Shown piece after piece: positions 1 to 64,000 of a DNA stretch of 64,000 bases. This DNA is from Lumbricus rubellus (Eukaryota; Annelida; Clitellata; Crassiclitellata; Lumbricidae): positions 36,665,524 through 36,729,523 of the forward strand of contig OX243814.1 in the NCBI GenBank assembly GCA_945859605.1. Direction: 5' to 3'. Each line of letters opens with the position of its first letter. The stretch's first letter is position 1. The translations under genes were made by a program, and so were the position numbers. Under the pieces are notes generated by a model. It worked only from the letters and a program-made list of their open reading frames with translations, was not told where the DNA came from and searched no databases.

Positions 1-812
1 CAATTGCGATCGTCTGACATCGCAATGAACTGAACACGCGAGTATCTATCTATAAAGAATTTCATGGCCTTTTCAAAGTAAGAGGCGTTCGCAACCGTAT
101 ATCCGTATTCAAGGGCAGATTTCCTGACATTATCCCCTCTTCGAACGTGTATTCCCACTCTAATGAATGCAGTTTTCTTCCATCCTGGTGGAATGTTTCT
201 TTTGAGAAAGTCTTCGGCGAATCGTTGAATTTTCTCGTCGAACACAAGATGGCGTCTGAGTCGGTGTTCAATTGTCATCGTGTATTTCCAACTCTGGCGA
301 TATCCCTTGATGAGAATGGAATTATTTCCAGCCTTCTGTATCTGCTTCTCAGTGTTCTGGTCATACGACAAATGTTTCGCTTCACCGATTGTAAAGCTTG
401 GACAGAGATCGTCCACTCGTTCGAGATTCAGTTGAAAAATGGCCTCAATTCCAAGTCTCTTCGTGATGTTCTTTAAGACTGGTCTCCTGCCGGTGAGTTC
501 CGCGACGAACACAACGGCAGCGAAGTCGAAGAGTTGATTTCCGAGTCGTCGACCATCATAAGCTGAATCGTGAAAACTGACGAACTGAGATGCGTTTTGG
601 TTCTGCATATCGCTGCAGTTAAGCCTATAAAGTTTCGGTGTGTTCAGAGACGAAACGTTACACGGCAAAAGAAGATGCTGTACACTATTGAAGAATGAAT
701 TTCTAAAGGCGATCTTATTTCGCGACAGTTGATATAAGAACACGTATCCACTTAGTAAACACCCGAGTAACAAAAACAAACGGGCGACTCGATATTTTCC
801 AGATTTTGGCAT
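1..812 (-). CDS. GT11 alpha-1,2-fucosyltransferase-like protein, 3' part cut by window edge
   Basis: The minus strand reads open from an ATG at 812-810 to base 1, giving 270 codons with no stop, so the C-terminus lies outside the window. Residues 9-27 form one hydrophobic segment after a short basic N-terminus, as in type II Golgi glycosyltransferases. GRRLGNQLFDF (87-97) and VGIHVRRGD (H222-D227 for the HVRRGD core) match the two best-known GT11 motifs; the HxRRxD motif is linked to GDP-fucose binding. The family transfers fucose to galactose in alpha-1,2 linkage on Golgi glycans. The 5' part appears intronless, which is common in this family. Family assignment is by motif recognition; acceptor specificity cannot be read. 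Several short open frames on either strand here are shadows of this gene. Confidence 0.85.
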   Translation of the reverse strand, partial: MPKSGKYRVARLFLLLGCLLSGYVFLYQLSRNKIAFRNSFFNSVQHLLLPCNVSSLNTPKLYRLNCSDMQNQNASQFVSFHDSAYDGRRLGNQLFDFAAVVFVAELTGRRPVLKNITKRLGIEAIFQLNLERVDDLCPSFTIGEAKHLSYDQNTEKQIQKAGNNSILIKGYRQSWKYTMTIEHRLRRHLVFDEKIQRFAEDFLKRNIPPGWKKTAFIRVGIHVRRGDNVRKSALEYGYTVANASYFEKAMKFFIDRYSRVQFIAMSDDRN

Positions 813-1964
813 CTCGATTGTTTTAGTCTTTAGAAATCAAAGTAGCCTACTCCGAGTATAATAAATCTCAGATAAGTAGCCTATGCTATCGCAAATGTAG
901 GCTATTGAAATATCGTATGCTTAATTAATTTAACGTTAGGTCTAACATCAGTCAGGCGATTATGTACAGTTGTGCACCTGCCTGGCAAGCCCTCCTCATA
1001 ACGGCCATCTGTCTTCCTGCATAGTTCACGGGCATAGACAGAAATATGGTTTCATGCTATGTGTGCACGCATTAAAATTTACTGAAACATAGCCTACATT
1101 GGCCATAAGCGGTATAGTTTTATGTTATCATAGAAACCACTGTGTGGACAAAGAATGTTGATTTGTCAGTGCATCAATGCATCGATAGTGATACGCTGTC
1201 GATATATTATTGATTGATGAAGGCATAGACTGTTATAATCTAAAATGGCAATTGCATCGAATGCGTGTTACAGCAGTAGGCCTATAATAGCCTACTTCTC
1301 TACGTTTCCTCTTCATCTGATTATTTTTCGCACGTGTCTGCCTTACCACGCATAAATAACCGCACTGATTGCTGTAGATATTTTAGTTATATTGAAATGC
1401 CAAGACAAAATAGTAAATTATTAAAATTATAATTAACAGGCCATGCGATCTAAATAGATTAATGAGTGAGCCACGTATAGTCGTAGGCTGACAGGCCCTA
1501 CACCACGCATAGACATACATAATAGACCTGCACATTATTCACGGACATATTTTGAGGGAATGATAAATGGGCTAAATAGGCTACTTTGTGTACTTTGCAA
1601 TCATGTACCATTGGAAACCCAGAAATTGTTCCTGTCTGCAGAAACTGTTGAAATCCTGGTCTATACTGTTGCTGCGCTGATCAAAGGCTATGCAACAAGC
1701 ACAATACGGTACATCTTCGCTGCGCGACGTTTGCTATTTAAACCTTTGAGACATTTTGTTGCACCAAGTCTAGTCTAGTCTAACCTAGGCCTACGCTCTG
1801 TGTGAAATTTATGATTTATCCAATAAATAATGTTTGGTTGGGAACTTAGACGCCAAACAGTTATGTAAAATTGATTTTTTTACTGTTGCATGGCGAGGAA
1901 GCGAACGGAATTCTCTCATAATGAACCAGACATAGCCTAACAGTGGCCAACGTGATTAGCATTC
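813..1964. other. Non-coding host DNA
   Basis: Upstream flank of the fucosyltransferase gene. It is AT-rich with several TAGGCCTA-type palindromes. A 72-codon open frame at 1560-1778 has no recognisable domain and is probably chance. I see no RNA gene. Confidence 0.5.
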
Positions 1965-1972
1965 AGTCAAAT

Positions 1973-2852
1973 CAGTGGCGTAGCAATAGGTAGTGCAGGT
2001 TGTGCAGTGCCCATGCAAGGGCCCCCGGCTGTTGAGGGTCCCCGGCGGTCACAGTCATTTAAAAAAAGAACAATTATTATTCAGAATGTGCTCATATCTA
2101 CATGTACGGCGGTGGCATTCCAATTGATTGTGCAGATTGCACTAGGGGCCCCTGGTGGTCAGAGTCAAGTTTTTACATTCAAAATATTCAGAGTGTAATC
2201 AAATCTAGCCTACATGTAGGCCTACTGTAGGCCTAATGATTAGTGCTGAGGTGGTTGTGGATATTGACACCGAGCAGTGAAGCGCTTCGGAAACTATGGT
2301 GGTATAGTTGTAGTAGCTGCATTACCAAAGGATTCATGCACGAAGGCATCTCAATTATTTTGCGCAAAGGATTTCGCCCAAGTGAAAATTTTGCATTTCG
2401 AAATTGTTGGCTTCTTCTTTTAGACTTTATTATCGTTGCAACTGAGACTTGAGTCACTTCATATTATACCAATTTGTTATTAGGCCCTATTTTGCTTATT
2501 TTTTAGTCAACTAACCCAACTGTTTGACAGAATTATTTTAAGCGTGGATGACGATGAAGCAATTTATTGATAATTTTGTCAAGTTGGCCTACTCTAATTG
2601 AATTTTCTCTGATAACATAAAGAAATAGAAAATAATTAGAAAGGCTAACGGGAGAAAATAATTAAAATTGTAACGAGTTAATTTTTATTTAACTTTTGGG
2701 TTCGAAATAATGCAAATAGAGTCTATTGAAAAAGAGCCAGGCGTTTTTGCATAGCCTTTTTGTTTGAAGTCAAGGGGGTTCAAGTACCGTAATGAAAGGG
2801 CCCACCACCGAATCCCTGCACAAGGGCCCCCAAAAGCCTTGCTACGCCTCTG
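1973..2852. mobile_element. Non-autonomous hAT-type element with 8-bp target duplication
   Basis: The left end reads CAGTGGCGTAGC and the right end GCTACGCCTCTG, an imperfect terminal inverted repeat. Both ends are flanked by AGTCAAAT (1965-1972 and 2853-2860), the 8-bp duplication typical of hAT insertion. The 880-bp interior holds no transposase frame, only runs of GGGCCCC near both ends, so it would need a transposase supplied in trans. Confidence 0.88.
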
Positions 2853-3064
2853 AGTCAAATCAAACTATTTGACCAGATAGTCAATAGAAAACTAATATTA
2901 AGTAGGTTACTACAGCATTCGAATTGTCGGCAATATTTCAGTTCTCGAGAAGTGCAAATTCATAGGCTTATTTTTTTTATCCAACTGAGACTCGCTTTCT
3001 GCTCAGTAATAATGCATGGCAACGCTGAGTTATATATGACTTAGTCTAGTAGGCCCTATTATCC

Positions 3065-3604
3065 TCAGGACCTACATATTGGTCCTGGGCACGACGTTGG
3101 TCCTGGGCACGACGTTAAACTGCATCCATCCTCTGCCACAGGGAAACAACAACGTCCCTGTGCCGGTCCTAAGCCCGGACAAAAGGAGGAAGGTTTGCCA
3201 GATGGGTGGCGATACGCTGGCAGTGAAAAACCAAGACGATTGTAATCCGCCAATACCACGACACAAGTGACATAGCTACCCAGATGCTTCAAGGTGTCAT
3301 GATGTGGAGCAGACATGCACAGGCCAGTTAGGACAGACCGGTGGAGAGAGTCGGAGGAGAGAGCGTGGGACACAACGGGCATTGACCCACGTTGTCCTTC
3401 ATGCCTCTTTTTCACGATTCTCTTCAATCGTACAAGGTGGTCTAGCTGCTCCAAGATGTTCATGGTATGGAGCAGACCTGCTGACTGGACCGGTAAAAGC
3501 TGGGCAACATGGCATGAGACAGACTCAGAACAGAGAGTGGCGTCGGACTCCTACGGGCATTGAGCCCAAGGTTATTGATGATGATGATGATGATGATGAT
3601 GATG
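3065..3604 (+). repeat. Retroposon 3' end with (GAT)n tail
   Basis: The segment ends in a run of GAT triplets after a frame reading TPTGIEPKV. A second copy in opposite orientation lies at 29968-30245, with the same sequence around the TPTGIEPKV codons and the same triplet tail. A dispersed repeat with a simple-sequence 3' tail is typical of a non-LTR retroposon or SINE. The upstream part (3065-3330) contains two direct copies of GGTCCTGGGCACGACGTT. Confidence 0.6.
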
Positions 3605-3639
3605 ACCTACATATAGGTCATTTCCCGCTCTTTGACTCC

Positions 3640-4196
3640 TAGCGCAGCCGCAACACTTGTTCATGCGTTTGTAGTTTCACGCTTGGACTACTGCGCAGTT
3701 CCATATACGGTGGACTTCCAGCCTGTCGGATGGGGCCCCTAAATAGGGTCCTGCGCACTGCTGCCCGCCTCATAGGCCGCATTCCTAAGTTTGGCCGAGT
3801 CTCCGAGTACATACGCACAGCGCATTACATACAGAATTTCCGTCTTGGTCCGGCGCTGCTTTGAGGGTTTGGCTCCTTTATACTTGCAGGAGCTCTGTTG
3901 CTCGACCACGCTTGTTCAGCGCCGCTGCTCTCTCCGCTCAGCTGTACAAGCGGAACTTATTGTTCCACGCTCACGGACTGCAATCAGGCAGCGCCGTGCT
4001 TTCTCCGTGGCTGGCCCTGCGACCTGGAATGAGCTCCCTGTTATCCTTCGTCAAATGCCTATTAGCCTTTCTACGTCTACTTCATTTCTTTCTCTTCTCA
4101 AGACTGTCTTATTCAACCGGGGTTGGACTGGGAGCGCTCCTGAGTAGTAACCTTGAAGGAGCGCTATATCAAATTCTCAGTAAATAAATAAATAAT
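3640..4196 (+). mobile_element. CR1/L2-like non-LTR retrotransposon, 3' fragment (decayed RT end)
   Basis: Broken frames read like the region downstream of the RT thumb in CR1/L2-type elements: a leucine-rich segment with ARLIGRI, then FEGLAPLYLQEL, AELIVPRSRT and PATWNELP, ending in LKTVLF. The 3' end carries GGAGCGCTATATCAA followed by (AATA)n. Stops and frame changes show it is dead. It is truncated at the 5' end, as usual for target-primed insertion. Confidence 0.7.
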
Positions 4197-4740
4197 AGAT
4201 TGGTCCTACTGTTAAGAATGGCGAAATCTACAATAAGATTAAGAACATAGACGTGCTCTTACAACTGCAACCTTATTCGATCCATTGTGGTTGGAAGCAT
4301 ATTGAATATTGCGATAATAATCTATCTGGTCTGTAACTCTCAGTTAAATGACTAATGATACGATTTGGGGGAAAATAACTGGTTCGATTCTTCAACATGA
4401 CGACTATCATACTAATTATGCAGGCTCAAATGCGGTTCTATAGGCTAATTAATTTTCCACAGACTAGTAACGTATGACCTCAACTGCATGTGTCAACCCT
4501 ACTTATACTAACTTTTCTATGAATTCATCGGATGGTGACCTTTACTGCAGTAAAACTTACTTAGCCTATGTGAATAAGTTTCCCGCGCATGGACCGTGCT
4601 AGTCCGAGATTCAAATCTCTAAAGACAAGTCACAATCTGTACGCAATGGATGGATGTCCGCAGTTTTCAACGACATGTTGTATCAGCAAAGACCGTTGAC
4701 GTCCTCAGAAATCATTTTTGAATCGTTCTCCTCTTAGGTA
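4197..4740. other. Intergenic DNA, nothing recognised
   Basis: AT-rich host sequence without a convincing reading frame, RNA gene or complete repeat. Confidence 0.4.
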
Positions 4741-4744
4741 GGGT

Positions 4745-4925
4745 GCAGGCCCAGGGCTTAAAGTGTGGCTGGACGGTCATGGACGGCGTCCATGCACTGG
4801 TTTTAAAATCTGAACACCGTCCTGCCACTTATTGGCCAGCATTGACTGGAAAGGTAAGGTGCGTCCAGGCACTTCTGTTGGAAAGGTAAAGGCGTCCAGG
4901 CACTTATTTTTCCACACTTTAAGCA
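4745..4925. repeat. Dispersed palindromic repeat (GTCCAGGCACT family)
   Basis: Several copies, in both orientations, of the words GGCGTCCAGGCACTT and GGACGGCGTCCATGCACT. A second copy lies at 53090-53260, where GTGCCTGGACGCC occurs in both orientations around ATGGACGGTC-like words. This is probably a small foldback element; no target duplication was identified. Confidence 0.45.
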
Positions 4926-4949
4926 CTGTGCAGGCCTACGTCTTACGCT

Positions 4950-5020
4950 ACGTTGTAATTGTAATCGAACATTTATATAGCGCCACTTCAAGAGAACTCC
5001 TCAGAGGCGCTCCCGACCTG
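4950..5020 (-). repeat. SINE/L2-type 3' tail fragment
   Basis: The text around TTATATAGCGCC and CAGAGGCGCTCCCGA matches the tail of the tRNA-derived SINE at 47275-47470, which has TAGCGCCCC and CAGAGGCGCTCCCGA in the same order. It is truncated, with no tRNA-like head. Confidence 0.5.
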
Positions 5021-7060
5021 ACACCAAACCATAATCAAAGAGAATGGTTTTCAAACGCTTGCGGAAAAGGGGCAAAGAAAGACAAAGAAGTTCATTACGG
5101 AGACTAATAGGTAACTTATGCCAGAAAGACGGACCGACCATAGCAAAACTTCTATGCAGCACTGTGGAAGATCGAGCCATAGGAACAACCAGGTCACCAT
5201 GCGTTGCAGAGCAAAGGAATCTACGTTACGCGTAAGACGTAGGCCTACACTCTATAACCAATGTTGCAAGAAGTGCAAGTCAAAATGAAGAATGAAAATT
5301 ATTCTTGGAATTTTTTTTACAATGCCCTAAATAATAAGAATCTACAACTTAGGCTACATGGGACTATAATCAAGGTTTGATCTAGGAATATCTGGGTGAT
5401 AGAAGTTCCCGGCCTGCAGGCACGACACGCCCTCCAGAAAAATTGAACAGCTTCTTTTGGCATGCAAGGTAAATAGTTATCCACATGTAGAATTAAGAAA
5501 TAGACTAGAGGATAAAATTAGATGACATGCTGAAAAAGGTCATCAGAAAAAAAGATGACAAAATTTTTACATTTTTTAAAATTATCAGCGCCACCGTCTC
5601 AGCCTTAGGCTAAGCACTGATTATAAGCTTAATGTAGGCTAGTGCAAACGCCAACACAGGGAAGACCAAATGTATAAGTCATGACTTTCATTTTTACCTA
5701 ATGCTACAGAAATATTTACTAGATAATTAGGCATAATTATGCAGTGTGAATTATATGCGAATTGTTCTCTAAGCTTATGTGGCACTTGATAAAGATAAAA
5801 TGATCGAAATACTATGTCCTCTTTGAAATTTTGCATAGTCGTCTGTTTATGCAGGGCTATAAATAGTTCTATTTCTTTTTGTGTAGAAATGCATGATGCT
5901 TGGTTTTTTAACTTGTGAAAGTGGAATTTCCTGCGGTTTCTCTTGTTGCCTTAGAAGTTACTGACTAGCCTATAGGCCTAAATGAGAGTAGGCCTACGCT
6001 TACGTGTCATTATCGAATGTATAATTATGGTGTAATTTTGGTAAGATACTATAATTATGTTGGTTAATTTATTGTTTTGCTACTAAATTCATTCTGGTCT
6101 TCAGAGTTATCGTAACTTTGGTCCAAATTTCCAAAGAGTAAAGTCGCGTTTATTGAAGCATTAACGATTCTGGATCGTTGCCCCCTAAACTAGTAGGCCT
6201 ATAGGCTTACCCTGGATCGATTGCGCCTACATGCACGGGCGCCCACATATTGGGGCAAGAGGGCACTTGCTCGGACCCTGAAAATATTGCAACCTATTAT
6301 AATTTGAACAGTGCAGGATCAGACCCGATCGACTCACTAAAACAATTACTTGGATGTATTGTTTTAGAAATCGTGCGGTTCTACACGGTGTGTGTTCCCA
6401 CTTGAGGGTTGAGGGGATTCAACAGTTCATTCCCTTAGTCTTTCTTACAGCCCATGGTAAAGTCTTCATTGCACACCCCAACTTCGCATTATTTCCTTTC
6501 TCGCATCTCTAATTTTATGGGCGATAAACTTCACTGGCTCCCTCTATATCAATAGGTCTACATGTATATGGTCGCACCCGAGATCGTCGGAACCCACCCT
6601 AGTTAGGACCTATTTAGACTATTTTTATACAATTCCCATACTGGGTCTACAAAGACCCACACAGGTCTGTAGGCTTAAGTATGTCCTGAGAATATACAAT
6701 TTTATCGGTAGGCCTACGCCCTACAGTAAAATTTCAGTTTAAAGTCAACATCAGAGTCCTGCTGAATTAACTATACAGAAGGTTCCATCACATAATATCC
6801 AACCAATCCACAATGCAGTCTGAAATAGTCAATTTTTGAGTTCTTCTTGTGCTCAATTTTTTTTAGTAGCACCTGCTTTCACAACAGTCATTGATTGTAT
6901 TAACTTAGTTAGGCCTATCAATGTCTTAGTTACAATTATGGCGTCTTCCTGCTTCCATGAATATTATGATAACTTTATGTGACTAGACCTAGCCTATAGA
7001 AGGTTCCAGATAATTTATTTTAATTAATTACCGTAGGCCTACTTATTTCATTTATTTCAA
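5021..7060. other. Intergenic DNA with one small RT fragment
   Basis: No gene recognised. A short piece near 6495-6560 (AAACTTCACTGGCTCCCTCT) resembles the segment at 7330-7400 and reads like the FHWLPL motif that follows RT in CR1/L2 elements. The rest is AT-rich host DNA with many TAGGCCTA palindromes. Confidence 0.4.
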
Positions 7061-7064
7061 AAAT

Positions 7065-7260
7065 TTACAATTGCACTTCTTCAAGATTCAAGAAGCTTAC
7101 TAAGAGGCGTTTCTAGTCCAACCATGGTGATACAAAAAGGTTCTATATAGGCCTAGCCGGTAAACACTGATGAGTCAACCACAGGTAACAGAAGTAGGCT
7201 AGATCTATCCCCAACAGGAGAGACTACTCCTGGCAGATGAACCTATAGGGCCTAACTGAG
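7065..7260 (-). repeat. Dispersed repeat shared with 53430-53620
   Basis: This shares a long, diverged alignment with 53430-53620: words around TTCAAGAAGC, CCAACCANGATGATACAAA, GAGTCAACCA and GAGACTA..CAGATG..CCTA occur in the same order and spacing. It is probably the 3' untranslated part of a non-LTR element in minus orientation. Confidence 0.5.
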
Positions 7261-7329
7261 AAAGCGCACATTATTGTCAAAAACAAAATTATATGTTATT
7301 TTCAGGAGTGCAATTGCAGCTAGTGTGGA

Positions 7330-7765
7330 CATTATTTCATTTCTCACATCTCTACCTTCAAGCTCGATGAATTTCACTGGCTCCCTCTATGAGATCGCAT
7401 CTGGTCTTCATTAGGCTACATAGCGGGGTTCACCCCGAAATAATTTTATCTGGTTTACGTAATACTTTGACTTCATTCAGAAATCTCACATCGCCCACTT
7501 CGTTCTTCCAATTTTCTTGAACTCATTGTTCCCTGTTACAGCCTACTACTGCTATGACTCAGTCACGATCATTTGCTTCATTTGAACCTTCTCTTTGGAA
7601 TGCATTTTCTCCTTGTCTTTGCTGTACAACTCCTTATGAGAGTCTCTCTTCTTCATTCGCTTTACTCAAAACTGGCTTCTACTCAAGGGGCACACTAAGA
7701 GTACATTGTGAGCGCTTCTCAATGGTTCACCCTACTAAAGGCGCTGTGCAATACAATATTTAATC
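7330..7765 (+). mobile_element. CR1/L2-like retrotransposon 3' fragment
   Basis: Near 7365 the plus strand reads FHWLPL, the motif that follows the RT core. A frame at 7554-7763 reads SFEPSLWNAFSP and SFALLKTGFYSRG, the usual end of CR1/L2 ORF2 proteins. Stops interrupt the region. A short tail (GGCGCTGTGCAATACAA) closes it. Inactive fragment. Confidence 0.6.
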
Positions 7766-7769
7766 TGCA

Positions 7770-8600
7770 CTCACAGACCTATCGGCTTTGCAGTTGGCAT
7801 GAGGGTGCTTGTAGAAAGCAAGCAAGATAAATCAGAATGCCGTCGCGGGCTGAAAGTAGTTAACTAAAGTAACGAGAGAAAACAATATTCAGAGACTATT
7901 TGTCTTGATTCTTGAAAAAAGGCGTTGAAGCTTAGTGAATGAAATAATAGTCATCCTCCATTTTGTCCAGAATTATACGCCTACAGTTTCGTAACTATTG
8001 ACCACCAGAACTACCCAGCGGAGGAGTTGGTGAATCTCCGTCGCCACGGGGGCCTGCGCGGGGGCGAAAGGCCGAAATATCGATGTTTTCAGACACCAGC
8101 GCATTTCCGGGGCTTTACACCTCAAACCTTGCAGCTAGAGATAGAATGCAATCAGGCCGAGTCAGCACACACACACACACCCGCAGAGGCGAGTCGGGTT
8201 TTGTTGTTGGTCGGGGGTTAACAAAATGAGCAGGGTGAACACATTTTTTTCGGGCAGCGTCCATTACGGCAGAGAGGTGGGGTCTGGGTGGGGGCCGCGT
8301 TTTGGCACGGGGAGGGTGCAGAGGTGGGGGGATTTCCCTTACAACGCCGGGAACCTCTGAGAGGTGGGGATGGGTGAGGGCCGGTTGGAGGCGGGTTGAG
8401 GGTGGAGTGTGCCTTATGGCCGGGTGAGAATGTGTGGGGCAGGGAGGGATGGTAGGGGTTGGGTGAGTCTTAATCGTATACGATTAAGATAGGACTAATT
8501 CTAGATTTTTGATATCTGTGAAGGCCATGATGGCATGGCTCACACATAGGTCTACATTACGTGCCGCATAAGCCTTAGGCCCTATGTTTTTTTGTATTGA
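7770..8600. other. GC-rich intergenic stretch upstream of the CARD gene
   Basis: From about 8020 to 8470 the sequence turns G-rich (runs of GGGTGGGG) with CpG dinucleotides, unlike the AT-rich surroundings. Its position 200-600 bp before the first CARD coding exon would suit a promoter or untranslated first exon. I see no defined core promoter motif. Confidence 0.35.
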
Positions 8601-8648
8601 TTGATTGATAGGTTGGCGCAGCTCAGTGTCGACTACAAATCACTTTCG

Positions 8649-8940
8649 ATGGAGTCTGAGAACCAACCGATGGATCCAAGAATACGAGGCATTGGTGAGA
8701 ACAGAGGAGCTCTTCTTGAAGACCTGGACGTCAACCCAGTTCTTCTCACTGAACTTTCTGGTCATGGCATTCTCGACCAAAGGACCAAGCAGCGCATCAC
8801 ATCTGAGAAAAAGTACGACATCAATGAACGTTTCATCGCTTGGTTGGAAACAGGATCGACACAGACGATAGACATTGTTCTACAGAAGCTACGGGATGAC
8901 AAGCAGGACCACGTGGCCAACCTTATTGATGGAACGGAAG
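8649..8940 (+). CDS. CARD x3-coiled coil-anchor protein, exon 1 (CARD 1)
   Basis: First coding exon of a host gene, from the ATG at 8649 to a GTAGTA donor at 8941; it ends in phase 1. It encodes residues 1-97. From about residue 14 the sequence follows the CARD pattern: NRGALLEDL, then a GIL turn (HGILDQRTKQRI), a leucine/tryptophan helix and QKLRDDKQDHVANLI. CARDs are six-helix death-fold domains that polymerise with other CARDs in apoptosis and innate immune signalling. All five proposed exons (8649-8940, 10888-11151, 11425-11844, 12656-12981 plus 28156-28552, 29417-29592) join in phase 1 and sum to exactly 625 codons. Upstream non-coding exons are possible. Confidence 0.75.
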
Positions 8941-8944
8941 GTAG

Positions 8945-9250
8945 TAACTTAATTACTAGGTTCTTAGTTCTACGATAAAATTACCCTATTCTTAGTCCTG
9001 CAAAAAATCATTACATCCTAACATCTGCCATACAATCATCAGATTTTTGGTATTACTATATAATTACCAGGTTCCTAATCCTACGGTAAAATTACCATCT
9101 TCTTATCCTGCAATGAAAATTAATCATCAGGTTTCTTTTTCTAACATAAAATCATCAAGTTCTTAATCCCACGATAAAATTACCACGTTTGTAGTCCAAG
9201 GGTAAAATTACCATGTTCCTAGTCCTACAATAAAATCATCAGGTTGTTTG
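8945..9250. repeat. Degenerate ~33-bp tandem repeat just inside intron 1
   Basis: Words such as AGGTTCTTAGTCCTA and CGATAAAATTACC alternate about eight times with 60-80% similarity by eye. The array starts within 10 bp of the exon 1 splice donor. Confidence 0.55.
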
Positions 9251-9844
9251 TCTATAACTGAAAAATTTTCAATTTTGACATAGCGGTTAGTTTGTCCAAC
9301 GTACAACGGTATAATATGCACAAAGCATTTTGTCAAGCACTGCATAAAAGAACACCTCTCCGGGGCTCTCGGTGACTATGCCACAATTGAAGGAGCTAGT
9401 TTTCAATTGTTACAAGCTGCAGCTGCTGATTATTGCTTATTATAATACCGGGTGTTGTTGATCTGGCGAATCAACGAGCCTTTGAAACCACGCACAAGGC
9501 AACATTCGTATCAAACCTCTGGTCTGTACTATATTCTATTCGGCGAGTGCAATTTAGACCTGGACAGTAACCGCCCAGGGAAAACCTGCTGCGACATCTC
9601 AGAGTGAAATCGATATTGAATTGACAATGGAAATGAGTCATAAACAACTTACAATAGTTGTAGAAAATACAGATGGCTAAAATACTTTTCCCACCTGTCA
9701 CCCCTTAGCAAATCCACTGTTACGTTTAGCACGATATAGACCTACATCGAAACATCTTGAACAAAGTTAAACAAACTTTCTATTATAATTATACATTCAG
9801 TATTAGGTCTCTGCCTCGCTGATAGCAGACGTATTATGGGCGGT

Positions 9845-9990
9845 TTATTTAAGTGCACTTTGTTAGTAATTATGGCCAATAATGATGTGTGCACTTTTAA
9901 AATCATGATGGGCTACGTGCACTTTGTCAATAATGACATGTGCCCTATGTTAATAATGATCATTCTGTGCACTTCGTTAATAATGATATG
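9845..9990. repeat. Short minisatellite (GTGCACTTTGTTAATAATGA)
   Basis: Four or five diverged units of roughly 35 bp, each carrying GTGCACTT followed by TAATAATGA. It lies in intron 1 next to the foldback element at 10039. Confidence 0.5.
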
Positions 9991-10038
9991 TTACAATGCA
10001 CTGAGCAAAAGCAACAACATACTATTTTATGGTTTACT

Positions 10039-10826
10039 GTCAATACCGCGCACACAATACCGCGCACACAACACCGCGCACACAATACCGCGATATTCAA
10101 TACCGCGCACGATCGTTACCGCGCACGATCGATACCGCGAATTTGTTCAATCCAGCTTATATTTCATACCTATAAATACCTCCATCCACCTTCTATTTCT
10201 CCCTCGTTATTTTAGTCAATCCAGCTTCTATTTCTTATATGAAAATACCCTCATCTAGCTTCCATTTCTCATGTTTTATTCTCGTCAATCCAACTTCTTT
10301 TTCAGACATAGAAGTACCTTCATTCATCTCTTATTTCTCATGCTTTATTTTCGTAAATCCTGCTTTTATTTTAGACATAGAAGTACAATAATCCAGCTCT
10401 TATTTCTCATGCTTTATTTTCATCAATCTAGCTTCTATTTCATATATAAAAACACCCTCATCAAGCTTTCATTTCTCATGTTTTATTTTCATCAATCCAG
10501 CTTCTATTTGACACATAGAAACACCTTCATCCAGCTCTTATTTCTATGTATTTCTATGTCTGAAATAGAAGCTGGATTGACGAAAATAAAGCATGAGAAA
10601 TAAGAGATGGATGAAGGTATTTCTATGTCTGAAATAGAAGCTGGATTGACGAGAATAACGAGCGAGAAATAGAAGCTGGATGAGGGTAGATATAGGTATG
10701 AAATATAAGCTGGATTGAACAAATTCGCGGTATCGATCGTGCGCGGTAACGATCGTGCGCGGTATTGAATATCGCGGTATTGTGTGCGCGGTGTTGTGTG
10801 CGCGGTATTGTGTGCGCGGTATTGAC
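10039..10826. repeat. Foldback element, arm word CAATACCGCGCACAC
   Basis: The left arm starts GTCAATACCGCGCACAC and repeats this ~15-bp word with variants up to about 10140. The right arm (about 10715-10826) is its reverse complement and ends at ATTGAC. Between them, ATCCAGCTTCTATTTC units run on the plus strand in the left half and on the minus strand in the right half, so most of the 788 bp can fold on itself. Lies in intron 1. No target duplication is obvious. Confidence 0.7.
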
Positions 10827-10887
10827 CGGATACCCTATTTTATAACCTTGTAAATTATGTTGTTTTAAGGCGAGCAACCATTATCAG

Positions 10888-11151
10888 ACAACACAAAGCA
10901 GCGAATCAGAAAGTTGAGTCGATGGCTGACAAACAGCATGACTACAGATCACGGTCTCATTGATGTGCTTCTATCACGAGGAGCAATCAGCAACAGGGAC
11001 TCTGAAGACATCAAAGCCAAGCCCACAGAATCCGGAGGGGTCATGGAACTGATCGAAGTCATACTGCGTCGGAGTGATGGAACATTGAAGAGTTTTCTAG
11101 AAGCATTGGTGGCATCAAATCAAGAACATGTTGCTCAAGTAGTGGAGAAAG
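10888..11151 (+). CDS. CARD x3-coiled coil-anchor protein, exon 2 (CARD 2)
   Basis: The acceptor is TTATCAG at 10881-10887. The exon is open in one frame and ends before a weak GTTGTC donor at 11152 (a GTAAGT would be stronger, so the 3' edge is less certain). It encodes residues 98-185: LSRWLTNSM, then HGLIDVLLSRGAIS, VMELIEVILRRSDG and FLEALVASNQEHVAQVV, a good CARD pattern in helix order. The phase is 1-1, so the exon could be duplicated or skipped without a frame change. The shared SNQxH ending links it to exon 3. Confidence 0.7.
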
Positions 11152-11424
11152 GTTGTCTATTTTAATTGAAGTTTTTTGTATTAGCCTACGTACACGATAT
11201 ATTAAGTTCTTATGGCTGTTAATCATCATCATCATCATCTTATAATATTGCTCAAGTGTGGAAAACAGAGGTTTTAAAAACCTAAGCTTCTAAAATTAAT
11301 TTGGTAGCATATTAAAACTCCAGCTCGCAGAAGACACACTTTCTCCGTTTCACGTGATGCTTTCTTTTCTTTTTCTTTCTGCGTCGTCGATGAAACTAAT
11401 TTTGCGTTTCAAATGTTTTTGCAG

Positions 11425-11844
11425 ATGAGATGATTGAATTGTGCATACGCCAAACTTGTAACACCACTGATGCAGATTTTCCAAGTTTACCAAAGACTGA
11501 CAAGGACAAGGAACTGCAGCGCAAGCTGAAATTAATTTCAAACCACAATTTTGCTCTTGCTGTTGTAAAAACCATGAATGATGTAATCATCTATGTGCTG
11601 TGCGACGATTGCAGTGGGAAGAAACTTCTGGAAGAGTTGTTTGAGAGTAACCAGCATCGGGCTGCACTGCTGGAAGAGCTGATAAAATTGACAGAGTCTG
11701 CTGCGAGAGCCAGAAGTCCAATTGAATCAGAAATCCTGCAATTAATACAGTACATTCTGCCAAATGTTGGACACTCAGAAATAGTGTTGCAAACCGTTGT
11801 TAACTATGAGCACAAGCATGAACTGGGCAGGATTTCCGATGCAG
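11425..11844 (+). CDS. CARD x3-coiled coil-anchor protein, exon 3 (third, diverged death-fold domain)
   Basis: The acceptor TTTTTGCAG ends at 11424 and the donor GTAGGT starts at 11845; phase 1-1. It encodes residues 186-325. The middle reads LLEELFESNQHRAALLEELI, which lines up with FLEALVASNQEHVAQVVEK at the end of CARD 2, so I read it as a third, diverged CARD. A further helical stretch (EILQLIQYILP, then IVLQTVVNYEHKHEL) follows. The domain call rests on this internal similarity; a profile search would be decisive. Confidence 0.65.
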
Positions 11845-11849
11845 GTAGG

Positions 11850-12650
11850 TCTAAATAATTTTCTATTTATTCTAAAAGCGGTATTTTTCTACGGCCGATT
11901 CAGACGTTCATAATTGGGTAAAAATGGGGTCTAATGCCAAATCCACGATGATATCAAAGAAATGGCTTAAGAATCTGAAGAACCTAAACAGCTTAGGATA
12001 GCTTTGGACTGCAAAGTGAATTAGGTGTTCTAGGGTTGGATTCGTAGAACTCGTACCAAGTAAGCTGAGAAAAGTAGGCCTATACTTAACACATCTAGGA
12101 TATATTATACGGTACTACGGTAGGTCCTGTACTTAGATCTATGTACCGGTATCGAATCTTAGTGATCTGCCTATGGCATCTGCATGACACCTTCTGGACT
12201 AGAACCTGAAGTGAAAATACATTTTGTGATTTATAATTAGATGAATCCAGGGTTTAAAAATGAGTGAGACACGTGGAAACGACGCTCCCACTGCTCTCGA
12301 AATTCTATACAAGTTTGCGTTTCCACTGCTCACTATTCATGGGAGCCTGAAAACATGCTCTCCAATAAACGCTTCGTGGACAATTATGGACATTCCCACT
12401 GCAGCACTGCTTACCCATTCGGCGTTCCCACTGCTCATCCAAACCATGTAACCAATGCTGAGGTCCTAATGATTTATCGGCCAAGAATTACCTCTACTTT
12501 CGTATCACTTTGGAACTGTGAATCAGAATAATTATTGCGCGCATTCCAAACAGTCTACGTGAGCGAGTTTCCTCGATCTTTGAGTATCATAATAATTATT
12601 AGGCCTATGTTGATAAGTTGTCAGTGCAATAATTGCTAGAATTCTACTTC
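11850..12650. other. Intron 3 of the CARD gene
   Basis: Sequence between exons 3 and 4. A 63-codon open frame at 12260-12451 holds three copies of CCCACTGC-like words but no known domain and is not supported as a gene. Confidence 0.5.
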
Positions 12651-12655
12651 TTTAG

Positions 12656-12981
12656 GATCATCAAGCTTGAAAGAAAACTTTCTTGAAACGGACAGCACCA
12701 TGACGCCGGAGAAAAGTTTTATATCACCTGAGCAGGGCTACGACCTACGATCTAAAGAAGTAGTGTGTGACCTGGAATGTAGAAGACATAGCGAGGATGA
12801 GGAATCTTTAAGGAAGAGGAATGACTGGCATAGCAATGGGGATTTAAGCAAAAATGGCAGTACCGCCAATACGACAGAATGGGGGAAATCCAATGACAAC
12901 GTGTGGAGAACAACGTCCATGGTTGAGAATGAAAAATCAGAGAGCCAGATGGAGGAATCTGTGGGCGATGATGCGAAGGAA
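12656..12981 (+). CDS. CARD x3-coiled coil-anchor protein, exon 4, left part (interrupted by the Polinton)
   Basis: The acceptor TTCTTTAG ends at 12655. Residues 326-434 are polar and serine/glutamate-rich (GDDAKE at the end) and look like a disordered linker. The host frame breaks off at 12981, the end of the 6-bp target duplication AAGGAA, where the 15-kb Polinton begins. The frame resumes at 28156. Read through the insertion, translation would stop soon after entering the element (open frame to 13155), giving a protein without coiled coil or anchor. Confidence 0.72.
12976..12981. repeat. Polinton target-site duplication, left copy (AAGGAA)
   Basis: The six bases AAGGAA directly precede the left terminal repeat and recur at 28150-28155 directly after the right one. 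A 6-bp duplication is the standard for Polinton/Maverick insertion. Confidence 0.92.
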
Positions 12982-13064
12982 AGTAGATGTCTTTTTAATT
13001 TTCTGGATGTCTTTTATTATTTCCTGAGGGGGGTGCTCGGTAGTACAGTGGTTAGCGCGCTGGA
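12982..13064 (+). repeat. Polinton left terminal inverted repeat
   Basis: 83 bp matching the right end with one single-base indel (six versus five G) and a few substitutions. Its inner half, from TGCTCGGTAGTACAGTGG to CTGTCA, looks like the 5' half of a tRNA-Asp, including an A-box-like TAGTACAGTGGTTA. Left-end similarity to a tRNA extends to about 13080 (CCAAGAGGTC) but no T-arm follows. Confidence 0.9.
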
Positions 13065-13932
13065 CTGTCAACCAAGAGGTCTTTTATTATTCCACCCTCT
13101 GATTCCTCCTCTTCTCCTTTGGGGTATTTTATTATTTTTCCTGATGCATAATTAATTAGCTAGCTGATTTTAAAGAAGCCTGATATTGAAGAAACAATCA
13201 GCTAAAACCCAATTAACATTCTTGGTAGGAGCTACGGTAATGGTGATCAACGCTGATGCAAAACAACTGCAGAATACGGTATTGATCCACAGCATACTGA
13301 GCGAGTAGGCCTTGTATGCATGAGCGCTCATGCAGCAACCAAGCAACAAAGCAGCAGATGTCTCGATCACGACACAACAACCTGGCTGGGAACGGCCTCG
13401 ATCACGACAGCACGGCTAGGCTAGGACTATGAGTCGGCCAAGCATGCAGGTCGTTGGCTGACGTGGCTACCTTCGCCATGCATGCAGCCATCATTATAAT
13501 ATTATGACAATGCAAAAACACCTGAAGACAAAGTCTACACCTTGAACGATACGTATTCGTTGTAAGGGCGTCGCTCTAAACAGGTGTAGGCTACATCTTT
13601 TGGTTTTGCGAAAATTAGTTGCTGTATTAAATCGGATCAAAATGACTAACTTCATTAAGGATAGGCCTATCGAGGAACATCATCAAGAGCGACCTTCGTT
13701 GCTGCTGGATGAACAACAACTTGATCAGTTTCTATAATTGCACATGTTGCTTATTGGCACAGGTTGCTATACTGTTCTGACGTTTACTTAATCGGATCAT
13801 CTCGCCAACACCTGAGCGTGTAGCAGTGACATTGATTACCTGTAGGCTTATACATAGCCAGTGTTCATCATCCAACTATAATCATTCAGTTTTATCTTTT
13901 CATGGGACAATGGACTAACAAAAGCGAGAAAA
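13065..13932. other. Polinton left subterminal non-coding region
   Basis: About 870 bp without a gene. It contains two similar GCCTCGATCACGACA / GTCTCGATCACGACA words near 13355-13410 and one TAGGCCTA palindrome (13664-13671), otherwise a host-DNA signature. The right end of the element has only about 155 bp of non-coding DNA, so this asymmetry could mean a nested insertion, but no boundaries are visible. Confidence 0.4.
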
Positions 13933-14357
13933 CATTCCAGGGTGACTCTCATGTCAACGGACTATGTAGGTGCTCGTGTAAGGATATATATATATAGGTC
14001 TATAAAATCGATACATTCCTTGCATTCCAGGGTGACTCTCATGTCAACGGACTATGTAGGTGCTCGTGTAAGGATATATATATAGGTCTATAAAATCGAT
14101 ACATTCCTTGCATTCCAGGGTGACTCTCATGTCAACGGACTATGTAGGTGTTCGTGTAAGGATATATATATATATAGGTCTATAAAATCGATACATTCCT
14201 TGCATTCCAGGGTGACTCTCATGTCAACGGACTATGTAGGTGCTCGTGTAAGGATATATATATATAGGTCTATAAAATCGATACATTCCTTGCATTCCAG
14301 GGTGACTCTCATGTCAACGGACTATGTAGGTGCTCGTGTAAGGATATATATATAGGT
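13933..14357. repeat. Five ~90-bp tandem repeats in the Polinton left arm
   Basis: Units begin CATTCCAGGGTGACTCTC at 13933, 14023, 14111, 14203 and 14293. They are almost identical; the period varies from 88 to 92 bp because of a (TA)n run inside each unit. The last unit is shortened. A/T homopolymer-rich sequence fills 14358-14555 up to the end of the integrase gene. Confidence 0.92.
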
Positions 14358-14555
14358 GTTTTAGCAATTCTAAAAAGAAGACTTTTAAAATTTATTATTA
14401 TTTTATTTATTTATTTATTTATTTAATTAATTTTTTTTTTTATTTAATTTATTTTAAACTTTTTTTTTTATTGTTTTTTTTACTTTTTTTTTCTTAACTT
14501 TTTTATTTTTTTTTTATTTTTTTTTTTTAAACTTTTTTTTCAGCAAGAAGACCTC
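14358..14555. repeat. A/T-rich low-complexity DNA
   Basis: Runs of TTTA and long T tracts between the tandem repeats and the integrase stop codon. Assembly errors are likely here. Confidence 0.8.
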
Positions 14556-15539
14556 TTATAATTTTGGTATAATACTTATCAAATCCTTATTGTCAATCCA
14601 TGAATTGAAAGAATCATCATAGCCTAACCATTTAACCAAAGACCGATTTCCTCTTTTTCTTATAATCTTTTCTATTTTAAATGTATCTTGCGTTGTCGAT
14701 TGTAACTCAGCTTCATAAAATGTCCCTTTTATTTCTTCTCCATGATAGTCAGATATTTTATAGGTTATAGGGTCTGTGTATTGGATTTGTGTTATAGTAA
14801 AAATTTCTTGTGTCCAACGATTTGTGTAGCCTTTCTCAAATGTCTTTTTCTTCTTAGAAATTCTTACTTTATCTCCTACCGAAAATTTAGGTTTAACAGT
14901 TTCAGGTACAGCATCACCATACAGATTCATCCACACAACCCATTCGTTTGCTTTAACACTCGCTTTAACAGGAGTCATTTTAATGGAAGAATGTCTTGTG
15001 TTGTTGTATAAATTAACCATATTATCTAAAACATCGATATATCTCTGAGTTGAATTTGCTGTAAAATATTTAAACATTTTCTCTTTCACTGTTCTATTAA
15101 ATCTTTCTACGATACAAGATTTCTCTTCATTCTCAGTTGAGTACAACTGCATACCTAATGATTTTACCTGTTTATTATAGAATTCTGTTCCCTTATCAAC
15201 CCAAAGTTTTTCACCCCTTCTTTTGCTCGTATTAAATATTTTTGTGAAAGCATCTGCCACAGATTCTCCACGCTTATCTTTTATCGGAATAATCCATCCA
15301 TATTTTGAAAAAATGTCAATAACACTTAACAAATATTTCACACCAGAATTAAATTTAGCATAAGCCTGCATGTCAATCAAGTCTGCTGCCCAAACTTTGT
15401 CCACTCCCTGAACATAAACAACTCGCTTCCTGAACTTCCTGACTATAGGTTTATGTAATTCGTCAGCAAGTTGGTCTGTCCATCTCAGAGTTTTTTTTTC
15501 AACCCCATTCCAAAATGGGTTTTCGTTGATAAAATTGGT
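14556..15539 (-). CDS. Polinton integrase (retroviral-type core plus chromodomain)
   Basis: The minus-strand frame is open from 15539 to the stop at 14556. Its first ATG falls inside the catalytic core (AADLIDM), so translation must enter from upstream. Numbering from a GTG at 15404, the core shows D8 (WAADLIDM), D70 (WVDKGTEFYN) and E100 (IVERFNRT), the DDE triad of rve integrases. A chromodomain-like end (KIIRKRGNRSLVKWLGY, then SFNSWI) covers about 243-280. An HKP motif upstream of the core is typical of Polinton integrases. The frame overlaps the end of the PLA2 gene and is offset by -1 from it at an A9 run (15491-15499), so a -1 frameshift product or an indel is likely. It joins element ends to host DNA. 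Confidence 0.88.
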   Translation of the reverse strand, partial: TNFINENPFWNGVEKKTLRWTDQLADELHKPIVRKFRKRVVYVQGVDKVWAADLIDMQAYAKFNSGVKYLLSVIDIFSKYGWIIPIKDKRGESVADAFTKIFNTSKRRGEKLWVDKGTEFYNKQVKSLGMQLYSTENEEKSCIVERFNRTVKEKMFKYFTANSTQRYIDVLDNMVNLYNNTRHSSIKMTPVKASVKANEWVVWMNLYGDAVPETVKPKFSVGDKVRISKKKKTFEKGYTNRWTQEIFTITQIQYTDPITYKISDYHGEEIKGTFYEAELQSTTQDTFKIEKIIRKRGNRSLVKWLGYDDSFNSWIDNKDLISIIPKL

Positions 15540-16021
15540 TTAACTATAGATCTTTCAACTCGTTCGCGGAAAGAAGGATTAGGTATATTATTTAATTCAT
15601 CTATCATAGCTCTGTCAGCGACGTTTCTCCCTGCTGTATCAGTATGTTTAGCATAAGCCAGGTCATGACGATAGGCTGCTGCATCAACCCTATCTACTGG
15701 TTTACTCCAATCTTTTGGTGTTCCATCAGGATTCAATCTCAAATCCAATCGAGTACCTGGACCCGTGAAAGAATGTCCTGGAAGATGCATTTCACCCGGG
15801 TACTTTGCCCATGGAAGTTTAATATTAGAAGTAGCAGAATTGAGAGCTGAGACCAAATCACCACCTGTAGCGGTGGACATTTTAGTAAACTGAGTTTTTC
15901 TAGCGCCACACTCAACACATACACATCTAAGCATAGGTCTGCCATTCTTACTGACAACTCGTTGAATATCTCTACACTCAGTTTGTCGCTTACATTTTAC
16001 GCAATACGAGCTGTGCTCCAT
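15485..16021 (-). CDS. Zinc-ribbon plus parvovirus-type phospholipase A2-like protein
   Basis: 178 residues from the ATG at 16021. The N-terminus has paired cysteines C7/C10 and C33/C35/C38, a zinc-ribbon pattern. Residues 80-140 match the PLA2 domain of parvovirus VP1: a calcium-loop GPGT (87-90), the catalytic His-Asp pair in YRHDLAYA (H119, D120) and a later D136 in a helix (ADRAMIDEL). In parvoviruses this enzyme acts on endosomal membranes during entry; here that role is inferred. The C-terminus runs into an A9 tract that overlaps the integrase frame. The gene is divergent from the ATPase gene across only 20 bp. Confidence 0.82.
   Translation of the reverse strand: MEHSSYCVKCKRQTECRDIQRVVSKNGRPMLRCVCVECGARKTQFTKMSTATGGDLVSALNSATSNIKLPWAKYPGEMHLPGHSFTGPGTRLDLRLNPDGTPKDWSKPVDRVDAAAYRHDLAYAKHTDTAGRNVADRAMIDELNNIPNPSFRERVERSIVKPILSTKTHFGMGLKKKL
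15491..15499 (-). promoter_or_regulatory. Candidate -1 frameshift site (A9 tract)
   Basis: On the minus strand nine A residues form an A-AAA-AAA slippery heptamer four codons before the PLA2 stop codon. The integrase frame is the -1 frame at this point and has no ATG of its own before its catalytic core. A sequencing or replication indel in the homopolymer is the alternative. Confidence 0.5.
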
Positions 16022-16041
16022 TTTAATATAATATAATTAAA
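16022..16041. promoter_or_regulatory. 20-bp divergent A/T-only promoter region
   Basis: The ATG codons of the PLA2 gene (minus) and ATPase gene (plus) are 20 bp apart, and the gap is A/T only (TTAATATAATATAATTAAA). A/T-only tracts ending just before ATG also precede most other element genes, suggesting very short leaders. Confidence 0.45.
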
Positions 16042-16818
16042 ATGGAAGTCCAAGACCTATCATGGAATGAAGATACATCTAAACGCTTTAACAGTCCTCT
16101 CCTACCAAGAAGCATCAGAGGTTTGATCGTCGGTAAGTCTCAATGCGGCAAAACAATATTACTACTTAATTTATTACTGAGACCTGGTTGGTTAGACTAC
16201 GATAACCTGCAGATCTTTGGCAAAAGTTTATTTCAATCAGAATACAAGATACTTAAGAAAGCATTCGAAGAGAAATTACCAAAGGAAGCAATTATAAGAC
16301 TTTTTGATAATCGCGATGAGATAATGAAATTAAATGTATCACCGACCGCCGTAGTCGAGGAGATGTCTAAAAACATGGCCAAAAAATCGGATATAGAATG
16401 CAAGTTCTTTGAAACCTCTGAAGATGTTCCAGATCCACGAGACTTAAGTCGAGATAAAAAGAATCTCATGATTTTTGATGATTTACAATTAGAGAGGCAA
16501 AATAAATGCGAATCGTATTATATAAGAGGTAGGCATAGTAATGTAGACTGCTTTTACCTAGCACAAAATTATTTCAAGCTGCCCAGACAAACTATCAGGG
16601 AGAATGCCAATTTTATATGTCTATTCCCTCAAGACCTCAAAAATATTAATCATATATACAGCGATCATATAGGCGTAGATGATATGACTATTGAAGAATT
16701 TCGAAAACTATGCAAAACTGCGTGGGATGAAACGCATGGTTTTGTGGTTATAGACCTTACTAGTAAAACAAATAAGGGCAGGTACAGATCTGGATTAGAT
16801 ACATTTTACATTAAATAA
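16042..16818 (+). CDS. A32-type DNA-packaging ATPase
   Basis: 258 residues. A Walker A loop (GKSQCGKT, 31-38) follows a beta strand (RGLIV), and a Walker B strand NLMIFDD lies at 141-147. A later RGRHSNVDCFYLAQNYF segment (about 161-178) fits the sensor region of FtsK/HerA-type packaging ATPases of Polintons and giant-virus relatives, in which ATP hydrolysis drives genome loading into the capsid. Length is normal for Polintons. It is first in the rightward series; penton follows after 66 bp. Confidence 0.9.
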   Translation: MEVQDLSWNEDTSKRFNSPLLPRSIRGLIVGKSQCGKTILLLNLLLRPGWLDYDNLQIFGKSLFQSEYKILKKAFEEKLPKEAIIRLFDNRDEIMKLNVSPTAVVEEMSKNMAKKSDIECKFFETSEDVPDPRDLSRDKKNLMIFDDLQLERQNKCESYYIRGRHSNVDCFYLAQNYFKLPRQTIRENANFICLFPQDLKNINHIYSDHIGVDDMTIEEFRKLCKTAWDETHGFVVIDLTSKTNKGRYRSGLDTFYIK

Positions 16819-16884
16819 AAGCAATAATAAAATGATAACAAAATTTAAGATTTTATATTCTAGGTTTAAAAATAGCTATCTAAA

Positions 16885-17658
16885 ATGGAAACCTTTCTTG
16901 GCGAGATTTTATCTAATACTCAAACGATTGCACGCAACACAGACGCTAAAGAATCCTTTTGCATTTTGTTGAGCGAAAGGAACACACGAATTCGAACGAA
17001 ATTTAATCCACTAATCGAACTGGACAAAAGTAAAAAATATGAAATGGCCCTTGTTAATCTTGAAACGTACTACAGTTTTCCCAATATATACGAAACAAAT
17101 AATAAATTCGTATATTCGTCAGATAACGGTGTAACGTGGGAAGATTTAGACATTCCAACCGGTTGCTACGAAATCGATGACTTGAACGATTACATACAGA
17201 GAATTTTAAAGGAAGAAGGTCATGGTCAATGTATAAAGTTGCGACCAAATAACAACACGTTAAAGGCGGTTTTGGAAATTGATGAGAACTATAAAGTTGA
17301 TTTTACAGTAGAAAATTCAATTAGCACCGTTCTAGGATTTCAGCGTCGTGTATACTCCGAAGGATATAACGAATCCGAGCACATAGTCGATATAAACAGC
17401 GTGAATAGTTTACGAGTTACGAGTGATATAATAGGATCATCGTATGCTAACGGAACTACGGAGAACATAATTTATTCTTTCTTTCCATCGGTCGGGCCTG
17501 GTTATAAGATAATCGAATCTCCTCATAATCTGGTTTATCTTCCAATAACGCTATACTCTATTTCATCGATGGAAACAAAACTAATAGACCAAAATGGAAA
17601 ACTAATTAATTTAAGAGGTGAGGAATTGTCGATACGATTTCACATAAGAGAGGTTTAA
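16885..17658 (+). CDS. Penton-like minor capsid protein
   Basis: 257 residues with no enzyme motif. The C-terminal third reads YSFFPSVGPGYKI, NLVYLPITLYSI and LIDQNGKLINLRGEEL, a pattern I recognise from the Polinton minor (penton-type, single jelly-roll) capsid protein. By analogy it would occupy the five-fold vertices beside the hexon-like protein. It lies between the ATPase and the pX-like gene, a usual place. The start ATG is the first in frame after an A/T-rich leader. Confidence 0.75.
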   Translation: METFLGEILSNTQTIARNTDAKESFCILLSERNTRIRTKFNPLIELDKSKKYEMALVNLETYYSFPNIYETNNKFVYSSDNGVTWEDLDIPTGCYEIDDLNDYIQRILKEEGHGQCIKLRPNNNTLKAVLEIDENYKVDFTVENSISTVLGFQRRVYSEGYNESEHIVDINSVNSLRVTSDIIGSSYANGTTENIIYSFFPSVGPGYKIIESPHNLVYLPITLYSISSMETKLIDQNGKLINLRGEELSIRFHIREV

Positions 17659-17682
17659 TTTAAAGTTTATATTTAATATAAG

Positions 17683-18306
17683 ATGAGCGCTTACGCTAAG
17701 GTCAAAGTTAATATTTCTGAAGGGCAAAAAGAGAAGATTAAGCGAGCTGTTCAAGTCAGAACTGGGGTGAGTATAAGACTTTCTCATGAAGATATAACTG
17801 GTGAGCATGTATTAGCTCTAAACCAGAGGCAAATTAACAAGTTAACTAAAGCGTATCAGAATGGAACTGGTGTGACAATTAAAATGGGTAAAAAGCAATT
17901 AGAAGACAATGCGAGAGTCGAAGGCGGATTTATTGGCGCTATTCTACCGTTCTTAGCAACAGCTGGAAAGTTTCTTCTGTCTAGTGTTCTCCCGAGTTTA
18001 GCCACAGGAGCCTTAACAGGATTGGGTTCTGCAGCTGGTTCCAAAATTGTCGATAAAATAAGTGGATCTTCAATCTCACATCCGATAAGTGGATCAGGCG
18101 TGCTGTACGTTAAGAAAGGAGGAATATGCTGTAAGATAGTGCCTGCTGGGGAAGGTCTTTTTCTATCTCCGTGGAAAAAGGGTAGTTCGATATCGGGTTC
18201 TGGTCTGTTTATGAAAAGAGGAGCAGGATATATCAGCGGTGAAGGTCTTATCTTGGGACCCAATTCACCATTTAAAAATATTCCTATTCTTGGAATGTTA
18301 CTTTAA
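17683..18306 (+). CDS. pX-like minor virion protein (glycine-rich, membrane-active segment)
   Basis: 207 residues. The N-terminal 75 residues contain two related motifs (TGVSIRLSHEDI and TGVTIKMGKKQL). A glycine/alanine-rich hydrophobic segment (about 81-122: FIGAILPFLATAGKFLL, then SLATGALTGLGSAAG) is typical of the adenovirus pX/pVI-like proteins of Polintons. A basic C-terminus with repeated ISGSG words follows (about 127-175). The codons for SGSSISH (from about 18062) match a non-coding tandem repeat at 21820-21885. A role in core packaging or membrane penetration is inferred from family resemblance. Confidence 0.65.
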   Translation: MSAYAKVKVNISEGQKEKIKRAVQVRTGVSIRLSHEDITGEHVLALNQRQINKLTKAYQNGTGVTIKMGKKQLEDNARVEGGFIGAILPFLATAGKFLLSSVLPSLATGALTGLGSAAGSKIVDKISGSSISHPISGSGVLYVKKGGICCKIVPAGEGLFLSPWKKGSSISGSGLFMKRGAGYISGEGLILGPNSPFKNIPILGMLL

Positions 18307-18322
18307 AAAACCACTTATATAA

Positions 18323-18709
18323 ATGTCTGGATACGGTCACCCAATACACAAATTTATCACCAAACGGAAGCCTCGTGTGAGTCCGATAATTTGGATGCCT
18401 AAAGTGGTCACTCACGCTCCTGCAAGACAACGAGCAGGCGACAGATATGAGATTTTTGCTCAGCAAGCGATAACGATTGAACCAAAGACAAATATTACAG
18501 TAGAAGTAGGCCTTGGAGTCCGAATGACCAGTGGAATGTGTCTAGTCTCTCTTAGACAGAAGTTGAAACAACTCAGACTGAGCCTTCAAGATGGTACAGT
18601 ACTAGAGGACGCAGAGGATATAATAATTACAATACAAAACAACTCCGATTCACCAGTTACTATAAACGAAAAAGACTCCATATGTTATGTTAATTACTAC
18701 GATGCATAA
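18323..18709 (+). CDS. dUTPase-fold protein with lost catalytic motifs
   Basis: 128 residues. From residue 38 the strand order and spacing resemble trimeric dUTPases: AGDRYEIFA for motif 1, ITIEPKTNITVEVGLGVRM for the conserved beta strands, a GTVLEDAEDI segment where motif 3 (GxIDxDYxG) should be, then IIITIQNNSDSPVTI and ERDSI-like KDSICYV at the end. The active-site tyrosine/aspartate and the PRSG motif are absent. I infer a structural or regulatory role, as for other inactive dUTPase-fold virus proteins. It may instead be an unrelated jelly-roll protein; structure prediction would decide. Between the pX-like and DUF8207 genes. Confidence 0.5.
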   Translation: MSGYGHPIHKFITKRKPRVSPIIWMPKVVTHAPARQRAGDRYEIFAQQAITIEPKTNITVEVGLGVRMTSGMCLVSLRQKLKQLRLSLQDGTVLEDAEDIIITIQNNSDSPVTINEKDSICYVNYYDA

Positions 18710-18711
18710 AT

Positions 18712-18776
18712 TGTACGTTTTATGTTTACGTTTTATGTTTACGTTTTACGTTTACGTTTTACGTTACGTTTTAAAC
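18712..18776. repeat. ACGTTTT(A/T) tandem words between element genes
   Basis: About eight diverged units of 6-13 bp (TTTACGTTTTATG and shorter) fill the gap between the dUTPase-like stop and the DUF8207 leader. Confidence 0.8.
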
Positions 18777-18795
18777 ATTATACTTATAATAAAAA

Positions 18796-19695
18796 ATGTC
18801 ACTACTGAAAATTAGCGATCCTGCTAAAAGAGATTTTATTATCGAAGAGTTTTTAAAAACGAAAAAAAATATTAAACAAAACTTTCTCTCAGAGAGAATA
18901 GATGATCTTGGACTTCAACGAGAATTAACGAAAATCTACAAACCAATAGTCGACTCTCAATCAGCAATTTCGAAAGAACAAAACGCTTTGCTGTCGACAA
19001 TAAAGGATAATTCTGCAGCAACATCACTAGCTCTAAAAGCACTTCCAGATTCGTTGAAAACCATTCAATTTCCTCAGTATCCGTCTATAGAGGCATACGA
19101 CGACGATGACCCAGTAGAAGACATTAGAAGGTTAGAATTAGGAAATATTGCAGTTGAATACCTTAAAAAATATGCTTCTGATAGAAGACTTGTGGACACA
19201 ACATTCGGATTAAGATCAAGAGATGGAAAATTCTACATCGGTGACAGCGAAGCCTCAATCCAAGGAAATGATATTACAGTTGGAACCACAACTTATCAAG
19301 GAACTCCAGGATTATGGGAATTGTTAACGTTAGCTAGTCCAAACAGTTCAATTTATGATAATCGTGATCTCGAAGAATACGCCGAGATTCTAACTAAAAC
19401 GAATGCCATGAGTCAGCCAAATAAACCAAACAAACCTAAATCGTCTAGAAGTGTAAAATATGCAAAGATAATAAAACCCATATGGGACGATTACATAAAG
19501 TTAAGAGGTAAAACAGGAAGCGGAATAATTACCATTCCTTCAGATCCAAATGAATTAGTAAAACAATTAGAGTTGCGAATATATAGCTACAAAGCGGGAA
19601 ATACGGGTGTAAGAAATGAAATTGTAGGTATGACGGATGAGTTACTAAGACAAGGAGTGATAACCAAAGATGAATATAAAAAATTGATGATCTAA
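18796..19695 (+). CDS. DUF8207-type Polinton protein
   Basis: 299 residues. The N-terminal 70 residues are charged and helical. Residues 143-180 read FYIGDSEASIQGNDITVG, then TYQGTPGLWELLTL, the hallmark of a conserved but uncharacterised Polinton-encoded domain (DUF8207) common in animal genomes. The C-terminal part (KYAKIIKPIWDDY, LVKQLELRIYSYKAGN) also fits. Function is unknown; the location among capsid genes suggests a virion or assembly protein. The stop codon lies in the first unit of a short tandem repeat. Confidence 0.75.
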   Translation: MSLLKISDPAKRDFIIEEFLKTKKNIKQNFLSERIDDLGLQRELTKIYKPIVDSQSAISKEQNALLSTIKDNSAATSLALKALPDSLKTIQFPQYPSIEAYDDDDPVEDIRRLELGNIAVEYLKKYASDRRLVDTTFGLRSRDGKFYIGDSEASIQGNDITVGTTTYQGTPGLWELLTLASPNSSIYDNRDLEEYAEILTKTNAMSQPNKPNKPKSSRSVKYAKIIKPIWDDYIKLRGKTGSGIITIPSDPNELVKQLELRIYSYKAGNTGVRNEIVGMTDELLRQGVITKDEYKKLMI

Positions 19696-19735
19696 TTTAA
19701 AAATTGATGATCTAATTAAAAATTGATGATATAGA
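19682..19735. repeat. Triplicated AAAATTGATGATCTAA word over a stop codon
   Basis: AAATTGATGATCTAA occurs three times (last copy ends ATATAG). The first copy encodes the end and stop of the DUF8207 gene, so each duplication adds a spare stop codon without altering the protein. Confidence 0.85.
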
Positions 19736-19736
19736 A

Positions 19737-20090
19737 ATGCTGGTCGTTGCGAGAAGAAGTTATAAAAAAGTACACGTTGTCGGTGGAGCAGGAATATTCG
19801 ATTCCATTGCAGGATTTCTCAAGAGGCTACTGACATCGAATGCAGCCAAACAAATTGCGAGCACAGCCGTCAAAGAGATTGGGAGTGTTGCTAAGGATAA
19901 GGCGATCGACGTTGGAAAACGATTACTCAATAAGATACTCCCACCAACCACCGTTCAGCAGCCTATAACTCAGGAAACTAAAGTCATTCTAGCTAGATTA
20001 CTAGGATCGAATCCGCAAATGACGGGAGGAGCTATTAGAATTCAAGATCTCGTAAAACGCTTAAACGGAGGTGGTTTGAAAATGGCTTAA
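19737..20090 (+). CDS. pVI-like small virion protein (amphipathic)
   Basis: 117 residues, basic. A GGAGIFDSIAGFLKRLL segment (16-32) predicts an amphipathic helix, followed by an alanine-rich helix (AAKQIASTAVKEIG). A glycine-rich end (GGGLKMA) closes the protein. Such small proteins with an N-terminal amphipathic helix accompany the hexon gene in Polintons and resemble adenovirus pVI in layout. The start ATG at 19737 sits only 2 bp after the repeat above. The assignment is by layout and composition; there is no catalytic motif. Confidence 0.55.
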   Translation: MLVVARRSYKKVHVVGGAGIFDSIAGFLKRLLTSNAAKQIASTAVKEIGSVAKDKAIDVGKRLLNKILPPTTVQQPITQETKVILARLLGSNPQMTGGAIRIQDLVKRLNGGGLKMA

Positions 20091-20141
20091 GGTTAATTTT
20101 CTTATTTAGGTGTAAAAATTTATTTTCTTATTTAAAAATAT

Positions 20142-21452
20142 ATGTATTATAAAATGCAATCCGATATTCTAAGATTCACAGAGCAACCATTGATCGATGA
20201 AGGTATCGAGCGATACGAATGGCACGAGTACGAACCTGTAGCGAGAACTAACCTTAACAGTTCTGGTGAAATAAGAATAAATATTGAATTACAAGACTTA
20301 TACAGTCACCCAGCAGAGTCATATCTACAATTCGAAGGAAGACTAATTAAAACCGATGACACCGCATACGTTAATGCCGATTTAGTCGCTCTTACGAATA
20401 ATGGGCTTATGTATCTATTCAGTCAAATATCCTATCAGTTATCTAATCAAGAAATCGAAACGCTATTTCATCCGGGTCAAGCTACAACGATGCTTGGTTT
20501 ACTTACGTATCCAAACGATTTTCAGCTGACTCAAGGCTTAAATCAACTGTGGTATAAAGACACTGGAGCGACTGCTGTTATTGCGGACAACCCCGGATTT
20601 GCCACTAGACAAAGCTTTCTCATTCGCAAACCAAACACTAAAGGAATGTTCAGCTTTATTGTTCCGTTGAAGCATATTTTCGGGTTTTGCGATGATTACG
20701 ACAAGATTATTTACGGCTTCAAACAGACGCTGACATTAGTTCGTAAAGCCGACGATGATGCAATATTCCGAGATAACGCTGCAGCTGCTGGAAAAGTTGC
20801 GATAAACAAAATTTCATGGTTTATTCCACACGTTATTCCTTCCGATATGGAACGAATGCAGTTGTATAAGACGATTGAATCAAAATTAACGTTGCCAGTT
20901 GCGTATAGAGCTCGTCAATGCGACACGATAACAGTTCCTCAGTCGACAAGTTTCAGTTGGCGTCTTAGCGTAAAAACATCACCTGAGAAACCTAGATATA
21001 TCATTGTAGGATTTCAGACGGACCGTAGCGGTAATCAGGAAAGTAATCCGTCGCTATTTAATCACTGCGATCTCAAGAACATATATGTGATGATGAATCA
21101 AGAAAGATATCCAGCTGTCGATCATAACCTGTCGTTTCCTAATCAACAATTCTCCAGAGCGTACAGAGACGCGTCCTCCTTTAGTCAAAAATTCTATGGT
21201 ATGGATAAGTTGATTACGCAAGGAAATATAACACCTATAGATTATAAAGAATTATATCCGCTGTTCGTGTTCGATGTAAGCAAACAATCCGAGCGTTTGA
21301 AATCTTCAGTCGTCGATATTCAGATTAAGGCTCTTTTCAATGCAGCAGTGCCAGCCGACACCGAAGCGTATGCTGTCGTAATTTCAGATAGGTTGCTGCA
21401 GTTCCAATCGGATGGGCAGAAAATGAGTGTAGTGTATGGAAAATTGATTTAA
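20142..21452 (+). CDS. Hexon-like major capsid protein (double jelly-roll)
   Basis: 436 residues from ATG 20142; the next ATG (20154, MQSDILRF) gives 432 residues and lies right after a TATTATAAA tract, so it is the likelier start. The sequence matches the Polinton major capsid family, often annotated in animal genomes as F54H12.2-like: LNSSGEIRINIELQD, SQISYQLSNQEIE, FQLTQGLNQLWYKD and IVPLKHIFGFCDDYDK are characteristic. The protein forms trimers that build the icosahedral shell. Length is normal and the frame intact. Confidence 0.9.
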   Translation: MYYKMQSDILRFTEQPLIDEGIERYEWHEYEPVARTNLNSSGEIRINIELQDLYSHPAESYLQFEGRLIKTDDTAYVNADLVALTNNGLMYLFSQISYQLSNQEIETLFHPGQATTMLGLLTYPNDFQLTQGLNQLWYKDTGATAVIADNPGFATRQSFLIRKPNTKGMFSFIVPLKHIFGFCDDYDKIIYGFKQTLTLVRKADDDAIFRDNAAAAGKVAINKISWFIPHVIPSDMERMQLYKTIESKLTLPVAYRARQCDTITVPQSTSFSWRLSVKTSPEKPRYIIVGFQTDRSGNQESNPSLFNHCDLKNIYVMMNQERYPAVDHNLSFPNQQFSRAYRDASSFSQKFYGMDKLITQGNITPIDYKELYPLFVFDVSKQSERLKSSVVDIQIKALFNAAVPADTEAYAVVISDRLLQFQSDGQKMSVVYGKLI

Positions 21453-21468
21453 AGAATACTTATATATT

Positions 21469-21798
21469 ATGAAGCTACCAGAGCTTAGAATGTTAGCCAA
21501 GCATCACGATGTTACAGGCACTTCGCATCTCAACAAACCTCAAATGATAGCTGTACTGATTGAAAAGAATATTCTTCCGACGGACTACAAGTCTGTGTCA
21601 TATCGACATGACACGTTGGGTAGTATCAGGAAACAACCGAGAAGAGTAGATATTATAGATCGAGAAACTGGCGTTGTTACCTCGTATCCATCGATGTATA
21701 AAGCTGCTAAGGCGTATGGTCAGAGTGCTGGTATAATAGCTTATCATAACGGAAATGTCTGGAGAGATAGATACGAAATTAAAGTGTATGAGAGATAA
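21469..21798 (+). CDS. Small DNA-binding protein with SAP-like and NUMOD1-like segments
   Basis: 109 residues, 16 bp after the capsid gene. Residues 3-35 (LPELRMLAKHHDVTGTSHLN..MIAVLI) fit the SAP helix-extension-helix pattern. Residues 65-100 (VTSYPSMYKAAKAYGQSAGIIAYHNGNVWRD) fit a NUMOD1-type helix-turn-helix, known from homing endonucleases. No nuclease motif is present. A DNA-binding role in regulation or packaging is inferred. The combination is unfamiliar to me. Confidence 0.6.
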   Translation: MKLPELRMLAKHHDVTGTSHLNKPQMIAVLIEKNILPTDYKSVSYRHDTLGSIRKQPRRVDIIDRETGVVTSYPSMYKAAKAYGQSAGIIAYHNGNVWRDRYEIKVYER

Positions 21799-21819
21799 AA
21801 ATGACATGAAATTAGTGGA

Positions 21820-21885
21820 TCTTCGATCTCACAGATAAGTGGATCTTCGATCTCACAGATAAGTGGATCTTCGATCTCACATGTT
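21820..21885. repeat. 26-bp tandem repeat (AGTGGATCTTCGATCTCACA), 2.7 copies
   Basis: Three AGTGGATCTTCGATCTCACA units separated by GATA lie between the SAP-like gene and PolB. The word is nearly identical to codons in the pX-like gene (AGTGGATCTTCAATCTCACA from about 18061). Confidence 0.85.
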
Positions 21886-21911
21886 TTAATATTTTTGCGT
21901 GGTAAGATAAA

Positions 21912-24900
21912 ATGGATTTAAAGAAAAGTAGTTTAAGAAACATGAACCATGTTGAACACTTGCTCGACTCGCCGGTTCCTGACATTAAGGTTCCTACGCT
22001 TACGCCTACACCTGGTAAATACAAACCAGTAGCGCCTAAGAGAAAATACAAAAATAGGGTTAGAGCTAAAATAAATGATTTTGCGGATTGGTTACTTAGT
22101 TATGTGCCTGAACAAGACAATAAAGTCGTTAACGAAAAACTGGAATCATTGAAGTCAACTGTTTCCAGGATATTTGATAAAATTAAAATTCGAGAAACGG
22201 CGTCGGCTATTAAAGGATTTACCAAGCAATATAGAATAGATGGAATTAATGGAATGGATGCCTCGTCGTTTCTTGATTTCGTCAGACCGCAGGTAGTTAA
22301 TCTGTTGTCGAGTAATCGCCAAACAAAGGTTAATCTAGTTCTTACTTGTAATATGGAACGAGTAGATATGAAATCTGGAATAGTGACTTCTGAGGATATA
22401 CCATTCGTTTCCAGGGCAGAAGTTATTTTAGAAGCAACCGACTTGAATGAAATATACAGCAGAAAGAAGGATAAAATCATGGAGTCTATTGCTAGTTTTC
22501 AGATGCAAGGAAGTAATTGGAGATTTAAAGCTGTTGTAAAATTAGATATCAATACGGTAAAATATACCCCCTTAAGAGGTAGTTCTTACATTCCGCTTCC
22601 CAACTTTTTAGCTAATAAAAAGGCTATTATAAATATGAAAAACGACGACGAAGAATGCTTCAAATGGTGTATCACTAGAGCTTTGAATCCGGTTGTGAAA
22701 AATCCGGAAAAAATAACGAAAGCTTTGAAAGAACAATCGAAAAAACTTAATTGGAGTGGCATTGAGTTTCCAGTTGCTGTTGATGCTAATGTGATAGGTA
22801 GGTTCGAGAGAAATAATAATATTAATGTTAATGTATTCGGTTATGAAAAAGAAGTATACCCGCTTTATCTGTCTAAGTGTGAAAGTAGTATTGATCTTTT
22901 GCTTATATCTGATGGAGAAAAAAAACATTATTGCTGGATCAAGAATTTTAACAGATTGATGAGATTTCGGACTAATTCGATGTATGATTGTAAAAGGTGT
23001 ATGAATGGTTTCACAACGACAGGAGCGCTTAAAAACCATAATGAGTACTGCAAACTCCATAACGCACAAAAAATAGAAATGCCACCACCAGGAACTATGC
23101 TAAGTTTTAAAAATTATAACAATTCTATGAGGGTTCCGTTTATAGTCTACGCAGATTTTGAGTCTTTTGTAAAACCGATCGATACATGCCAACCAAATCC
23201 AGAGTTGTCGTACACTAATAAATATCAAAAGCATATTCCTAGCTCCTTTTGTTACCACATAAAATGTTTCGACGATAGTGTATATTCTCAAGATCCTGTG
23301 ACGTTTACGGCTGAAAGCGAAGATGATGATGTTGGTCAAATATTTGTAGATAAACTAGAAGAGAATATAAAACAAATATATAATCAATTTAAATTCCCTA
23401 AGAAGATGATATTTACAGAAGAGGACAAGAAGTGTTTTGATGGAGCTACTATATGCCATATCTGTGAAAAACCGTTGGGCGAAGACCGAGTGAGAGATCA
23501 CTGTCATCTTAGCGGTAAATTTAGAGGGGCTGCTCATAACATTTGTAATTTAGACTAAAAAGTCCCCAAGTTTTTCCCTGTAGTGTTTCATAATCTTTCC
23601 GGGTACGATTGTCATCTGTTCATTAAGAAACTGAGAGGTAATAATGGAGAGAAAATTAATTGCATACCTAATAACGAGGAAAAGTATATATCTTTTAGCA
23701 GAGAGGTCGTTGTTGATAAGTTTGTAAATAAAGAGGGAAAAGAGATTACCGTCAAGCGACAACTGCGTTTTATCGACAGTTTTAAATTTATGGCTTCTAG
23801 TCTTGATGCTTTATCGAGGAACCTAAGCAAAGACCAGTGTAAAAATATTGGGAAACGATATACTGGAAAGAAGCTCGATCTTTTGCTGAGAAAAGGCATA
23901 TATCCTTATGACTACGTCGATTCATTTACTACCTTTAATGAAACCGAACTACCACCAAAATCCGCATTCTATTCTAAGCTAAATGATTCGAATATTAGCG
24001 ATGAAGACTACGAGCATGCAAAAACGGTATGGAAGGAATTTGGATGCAAAACATTCAGAGAATATCACGATTTATACAACGTTTCGGATGTTCTGTTACT
24101 TGCCGATGTTTTCGAAAACTTTAGAGATGTGTGTATGAAGAACTATACGCTTGACCCTGCATGGTATTTTACATCTCCTGGTTTAGCCTGGGATGCCGCT
24201 TTAAAATTGACAGGCGTGAAATTGGAGTTATTGAATGATTATGATATGATTCTGATGCTTAGGCAAGGGATGAGAGGAGGAGTGAGCACAATATCAAATC
24301 GTTACGGGAAAGCGAATAATAAATATATGAGCGATTTCAATAGTAACGAAAATTCTACATTTATTACTTACCTGGATGCGAATAATCTATATGGATGGGC
24401 TATGATCAAAAATTTACCTACTCACGGGTTCAAATGGATGAACGAAGATGAATTAAATAATTGGAGAAGTATTCCATGCATATTGGAAGTTGATTTGGAA
24501 TATCCTAAAGAGTTACACGACCTGCATAACGATTTTCCGTTAGCCCCCGAAAGCATTGAGATTAACAAAGTCAAAAAGTTAATTCCAAACTTAAACCATA
24601 AAAAGAAGTATGTGCTGCATTACGATAATCTGAAGCTGTATGAGAGCTTGGGTTTGAAAATAACAAAAGTGCATAGAGGTGTACTATTCGAAGAAAGTGA
24701 TTGGTTGAAAAAGTATATCGATTTAAATACAGCTCTTAGAACGAAAGCTACTAATGACTTTGAGAAAGACTTTTTCAAGTTAATGAATAACAGTGTCTTT
24801 GGAAAAACTTGTGAGAACATTGAAAATCGTGTTGATGTAGAGTTAGTGTGTCAAGAGGAGAGGGCTATTGAACTAGCCGCTAAACCTAATTATGAGAGAT

Positions 24901-25568
24901 GTACTATTTTCGATGAAAATCTAATAGCCGTTCACATGAAAAAAACTAAATTGTACTATAATAAACCTATATATCTTGGCATGTGTATATTAGACTTGAG
25001 CAAAACGTTGATGTATGAATTTCATTACAATTACATCAAGGATAAATACGGAAATAGAGCTAAATTATTATTTACCGATACAGATTCTTTGACATACGAA
25101 ATTAAAACTGAAGACTTTTACTCAGATATCGCAGGCGATATTAAGACTCGATTCGACACGAGTGAATACCCGAGAGATCATCCATCTGGTATTGAGGTTG
25201 GAGTAAATAAAAAAGTTATTGGAATGTTCAAGGATGAAGCTAGTGGGAAACAGATAAAAGAATTTATTGGACTCAGAGCAAAGTTGTATTCTTATAAGAT
25301 GGCTGCTGGAGATGAGCACAAGAAATGTAAAGGTATTAAGAAGAATGTTGTCCAGAAAACTATTACTCACGAAGATTATAAAGACTGTTTATTTACTAAA
25401 AAAGAACAACAACGAACGATGAATGTTATTAGATCTTATCATCAAGATATTTATACAGAAGAAATTAATAAAGTTGCATTGTCCGCAGATGACGATAAAC
25501 GGGTAATAATGGAGGATGGAATTCATACTTTGGCATATGGTCACTACTCGTTGAAAATTTTTAATTAA
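21912..25568 (+). pseudogene. Protein-primed family B DNA polymerase with one in-frame stop
   Basis: A single frame runs from ATG 21912 to 25568 (1,219 codons) with one internal TAA at 23556-23558 and no frameshift. Upstream part: C2H2-like finger C360/C363/H376/C380, exonuclease motif YADFES (D415, E417) and an HNH-like Cys/His cluster (C515, C518, H530, H542, C545). Downstream part: polymerase motif A LDANNLYGWAM (D822), motif B NNSVFGKTCEN (about 959-969) and motif C TDTDS (D1056, D1058). These define the Polinton replicative polymerase, which starts from a protein bound at the DNA ends. The stop would separate exonuclease from polymerase domains, so this copy is probably inactive unless read through or misassembled. 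Confidence 0.9.
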
Positions 25569-25584
25569 TGTTTATATTAAATAA

Positions 25585-26007
25585 ATGAGCGTCAAACAAA
25601 TCGATGTTTGTGGAGTAGTGCTACCGAATATTGCTTTATCGAATTTTGAATTATTGGATGCCGCGAAGAAGCTGAATATTCCGAATTTTAGAGGCGTTTT
25701 CGTGCGAGACGAGCTGCCGAATAAACCTAGACGGATTGAATGTGGGATATTGAATCTAGACGATTCTAAAGGAACCGGTCAGCATTGGTGCGCTTTCTTA
25801 AAGAGCGGTAACGAGAAAATATATTTCGATAGTTACGGCCTTCCTCCCCCTCTGGAACTGATAAAGTATTTACGCCGTCCAGTGTTATATAACAGTGAGC
25901 GAATACAACCCGATAACGAAGTATTTTGTGGTCATTTGTGTCTGTATGTGACGAAGATGGTGGGTGATGGAATGAATTTTCAAGAAGTTATAAACGGCTT
26001 GCATTAA
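25585..26007 (+). CDS. Adenain-type cysteine protease
   Basis: 140 residues, 16 bp after PolB. It has H67 (GQHWCAFL), D82 (YFDSYG), Q108 and C115 (FCGHLC), in the order His-acid-Gln-Cys of the adenovirus maturation protease; the Gln to Cys distance of seven residues is the same as in adenovirus. The family cleaves capsid precursor proteins during virion maturation. Short length is usual for Polinton proteases, and no break is seen. Confidence 0.9.
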   Translation: MSVKQIDVCGVVLPNIALSNFELLDAAKKLNIPNFRGVFVRDELPNKPRRIECGILNLDDSKGTGQHWCAFLKSGNEKIYFDSYGLPPPLELIKYLRRPVLYNSERIQPDNEVFCGHLCLYVTKMVGDGMNFQEVINGLH

Positions 26008-26036
26008 AAATTATTATATATAGATATATATATAAA

Positions 26037-26807
26037 ATGCCTGTCGATAAATTTGGTCACACCGCTGCTGGAGGAACATCACGAAGAGTAATCGCTGGAG
26101 GTGTTACTCTTAGCCAAGTAAATGCTAATTTTCTTCGATTGGATGGGGCAAATCTGCCGACTGGAAATCTAAATATGAATGGATGTGTGATAAAAGGTCT
26201 CCCAGGAACGAATACTTCGACTGCCGGAATGGATGAAGCTTTAAGTAGGGGGCAAGCCATTGATTTGATAACGAATCACAACGATTCTCCGTCCAACGAT
26301 AATCATTTGACGAATAAGAAATACGTTGATGAACAAGTTACAAAGTACGTCGATAAATCTCTGAAAAAGTGCCATGTTGGATATATTCCTCCCTTGGAAG
26401 CTGATGTAAGTGTGACAGGATTCGTTGCTAGTGCCAGTGAGTGTTTATCCGGAAGCAAAGCCTACCATGCTTTCACTAATCTCAAGGACGATGTTAACAC
26501 AGCTTGGAATTCAGGTCAAGTAATGGCTTGGTTACAAATTAAATGTCCTGAGCCAGTTAAAATTTGGAGAATTGCGATGAAAACCGTATCTGTAGCTTAT
26601 TTCGATTTTGACGCTAGCAATGATGGAGTAGTGTTTGAAAAATTACCCATATTCCCTTCTTCAACGAATTCACCGGCTGTTCCGAGATTTTGTAATATTA
26701 CTAGACCTATGGGTGCGTATCAATATTACAGAGTTACATCAACGCAAGTGGATGATTTTTCTCCACGAGGGATTCAGGTAATGCAATTATATGTATACGA
26801 TGACTAA
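26037..26807 (+). CDS. Fiber-like protein 1 with discoidin-like head
   Basis: 256 residues, directly after an A/T-only leader ending TATATAAAATG. Residues 1-105 (VIAGGVTLSQVNANFLRLDG, GNLNMNGCVIKGLP, LTNKKYVDEQVT) follow the pattern of phage-type tail-fiber shafts and are almost identical to the start of the next gene. The C-terminal ~145 residues (VMAWLQIKCPEPVKIWRI, FDFDASNDGVVFEKL, YQYYRVTSTQVDD) resemble an F5/8C (discoidin, galactose-binding-like) domain. I infer a receptor- or glycan-binding spike; this is not shown by sequence alone. Confidence 0.65.
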   Translation: MPVDKFGHTAAGGTSRRVIAGGVTLSQVNANFLRLDGANLPTGNLNMNGCVIKGLPGTNTSTAGMDEALSRGQAIDLITNHNDSPSNDNHLTNKKYVDEQVTKYVDKSLKKCHVGYIPPLEADVSVTGFVASASECLSGSKAYHAFTNLKDDVNTAWNSGQVMAWLQIKCPEPVKIWRIAMKTVSVAYFDFDASNDGVVFEKLPIFPSSTNSPAVPRFCNITRPMGAYQYYRVTSTQVDDFSPRGIQVMQLYVYDD

Positions 26808-26837
26808 TCTGCATTAAAAATTATTATTATATATAAA

Positions 26838-27911
26838 ATGCCTGTCGATAAATTCGGTCACACCGATGTTGGTTCATCACAAAGAGTAATCGCTGGAGGT
26901 GTTACTCTTAGTCAAGTAAATGCTAGTTTTCTTCGATTGGATGGAGCAAACATCGCGACTGGAAATTTAAAAATGGGTGGTCACAAAATTAAAGGACTAC
27001 CAACAACGAAACCTTTGACAGCAGCAATGGATGAGGCTTTAAGTTGGGGTCAAGCCATTGATTTGATAACAAATCACGACGATTCTCCGTCCAACGATAA
27101 TCATTTGACGAATAAGAAATACGTTGATGAACAAGTTACATTGAAGGTGTCTAAAACTGGTGATACCATGACTGGTGATCTAATCTTAAACGTTGGCTCC
27201 GATCGTCTGCGTTCAATGGGTTGTAAGGACTTGAGAGGAGAAAATAAAGAATTCACTATTTTCTTAGGTAGTATACGAAATAAACTACAATGTTCGTTAA
27301 ACAATCCTATTACATTACAATCGATGGATGGATTTCGTTTTAGAATAAACAATGAAATCATGTTAGAGATGGTTAAGTCACTCGATGGCACTCCTCCGTC
27401 TAAAATAAATGTGTATAAGTCCATCTTTATGCATGATGCTTACATTACAGGACTACACGAACCCAACAACGCCAGCGATGCAGCTACGAAGCAGTATGTA
27501 GATTCTATCTCAATCGGTCCCGCGCTTAGCATTCATTCTTTAACTTGGCAATTCTTAATCGCTAAAACTCACACAAGAGTTACTTTCGATAGTGTAAGAT
27601 TCAAAACCGATGGTGTCATAAGTGCGGGACTGACCCGTTTCACTCCCGGTAAAGCCGGATACTATTTCGTTTCGACGTACATAGAATTTGGTAACAGTAG
27701 TACCGCTCCTGGTAACGTCTACCTGTATAGAAATGGGGCGAATTACATGCAAATTGCGGGCGGAGGGGGAACGGGAGCTGCGTTTAACAATTCAACCGGT
27801 AGTTGCATAATTTTCGTAACCAATACCGATTTTCTCGAGATATTCGCTTATTCGCACATCGCACTAAATATATTAGCTAGAGACTTTTCGGCAGTATTCT
27901 TACGACCTTAA
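26838..27911 (+). CDS. Fiber-like protein 2 with C1q/TNF-like head
   Basis: 357 residues, 30 bp after fiber 1 and with the same leader. Residues 1-105 duplicate fiber 1. A middle segment contains TGDTMTGDLILNVG and ITGLHEPNNASDAATKQYVD, further fiber-shaft repeats. The C-terminal ~130 residues (VTFDSVRFKTDG, TRFTPGKAGYYFVS, NVYLYRNGA, DFLEIFAY) match a C1q/TNF-type jelly roll, a common trimeric fiber head. The shared base with different heads suggests two alternative spikes made by gene duplication and head exchange. Confidence 0.68.
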   Translation: MPVDKFGHTDVGSSQRVIAGGVTLSQVNASFLRLDGANIATGNLKMGGHKIKGLPTTKPLTAAMDEALSWGQAIDLITNHDDSPSNDNHLTNKKYVDEQVTLKVSKTGDTMTGDLILNVGSDRLRSMGCKDLRGENKEFTIFLGSIRNKLQCSLNNPITLQSMDGFRFRINNEIMLEMVKSLDGTPPSKINVYKSIFMHDAYITGLHEPNNASDAATKQYVDSISIGPALSIHSLTWQFLIAKTHTRVTFDSVRFKTDGVISAGLTRFTPGKAGYYFVSTYIEFGNSSTAPGNVYLYRNGANYMQIAGGGGTGAAFNNSTGSCIIFVTNTDFLEIFAYSHIALNILARDFSAVFLRP

Positions 27912-28067
27912 TTTTTAACTGGTTTTAACTGGTTTATTAGCTGATATTTTCTTCAATGGAAAACACCCCCCAGCTTATCCTTTAGCGCCATTTTTAACTG
28001 ATATTTTAGCTGATATTTTCTTCAATGAAAAAAATCCCAGAAAATTAAAAAGACATCTAATTTCCAC

Positions 28068-28149
28068 TCCAGCGCGCTATCCACTGTACTACCGAGCACC
28101 CCCTCAGGAAATAATAAAAGACATCCAGAAAATTAAAAAGACATCTACT
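28068..28149 (-). repeat. Polinton right terminal inverted repeat
   Basis: 82 bp, the reverse complement of the left end, finishing GACATCTACT at 28149. A shortened extra copy of the terminal word (GAAAATTAAAAAGACATCTAA) lies just inside at about 28040-28060. TTTTAGCTGATATTTTCTTCAATG is present twice between 27937 and 28027. Confidence 0.92.
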
Positions 28150-28155
28150 AAGGAA
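28150..28155. repeat. Polinton target-site duplication, right copy (AAGGAA)
   Basis: Identical to 12976-12981. Removing the element and one copy leaves the host frame continuous. Confidence 0.92.
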
Positions 28156-28552
28156 AGCAGTGATCCTGACATCCAGGAACTCCAGTTGAAACTCAAACTG
28201 GCCGGAAAACAACGGGATCGCGAAACAGTTGAGATCACTCGGCTTCGCAAAAGCTTAAGACAGGCAGAGAAAGAGAGAGATGAGCTTAACAAAGATTTAA
28301 ATGATATGTTGAATCTGAATACAGGAAATAGAGACGGGGTGATTATTGAGTTAAAGCGGAGGCTTAGAGAGGTCGAGAAAGTAAATGAGCAACTGAGCAA
28401 AAGGCTAACAGAGGCATTAGTTGCCCAACAACAAAAGGAAGATGACTCAACAGAGGAACATTCCAAGCATAATTGCAATCTACAAAATTCCAGTCTTCCA
28501 GTCACTGCGAATGAAATCAAAACCGAGACATGCGATACTTCTAAATGGCCAG
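28156..28552 (+). CDS. CARD x3-coiled coil-anchor protein, exon 4, right part (coiled coil)
   Basis: The host frame resumes directly after the target duplication, in the same frame as 12656-12981, and ends at a strong GTAAGT donor (28553). It encodes residues 435-566. From about 439 to 535 the sequence is a textbook coiled coil with leucine heptads (ELQLKLKLAGKQRDRE, LRKSLRQAEKERDELNKDL, LKRRLREVEKVNEQLSKRL). The tail is polar. Coiled coils here would drive oligomerisation of the CARDs. There is no start codon for independent expression near the insertion. Confidence 0.75.
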
Positions 28553-29416
28553 GTAAGTTTATCAATCTGTGTGAAATGATTTTAAAACATTAAGACAATT
28601 GACAATGCAGTCATCGCACCATTAAGCCTATATTAAACTGAGTGCATCGTAACACTCGTCCAATAATAATTATTATTATTATCATGTATACTATTTTGTA
28701 TACCATAATTATATTACCGTTGTATCTGTTTTGGTTACCAAAATTAATAAATAACCTAATCAACCAAAATGAGATAGGCCTAATGGGTCACCAATTTTGG
28801 CGGCTTTTGTTTATCCAAGTTATTCGAGACCAGCAAACTTAACTTATAAAGGACATCTTTTCATCAGTCCAACTTCTGCGTTAGCAAGATTTATTTTAAT
28901 CTATTCATCTTCCATTTAAACAACAACAGTTGCAATTTAGGCTAGAATTAGAACGGGCTAATTATATTCAGACTTAACCGACGCCTGCTAGCTTTGGTTC
29001 CATTATAGCCTACTGTAGCCTACCATTGCCTTTGATCACGCGCTATTGTCGGCGCACATTAATTTTGACCTGCACACAATATTATTGACGGTTCGCGTTT
29101 TTGTCGACTCGCTTTTGTCCTCTAATGACGGAGTAGGCCTACCGGTGAGGGGTGTTCGTGATTAAATTCTCAAATGCATGTGTAGGGCAACATGCACGTT
29201 ACATAAGCTTATTGATGTTCATATTGTAGCTGCAGTTAGCCTATAATAGATTATAGGCCTAGTAGACCTACGTGTTGAAAAGAAAACAATTTAGAGGCGA
29301 TTTGTCTTGATAGAAAACTGATTGACACCGCAACGGCAATTATTTTGTGTGCTTGATGTTTATGTTGAGGGCAAGTTTTACAAAGAGCTATTGTAATTAA
29401 AATAAAACCATTTCAG
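28553..29416. other. Intron 4 of the CARD gene
   Basis: Between a GTAAGT donor and a TTTCAG acceptor. It contains a short (TAA/TTA)n run near 28663 and TAGGCCTA words, nothing else. Confidence 0.55.
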
Positions 29417-29592
29417 AATTAAAGGAGTACATTGAATTGGCTAGCGAGCTATACAGCAGAAACCTCGTCTCTATATTCCTAATGATGCTTCGCCGCATGA
29501 AGTCACCTAAAGAAGCGATTGTTTCAATGATAATGGCTTGTATATTGATACTCCTGCCATTGTTGCTGCATTTGCCTGTCGGTAAGTTATAA
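29417..29592 (+). CDS. CARD x3-coiled coil-anchor protein, exon 5 (C-terminal hydrophobic anchor)
   Basis: The acceptor CATTTCAG ends at 29416. The exon joins exon 4 in phase 1 and runs to a TAA at 29590-29592, closing the protein at 624 residues. After an amphipathic helix (LYSRNLVSIFLMMLRRMK) residues 601-619 are strongly hydrophobic (MIMACILILLPLLLHL), followed by only five residues: the layout of a C-terminal tail anchor, as in MAVS on mitochondria. A GTAAGT inside the last codons (29582-29587) could act as a donor to a further exon, so the C-terminus is not final. Confidence 0.68.
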
Positions 29593-29967
29593 TGGCAATT
29601 TTGCTGAATTTCAGAGCTAACGCGAGCATTGTTTGCTGATTAAATGGCTAAGGACTGAAATATAATAAGAGTCATTCACTATTATATAGGTCTAGGCTTA
29701 ATAGCTTACCTCTCCCTTACCATATAAAACGCAAAAGTGGCCTCTTTCGTTAAACCACGAAGATTAAAAATAAATAAATTACGACACCATGCAGTCTGGA
29801 TAAGACAATCTGCTGCTGTAACTGTTTCCTCACGCAGCATCGGGCATCTTGCTATAGACAATGACCTTCCCATAATCCTCGGTTCCCGCTAGACCTTTAA
29901 CTTCCCCTGTTTCAGTCATTTTATTGACCCCATCTAAAGGACTTTAGGCGCAGACTCAGATGCTGTG

Positions 29968-29970
29968 AAG

Positions 29971-30004
<34 letters not shown>

Positions 30005-30245
30005 ATCATCATCATCATCGTCATCATCATCATCATCATCATCATTATCATTATCATCATCAGTAACCTTGGGCTCAATGCCCGTAGGAGTCCGACGCCA
30101 CTCTGTCTGAGTCTGTCTCGCGCCATGTTGCCCAGCTTCAACCGGTCCGGTCAGCAGATCTGCTCCATACCATAAACATCTTGGAGCAGCTAGATCACCT
30201 TGTCTGATTGAAGAGAATACTGGGAGAGGCTTGAAGGACAACCTT
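29968..30245 (-). repeat. Retroposon 3' end with (GAT)n tail, minus strand
   Basis: Second copy of the family at 3065-3604, with the tail of ATC triplets on the plus strand at 29968-30058 and the same TPTGIEPKV codons on the minus strand. Tail-first orientation shows minus-strand insertion. Confidence 0.6.
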
Positions 30246-30367
30246 GGCATATGAAGATACTAGTGCATTTATAAAGTGCGGTAACTGAAAAATGCTTGTC
30301 TGCTTTCTCATTGAAGCCAACCGCTTCAAATTTTAAAAAATGTTTTTGGTCCGAATGAAACAAATGG

Positions 30368-30682
30368 CATAGGCGGAAACCTGGGCGGAGAGTTGGGGGG
30401 GGGGGACGAACGAGTGGCCGAAGAAAAGACGTGAGATTTTTAGACGGACGAAAAAAATTTACGGAATTTTTCCAAGGAAAATTTTTAATTTACACAGCCC
30501 AAAAAAGTTGATGACCTTTTTTTTCAAAAAGCCAAGAAAAATTACTATTTTCACCGCCCAAAAAATTTACAATACTTTTTTAGTCTTGACGCCCAACTAT
30601 TGGGGGGGACCAATGCATGGGCCGTCCCCAACACTTTTTTGGGGGGACCGTCCCCCCTGTCCCCCTTAGGTTTCCTCCTATG
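30368..30682. mobile_element. Small inverted-repeat element (CATAGGNGGAAACCT ends)
   Basis: The ends read CATAGGCGGAAACCT and AGGTTTCCTCCTATG. The flanks CAAATGG and CAAATAG may be a diverged target duplication. The interior is rich in GGGGG and CCCCC runs and A tracts. A hAT-like MITE is likely but not proven. Confidence 0.55.
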
Positions 30683-30718
30683 CAAATAGGCCGTCCTTAA
30701 CATTTGTAAATATTATTT

Positions 30719-32430
30719 TTATGGTAGCTCGACATTTAATCCCGCGTCAGTTAATCCCGCGACAGTTAATCCCGGCGACATATAATCCCGGCGACATTTA
30801 ATCCCGCAGCATTTGATACCGCGACACTTAATAGGCTACCTGTACACACATGAGTAGTTTTGAGTACGAATATTTGTAGCCTACGACTATTGTTGTCCAC
30901 ATAGCCAATTAGTTAGGTCTACCTGTCTGTTTAGGGTTTGTTTTGTACATTTGTACATAAAACAATCATTATAAAGGATATTAAACAGGACTGGGAAGTT
31001 CAGTTTACGATAGGGCATTGACACGGAGGCGAATTTAGATTTCAGTAGCAAAGCCAAACAAGCTGTGATAGGCCTACATGGAAATTACGAATACTTTAAA
31101 CATCGCGACAATGCCAATGGAGCTCCTTTTTTTATGAAAAACAGTTAATATTGCTGTAAATATTGCTCTGATAGAATTTTGCTGGTTTTATAATATTTAA
31201 CTGCAAAGGCTTAACTCTTTTGAACAATTATAGTGAATAGGCCTATTGCTGTGACTATTGCTTTTATGGAATTTAACTGTTTTAAAATGTTATTTTACTT
31301 TCCCGGTATTAACCCTCGGGCTACCAAGCTTTTTGTAACACTGACTACCGAGGGGGGGTGGTTATCACCCCTCTTGGATTTTGGGTTTGGTTTGAGATAT
31401 CATAACTTGTAATACACAAATGGATTCAGCATTCATTTCTGCACAAAATGATATATTTTGGTTTAAAATATATGAATGCACCTCGAAATTATGCATTTTT
31501 TCCATGAGCACCCGTAGATTTCACAAAACGTGTAAAGCCTACTTACGCATAAGCAAAATGTTGGATTCTGTGTGATTTATGTATACAATAATAGTTTATA
31601 TATATAATAAAGTCAAATATTAAACTATAAAAACTAGTTATAAGTCTTTTCAGGTACAATCAAAACAAAAAAATGAATATCTATCGACAATCAATAGGAA
31701 ACGAAAAAATTATGCCATTGTCGGTTTGCGTCGCCAAAATATCGACATTTTTACTAATTTTAATTTATTTTGAGCACTTCCGGTCATCAAGAGACAAATT
31801 AATTGGTATGAAAAAATAGCCCTAAATCCCCTTTATAAAATGACTTAATTTACTTCTCTTACAAAATAAATTATGGATATGTTATAAATAGAAAAAACAT
31901 GTAGATTTTACGAAAAAACACCTTTATATATATATTTTTAAATTTATTTTGAGCCCTTCCGGTTGTCAAAAGACAACTCCGTGACCACCAAAATGTAGCC
32001 CCTCATTCCCTCTATAGAAAGGTATAATTTGTTTCTTTTAATTTTAATTGACGGATAAGATATAGACGAAAATCTAAGGGGTGGTATCCACCCCGCTGGT
32101 GCCTCGGGTATAATGGGTATAACTTTTGAACGGTGTGAGGTATCATCTCACAATTTACCTCAAAATGTGTGCCAATGAATTCCCTACAGCCACCTAAAAG
32201 GTCAAATTTTTTATTCCTTGCGGAAAAAGTTTGAAATCGAAAAAACCTAGGGGAAGGTGTATACCACCCCCCTCTTGGTAGCCCGAGGGTTAAGTGTCGC
32301 GGGATTAAATGTCGCCGGGAATAACTGTCGCGGGATTAATTGGTCGCCGGATTAAGTGTCGCCGGGATTAACTGTCCGGTACCAACTGTCACGGTATTAA
32401 GTGTCGCGGAATTAAGTGTCATGGAACCAT
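30719..32430. repeat. Foldback element, arm word GACATTTAATCCCG
   Basis: The left arm (30719-30835) repeats GACATTTAATCCCGCG-type words of ~15 bp; the right arm (32294-32430) is its reverse complement and ends ATGGAACCAT. The middle is split by a piggyBac-like element at 31313-32289. Confidence 0.7.
31313..32289. mobile_element. piggyBac-like non-autonomous element with TTAA target sites
   Basis: The ends are CCCTCGGGCTACCAAG and its reverse complement CTTGGTAGCCCGAGGG. Each is flanked by TTAA (31309-31312 and 32290-32293), the piggyBac signature. The 977-bp interior has no transposase frame, but contains related blocks (GAGCACTTCCGG/GAGCCCTTCCGG) and further inverted similarity (GGGGTGGTTATCACCCC against GGTGTATACCACCCC). 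Confidence 0.8.
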
Positions 32431-32479
32431 TTTTATAACTACAATAACAGTAGCCTACAAATATAACACATTTAACAAA

Positions 32480-32830
32480 GTAGATCGATATTGGCTCATC
32501 TGTTCATGGATTAATCCAACTTACCAACTTGATCCTTGTCAGCCTGTGTCGGGTACTCGGACTGGTTGATCTCTACGCTCGGCTGGATGGAGACTTTGGG
32601 GAGTGCTCTCAGTCCCAATTGCTCGTACCTCCATCATGCAAAGCCGTTCTATTTATGTGGTTGACCCGGTGGTATGAAATGGCCTCCCCCTTGAGCTGCG
32701 CCTATTCACTAGATTACTCTCTGACACATTTTATTAGCACTCGAAAACTTAATTTTGGCTCTAATTGAGTCTTGAGCACCTCTGAGTAGTTTTCTTGAAG
32801 AGGTGCTATATAAATGCTTGAATGAATAAA
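32480..32830 (+). repeat. Non-LTR retroposon 3' tail
   Basis: Ends in GAAGAGGTGCTATATAAATG followed by (AATG/AATA), closely similar to the tail of the RT fragment at 3640-4196. A 79-codon frame at 32529-32768 is probably a remnant of its reverse transcriptase end. Confidence 0.5.
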
Positions 32831-32875
32831 TATTACTGTTGCTATAGTAATTTGAATTCTGCGATAGGTTTTCTA

Positions 32876-34061
32876 CAGGGTGGGCCAGTGGAAATGCAAC
32901 TTTTTTGACGCCTTATAACTTGAAGAGTTTTTATCTGAGCGTTTTGTCCAATATATCAGATTGAACATAATTATCCATTCTATCATTCTGGAAAATATCT
33001 AAGAGATACTATTACGACTTTTTGAGATACTGCTATTTATATTCGATTTCCCATTTTCGTGCCGTAAAACAGCAAGAAAAACAAAATTCTGAAACTGAAT
33101 ATGTCAATTCTAAACAGTCACTTAGTGCTAACATTTAATAACAATTATTATCTTGAGTAGATTTACCATCAGTTAAACAATATTCAATATGTCCACCACG
33201 TGCTTTAATGACTGTGCATCAACACGAGGCGACCACTGATCAATGGCTGAGGCCACCAGTGCTCGGGTTATTTCAGCCCAGCACCAAAGAATCACTTCTT
33301 TCAAATGTTCAACGTCACGTAACGGTTCATGGTAGACCAGTTGGTGAAGACAAACCCAGATCGAATAGTCAACCGGATTTAAATCCGGACTGTTCAGTGG
33401 CAAGTTCTCCGGTTCAATAAACTCTGTCACGTTAGCGTTCAGATAGGCAACCGTATGACGTGAACGATGCGCCGGCGCTCCATCTTGCTGAAAGATGTAA
33501 CCATCACCTCCAGACAGTTGGCGTATATCACGAAGCAGTCCTCTTGCGAGTACTTCATCACAGTAATAAACACTGTTCACCTTAGCCTTTGGAGTGACAA
33601 AGTCTTTGCAAGTTTTGAAACAGCCAACGACACCATCACACTTTGTGAAAAGTGCTTCCTGCCTGCAGAAGCCGAGCGGGCGCAACAAGACGCTTAAAGC
33701 TAACAAATGACTCAAAAGCGAATGACAGATGAAAAGATCGACAGAACATGGTTCACAGATAAGAAGATCTTCACGATTCAGACGTCAACAACACTTAGAA
33801 CGACCGTGTGTATGCAAAGGCTAGCTTTTTGACATATTCAGTTTCAGAATTTTGTATTTCTTGCTGTTTTACGGCACGAAAATGGGACATCGAATATAAA
33901 TAGCAGTATCTCAAAAAGTCGTAATAGTATCTCTTAGATATTTTCCAGAATGATAGAATGGATAATTATGTTCAATCTGATATATTGGACAAGACGCTCA
34001 GATAAAAACTCTTCAAGTTATAAGGCGTCCAAAAAAGTTGCATTTCCACTGGCCCACCCTG
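32876..34061. mobile_element. Mariner-like element with ~200-bp terminal inverted repeats
   Basis: The ends CAGGGTGGGCCAGTGG and CCACTGGCCCACCCTG are flanked by TA dinucleotides. The inverted repeats extend about 200 bp each (to GGCACGAAAATGG). A partial transposase gene lies inside on the minus strand; the N-terminal DNA-binding half is missing, so the copy is non-autonomous. Confidence 0.85.
33173..33715 (-). pseudogene. Mariner-like transposase, C-terminal catalytic part
   Basis: 180 codons. QQDGAPAHRSRHTV carries the second catalytic Asp and NSPDLNPVDYSIW the third, 37 residues later (DD37D spacing, as in maT-type elements). The first catalytic Asp and the helix-turn-helix region are missing, so it is a remnant. 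Confidence 0.75.
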
Positions 34062-34067
34062 TATATA

Positions 34068-35104
34068 CACCGTGATTTTAAAAAAACTAAGCCAAATTGT
34101 TTTTCATATAAGCTTATCTCTAATGCTTGAAGACATATCACGCTAAAAGTTTCCAATTAATTAGAAGATTGGACCAAGAATATGATTCCAAAATTTAATG
34201 AGATAAAGTTGAACGGATAAAAAGATATGAATATTCAAACTTCATATGCCGAAATTGCAGTTTACAAGCAATTTTCTGTGAGATTCAATAAAAACGTAAG
34301 CCAAACTGTTTTTCATATGTCTCCAATGTCTGATAATTAATCAAAATAAAATTTTCCAGATATTCAAACAATTGAAACACGAATAGGATTTCAAAATATC
34401 ATGTCATAAATTTGAACGGATAGAAAGATATGAATATTTAAACAACATCTCCAGATATGTCAGTTTTCAGCAAGTCTGTTGTGGTGTTCGTTCTGGTTTC
34501 GATGCTTGATAGTTCCCAATTTTGGACTTCTGGGGTCCTGGAGTAAAATTAACGGAGTATATTATCGCAATGTTCTGCTGTCACAACATCTTCCACCTGT
34601 TATCCGAAATCTATAGCCCCAGAAGGCTGTTTTCTTTTTCAACAGAACAGCGCCAGCCCACAGAGCCAAGGAAATCATCGAAATGCTGACAAGAGAGACG
34701 CCAGACTTTCTTTCTCCCACATTATGGCCTCCGAACAGCCCAGATTTGGATCCTGTCGACTATTAAGAGTGTGGAGCATGCATGACACGAGACCGAGTCT
34801 AGCAGACAACAATCCATGATATAAACGATCTGAAGCAGCGCTTGCTGGAAGTGTGGGATGGCCTGGACCAGAGGATAATCGACGATGCCGTTTCCCAATG
34901 CATGGCGCCAGCGCCTTCAGGTTTGCGTGCAAGCAGGAGGAGGACATTTTGAGCATCTTATCTAATTAAATAATGAAACCATACTGTTGGAATCATATTG
35001 TTAGTTCAATTCTCTACATATCTGGAACATTTTAGAATGATTAATCATCAGGCATTAGAGATAATAAGGAAAATTGTTAATGAAAATTGTTTTGAATCAC
35101 GGTG
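34068..35104. mobile_element. Mariner-like element, second copy, 6 bp from the first
   Basis: Begins CACCGTGATTTTAAAA and ends TTTTGAATCACGGTG, flanked by TA. Only TATATA separates it from the element ending at 34061. Subterminal repeats (AAACTGTTTTTCATAT) occur twice on the left. It contains a decayed transposase. Confidence 0.75.
34500..34965 (+). pseudogene. Mariner-like transposase remnant
   Basis: Plus-strand fragments, broken by stops and at least one frameshift, read FFFQQNSAPAHRAKEI and WPPNSPDLDPVDY. Spacing to the last Asp is again 37. The second catalytic Asp is replaced by Asn, and a TAA follows PVDY directly. Confidence 0.65.
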
Positions 35105-35120
35105 TAGAGTTTAATGGTTA

Positions 35121-35933
35121 ATGCGCCCACACAAACTTGCTTTGATGGGTGATGTTTTAGGGATTCCGGACGCCATGTCGAGTTTCTGCTTTACCAACAT
35201 AACTGCCCTATTTTGCGTCTCTCTCGCTATTTGTATTGCTATCCCTTTCATCATGAACCGACAGAAGCCTAAGTCAACGTTAGCTGCTATATGCATGATA
35301 GCACTTTATTATTTGAAATCCGGTGGCCCTGGTGTAGGCGTTGGACGCTACTGTCAGGAAGATAAGTGTGTCTACTTGTTCTGTTGGGAATATCTGTCTG
35401 CAAATATGAGAATAAATGAAGCCGTCGAGCAAGTTCCAGCCCAGAATTATTATGACGGAACCGGTGGATTGTTTAAATCGCCGGCAGAATTTGCCGTATG
35501 GAACAAGTACACAAGTCACAGATATGATGGAAAGATGAGAGAATATACGCAGAGTAGTAAATTCATTCGCGACGTATATACGAAACAACTTGTAGGAACA
35601 CATACGTTTCATCTTTTGACCACCTTCAGACTAGACTATGGCTTAGTCAGCTCTGGTCATGGCTCCATTTTCTACGACGATCCGATGCTCACGTTGTGCT
35701 TGTTAGATGCTAATGGAGACACCGTAAAGTCCTTCGGTGGAGAGCGTGCATCCTCCAAGGGCGTTCCTATGGTTTTGGATGCGGATAGAGAAGGATGCAT
35801 CATTGTAGCTGATCGTTTTAGTGGTAAAACGATCACCCTCTGTTCCGACGAGGAGCAAATGAAACGATTTCAGGTTCAGATTCAGCAGGGAAGCAGACCA
35901 CTTGAAATGTGCCTTGAATATCAACAGTTTTGA
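35121..35933 (+). CDS. Uncharacterised single-exon protein, N-terminal membrane segment, NHL-like end
   Basis: 270 codons from ATG 35121; ATGs at 35145 and 35175 are alternatives. Residues 29-46 (ALFCVSLAICIAIPFIM) form one membrane-spanning or signal-anchor segment. The middle (YCQEDKCVYLFCWEYL, then FKSPAEFAVWNKYTSHRYDG) matches nothing I know. Near the end LCLLDANGDTVKSFGG and VLDADREGCIIVADR resemble NHL beta-propeller repeats. There are no introns or poly(A) tail, and the frame is clean although wedged between two mariner-like elements (ending 35104, starting 36031). A long uninterrupted frame in decayed surroundings argues for a real or recently captured gene. Function unknown. Confidence 0.5.
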   Translation: MRPHKLALMGDVLGIPDAMSSFCFTNITALFCVSLAICIAIPFIMNRQKPKSTLAAICMIALYYLKSGGPGVGVGRYCQEDKCVYLFCWEYLSANMRINEAVEQVPAQNYYDGTGGLFKSPAEFAVWNKYTSHRYDGKMREYTQSSKFIRDVYTKQLVGTHTFHLLTTFRLDYGLVSSGHGSIFYDDPMLTLCLLDANGDTVKSFGGERASSKGVPMVLDADREGCIIVADRFSGKTITLCSDEEQMKRFQVQIQQGSRPLEMCLEYQQF

Positions 35934-36030
35934 TTGCACTACCCAAGCAACGAAACCAGAATAATGATCATAATTTTTTATGATTGTGTTGAAATTATGT
36001 CGTGACTTAAAATCATTGCAATTTAATATA

Positions 36031-37029
36031 CACCGTGAGGCATAAAAAAGGAAACCCCTAGAAAAATCGTTATTATTTTAACAATTTTCAAACAATTTCA
36101 ATGAAATTCACGAAAATTATAGCTAAGTAGCAAGCGATGTAAATACATTTACAGTTTTTACTCTAACTGTCCGCCTTTAGCTTCTACGCATGCGCGAAGT
36201 CGCTTGCGCCATTCACGCACTGCCCAGTCAATAATTCGCTGGTCAATATTGTTCCAAGCTTGCATAATTCGCTTCCGACGATCTTCAACAACACGGACCT
36301 TTGTTCTGTACACCATTTCCTGCTTATCCTACATAGCAATACTCAAATGATAGTCTGTATTTAGCAGTTGGAACTCAAAAGAGGGATGTTGCAGCCAACC
36401 GCCTTAGACGCGTGCACACGTCCGGCGTTTAGCAAATCCCTGATATTGTCCGTCGGTGTTTCTTCTCTGGGGTGCACGTTCAATTCATTTTGTTGAACCG
36501 GGGGTAAAAATCAACGGTCAATACTACCGAGATGTTTTATTCATGGAAGGCCTTCTATCTGAAGTTCGAGAACTTGCTGAATTTTTCATTCCCCAGCAAG
36601 ATGGTGCTCCAACGCACAGAGCTCGAGAAACGTTTGCACTTCTGACGCATGAAACCTCTGACTTCATAATTCCTACTCTATGGGTCCCTAACAACCCAGA
36701 TCTTAGTCCCGTCGATTATAGAATATGGGTATTCATGCAGAAAATGGTGTACAGAACAAAGGTCCGTGATGTTGAAGATCTTCGGAAGCGAATCATGCAA
36801 GCTTGGAACGATCTTGACCAGCGAATTATTGACTGGGCGGTGCGTGAATGGCGCAAGCGACTTCGCGCATGCGTAGAAGCTAAAGGCGGACAGTTAGAGT
36901 AAAAACTGTTAGTGTATTTACATCGCTTGCTATCTAGCTATAATTTTCGTGAATTTCATTCACATTGTTTGGAAATTGTTAAAATAATAACGATTTTTCT
37001 AGGGGTTTCCTTTTTTATGCCTCACGGTG
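36031..37029. mobile_element. Mariner-like foldback with ~295-bp arms that include transposase codons
   Basis: The ends CACCGTGAGGCATAAAAAAG and its reverse complement are flanked by TA. The left arm (36031 to about 36328) is the reverse complement of the right arm (about 36735-37029), and both carry the end of the transposase gene in opposite directions. It probably arose by an inverted duplication of one element end. Confidence 0.8.
36456..36902 (+). pseudogene. Mariner-like transposase, C-terminal part
   Basis: 148 codons: VKINGQYYRDVLFMEG, then PQQDGAPTHRARET and NNPDLSPVDYRIW with 37 residues between the Asp residues, then DQRIIDWAVREWRKRL at the end. The N-terminal half was replaced by the inverted arm, so it cannot be active. 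Confidence 0.75.
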
Positions 37030-37031
37030 TA

Positions 37032-40000
37032 GAATAATATCATATCTAGCCTACTTCTAACCAAAGGCTTAAATGGCGTAAAGCCGTAATCTAATAGAAA
37101 TTCGTGAGTTGTTATGTGCTAAAGTGCGTATGTTCTGATTGCAGTAGGCCTACATTAGTATGTCTTTCATTTTGCTTTGAATTTGTGCGTATATTATAGC
37201 CTACGTTCTGTATTATCTAATACTAATTCTGCTTTTTTTCTCATTATCTGCGTCTTGTTAGAGCCTTGAATGTCTTTGTACGCCTAATTATAGGCTACTG
37301 GTAAAATGAATTGGTCACCATAGACACGATTTCCATTGTTGCTACTGTCTCAATAATTCGGATCCAAGGCATCAAGTGAAGTTTGTATTGGCATTAAACA
37401 AACAAAGAAAGGTTTACAATTATTGAACTGTAGCTGATTTTATAGTCGGCAAAGGAATGTTGCAATTTATTGCCGCATCTAGGCCTATACATTGACGTTA
37501 AAATGCTATAATTGTTGTTATTATAATTAGTATTAATACTATTATTATTATAATTATTATATAATAATTCTTTTGGGTTAAATTGTCTGTTTTGCATCAG
37601 GAAAAAGTAAGTGTCTATTGTGATTACTTTTTCAACACAAATTGACAATCTTATCATGAAATATTAGATCACTTAATTCTCGTTTTATAAATGAAAATGT
37701 TTTTGTTTTTGTATAGTTTATATGGTTTTAACACTCCTTGTTTAAGATTTAACAATAGATGTATTCTCGCTCAGTAACTTTTATCTATGCAGCTATGCTT
37801 GAGGCAGATCATTCATGAGGTACCGTATGCTACTTCATTACTTACTTATTCGTAAGGTAGACTACTTCTCTTGTAGTCGTAGAAATATTGTTTGCTACGT
37901 TAGGTTTATAGGATGGGTAAATCATGCAATTCATATGGGTATGAAGATGCATGTAAATTGCATAAAAATAGTTGTAAACAATGTTCAATTATATTTGTCT
38001 ATTTCTGTCTTCGTTCCGCTGTCTTTTGGGGAATCTATTTGAATTAGCTAGGAAAGTGCCTATAGGCCTAACCAATAACCATTAAACATATCACTGTGAC
38101 CTTTTTAAACTAAATTAAATTTAGTTCACTCATTGAATTAATGATGGTCCTATTTGTTACTGATTAATCTTTCTGGGAACAAATTGAATAGTTGTATATT
38201 TTTGCAATATGTTCCACTTTTAAGAAGCCCCACGTATGATTGTCACTGTGACTATAGGATTATGACGCATACATACTTGAAGCTAAGGAATATACATGTA
38301 TCTATACTGCCCTGCCATGCAATGCATAACAGCATTGATCCCACTGGTGTTCATCTGCAAAGACCAATTACACAGTGCCCTTTACATGAAAAATGATCCA
38401 TGTTCTAAAATTCACTGGCGAAGTTAAAAGTCTATAGTAGGGGCCAGCTGGATCATTTTAGAATTCTCATAAATTACTGTTCAACTTTCTTTTATACTCC
38501 AAAGTAAACAACGTATTTCCTGGTCGACATCATCTCTCGGATGAGCATGGCTTTTTAGTGTGCAGTTCTACAAAAAAAATGGTGGTTCTATTTATTATAG
38601 CCCATCTGCTTTGGGTGAGGGGATTGCCGTTTCTTGAAGGAGCGGGGAAAATGGTTTTGTGCGGACACCAACCGCTGAGCCCAGACACCGACGACACCCT
38701 TTAACCTTTTCCTTTTTTAAAGTCTATCGCTTTATATTTACCCAAAACATACCCAATTCCAGTAGCCTATAAAATAATTATAGTAAATTCGCTACTTCAC
38801 CACTTTTATAATTATCTGATAACTTTCTCCGTGTTTAGGCTACTTTTTCCGTGTACGGTAGCGTTTTTCTTGGGGAAATGATACGTTTCAAGAAGGGTTG
38901 CGGAATTTCTGGGGAACTTCCCCCAGAGACGTCTAAGTTAAATTAAACAATGAGTTGACTATCAAATCTGGAGTGTACCAGTATTGGAGAAGCGCGCTTA
39001 ATTATCGGTCCTGTACATGTATGGCGTATTCGTCACAACGATCACCTGAGTGCGCGTCTGATTGATTGATGAGTGGTAGCTGTTTGACCACGTGATCATC
39101 GACCGGGCCATCAAACAGTGGCGTCTATAACAATTATCTACGGTCGTGTGTCCAGGAACAAAGAGACCATTATGAAAATCAACTATAGGCCTAGGCCTAC
39201 CTGTAGCTGAACTTCACTTCCTTATGACTCGTGCATGTTTGAAATTTCCCATTTCAGTAAACTTACTGCATTTCAAGCGTTCATGAACTTAACAGTTAAC
39301 AATCACCAACATTTTTAAACGGCGTTAGAATTTGGTGGTAGGCCTAATAGGCCTATGGCTACTGTTGTTGTCTTTAAAATTTTACGCAACTGTCAAAAGT
39401 GTTGGCCGAGTTATTTTACTTTTCTTGGGGTCGACTCTAGGCCTACTCTTCAATGGGACACAGTGTAAACGACTAAACGTTGTAGGCCTATCGTGTAAGA
39501 AACTTTGTGACTGAATCACAGGTGTTCGACAATAGAAATATTGTTAAACCATTATTGAACTAAATATCGGTTAAATCAACCAGTTTCTAATTAGGCCTAT
39601 AATAATTAGCAAGCACCAACTGCAGCTGCCAGCTGAGCTTGCAAGTTGTAACCACTCAATGATTAGGCTACCTACGGTAACCTACCTTGCTTATTAGCAG
39701 TCGCAATAACCGTGTACTTTTACTTTCGTTTTAAGCGTGCTTGGTCAAATTTCGTGAGGAATTTCTTCGTCCTATAAACCTAGGTTTATACGGCTGCTAT
39801 CATGCTATGATTCATAAAAATGTGCAAAAGCAAAAAAACAAGACTCCTTTCCCTTTTTGCATGAGTATTGAGTAGCCTAGCTGACTGAGATGACTCATGT
39901 GTGCTCACGTCGGCTAACCACGCTACAGGATGTAACTTGGCTAAGCAATCCATCACAATTATTGGTTTCCTGTTTTAATTATAGATTATTATTAGCGGTT

Positions 40001-40082
40001 GAAGTTTCACTTTCGGTTTAGGAAACTACATTAGACTAAACAGAATGGTTCCTGGTCGTCAGTGTCTATGTAAAGAATAAAG
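37032..40082. other. Intergenic DNA before the Ig receptor gene
   Basis: About 3 kb of AT-rich host DNA with many TAGGCCTA palindromes. Short open frames (37394-37657 minus, 37815-38042 plus, 38154-38396 plus, 39332-39514 plus) have no domain or codon pattern that I trust. No RNA gene or complete transposon seen. Confidence 0.4.
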
Positions 40083-40170
40083 ATGAGCAGCACCGGTAGG
40101 GTTCGTCTTTGTGAAACTGTGATGGTGAAATGTTTAATACAACTTGTCGTCGTCGTCATTCAACTGAAGG
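40083..40170 (+). CDS. Ig-domain receptor A, exon 1 (signal peptide)
   Basis: ATG 40083 opens 29 codons ending at a GTACGT donor (40171) in phase 1. The core LIQLVVVVIQL is a signal-peptide-like hydrophobic run after a basic start. The exon joins the Ig exon in frame. The five proposed exons (88, 318, 117, 138 and 323 nt) sum to 984 nt, exactly 328 codons with stop, giving a 327-residue type I membrane receptor. Confidence 0.6.
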
Positions 40171-40382
40171 GTACGTAGGCCATTGCTGTAGCCTACATAC
40201 GAATTTGCCTACTTGAGCACTTTATAAATACAGTACTTTTGCAGCTAGTGCAGTTGCATTAAGACATTGTTATACAGATAGGTTTTTATTGTTTAATCGT
40301 ATAGTTTATGATCCCGAATAAAACGGTAGTTGATAAAATTAACGAGGAAGCACCGTTAAGGCGAGTATTCTCATTGGGTTTA

Positions 40383-40728
40383 CGTTGAATTCAGCGCGCA
40401 CATTTCAGCGACCTTCATTTCAGCGACCTCAATTCGCCGCCGCACATTTCAGCGCGTATTCAATTCGGCGACCTTCATTTCAGAGCCTACTCAATTCATT
40501 ATTAAGAATAATTTGGCTTTGAAGATCCACAACTGTTTTTGCTTTGATTTTGCTTTGATGTTATTATCAATAAAACGTGTTGTTTGCGCACGGTTTAGGC
40601 CTTTAGCAACGTCCTTTTGAAGCAGCGCCGAAATGAAGGTCGCCGAATTGAATACGCGCTGAAATGTGCGGCGGCGAATTGAGGTCGCTGAAATGAAGGT
40701 CGCTTAAATGTGCGCGCTGAATTCAACG
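40383..40728. repeat. Foldback element, arm word CAGCGACCTCAATTCG
   Basis: Left arm CGTTGAATTCAGCGCGCAC.. and right arm its reverse complement, each built of ~15-bp words (CATTTCAGCGACCTTCA, CAATTCGCCGCCGCA). Only ~150 bp of loop. In intron 1 of receptor A. A similar direct word (CTCATTGG) lies just outside both ends. Confidence 0.75.
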
Positions 40729-40739
40729 GATACCTCCTC

Positions 40740-40890
40740 ATTGGCCGCCTCAGTGGAGTCAGTGGACTCTTTCAAACCAAAGCTTAAATCTTATCTGTTT
40801 GCTAAGGCTTATCCCGCAGTAAGCCGTTTGTGAGGCGCCCTTGTAGCGGTATGGCCGCGTTACGGCGCCATATAAATTGTCGCTATTTTT
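40740..40890 (+). repeat. CR1/L2-type retroposon 3' tail
   Basis: Reads SFKPKLKSYLF-like codons then GGCGCCATATAAATTGTCG, followed by a (TTA)n-rich run. A matching tail (TTACGGCGCCATATAAATTG) lies at 60914-60935. Confidence 0.5.
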
Positions 40891-41194
40891 TATTTATTTT
40901 TTATTATTAATATTATTACTACTATTGTTATTATTATTACCATTATTAATATTATCATTATTATTTTCCTCGCACCCAGAGTGTATAATAGGCCTATTAT
41001 ATTCGAGCTGCTTTTTTTGAAACCGGGAGAGGCCAATTTCTATAAGGATGCAGCCTGCTTCTGCTCTTAATGTAGGCCTACGATGTGTAGGTCTACTCCA
41101 AAATGTCTAATAAAAATTCTCTATTATTCGAGACGGACTATGTTTAAGTTGTGACTTTGCTTATATTTATGCATTTTAAATATATATTTACCAG

Positions 41195-41512
41195 AAGCAG
41201 CATTGCATCTAATTGTGACACCTCAAGACGTGACAGTTGAGCCTGGAGGCAGAGCATCATTCAACTGTTCTATTAATACGACTGACGGCATTCGCTGGAT
41301 GTATGCCACTACAAGTAACTCCGATATGCCGAGTTACATTCATTCAGGTGAATTCACTTATGTGGGATGGAGGAAGAGACACAGTGCTACTGAAACAGCA
41401 ACTCGATTCTTCACTCTGACCATATATCCAGTCGTTCCAACTGATGCTGGCTACTACATATGCATGGACATCCAAGACGACTCCAATCACGAGGCTAAAC
41501 TGACAGTCGCTG
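41195..41512 (+). CDS. Ig-domain receptor A, exon 2 (V-type Ig domain)
   Basis: Acceptor TTTACCAG to donor GTAAGA, 318 nt, phase 1-1, residues 30-135. It shows the V-set hallmarks: Cys in SFNCS, Trp in IRWMY, and DAGYYIC for the second Cys with the tyrosine corner. Single Ig domains of this type form ligand-binding ectodomains. A paralogous exon of exactly equal length lies at 56125-56442 with about 60% identical residues by eye. Confidence 0.85.
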
Positions 41513-41514
41513 GT

Positions 41515-42650
41515 AAGACTATTAGCACACTGTACAAGATTATAAATCTCGATACGATCGTTGTAATACCTAATCTGAGCTGCGTTTAAAGTTCCTTCAA
41601 CGGCGACGCAGTGATTATAGGCCAAGTCCACCAAATTGCACAATCGGTGGATAGGTCTAGCGAATTGGAAGGGAAAGAAAGAGACGGGTATGAATCGGTA
41701 AGATACTGTCGCCAATTATTCATGTTTGAAGAAACAATCGAAAGCACACGCAGTTACACAGACTACACAGTCAACTATACCGTGACTAGGCACGAAAATA
41801 TCATTACATTTTCCCTATTATAGTCTAAATTAATGTTGTGAAAATCTGAGAAGAAATCAGCTCGTAGATCTACGCGCCAAAACAGATGTCGCAAAAACAG
41901 TAACAAACTGATCATTGACTGGCATAAAGAGTAACGGTTGCATTCGAAATTTATCTGACTTCGTTTATCTAGTCAGTTTAGATGCAACTAAATGAGGTTT
42001 CAGATCTGGTTAGCAGACAAGCAGAACCAACCAAGTATAGGCCTAATAATTATTGATCTTTTCATTATAGCAATTAGTGAGGCACTGATTATAACATTAA
42101 TTAGGAATAACCACAATCAGATCTTAATTGGGGATAGAGACTGGAAGCTAAATAGCTAATGACTGTTTATCTCTCACTCATTCTTTCCTTCATGTAATTA
42201 TTCATTCGTTCATTTGGAAATTACCCTAAACCAGAGGTTTTCAAACTTGTGAAAGCTGTGGACCCCCCGTAGCATGTCGTGGTTAGATGGCGGACCCCTA
42301 TGGGCCTATGAAATAAATTTGGCCAATCGCAAATGTGTAAGACTCTCTCGCTCGTGCTAATCGTAGTGCTACTAAATACGATACACGTCGAGCTGTCTCA
42401 TTAACTGCATGTGGAGAAAGCTGTTATTTTGCCTTCTGCATGCTTTAAGCGCAGCTCCTTTGGTCGCTCGAAATATTCCTTTGCCTTATCGGCAACATCT
42501 GCATGCAGTGTCGTTAAAAGACGCTTTAATTTCACGGGTTTCATTGTCTCATGATTAGACAGAGTTTGCACACACATAACACAAAGAGATTAGACAGAGT
42601 TTGCACAGTGCACACACATAACACAAAGAGATTAGACAATAGACATATTT
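41515..42650. other. Intron 2 of receptor A
   Basis: Non-coding. Near 42232 the words CAGAGGTTTTCAAACTTGTG and GTGGACCCCCCG look like a truncated hAT-type left end. From 42555 to 42635 the words AGATTAGACAGAGTTTGCACA and CACACACATAACACAAAG are duplicated in tandem; part recurs after the next element. Confidence 0.45.
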
Positions 42651-42661
42651 TGCGCACACAC

Positions 42662-43979
42662 CAGTGGCGGATTTAGGTTTTATTGCATGGGGGGTCGAGG
42701 AAAATCTAAAGAGGGCGCCTGTACTTACATAGTTAGGCCTAAAAACCGTAAACTAATTATAACTCATCCAATTTAGCCGATTACATCAGACATAATCAAG
42801 AATCTAAAACAGAAACTTTTAAATTTGTGAGGCCTATAAATAAATAAAATATTTATTATTTTTTTATTGGATATTGATCCAGGTAAACGTGTATTTTAAA
42901 ATACACGTTTAGGCTACCTTGATCCAAGCTTTACGCAGAAACTTGTTAGTTTAGGCCTATATAAATTGCTTTCTGCGTGTTTAAAATCATTTCATCGAAG
43001 CAAAACGATAAGTCTATATAATTAAGTGATTCGAAGTCGTTTTTCTCGGCAAGACCGCTTTGAATTGAAGGTAATGCCGAACCAGATATAGACGTTCGTT
43101 TTTCATTGTCGATCGCAAATAACTTTTGATAATCTTCAATTTAGGCCTACTTAAACTTCTTTTAGCACTGAATCAGCAGTGGCAGATGTAGGCTAACAGG
43201 AAGAGTCAAGTAAATTTTATATAGGCCTGGTATTGACAAATTAGGGAGACCTGGTGCCATCTGTTTTTCTTGTAGTCTATTCGTCATTACTCATTAGGCT
43301 ACTTATTCTTAATTAACAATTAAATTAGGTATGTTTAATGGATTATTTTACCAATTATTAGTCTGATCTACTCAGATTTATTCATTCATAAGCCCAAATT
43401 TCCATGTTAAATTTCCATAATATTACTTAGCCTAATCTCCGATCGAGTAGCGATTAGGCCTACCTATCAATATAGGCCTAAATGATAATAAATCAGATGT
43501 CAAACTTAGATTGTTGAAAGAATTAAAATAGTCAACCACACCTCTGCAGAAAATCAACACATGACGAGGAACTGCTAAGGACAGCATGCCAGCAGACGGT
43601 ATAGGTCAGGGTTGTTTACGATATCCGATTTAATAAAACATTTATTTTAAAAAAATTGTATGACGGCAAGTTGAATTTTTCATATAGCCTACGCAATGCG
43701 GTAATGGGCCATAGTAAAAAATAAAAATAAGTAATAACCGCCATAGAAATAAAAAAGTAATTCTGTGATGAGTGTTAAATTCATGGTGTGATTGCGTAAA
43801 ATAATAAACAATTATAATATAATTAAGGGGTAAAAGTATGAGAATTTAGTTTCCATGAAGGACATTTTAGGTTTAAGTAATAAGCATGCATGGACCGGGC
43901 CCGAGAAGGGCGCCGTTTTTCACCCCGGAGTGACACGGGGGCGACCAGACCCCCCGGGCCTGGACTAAATCCGCCACTG
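42662..43979. mobile_element. hAT-type element with 8-bp target duplication GCACACAC
   Basis: Ends CAGTGGCGGATTTAG and CTAAATCCGCCACTG; GCACACAC at 42654-42661 and 43980-43987. 1,318 bp, no transposase frame. Subterminal GGGGG/CCCCC runs (GACCAGACCCCCCGGGCC) are typical of this family. Confidence 0.9.
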
Positions 43980-44354
43980 GCACACACATATAACACAAAG
44001 AAGTTGATAAGCATCTGTTGTGACTGCAATTGTAGGCTAAATGAAACCATGCATAGGAAATACACTCTGGATCATACTTGCGTAATTTTTTCTTTTTCTC
44101 ACAATTTGCATTGTTGTCAGAATCTTCTGAATTTCTTATCAACTTTTCTCTTTATAAATTTATCCATGGTTAAGAAAAACGTTGAAAATGTTTAATATTA
44201 TATTTTAAGAAATTGGTTCTAGCAGCAATGGCGTCTCTGTTGGTACGTCACAATTACAATAACGTGCACTATAAAATAGCACCCGAGGGAACTATTACTA
44301 CGTGTCTATAGTTATAGTTCCATCGGGTGCTATTTTTAGTGTACGCTATTGTAA

Positions 44355-44968
44355 CCGGTTCCACGACAACTGGTCTACCGACAACTCGTCTAACGACAAC
44401 TCGTCTCCGGACAATTCGTCTAACGACAACTGGTCTACAGACGAATAGTATTGATCAAATAGAAGCTGGATTTACGAAAATGGGTTTTTAGCTTAACTGG
44501 AAGCTGGATTGATGGTTTTCATTCATGTATTACAACATGCACCCATTTCTACCTCAAAGCTAAAAATACCTTCATCCAACTTCTATTTATCGCCTGTTAT
44601 TTTCGTCAATCCAGCTTCTATTTCGGATATAAAAATACCCTCATCCAGCTTCCATTACTTACGCGGTTTTCTTATCAATCCAGCTTCTATTTGAGATCTA
44701 GAAATACCTTCATCCAGCTTTTATTTATCATGCGTTATTTTCGTCAATCCAGCTTCTATTTCGCATATAAAAGAACCATCATCCAGATTCCATTTCTCTG
44801 GCGTCTTTTCATCAATCCAACCTCCACTTCACCCCTAAAAACTGTCATCCAGCTTCCATTTCTCAAGCGCTGGATCAGTTGTCAGTAGACCAGTTGTCGT
44901 TAGACGAATTGTCCGGAGACCACTTGTCGGTAGACGAGTTGTCGTTAGACGAGTTGTCGTGACACCAT
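44355..44968. repeat. Foldback element, arm word GACAACTCGTCTAAC
   Basis: The left arm (44355-44455) repeats GACAACTCGTCTAAC/GACAACTGGTCTACC at ~15 bp; the right arm (about 44878-44968) is its reverse complement. The centre holds ATCCAGCTTCTATTTC tandem units. A separate hairpin (TAGCACCCGAGGGAAC against GTTCCATCGGGTGCTA, 44277-44330) lies just outside the left end. Confidence 0.75.
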
Positions 44969-45078
44969 TGTGACCTCTGCCTTAAGCTGCTAAAAAAATA
45001 CACGGTAAGCAGAAAATGCAGGTAGAAATTACGAGACGGTTTCGTTGAATCTGCCTAAATGTCATTTCTTTTTACAAG

Positions 45079-45195
45079 AAGCTGGGACTACACAAACGGC
45101 AGACAAAAGTATCGTGTCATTTCACCCAAGCGTCACTTACTTAGAAACATCAATTTCGGAAGATTTTGAAGATACTTCCAAGGCCTCCCTCAATG
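45079..45195 (+). CDS. Ig-domain receptor A, exon 3 (stalk)
   Basis: Acceptor TTTTTACAAG to donor GTTAGC; 117 nt, phase 1-1, residues 136-174. Serine/threonine- and acid-rich (TSISEDFEDTSKAS), as expected for an extracellular stalk. Support is phase, length and composition only. Confidence 0.5.
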
Positions 45196-45199
45196 GTTA

Positions 45200-47100
45200 G
45201 CTTATGTGTAACCCATTTGATCATGTTTCGTATAGGCCTAAGCTTAGGCTACATAGGGAAAGTTTGTTCCCAGCGGTGTTCCGTTTACAGCAAATTATAC
45301 ATAGCTAGCTTCACAATTGCTAATACTTAGCCTACAATACATCCTTGTCAGAATGACAATAAATAGGCTAATTGACAGTTAACTTGCAGTGAAGATTCGG
45401 TATGGGGGGAGGGAGTTTGATTGCAATCGGATGGCATTGGCAGAGATCATTGGCGCCCTCAGGTATGCTTTTGCAGGAGGGGCATGCAAAAACAGAATAT
45501 TCAAGTCAAAATTGTTTAGTGACATTAGTGAGAAGAAATTCGTTTAAAACTAAAAGTAATATTTAAAATAGGTGTCGATTTTCCAAGCGGGGGGGGGGGC
45601 AAGTATCCCTCCTGTGTGCGGGAGCCCATGATTGGATGTAGGCCTAGCCTCCACTTATTATTTTGTGTTTAGAGAACGTCGTGAGCTATAGTGACCTCGC
45701 TATGTTGAATATAAAACCCAACTTCCGTCATTAACATGATAAGGTCAGTTAAGTTAACAAGCCAAAAACAGCTGGCTAATATAAAACAAGCTGCAAAGAT
45801 AGATCTGGATGTAGTTTTCAGTTTATCTCGTTTACTATTATCAGGCTAGAATTTGACTTCCTCAAGCAATTATGCCTACAGGCGGGTTGACTTGGTAAAT
45901 TAGCGATAATTTTTTGCAAGCATCAGCCTAGCTACGAGGTTAACCCTAGATTTAAGTGCTTGAACGAGTTGCCTTCAACTTCCCATCCAATACAATGACT
46001 CAGGGGTGCGCAACCTTTTCCTCAGTGTCGGCTCACATTCTTACCACGGCCGCCAATGTTTAATCTAGTCCCCCGTCTGGGGGCGGGGGTAAAATCGAGG
46101 TTTCTGGGAGGGGCAAAGGAGCGTCCGGCAGACGTTCGCTGTGGTGCGTGACGCTGAGAAGGAAAATGAAGGGTTTGAACTTTTCGAATTTCAGCAGTGA
46201 GTGGGTGATCTATTCATGAAGTCAGACAAACTCATGATCAAGGTTTGAGCCCCACGCAGCTTTCTACGCCACCTGTTTTGAATTCTGCACTACACAGATA
46301 CAGTTGCACATTATAACCTGATATACTTGAAAATGATCTGTGGTGTAAGTTTCATTGGTCACTCTCTCCCGCCAGCAGTGGTCATGACTGACGGTCGGCC
46401 TGGCTCGTACAATATCAAGATCTTTCCACTCATTAATTGGAGTAATCTTGGTCCATATCGTATGCAATGATTGACTTCCAGGGCTGGGTATGAAATATTA
46501 GTACTCTGACGGGTTCTTTGAGCTATATCTGGAGGACACATAGCCTACACAGCTGATACCTCAAAGATAGGCCTACGTGCGCACATGCGACGGACACACT
46601 AAAAAGCACAAATGCAACTAACTGCTTCACATAACCTTAGTTTCAAAACAATGGAATAAAAATTTTATGAATTTATCTACAAACGGCCGCCAGTATGTTA
46701 TAATTAGATTTGCGTCCACGGCCGCCAATAATTCCTCTCACGGCCGCATGCGGCCGTACGGCCGCAGGTTGCGCACCGCTTCAATACATTAATTCGGATT
46801 TACACATAGACCCTAGAGGTGACAAACCTGCATTGAATTTTTTGCATCGCATAACTTCAACCTGTTTAGCCTATCCATCACAATTATAAGCCATAATCGG
46901 TGTCGACTTTATAGTCCTACATGGAACTTAACTATAGGATTCTAGAACTTGTAAACGACCATCAATTTGTGCCTTGCGCAATGTGCAATGTGCATAAAGG
47001 AAATGGTACCAGGTAGTAGGCCTACAAAAGTTGTCATATAATCTTATACATGTAATATGCATCTTTGCACATTGCAAAAGTCTAATTGGTACCGTTTTGT
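45200..47100. other. Intron 3 of receptor A
   Basis: Non-coding apart from the hAT-like element at 46002-46781. An intronic run of eleven G at about 45588 and ordinary AT-rich DNA otherwise. Confidence 0.4.
46002..46781. mobile_element. Possible hAT-type element (GGTGCGCAACCT ends)
   Basis: The ends CAGGGGTGCGCAACCT and AGGTTGCGCACCGCTT are inverted repeats. Subterminal ACGGCCGC words are present on both sides. The flanking octamers CAATGACT and CAATACAT match only in part, so the target duplication is decayed or the boundary is off by some bases. Confidence 0.5.
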
Positions 47101-47105
47101 TTTAG

Positions 47106-47243
47106 AGTCAACTACCATCTTGACATATTATTATGTTATTGGCTCCAGTTGTGCGGCTGGTCTTTCCTTTCTACTCCTGTTTCTAGTGTTGTCAATTGTT
47201 TACATAAAACATCGAAGACGACATAATTGCGACAGTCATTCAG
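47106..47243 (+). CDS. Ig-domain receptor A, exon 4 (transmembrane)
   Basis: Acceptor TTGTTTTAG to donor GTAAGC; 138 nt, phase 1-1, residues 175-220. A hydrophobic helix (about 182-208, with CAAGLSFLLLFLVLSIVYI) is followed by KHRRRH, a basic stop-transfer cluster that places the C-terminus inside the cell. No charged residue is present in the membrane span, so pairing with an adaptor is not indicated. Confidence 0.75.
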
Positions 47244-47274
47244 GTAAGCTTGTTTGTTTGTATGTGCACTTGTT

Positions 47275-47470
47275 ATAGCGCCCCTTAAAGCTCTCGCTAC
47301 TCAGAGGCGCTCCCGAATGCAGAGCGGACACTGCATCGGAGTCTCACGCCGAAGCGCTAAGCAATTGTGAGTGAAGGACTTGCCCAAGGTCCTTACGCGG
47401 CGAGGTGGATTCGAACCTCGAACCTTCCGGTTCCAAGGCAACGACGCCACCACTACACCACCGCGCCCCA
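47275..47470 (-). mobile_element. tRNA-derived SINE
   Basis: On the minus strand the head reads GGGGCGCGGTGGTGTAGTGG (A box) and GGTTCGAATCC (B box), a tRNA-like pol III promoter. The tail carries CTCTGAGTAGCGAGAGC and GGGGCGCTATA, shared with L2-like tails in this window, so an L2-type element probably mobilises it. It lies 31 bp inside intron 4 of receptor A. Confidence 0.82.
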
Positions 47471-47619
47471 TATAGCTTATAGCAGAACCTTAGTTATGAG
47501 CAGTACTTACAGCTGTATGCGTGTACATACACATGTTTAATGTGAATGCACAATATCTGGGTAGGCCTATATACGTTTGTATACGGTTTGTATGTATGTA
47601 ATTATGGATGTACGTTTTA

Positions 47620-47842
47620 AAGGTTGTATGCATGTATGTATGTCAGCATGTCAGCATGCATGCATGCATGCATGCATGCATGTATGTATGTATGTATGTA
47701 TGTATGTATGTATGTATGTATGTATGTATGTATGTATGTATGTATGTATGTATGTATTTATGTATGTATGTATGTATGTATGTATGTATGTATGTATGTA
47801 TGTATGTATGTATGCATGTATGTATGTATGTATGTATGTATG

Positions 47843-47874
<32 letters not shown>

Positions 47875-47885
47875 AACTATGTATG

Positions 47886-47916
<31 letters not shown>

Positions 47917-47935
47917 GTATGTATGTATGTATGTA
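47620..47935. repeat. (ATGT)n microsatellite, left half
   Basis: Over 60 units of TATG with short ATGC and single-base variants. The array continues after the mariner-like element, at 50210-50535. All three frames are open for ~100 codons only because ATGT repeats contain no stop. Confidence 0.95.
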
Positions 47936-48028
47936 CAGGGTGGCCGATAAAAAGTGAGACCGTCTAGTATAATTTCAAATAATAAATTGTTTTAAAACTT
48001 TTTATTCAATAAAAAGGAAGTAGATCAA

Positions 48029-49192
48029 CAGGGTGGGCCAAAAATGACCCCCCTAGGTTTTTTGCCAATATTTTGGCCAGAAGTTAGAATTTTGAAATGA
48101 AATTTTGCAATCTTAAAGGCAATTCATATTTACACATGATGGCCAGATTTCATCTAAATTTATCAAACAGAACAAAAGTTATATCAGTTTTAGTGAGGCC
48201 ACCCCCGTTTTTTGACGATTCAAAAACGAAACGCAAAAAATTTGGTTTTTTGCCAATATCTTCACCAAAAGTAAGAATTTCAAAATGAAATTTTACAGGC
48301 TTAAAGGCAATTCATATGTACACATTAAGGCCAAATTTCATCAAACGATTTCAAAGGCAACACAAGTTATACCACTTTTAGCGGGACCACCCACCGTTTT
48401 TGACTATTCAAAAACGAAACACAACAAAAAGTCGCAGAAACACGATTTTATTAAGTCTCCTCTCAAATAACTGTTGTCAAATGAACTTGGTAGTGCTTCA
48501 CAACTTGTGTTCAATGTGCCCAATACCAGTGTCAAAACTTCTTTTGAGTCTGTTTGCAAAGTTCTTGATGGACCCCTGATTAATCTGACAGATTCCTTAT
48601 TTACCAATTTGAGCGTCCTCTTGCTAAGTGACTTCTCAGTGACGTGCAGCTACGCTGGTACTCTATTTCTTTTTTAAATAGTAATAATAATGATCATCTG
48701 GCAATATCAAGGCTTTTGATAGCAATTATTTGAGATGAGACTTAGCCTAATAAAATCGTGTTTTTGCTGCGTTACGTCTTTGAATCGTCAAAACATGGGG
48801 GGTGGCCTCACTAAAAGTGGTATAACCTTTGTTCTGTTTGAAATATTTTGATGAACTCTGGCCATCATGATTGTGTAGATATGAATTGTCTTCAAGCGTG
48901 TAAAATTTCATTTCAATATTCTTACTTTTGACCAAGATATTGGCCATAATAATTGAATTGATTTTTAAAAACTTTTTGTTGCGTCGGGTTTTTGAATCGT
49001 CAAAAAACGGTGGGTGGCTTCACTAAAAGTGGTGTAACTTTTGTTCTGTTTGAAATATTTTTATGAAATCTGGCCATCTGATGTAAATATGAATTGTCTT
49101 TAAGTCTGTAAAATTTCATTTCGAAATTCTTGCTTCTGGTCAAGATATTGGCAAAAATCTTAGGGGGGGGGTCTTTTTTGGGGCCCACCCTG
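48029..49192. mobile_element. Nested foldback with double ~195-bp repeat in each arm
   Basis: Ends ACAGGGTGGGCC and GGGCCCACCCTGT. Each arm consists of two tandem, diverged ~195-bp units carrying GCCAATAT, AATGAAATTTTACA, GGCAATTCATAT and GACGATTCAAAAACG; the right arm has them in reverse. No coding capacity. Confidence 0.75.
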
Positions 49193-49225
49193 TATATTGT
49201 TGCCAAAATGTTAATTCAGATGGAA

Positions 49226-49560
49226 TCATAAATCAATTTCAATGTGTCCTCTTCGGTTCTCAACAGTTTTCTCTAAACGCCTGCGCCACTGGTCAATGCA
49301 TTTGCTCATAAGCCGCGTAGAGAATTGTTGCCACTCTTCAGCAATGGCCAGTTTCAATTGATCTATTGTAGTAAATTTGCGACGAAGGTATAGACTTTTG
49401 TTGGAGAGCACCCAAACAGCATAATATACCGGGTTTGCGTCCGGACTATATGGAGGCCGCATGTCTGGATGGATGAAGGTGACATGCTCCCGAAGAAGAA
49501 AGTTGATCGTGTTTTTTGCCGAGTGCGACGGCGTTCCGTCTTGATGCAGTGTCCAGCTTT
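49226..49560 (-). pseudogene. Mariner-like transposase remnant
   Basis: The minus strand reads HQDGTPSHSAKNTINF, then MRPPYSPDANPVYYAVW and ending RLEKTVENRRGHIE. The last catalytic Asp position is Tyr (NPVY), so it is inactive. Earlier parts (to about 49950) are decayed. Confidence 0.65.
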
Positions 49561-50209
49561 GACGATTACATTACGCTCGAATATCCGGATGTTATTCTTG
49601 TTTTAAGACGTGGTTACAATAATAATTAATCACTGTTCGCTATCGCTCCAAGTTCAACAAACACCACACTGGTTTTTCCCCGTTCGAGACACACCGACCG
49701 AAACCATGATGCCACGACCGAAATGTTCACGCTCACTGACAAGCCGAACATTCCGTTGTGTTCGAACGGACTTTGGCGGCCGCTTCCCGACTTCTGCGCT
49801 GTCGTATATTCGGCATGAATCTTTTTTTTAATCGATTAAGTCTTGCTTTACTCCAGACTTTATATGGATACTCAGTTATCATCCGCTTAGCTCATCATTG
49901 TCTTTCAATTTGCAAATGCTTAATGACAACACGATCTTCTACAGTACTGTTGTTTTAGTTATTTTATAAGCTTAAACTCTGCACAAAATGACATCAACTG
50001 TAAATATGTAAATATGACGACAGTAAATTCGCGAAATATTGACTTCACCCGTTGAGTTATTGAGTAACGATAATTTTACAGTTTCAAAATCACCAAACAA
50101 CATAACCCGGTATTTTATACAAAAGATTTAACGAGGCGGTCTCACTTTTTATGCGCCACCCTGTGTATATATATATATGTATATTTATGTATTTACGTCC
50201 GTCCGTCCG

Positions 50210-50535
50210 TAGTACGTATGAATAATATATGTATGTATGTATGTATGTTGTATGTATGTATGTATGTATGTATGTATGTATGTATGTATGTATGTATGTA
50301 TGTATGTATGTATGTATGTATGTATGTATGTATGCATGCATGCATGCATGCATGCATGTACGCACGCACGCACGCACGCACGTACGTACGTACGTACGTA
50401 CGTATGTATGTATGTATGTATGTATGTATGTATGTATGTATGTATGTATGTATGTATGTTTGATGTATGTATGTATGTATGTATGTATGTATGTATGTAT
50501 GTATGTATGTATGTATGTATGTATGTATGTATTTA
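50210..50535. repeat. (ATGT)n microsatellite, right half
   Basis: Continues the array at 47620, with a core of ATGC and ACGC/ACGT units (50333-50402). Confidence 0.95.
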
Positions 50536-50539
50536 TTTA

Positions 50540-51180
50540 TGAGCTGTTGTTTTGTTCACAACTTTAACCTTAATAATTAAACTTACTTAGCTAAATAATA
50601 ATATTATTATAGGGCTCTTTGTGAAAGCAGGAGAAAGGAACTATATAAAAATTATGGTATACACAGTTTATAATTATTAAGGCTACAGTTGTGAAAAAAA
50701 TTGTAGCTCATTACTGTACACGTGTAGCCTACTATAGCCTATGGGCTAAACAAATCCTGTCCACTGCAATACAATGTCATTAGGATAATATCCTAATGTA
50801 TTGCAGGGGACAAGTATATTATAGTCTAAACCTAGCCTTGTTTGGCAATCAGCAGGTCATCGCTTAAATGGAGAACGCACGATGTTCCCTTTTCGATTAG
50901 CCTAAGTTTAGACCAGAATTATAAGCCCACATTTGCACTGGTGTATGCCTAGGTCAATGTATGATACAGTATGATGAGGCCCACGTCTATGATCTCGGAT
51001 TGTCATCACAATAACCACGCAAGTACTTATCGATCGTAGCCTCATCCTAACATAAGCAGAACATCCTCAAACGTTTCAGGTTATAATTATGGTTACTGTG
51101 GTTTCACGTTTCTAGTTATATCCTATTGTCTCTGAACCTGCAAAAGTGCAAATACTAGGCCTATAATTAACTATCTTTTC
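50540..51180. other. End of intron 4 of receptor A
   Basis: No feature apart from an imperfect hairpin at about 50755-50815 (CCTGTCCACTGCAATACA against TGTATTGCAGGGGACAAG). Confidence 0.45.
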
Positions 51181-51182
51181 AG

Positions 51183-51505
51183 TTTTGATGAAATCGCGTA
51201 GTGTACGGCAGCGGGAAAGAGAAGCTAGCTGCCAAGAGGATGGAGAAATTGTCCGTTATCAGCAAGTGCTGCATCTCAATTATAATGCACACAGAACAGC
51301 AACCGAAATCTGTTCAACACAATACGAACCAATTTCGCCGAACAGATGTCCTTACGAAAATCCATATATAGGCCTAACTCAAAATTCCACTGACAGTGTG
51401 AATCTGCAACACCCAGTTTACGAGGAAATGCCAGAACCGGAAACTAATGCTTACATGGAGATAGCTGAAGTAGCCTATTCTCGAAACTCTAGTCGTCTAA
51501 AATAA
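51183..51505 (+). CDS. Ig-domain receptor A, exon 5 (tyrosine-rich cytoplasmic tail)
   Basis: Acceptor ATCTTTTCAG; 323 nt to TAA 51503-51505; residues 221-327. It contains several YxxI/L-like or SH2-type motifs: YEPI, YENP, YIGL, VYEEM and YMEI. YEPI and YIGL are separated by ten residues, longer than the 6-8 of a classical ITAM; YENP fits a Grb2-type YxN site. I infer signalling by tyrosine phosphorylation on ligand binding. The sign of the signal cannot be read. Confidence 0.75.
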
Positions 51506-51509
51506 GCTT

Positions 51510-51975
51510 AGTTAGGATTGTGCATCTGCTCTATGCCAAAACTGACTGAAAAGTCTACGCTGCTCCAGCCAGTCTATTCTATGATAATAGTAAACCAGAG
51601 GTGGGTGACATACGACAGGAGGGCCGGATATATTTGGCCCCCGGAACCCTAATTTGAGTCTTACATGCCTTTTGCAATAGCTTTGTACATGGCACTTGGG
51701 AAATTTGTATCCAGAAGTTAGAAAAGGGATTTCTGTAAGTAGGCCTAGGCCTACATTAAAATATATGTTTATTAGGCTATTTTATTAAGAAGCTGACCTC
51801 AAATCTAGTCGACTAGTTTACTATAATACTCAGTCATCAATGTACTTATAATCTCGGCATAACGTGCATTAAACACAAAGTGTGTAACATATTATTATAG
51901 CTATATTATAATTTATGCTCGTAACTCGTTACGTCAGAAGCATTCTATCAGGATTTATCAAATGAAGTAGCCTAC
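51510..51975. other. Region after receptor A
   Basis: Probable 3' untranslated and intergenic DNA. CAGAGGTGGGTGACATACGA (51596) and GGGCCGGATATATTTGGCCCC resemble a truncated hAT-type left end, with no right end found. Confidence 0.4.
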
Positions 51976-51982
51976 CTAGCTA

Positions 51983-52773
51983 CAGTGTTTTAGTTGTCGG
52001 GGGGGGTTTGGGGGGGTTGGACCCCCTCAGTTCGTTGTCTGACCCCCTCAGTTAAGTGACTAAAAATGTGTTGAGGGGGTCAGCTTCTGACCCTCCCAGT
52101 TCCTTGGCCCCTTCATCCATATTCGTATGATTCTTGATTCGTGTCTCAAATAAATTGGCTGCAATACTTGTCGATACAATGCGTGACTGAGAGTAGGGAA
52201 CCAGACACCAGCCTATAATTTATGACGCGGGTAGGGAGCCATTCTCAAATAAATATTAGTAATGTTCATGTTCTTCAACGTATTTTCTTTTCCTGTTTGT
52301 CAGCTACTGATTGCATGTTAAATCGTCCAGTTTCTCTTGAAAAGTTGCAGAGAAATGAGTTTGTTTGCGTTTGGATTCGCGAAAAGCAAGCGAAAGATCG
52401 TCGGCGATGGTGGCGACGAAGAAGAAAAAGACTTTAATAAAAAGTCTCGATGTGCCGATATGTCCAGCGAGGCAGTCCAGGCCAACCACGGCGTCCATGC
52501 AGTTACGGACGACCGGCCATGACTGCCTAAAAATGGCTCCATTTGAGGTCAACACAGCCAAAAATGCGCTGGTCGCTGGGGCTCCGCCCCAGACCCCGCT
52601 GGGGCAGCTTACGATAAAGACAAAATGAAACCTTTCTCTTTTACAGTAACATTTCTTACAAATCACCGTTTTTAATTTCTGTAACGGCAGGGATTTGACA
52701 TGTATTTGTGTACTTTGGTAATCTGTACAAAATTACTGACCCCCCCAGTTAATTTTGGACAACTAAAACACTG
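51983..52773. mobile_element. hAT-type element with 8-bp target duplication CCTAGCTA
   Basis: Ends CAGTGTTTTAGTTGTC and GACAACTAAAACACTG, perfect inverted repeats of 16 bp. CCTAGCTA at 51975-51982 and 52774-52781. Both subterminal regions carry CTGACCCCC..CAGTTA words. 791 bp; the open frames inside (up to 120 codons) have no transposase motif. Confidence 0.92.
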
Positions 52774-53089
52774 CCTAGCTACATGTACACTGGAAAGATC
52801 AAAATAATAATATTATTTTGATCTTATTATGAATACATTGAATAGTGCAATAGGCCCACTGTGCATTTCCATGCTTGATTGAATCCACAAGCATGGTTGA
52901 TACAACTATAAAGAAGTAGGCTACGGTACACAGAACAAATAATAATAATCTTGAATGTAGAGTTCTTGTAACGGTTTGCTGATTTTACTGCTCACAAACT
53001 ATTATACTTCAAATTGCTTGGATCTCCCAATTAAATTTTAATTCAGCACCAAACGACAAAATGGAAGTGACTGAATGCCAATGCACCAG

Positions 53090-53260
53090 AACCTAAAGTG
53101 TAAAAATGAAGTGCCTGCAGGGACGCCAAATACTTTTCCATGTTGTTCTGTCCTATAATAAGTGGCAGGACGGGTTCAGATTAGAAAATGAGTGCCTGGA
53201 CGCCGTTCATGACCGTCCAGCCATGCGTCCAGGCACTCTAGGCCCTGCATGTGCAGACCC
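53090..53260. repeat. Dispersed palindromic repeat, copy 2
   Basis: GTGCCTG, AGTGGCAGGACGG and GTCCAGGCACT words as at 4745-4925, here in a more nearly palindromic arrangement. Confidence 0.45.
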
Positions 53261-53429
53261 TAGAGGCCCAGAGGCGAAACCTCATTTTCAGAACGTCATG
53301 CTATAGGCTACTGTAGGCCTACTATATCATAATTTCATAATGTAATTTCATTAATTCGTTCGTTCGTTCGCTCATTGGTTCGTTACTTCGTTCGTTCGTT
53401 CGTTCGCTCATTCATTCCTTCATTCATTC

Positions 53430-53620
53430 ATTTAAGAAGTTGCATAAGTTAGCGCAGCTTCAAGAAGCCCACCAATCCAACCACGATGATACAAATGGGT
53501 AAAACCGTAAAACATTGATCATGAATCAACCATACCGTCCCAATACGGAACAGGCGTATAGGCCTATGCCTGTCTCCAACGGGAGACTATTCCAGACAGA
53601 TGGACCTACAACAGCATGAG
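53430..53620 (-). repeat. Dispersed repeat, copy 2 of 7065-7260
   Basis: Same ordered words as the first copy (CCAACCACGATGATACAAA, CAACGGGAGACTA, AGATGGACCTA, GAGAAAGCGC). Confidence 0.5.
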
Positions 53621-54244
53621 AAAGCGCGCCGCACTGACGGAAACTTCCTGGACAAACTTCGATCACCCCCCCCCCGAGACTGAAATTCTGCCGCCGCCAC
53701 TGAAAAAACGGCAACTCACGGTAGGCTACAAATTTTGGGTAGGCTAATTCACAGCAAAACAAATTAATGCGGTAAAATCTCAAAGTAGGCCTAATTATCT
53801 GCTTTTAAAACAGAGAACTTACTTTGAGAATTAGGCTAATTTATGAATCACTAAGTGTGTAGCTAGGCCTATAGTCCTATTGATGTAGGCCTATAGTTGC
53901 CTACTACTTATAGGCCTATCAGAAAAATTATTTGAGCATAAACCTATATTAATTATAGGCCTAACGCGCTCGTGACTTTTCGGCTGCCTTACGACGACAA
54001 AATTGGCGCAAAATTGACTTCCTAAATAATTCTTATAGCATGGCCCAGCTGGGTTGCCATGCAGGCCATTAGGCTACCGCAAAATTAGGCCTAATGTCCT
54101 CACGACCTCCATTTTTCGGGCTCCTTTTGAATTATTGTCCGCTGTCGCAACGACAACACATAAATTCTCATAATTTCACCTATGTAGGCTTACTTCGGAA
54201 AGTAGTTTAACGACCGTGTATGACCAAAGGGCCTTTACAAAGTT

Positions 54245-54416
54245 TACAGTCCGAGGCAGAGTACAACCTCACACTCCACGTTTATATTGCGACCGAGCCA
54301 CCCGCAGTAAAGATCCGAGAAATTAATCTCTGACCGGGAATCGAACCCTGGCCGCCGGCTCGGCAAGCGGGCTACAATTGCAACCCACTCGAGTGACTCG
54401 ACCACGCAGGATTCCT
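54245..54416 (-). mobile_element. tRNA-derived SINE, second family
   Basis: On the minus strand GCGTGGTCGAGTCACTCGAG (A-box region) is followed by CCAGGGTTCGATTCCCGG (B box and T-arm stem). The body differs from the SINE at 47275. Confidence 0.75.
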
Positions 54417-54654
54417 ATGTAGGTTTCTTGGCTGCCTTTTATAGTAGGCCTATACTATAGCTAGGCCTACTGTAATTCATAAGCCATTTGGATAACCTAA
54501 AACAATCCACGTTATCTGGCGTATGATACGGACTAGTCTATAGTAGCCTACGGTTAGAACTAGGCAGTCTGCCATCTAGATTTTTATGTCGATGGTTTCA
54601 TCACGTGTCTTAGGCCTAATTGTGGCCTCCGACCTTGCCTCCGACCCTCTGGAA

Positions 54655-54930
54655 CAGTGTTGCCACTGAGGTTTCAGAAAAACCAGGTTTTCTTGAAAAA
54701 AACCCAGAAAAACCCAGACCGTCGTCCGGCCGAAAAGTCAAGAAAATTTTCTATTTTCGCCGGCAAAAAAGTTGATGGCCTTTTTTTAGTCGTCCGATCA
54801 AAAAAAGGTAAAAAATACAAATTTTCAACTCACCCAAATAAACCCAGAGTTCGACAAAAAAAACCCAGAAACCCAGACGAAGGCAAAACAAACCAGATCT
54901 AGTGGAAAAAACCTAGCTGTGGTATCACTG
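54655..54930. mobile_element. Short hAT-type element with 8-bp target duplication CTCTGGAA
   Basis: Left end CAGTGTTGCCACTG, right end GTGGTATCACTG; CTCTGGAA at 54647-54654 and 54931-54938. 276 bp, with AAACCCAGAAAAACCCAG-like words inside. Confidence 0.85.
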
Positions 54931-54934
54931 CTCT

Positions 54935-55012
54935 GGAACTCGACCCGGACCACATTATTTTGGACTACTCTTACGGACAACCCTTTTGACGCAACGCAGC
55001 GCTTGTGAATAA
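54935..55012. repeat. Dispersed repeat shared (inverted) with 60515-60600
   Basis: Both contain, in opposite orientation, GGACTACTCTTACGGACAA, CCCTTTTGAC and CGCAGCGC. The hAT element at 54655 inserted beside or into this copy. Confidence 0.55.
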
Positions 55013-55572
55013 GCTGGTGCCTCGTGCATGGCTTTCGAATAGCGCTTTAGAAGTTTGGAGATTACGATTACGAATCTACGATTGTGAAGTGCGAAGGAAG
55101 CCAAAATAATGTCTTTATTCAGCTACTCACCTCGCGACTTTTGGGCCCCTTTTTAACATGACCGAGCGACAAAGCATTTAGAAATGTGTCAACCCTGTCA
55201 GTCATTCGAATTTTTGACAAAGGAAGAGGATCAGCAGCTGTTGTTTTTTTAATTTAGCATATTGTACTAATTTGAACATGTTTTTGGAGCAAGTTTATAG
55301 TTTACTCACGGTCCCCCGATACTGCAATTACGCCCAATCGTGTGTGATAGACTATGCCGAACCAGACTTAATATGCATCAACTTTCACTTTTCAAATACA
55401 TCGCAGTAGGCCTATTGTGTCAGATACTTGGTAGGTCTATAATTATACCAGGATTATCCCGTAGTTTACGTTGCTAAACTATTTTAATATGTTCAATGCC
55501 ATATTTTATGTTTGTACGTAACGATAAGCAGTGTGCCAATGTGACGTCAATGATAACTTTTATCATTCCATC

Positions 55573-55740
55573 TTCTAATCAACCAAGAACTTTTCATCAA
55601 TCCAGCTTCCATTTAAAAGCACGAATCCACCCCTCCCCCGTCAAACCCACTTATATTTGTGCAGAAACTTCATGCATCCAGCTTATATTGAAGCAGAGAC
55701 AGACTTAGCTTCATCAATCCAATTTCCATTTTAAATTGAC
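55573..55740 (+). repeat. ATCCAGCTTCTATTTC-type repeat, short decayed array
   Basis: Three or four units (CATCAATCCAGCTTCCATTT, CATCCAGCTTATATTG, CATCAATCCAATTTCCATTTT) of the family also found at 10140-10720, 44560-44870 and 62555-64000. Confidence 0.6.
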
Positions 55741-56124
55741 AATATAACAAAATAATAAACCGGCGTAAATTAGGTTTTTACTCATGGATGCCAGTACATG
55801 ATCATGATAATTATAAGATTGCTGATGGCAGTGCGAACTTCCGTGGCGTAAATGCATGGCATCTAGCAAACGAGAGCTACTAGGGTTGGTAGAACAATTT
55901 CCCATGAATCCAGGAAGTCAGGGCTTAGCATTTAATGTACAATAACTGGGTGGTTGTCGATATCTGTCATTATAAATCGTAATAATCGTGACAATAGTAA
56001 ATTGCATGAACTGACGTGAAGGGACTATGATTGCAAGGTCAAGTTACAGGTTTTACACGTGCGTTAAGGCACTAAAGGTTTTGTTGACATTGTATAAAAT
56101 GATTTTACCTTGATATTTCTACAG

Positions 56125-56442
56125 AATCAGCATCCCATCTTCTTGTAACACCTCAAAATGTGATTGTTGAGACCGGAGGAAGAGCATCATTCAACTGCTG
56201 CACTAACCTGGACGAAGGTATTCGATGGATGTATGCCACTGAGGAAAATTCCGATATGCAGAACCACATCTACTCTGGTGGATTCACGTATCCGCAGTGG
56301 AGAACGAGGTACAACGTTAGAGAATCACCCGCTCAGTTCTTCACTCTGACCATAGAACCTGTCGTTGCAACTAACAGCGGCTTTTACTCTTGTATGGACA
56401 TCAAAGATGATTCCTACCATGAAGCTAAGCTGAAAGTGACAC
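56125..56442 (+). CDS. Ig-domain receptor B, Ig exon
   Basis: Acceptor TTTCTACAG to donor GTGAGT; 318 nt, phase 1-1, equal in length to the Ig exon of receptor A. It shows SFNCC, IRWMYATEENSDM, FFTLTIEPVV and SGFYSCMDIKDDS. A preceding signal-peptide exon must exist but was not recognised, so the gene model is incomplete at the 5' end. The two genes are tandem paralogues about 15 kb apart. Confidence 0.8.
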
Positions 56443-56789
56443 GTGAGTATTAGTCTGGCACATTTAAGTCAAATTAAATCATAAAATAGAAATTTATCAG
56501 TAGCTCACAAACTTAAAAGGAGCCAACAGATATAGATTTTACAAGAACATGTTAAAATAGAAATATGTTCAAGTAATCTACAGCAATAAAAAAAATTCAA
56601 AAATCTTGTTTTGCTTTCAAATGCTCAAATACAATGCAATGTATGCTGTTTCAAATGTTGTTATTTCTGCAATGCCATTACAATGCACACCTATCAATTG
56701 TAGTTGCTGCAAGTGGAAAATCTGTTGTCTCAGATCCAAACTGTTAGAGCTTGCATTAAAAGCTTGAAGCATTTCTTTTGTTGTTTCAG

Positions 56790-56861
56790 ACATCCTCGAA
56801 TCGCCTACACCTGATTCACTAAACGAATTGCATACGTCAGAGCACAGTATGATCCATGAAA
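56790..56861 (+). CDS. Ig-domain receptor B, stalk exon
   Basis: Acceptor TTGTTTCAG, donor GTAAGC, 72 nt, phase 1-1. It encodes a short polar stretch (LESPTPDSLNELHTSEHS), shorter than the 117-nt stalk exon of receptor A. Confidence 0.6.
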
Positions 56862-57334
56862 GTAAGCCAAGCTAAACTTACAACTCATGTTTTGATGCTT
56901 GGTGTTCTGAGATTACAATTTTTTTAAATACTTTAAATGCACATGTGGTACTTCTAAACTGATGAACAAGAAAGAATTGAACAGCTTGTAATGTCATGTG
57001 GTAGGATTGAAAAACCCCAGATCCTTGATAGCACTTATGTCTTTAATAACATTTGCAGTGTGTAGGGCCTACTTTGAAAGCTGACTTAAGTTTACATTTT
57101 TAACACTTTCTTGACAAATGTGTCCAAAAAGTGATTGGGAAGCCAATGCAACCCATTGTTAAGTGTTAACATATTATAAGTATACGACATTGTCATCATC
57201 AGGTGATGCTTATGTTAGCCTTCTCTAGTAACCATTATCAGTTTTCAGCAGAAAGAGTAGGCTTCTTGAAGGGACGCTATAATTATGGAATGAATGAATG
57301 TTCTGAATCTGAAATAGTTGAATTCCGATTTTAG

Positions 57335-57430
57335 GATCCAGTGAATATGCAGTTGGTGGCATTGTTTTCTTATGTCTACTGATAAGTTCTTTGATGGTTG
57401 CACTTTGTCAATGGAAATTCTTCAAGTCAG
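57335..57430 (+). CDS. Ig-domain receptor B, transmembrane exon
   Basis: Acceptor CGATTTTAG, donor GTAATA, 96 nt, phase 1-1. A hydrophobic helix (YAVGGIVFLCLLISSLMVAL) is followed by WKFFK. It aligns in position with receptor A exon 4. Confidence 0.7.
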
Positions 57431-57833
57431 GTAATAAGCAAATCACAAACGCAGTTGACAAGGTAAGATTAGGTAAGGTAATATATTTGCTTGTTTATTA
57501 ATGTATCTAACAATGTAGTACTAAGAAGTATAGCTTTGAGGTTAAGAAATCATTTTGGCTGAAGCATTAATGACAAAAGCAATAATATTCAACACCAATG
57601 TTCAGTGTAGCTTTATAATATAGTTCGATAGTGTAAGAGTAATTATTTTGAACATGTATTCTGTGCGTGTTGCTCACATTCAAATCCTCAACCTTTGGAT
57701 TTTCTGTCTAGTTAATGCAACAACCTTTAAAAAAGGAATTGCATAGATTACGTCCAAAACCTAATGTAAGAACTTCACTAAGGTAAAATTATGGCAATAT
57801 TTAATACCATTTTAAAGTTTAAATTGCATGTAT

Positions 57834-58743
57834 GGGGTCATTGCATAATTACGTAACGCCGAAAATGACCGTTTTTGACCCACCCACCCACCCTGTAACG
57901 CTTCGTAACGTTTCCCTTGACCCACCCACCCTCCCCAGCGTTACGTAACGATCGCTACGAAAAATCAGAACAGATTTCGGCCTATTATTGGCTTATGTGA
58001 GCGAGTAAATTTAATTCATATTTTCATAGCGAATTTAATATAGTAGGCCTATAAGCGTACATGCGATTTATAATTTGACAGTAGGCCTACTATAGAATAG
58101 ACTTAAAATAATATACACAATGTTTTGCTTATAAATTATAAATGACAGTCATGCCTGAACTGCAATTTTCTTATACTTGACCGCAAGAATAAAATTTTAC
58201 ACTGCTGAAAAGTTTCTTGGACTAAATGAAGAATTAACAATTAATCAAAATTAAGATGAGCTAGGCTATTTATTTCTTTAGTCTGGACAGTTCGATAATT
58301 ATTAATAGAAATATTGCAAAGTTTTGTTGAGCATTAATTTTAAATGTTTGAGATCGTGTCCACTAAATAAAACATGCTTCAAAGTGGTTCTTCAATGTCA
58401 GTATTTCTTTGTGAATTAGGCCTACCACGTTGTTCCGTTCGTGAAACTATCACAGATCCAAACAATTCGAGCAGCGGTTTCCGGTTTGCATAAACGGGAA
58501 AACAGAATAGGCTATTCAGATAAATAGCCCTACATCGGTTAAGGTTTAATGTCACGAAGTAAACTTCGATCACATCATGTTTGAAGTGTCATTCGATGGT
58601 AATTTAATATTCATTAATAAAAAAATTCATGGCGTTACGTAACGTTTAGCTCCCCCCACCCACCCACCCCCGTAACGTTTCGTAACGTTTTCAATGACCC
58701 CACCCACCCACCCTCGAGCGTTACGTAATTATGCAATGACCCC
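57834..58743. mobile_element. Inverted-repeat element with ATTACGTAACG ends
   Basis: Ends GGGGTCATTGCATAATTACG and its exact reverse complement; subterminal CCCACCCACCC and GTAACGTTTCGTAACG words on both sides. TAT flanks both ends, which would suit a 3-bp target duplication of PIF/Harbinger type; the superfamily remains uncertain. 910 bp, in the last intron of receptor B, non-coding. Confidence 0.75.
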
Positions 58744-59109
58744 TATCATGTATCGGTCAACAATGTGAAGAGTATATTTTTGAAGCTCCTTGCAGGCAGT
58801 TGCTGTTTAAAGGACTTGAACAAGTCCTTCATGTATCACTGCTTAGTGCCATCAGCGCCATAGACATTTTTTATTGTATGGTTGAGGGTGCACTTCTGAG
58901 CTTTGAACTTAGAAGGAGGGTAACGTGAGAAGCAGTTGTTGCATTGTGTTCTATAATACATTATCACTGCATATATTTTATAATACACTTGTAATAATTT
59001 AGTTTCAAGGCAATGGTGTAACTTACTATTGGTCAATAATTATAGAATGATGTCTGTCCTCTATTATTATACTTATTGCTGTTTTTAACTTTTTCATATT
59101 GCTTTTCAG

Positions 59110-59303
59110 GCAAGTTATTTGGAGCCGAAAATCTGAGTGAAAAGCGCGACATTGGTTGTTCTTTACCAATCCATTTCAAACACCTTATGGTCATATATTT
59201 CAACAATCTAAGAAATTCTAATAGTGACATTGAAGCTGCAGTTTGGCAAGAGAAATGCAGAACTCAGCATGAAGAAGAGGAAATCTATATGGTTGCTCAG
59301 TAA
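59110..59303 (+). CDS. Ig-domain receptor B, cytoplasmic exon
   Basis: Acceptor TTGCTTTTCAG, TAA at 59301-59303. 64 codons: KRDIGCSLPIHFKHLMVIYF, then ACIDIC EEEEIYMVAQ at the end. It has only two tyrosines (VIYF, EIYMVAQ) and lacks the tyrosine motif array of receptor A, so the paralogues may signal differently. Confidence 0.6.
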
Positions 59304-62300
59304 CTTCTTTGTTATGGCTGGTATATTTCATGTTTTGACTGTTTTTTATTATCACTATTGTAATAAAAAAAACTATTTCAATGCTTGTGTTTGCTTACGA
59401 TTTTTTTATACACTGTTGTTAATTTTGTTGAAGTTGTTCTAGAATAGAAACTAAACCGCGATGATTATGCACATTAGTATTTCAGCTACTGTTGTTCATT
59501 ATTCCTGTTCTGAAATCAAAAGAAGATGGCTCTTTAAGGTTCAGAAGATATTGATCTGGCTACCAATCTAGCAGCATATTCAGTTTGACATCAAAGATTA
59601 ACCCTCATGTGCAATTGTTTTGTTGACTTTGTTCCCTTGTACCTACTTAGTTCCGACTTACTGCATTTCAGTCACTTGGGCAATGGCATCCATTCAGTGC
59701 CACATAAACTTGTGACTGTTTTTTTACCCAGTTTCGCAAGCTATTGGAATCTGTATTATGTTACACTAATTTTACTTGATTATACTATATACTCTACAGC
59801 GTTTGAATGTGTGCTGTGCTTTAATTTCTCCTGAGTGCTCCGTGCTTATGAACTTCAGAAATATCTTCAACTATTGTTTGATAGACGTCGTTAGAGATCA
59901 ATGTTACATTTATTGGTAGCCATAGAAAAGTAAAAACTGCTTTTTGTCATCAAAGTTTCAATGGTTAAACAAAATAGTGTGCTGTAGCAGCTAAAGAAAA
60001 ACATAGGTGGATTTCTGGTAAAATAGGTTTTAAAAACTGAAGTACTACTTTAAAAAATAATTTGCCTACCTAGGTAGGGTAGGAAAATATTTGCTTGATA
60101 AATTATTTCTGTTCAGGAATTTGGCTACCCAAAATATGCCACTGCCCATTTATGCACAAAGATAGGCCTACATGCTACAATGAAGTGCATATACTATATG
60201 AATAATGAATATTAAATGCATGTTTGCGGAATGTCTCTACTTAAAAAATGCCGTGGAAAACCCTATTTCATTTTCCCCATTAGTTTTTCATTCAGCCATC
60301 AAAATGAAATCGCAAACTCCTGATTTCTAAAGCGCCTCTAGTAAGCCAAGCGTGGGGCACCGGCTTATTCATGAGCGCTGCCAGTATGAGAATTGTGGAA
60401 AAATAACGGGGGGGGGGGTTGGCCTATGTTAAACTTGAAATTGGGGCATGAAAACATACTTTAACATGGGGCTCTAAGAAAGACTGGGGGGGTTGAACCC
60501 CCCCGGCAATTCTCACCCTGAGCGCTGCGTTGAGTCAAAAGGGTTATCCGTAAGAGTAGTCCATGGTGGTCCGGGTCAAGTTTTCGTAGGATCAGAGGGG
60601 TGGAAACAGCTACTAAGGTGGGTGTCGTCTGAGCCTGGAATTGGAAGGTGGATAATCAGACGAGTCAGGGTAAGATTTAGAAATAACAATTCAAACAACA
60701 TTATGCCCTGTTTCCTAGGAAGAAGCACACCTGCTGCCATTTACATTATTTCAAATGCGGATCTGACTGATGCACTACTTAGGACAGAGGGAGGGGTGGG
60801 GTAGGATAGGATTTAGGGTCATGGAAGAGGGAGAGAACGTAATCCTAAATCAATCACATATCACTCGACGCCACATCTCTAGACATACCCTTGAAGCGGC
60901 ATATGCCTGTATTACGGCGCCATATAAATTGTTCGTCGAATAACCGTGCGACAATCTAATGTTTCGACCCATCCCTACCCTATCCTAACCTCCCTGTCTT
61001 TGGGCCTACATATAATTACTGTAGGCTACGGTGACTGCACTACCGTACATCAGCATGCAGGCAATTGCTCTGCTGGTGAAAAGCTTATAATATAATAATA
61101 ATTATGCGCAAGTCGTTTCGTGGGCACCCAAAACACTCCCTTATTAATGGTCTAATAGGCCTGTAGCCAATGACCTTGCTAATAACAATTTACAGGCAAA
61201 GGCCTAATCCTTAATTATAATAATTATCTTCTCTCTTAAAATCTTTTATAAAACCACTCGCGCGGAGTCGCGCCATATTATGTCACGGTCCTCGCGCACT
61301 CACGGTCGTGTGACTGATGTTATTTTTAGTTTTCGAAATTTCTAAAATGATTATTATATAAATAACTACGCAGCACCAAGGACCGTTTCTAAGCAGGACC
61401 GGAATCTTCTTCTTTAACCGTCATGTATAAGTTTTTGGATGATAATTGGAGTTCTTGAAGATCTCACAACTTGTCTACGAAATAAAAGCATTCAATTTAC
61501 TACATCCACGAGCATTGAAGGCAGATCGACGGGTTATTTTTGTTTTTAAAAGTTGCATTTGGAGACTCAAAACATAATCTTTAGCAATAGAAACGGAATT
61601 TTAAGTGGGGCGACATCTATTGTTGAGAGTGAAATGGATGACGTTCAGAAGTAGACACAAGTCCTGTCCAGCAAACTCCAGCTGTCCTTTCAACACATGA
61701 TTCATGAACAGTTACTAGTACTTACTACTATACTACTTTGATTCATAAAAGCAAGTTCGTGTCGCCTTTTTGGAAGATTTTGTATTAACTAAAGGTAAGA
61801 ATTCCATGAAGCATTTAACAGAGACTTTTCACACTGTATAAATCTGCTAACTTAACAAGAATCAAGAAATGCTGCGTCATGGCGACCGGTAATAATAATT
61901 TTACCATGTGCGCAGAAGTGACTAGAAGTTTTGACTAGAAGTATAGTAGAATCGCGTAATTTTTCGTATTTATTGCTCAAAAGGGCTTAACAATGAATGA
62001 AGCTGTCCTATTCAATAGTTAGTTTATTGGGCTATTGTTACTGGTAGATGGTTGGAAATTCATACTTGTGACGCTTTCAAGGCACATGTCTTTAAATGTC
62101 AACCCGACTCTCCGAAGACGCTAAAAGTACATAAAAGCATTATTTTCCCCAAAACGGTAAATTTACAGAATGCGGTCGAGCTTCCCGAGCTCCCGAAAAC
62201 TGCTCAGAATGAAAATATTTACAAGTAGACGAGTACACCGATATGCAGTGAGTTAACAATGTGGCCACCGCAGATTGGGACAGAATAGAGCACTTTGACT

Positions 62301-62400
62301 GCAGCTGCGTATTTTCGCGAAAGTAAGTAAGTGAATGAGGTAAACGTGTATTTATTCAATTCTGACCCTTTCCGGAAGTTGCGTGCGGCAGGTGTGCAAT
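59304..62400. other. Intergenic DNA
   Basis: Contains the inverted copy of the repeat at 60515-60600, G-rich runs near 60410-60510, and an L2-type tail at about 60880-60940 (GGCGCCATATAAATTG). The 103-codon frame at 60493-60804 lies on the repeat and is not a credible gene. Nothing else recognised. Confidence 0.4.
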
Positions 62401-62408
62401 AAGACAGC

Positions 62409-62891
62409 AAGCAAGGTAATCTTCTTGTTTAGAGTCCGAAATTATTTCAATGGTTTCAATGGTAGCATCCGATAATATATACTCTGGGTTTAAATGATCG
62501 TTTCACCTCAGCGTCGGAAAAAATTGATGTCAATCGCGTCATTCAATAGTTGCTATCCAACTTCTATTTAGATGACAATTATTTTTCGTCAATCCAGCTC
62601 CAGTTAGGCAATCATTCATCAATCCAGCCTCAATCTCAGCAGAATGACTGCACTAACCCTAAAACTAACCCTAACCGACCGTCACAACGCCTAACCTGAG
62701 CCATAACCGATCCTCACGCGCTAAATCCCGCTTCTATTTCGTCAGGAAATATTTTTCATCGAATTTATAAATTTTAAACGGCTAGACGCGTGGCAAAAAG
62801 CGTAAAAGACGGAGCTGAAAAGGTGAAGTATGTATTATAGGATGCTACATTGAAATAATTTCGGACTCTAAACAAGAAGATTACCGCAAGC
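62409..62891. repeat. Inverted repeat pair (~55 bp arms)
   Basis: The left arm 62409-62470 (GGTAATCTTCTTGTTTAGAG, CCGAAATTATTTCAAT, GTAGCATCC) is matched in reverse at 62840-62891. Between them lie ATCCAGCTCCAGTT-type units. It could be the core of another foldback element. Confidence 0.65.
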
Positions 62892-64000
62892 AAAAATTAA
62901 TGAGTAAGTAAGTAAAAGACGAGCTTTTTCAATTCCATCAGTTGTTTTATGAATCCAACTTCTATTTCAATAGTAATTATTTTTCATCAATCCAGCTCCA
63001 ATTTACCTAGAATATTTTTTATTAACCCAGCTTCTATTTCTCGCCCGTTATTTTCGTCAACCCAGCTTCTATTTCAGTGATAAAAAAACCCTCATCCAGC
63101 TTCCATTACTTAAGCATTTTTCATCAATCCTGCTTCTATTTCAGATAGGGATGTTAATACCGGTTTTTTCTTAAAACCGGTTTTCGGTTTTTCAAAACCG
63201 GTTTTAAACCGGTTTTCGGTTTTTAATTGTCTCTCGGAAATGTTATATAATTCAAATTAAGCTATGTAGATTATTACGTAACGCAGCTTACGCAAGGTAT
63301 GTACACGCAATCCAGCATTAGGCCTAACGACGATATCTTTATTTTCTAATTAGACTCTATTAGAGATTCATAATTTGCACTGTAAGTTTCTATTAAATCT
63401 TCATCATACAACTTAAATTGTATTGTATAATTTGTACTGGATTGTAAATGAAAGATATTCGTTATAACCTCGTGTCTTCAGTCTTTACAAAACAAAACGG
63501 AACTAAGCGATTCACACTTAGCCATCTAAATATATTACGGTACTTACACCAACGGCCGAAACTAAAAAAAAAAGCGATTTCCAACCAAGTCCTTGCTGCC
63601 TATAAACAAACCATAGATTATAATATACGCTCATCTAAATATAGATATCGAATTATCGATGCTTTCATCGGACAGGCTGCCGGCCATATTGGATGAGATT
63701 TGGAAAACAAGCATACGCTAAATCAATATTTCTGGCATTTCTAGTAATTTTCACTGCGAGTCTGCGATATTAAAAAAAAATAAATAAATACGAATACCGG
63801 TTGGTCAATTATGAAAACCGGTTTTCGGATTCAGAACCGAAAACCGGATTTCCGGTTTTCGTTTAACATCCCTAATTTCAGATCTAGAAATACCTTCATC
63901 CAGCTTTTATTTCTCGCTCGTTATTTTCGTCAATCCAGCTTCTATTTCACCTGTAAAAGAACCATCATCCAGAATCCATTTATCGCGTTTTTTCATCAAT
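62555..64000 (+). repeat. ATCCAGCTTCTATTTC tandem array, split by a hAT element
   Basis: Diverged units of ~70 bp, each with two half-units (CAATCCAGCTTCTATTTC and CATCCAGCTTCCATTTCTC), from 62555 to 63145 and again from 63883 to the window end. The hAT element at 63146-63874 duplicated part of a unit (ATTTCAGA). Confidence 0.7.
63146..63874. mobile_element. hAT-type element with 8-bp target duplication ATTTCAGA
   Basis: Ends TAGGGATGTTAA and TTAACATCCCTA, perfect 12-bp inverted repeats; ATTTCAGA at 63138-63145 and 63875-63882. Many AAACCGGTTTT palindromes near both ends (candidate transposase-binding sites). The 82-codon frame at 63448-63696 has no transposase motif. Confidence 0.92.

What the first reader, a model, noticed from the sequence alone, without database searches (positions are those of the whole stretch)
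12976..28155. Intact-looking Polinton inserted in frame inside a coding exon of a CARD immune-type gene
The 6-bp duplication AAGGAA, the 83/82-bp terminal repeats and the host codons on both sides are all visible. Removing 15,168 bp plus one AAGGAA restores a continuous host frame with exact phase (12976-12981 joins 28156). The insertion point falls between the linker and the coiled coil of a putative CARD signalling protein. A virus-like element disrupting a candidate antiviral adaptor, with little decay, is unusual and suggests a recent and perhaps polymorphic insertion.
Basis: partly seen in the sequence, partly recalled or inferred. Interest (0 to 1): 0.92.

Follow-up and report, generated by a model that had tools for sequence, protein, structure and literature searches.

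The report
Young Polinton burst split CARD gene
A virus-like jumping element, one of at least 150 closely related copies in its genome, sits inside a predicted exon of a single-copy CARD gene, likely inserted recently, and its integrase is predicted to be made by a ribosomal frameshift.

Summary
The insertion is real. A 15,168-bp Polinton-type element (12982-28149) lies between two exact AAGGAA copies and has 83/82-bp inverted ends. Without it, one open host frame runs through predicted exon 4 of a CARD gene. A search of the 787-Mb assembly finds no second locus above 52% identity and no empty allele.

Corrections: the copy is not fully intact. Its polymerase-like gene has a private in-frame stop: none of 66 other top-scored copies has its frame length, and 59 are open over at least 1,200 codons. 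An antiviral role of the host gene is untested.

The larger find is the family: at least 150 places with 99-100% identical capsid or polymerase-like protein, 34 complete elements with one exact end sequence, and 30 of 30 examined with identical 6-bp duplications. The PLA2 and integrase genes overlap in a -1 frame at an A-rich run in 51 of 56 junctions. I predict that -1 frameshifting makes a PLA2-integrase protein; a stimulating RNA structure was not shown.

The parts
8649..8940 (+). host predicted exon 1 (weak CARD)
   Evidence: Pfam CARD E 0.025, below cut-off; 50-52% paralogs on contig C14
10870..11151 (+). host predicted exon 2 (CARD)
   Evidence: Pfam CARD E 6.1e-11, above cut-off
11425..11844 (+). 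host predicted exon 3, unknown domain
   Evidence: open frame and splice-like edges; no family above cut-off
12656..12981 (+). host predicted exon 4, left part
   Evidence: open frame, AG edge
28156..28552 (+). host predicted exon 4, right part, Lys/Glu-rich, possibly coiled coil
   Evidence: open frame, GT edge; heptad test weak
12976..12981 (+). target-site duplication AAGGAA, left
28150..28155 (+). target-site duplication AAGGAA, right
12982..13064 (+). left terminal inverted repeat, 83 bp
   Evidence: its first 48 bp occur 86 times exactly in the genome
28068..28149 (-). right terminal inverted repeat, 82 bp
12982..13155 (+). host frame read on into the element: 57 codons, hydrophobic, then a stop
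   Evidence: best 19-residue mean hydropathy 2.08
13933..14357 (+). subterminal tandem repeats of about 90 bp
14556..15490 (-). integrase frame after the A run (rve, chromo)
   Evidence: Pfam rve 2.3e-6, chromo 2.6e-4, both below cut-off; 5805 relatives
15491..15499 (-). run of nine A, candidate -1 slippery site between PLA2 and integrase frames
15485..16021 (-). DUF5679 and PLA2-like protein
   Evidence: Pfam 9e-11 and 5.7e-10, above cut-off
16042..16818 (+). packaging-type ATPase
   Evidence: Pfam Pox_A32 4.4e-7, above cut-off
16885..17658 (+). candidate minor capsid/penton protein (position and recall only)
   Evidence: no family above cut-off
17683..18306 (+). unknown, glycine-rich C-terminus
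18323..18709 (+). unknown, faint dUTPase-like match
   Evidence: E 0.015, below cut-off; 0.017
18796..19695 (+). unknown
19737..20090 (+). unknown small protein
20142..21452 (+). [quoted passage not shown]
   Evidence: Pfam PF21738 1.2e-57; 96 copies scored in own genome, this one included, all 99-100%
21469..21798 (+). small Rho_N-like protein
   Evidence: E 2.6e-4, below cut-off
21912..23558 (+). polymerase-like gene, N part (endonuclease VII-like), ends in a private in-frame stop
23583..25568 (+). polymerase-like gene, C part, same frame as the N part
25585..26007 (+). candidate cysteine protease (recalled motif spacing)
   Evidence: no family hit
26037..26807 (+). fibre-like protein 1
   Evidence: N-terminal 108 residues 79% identical to fibre 2; weak F5/8-type C match below cut-off
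26838..27911 (+). fibre-like protein 2
   Evidence: faint match to a phage tail fibre, E 0.28

Best explanation
A 15,168-bp Polinton-type element, one of at least 150 closely related copies in this genome, lies between an exact 6-bp duplication inside a predicted coding exon of a single-copy CARD gene, most likely placed there recently by the family's own integrase, which is predicted to be made as a PLA2-integrase fusion by -1 ribosomal frameshifting. Shown: duplication, inverted ends, host phase, the copy family, the conserved -1 overlap and the private stop. Inferred: the integrase made a 6-bp staggered cut, and the filled-in gaps became the duplication. The allele would encode a protein truncated before exon 4's second half, with a 57-residue hydrophobic tail read from the element. 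The copy itself likely needs polymerase from other copies to multiply.
For: Duplication, ends and host phase. Family: 96 capsid copies scored of 1569 candidates, window included, all 99-100% and open; 67 polymerase-like copies scored of 1994 candidates, all 99-100%; 150 distinct places in the union, overlap 13. Complete copies: 34 inverted pairs of one exact 48-bp end, 14.7-19.3 kb, window included; 30 of the 33 others were examined and 30 of 30 have identical 6-bp duplications. In a first sample of 20 copies both ends were seen in 7, and 7 of 7 match, one of them (CTCGAT) on only four bases of the left side. Purifying selection: 28 pairs of 8 capsid genes differ by 0-40 nt but 0-3 residues. 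Youth: 0 of 180 duplication bases differ, upper bound 1.65%; the nearest of 9 polymerase-like C parts compared differs by 4 of 1983 nt. Frameshift: of 61 places looked at (window and 60 copies), 56 gave a junction and 51 have the -1 offset; the first two Lys codons of the run are AAA in 102 of 102 cases while the third is AAA 27, AAG 20, AAC 4; no ATG in the integrase frame before the run in 51 of 51. Third codon positions hold most differences in the PLA2 frame before the run and in the integrase frame after it. Five of 120 listed relatives carry DUF5679, PLA2 and rve in one protein.
Against: No transcript, protein or read data. The scored lists are the best matches only, so the share of open copies is biased upwards. 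Stem after the run: z -1.3 to -2.3 in three foldings of the window, and median -1.3, range -1.9 to +0.3 over 19 distinct sequences; 438 of 456 pair cells stay paired but none through changes on both sides. All 51 junctions keep a CTG codon in the integrase frame just before its conserved part, a possible non-AUG start. Three of the 51 have an integrase frame that closes within 36 codons. Copies are related, so counts are not independent. No library names the polymerase-like protein and its model is poor.
Confidence: 0.78

Rival explanations
1. The integrase is translated separately from a CUG or other non-AUG start right after the PLA2 gene, and the A run is only part of the PLA2 tail.
For: A CTG codon stands in the integrase frame in 51 of 51 -1 junctions; several relatives are called as separate proteins that start at about this point.
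Against: It does not explain why the first two Lys codons never vary to AAG while the third does in 20 of 51, nor the one-frame PLA2-integrase relatives.
Confidence: 0.22
2. The host gene was already dead, so the element landed in a pseudogene and disrupts nothing.
For: No expression data; a match to exon 4 was found nowhere else in the genome, so its coding status rests on an open frame and splice-like edges.
Against: The predicted exons are open with matching splice phases; joined exon 4 is open over 240 codons, 0 of 2000 shuffles.
Confidence: 0.12
3. An old insertion that is fixed in the species, with duplications kept by chance.
For: No empty allele found in the assembly; a private stop is present.
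Against: 0 differences in 180 duplication bases over 30 other copies, and none in the window's own; open-frame decay estimate 0.16% (95% 0.004-0.87%), if all frames were open at insertion.
Confidence: 0.12
4. Assembly artefact at one or both junctions.
For: The family is repetitive, which invites misjoins.
Against: Exact duplication plus restored host phase, and 30 of 30 other copies examined with the same end structure.
Confidence: 0.02

Closest known systems
Polinton/Maverick elements (Polintoviricetes)
   Same: 6-bp duplications, inverted ends, rve integrase, packaging ATPase, double jelly-roll capsid protein; vertebrate elements with 6-bp duplications and intact genes are described in PMC8097293 (passages read)
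   Different: PLA2 and integrase overlap in a -1 frame; two fibre-like genes; 59 copies in a capped list with a polymerase-like frame of at least 1200 codons, against a maximum of 38 intact copies per vertebrate genome in PMC8097293 (a stricter definition of intact)
Polintons with a parvovirus-type PLA2 domain
   Same: PLA2 in some Polintons is stated in PMC4642659 and in a figure legend of PMC3671162 (passages read)
   Different: a link to the integrase by frame overlap is not in the passages read
Adintoviruses
   Same: integrase with chromodomain; PMC11071296 suggests -1 frameshifting in some penton genes (passages read)
   Different: their definition there needs an OTU-like domain in PolB, not found here; the overlap here is at the integrase
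Retroviral Gag-Pol (recalled)
   Same: an A-rich slippery heptamer and -1 overlap would put an enzyme behind a particle protein
   Different: DNA element; upstream protein is PLA2-like; no RNA structure shown

Membership tests
Polinton/Maverick | 6-bp target-site duplication | tested here: met
   window; 30 of 30 other complete copies examined, of 33 located
Polinton/Maverick | terminal inverted repeats | tested here: met
   83/82 bp; 34 inverted pairs genome-wide
Polinton/Maverick | retrovirus-like (rve) integrase | tested here: met
   Pfam rve E 2.3e-6 though below its cut-off; 5805 relatives of 6278 candidates, most of the 120 listed bear rve
[quoted passage not shown]
   exonuclease and DTD-type residues recognised from recall and in line with the residues given in PMC3511435 (passages); 7990 relatives among the 7990 candidates scored; no library names it; model too poor to judge
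Polinton/Maverick | packaging ATPase | tested here: met
   Pox_A32 30 bits, cut-off 22.8
[quoted passage not shown]
   PF21738 E 1.2e-57
Polinton/Maverick | cysteine protease and minor capsid protein | tested here: inconclusive
   candidates by position and recall; no family above cut-off
Adintovirus | PolB with N-terminal OTU-like domain (definition in PMC11071296) | tested here: not met
   no OTU match at E up to 1 in the 548-residue N part; a very divergent one could be missed
programmed -1 frameshift site | slippery heptamer between overlapping frames, kept across copies | tested here: met
   51 of 56 junctions; codon tally
programmed -1 frameshift site | conserved downstream stem or pseudoknot | tested here: inconclusive
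   z -1.3 to -2.3, +0.3 to -1.9 across copies, 438 of 456 cells paired, no compensatory changes; pseudoknots not searched
programmed -1 frameshift site | fusion product made | not testable with these tools
   no protein data
CARD protein | CARD domain | tested here: met
   exon 2 E 6.1e-11, above cut-off; exon 1 only 0.025, below it

The most novel reading that the evidence does not exclude
This DNA element works like a retrovirus at one step: -1 frameshifting makes a small share of its membrane-entry PLA2 protein carry the integrase, so that the enzyme rides in the particle and integrates on arrival. A living burst of such particles is now cutting up the genes of its host, here turning a CARD signalling protein into one with a hydrophobic, tail-anchor-like end, an architecture like that of MAVS.
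Probability: 0.25. Interest if true: 0.85.

Novelty: new variant of a known kind. Interest (0 to 1): 0.62.

Why it matters
A genome with at least 150 closely related Polinton copies, 59 of 66 scored polymerase-like frames being open and duplications exact in 30 of 30 copies examined, is a chance to catch the group while it moves; particles of the related Mavericks had not been observed when PMC8097293 was written (start of its abstract). The conserved PLA2/integrase overlap gives a testable account of how integrase could enter a particle. The CARD exon insertion is a ready marker for asking whether the insertions are still polymorphic.

Tried and rejected
Transfer RNA or other RNA family in the terminal repeat: a resemblance to a tRNA 5' half was recalled, but ARAGORN and Rfam at its gathering scores found nothing in the window, and three chance-level Rfam matches (E 2.1-9.8) lie inward of the repeat. 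Relatives in IMG/VR and GTDB contigs: nothing close; one IMG/VR contig with a 44% polymerase-like relative, L001. Relatives of the joined host protein in the protein database: one, 27% over 23% of the query (only the 7994 candidates sharing most words were scored). A stimulating RNA structure: not shown. Fold of the polymerase-like C part: mean pLDDT 41, so the Foldseek list is meaningless. Capture-recapture gives about 470 copies, but both lists are top-scored and not random, so I claim only at least 150. Not in print, as far as searched: the listings (20 of 98 papers shown; 20 of 27; 4 of 4; 15 of 174; 12 of 86; 9 of 9; 10 of 24; 1 of 1) show no title or abstract start on a PLA2-integrase frameshift or a Polinton in a CARD gene; beyond that only the passages named were seen.
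Full report
1. The observation. AAGGAA stands on both sides (12976-12981, 28150-28155), the ends are inverted over 83/82 bp with one gap and one substitution, and the element is 15,168 bp. With the element and one AAGGAA left out, host exon 4 is one open frame of 240 codons; 0 of 2000 base shuffles of that stretch are open. I predict four exons, 8649-8940, 10870-11151, 11425-11844 and 12656-12981 plus 28156-28552, with splice-like edges in one phase. Exon 2 is a CARD (E 6.1e-11), exon 1 a weak one (E 0.025, below cut-off), exon 3 unnamed. A crude heptad test of the right part of exon 4 is not significant: 82 of 500 shuffles reach it.

2. The host gene in its genome. The window lies in a 787-Mb assembly of 368 contigs. 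A search with the joined host protein finds the window's own exons at 88-99% and, elsewhere, only matches of 30-52%, all starting in the CARD part, on contigs C14, C7, C4 and C21 (29 matches from 76 scored of 220 candidates). So no second copy of this gene and no empty allele was found. This does not show that the insertion is fixed: one assembly usually shows one allele.

3. What the element carries. Pfam names, above its cut-offs, a DUF5679 plus PLA2 protein, a poxvirus A32-type ATPase and a double jelly-roll capsid protein and, below its cut-offs, an integrase core with a chromodomain and an endonuclease VII-like stretch in the polymerase-like gene (also phrog_423, E 2.8e-6). The polymerase name rests on motifs that I recognise from memory and on the residues listed in PMC3511435 (passages read): no library names it, and the model is too poor to judge. 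Protease and penton are candidates by position and recall only. Two neighbouring fibre-like genes share 79% over their first 108 residues and differ beyond.

4. How intact it is. The polymerase-like frame is split by an in-frame stop at 23556-23558; both halves are in one frame and align to longer relatives, one of which, P0129, runs on across this place without a break. The stop is private: of 66 other copies scored, 59 have an open frame of at least 1200 codons, seven are shorter (708-1145), and none has the window's 669. These are the best-scoring copies of a capped list, so the open share is an upper view. In a sample of 20 copies, taken from the capsid list, all 20 are open across this place, while 3 of 20 are broken elsewhere in the C part. 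Copies with this gene open therefore exist; this one is likely defective.

5. The family. The capsid protein finds 96 scored copies (the window's included) out of 1569 candidates, all 99-100% identical in protein and open. Eight of them differ by 0.3-4.2% in DNA over 4.3 kb. The capsid and polymerase lists together hold 150 distinct places. One exact 48-bp end occurs 86 times (40 forward, 46 reverse; 0 in the reversed control) and makes 34 inverted pairs, the window's included, 14.7-19.3 kb long. I examined 30 of the 33 other pairs, and 30 of 30 have identical 6-bp duplications, 29 different words. In the earlier sample of 20 copies both ends were seen in seven, and all seven match (in one, CTCGAT, the left stretch held only four bases). 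Other copies bear different outer end sequences.

6. Selection and age. Eight capsid genes differ pairwise by 0-40 of 1308 nt but 0-3 residues, so differences between copies built up while the protein was in use. In the C part of the polymerase-like gene the nearest of 9 gapless copies (of 20) differs by 4 of 1983 nt; in the protease (7 of 20 gapless, that nearest copy not among them) and the second fibre gene (18 of 20) other copies are nearest, which hints at recombination. Pooled duplications of 30 copies differ in 0 of 180 bases, 95% upper bound 1.65%. One stop among 642 stop-prone site equivalents gives 0.16% decay (95% 0.004-0.87%), if all frames were open at insertion.

7. The PLA2/integrase overlap. 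The integrase frame here has no ATG before its first catalytic Asp (residue named from recall). It lies at -1 to the PLA2 frame, across a run of nine A. I looked at 61 places (window and 60 copies): 5 gave no junction, and of 56 found, 51 have the -1 offset, 3 another offset, and 2 read as one frame. In the 51, the first two Lys codons are always AAA (102 of 102), while the third is AAA 27, AAG 20, AAC 4; nine other genes of the window's element use AAG for 68 of 225 Lys. Changes within the first nine bases thus fall only on the last base of a canonical A-type slippery heptamer (heptamer rule recalled). Before the run, differences sit mostly on third positions of the PLA2 frame (8126 of 11832; 492 of 1225 pairs of 50 copies kept, pairs over 12% different, taken as out of register, dropped); after it, on third positions of the integrase frame (31335 of 47528; 1127 of 1225 pairs kept). 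Against uniformity: three of the 51 have an integrase frame that closes within 36 codons of the run (L057, L069, L072), and two have a PLA2 frame open for fewer than 150 codons (L069, L072); for many copies the fetched piece ends inside the integrase gene. Among 120 listed relatives, five carry DUF5679, PLA2 and rve in one protein (P0150, P0151, P0211, P0228, P0252). A downstream stem exists on paper, with z of -1.3 to -2.3 in the window and median -1.3, range -1.9 to +0.3, over 19 distinct sequences; 438 of 456 pair cells stay paired (30-50% when slid) but none through changes on both sides. A CTG codon kept in 51 of 51 leaves a non-AUG start as the main rival.

8. What the insertion likely does. 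Host translation reading into the element would add 57 residues and stop; the tail holds a 19-residue stretch of mean hydropathy 2.08 in this frame only (best 0.27 and 0.85 in the two others). That makes a truncated CARD protein with a membrane-anchor-like end possible. The likeness to MAVS is recalled and speculative, and T-rich DNA favours hydrophobic readings.

9. Verdict. The insertion is a new case of a known kind. The young family and the conserved -1 overlap between PLA2 and integrase are the parts that go beyond it.

Noticed in passing
window 26037-27911; L030-L049: Two adjacent fibre-like genes in 20 of 20 copies examined (in one the second runs off the fetched piece). The first is short (254-256 residues) in 6, long (364-369) in 13 and interrupted in 1: a length polymorphism like a variable fibre shaft.
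   Followed up: partly
window 12982-13064; L011-L029: The ends that were found start with AGTAG and share an inner part, but the outer 27 bp come in at least three versions, with subterminal repeats of the end.
   Followed up: partly
G000 C8:15278026-15324143: Two complete elements about 14 kb apart have the same CATCAT duplication and CAT-repeat flanks, either one segmental duplication or two hits in a microsatellite.
   Followed up: no
G000 C9:502160-516297: Three copies of the exact end motif in the same direction at an exact 7,045-bp spacing, perhaps a tandem array of a derivative.
   Followed up: no
window 41155-41586: An immunoglobulin V-set exon (E 1.1e-8) downstream of the CARD gene.
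   Followed up: no
window 33176-33784 (-) and 36444-36899 (+): Possible transposase remnants: the first has a weak DDE_3 match below cut-off, the second none (the second named from recall).
   Followed up: no
L001: A 15-kb IMG/VR contig with a continuous 1313-residue frame holding a 44% relative of the polymerase-like protein.
   Followed up: no
whole window: TAGGCCTA-type words seen while reading; from recall this hints at an echinoderm host. Not counted or tested.
   Followed up: no
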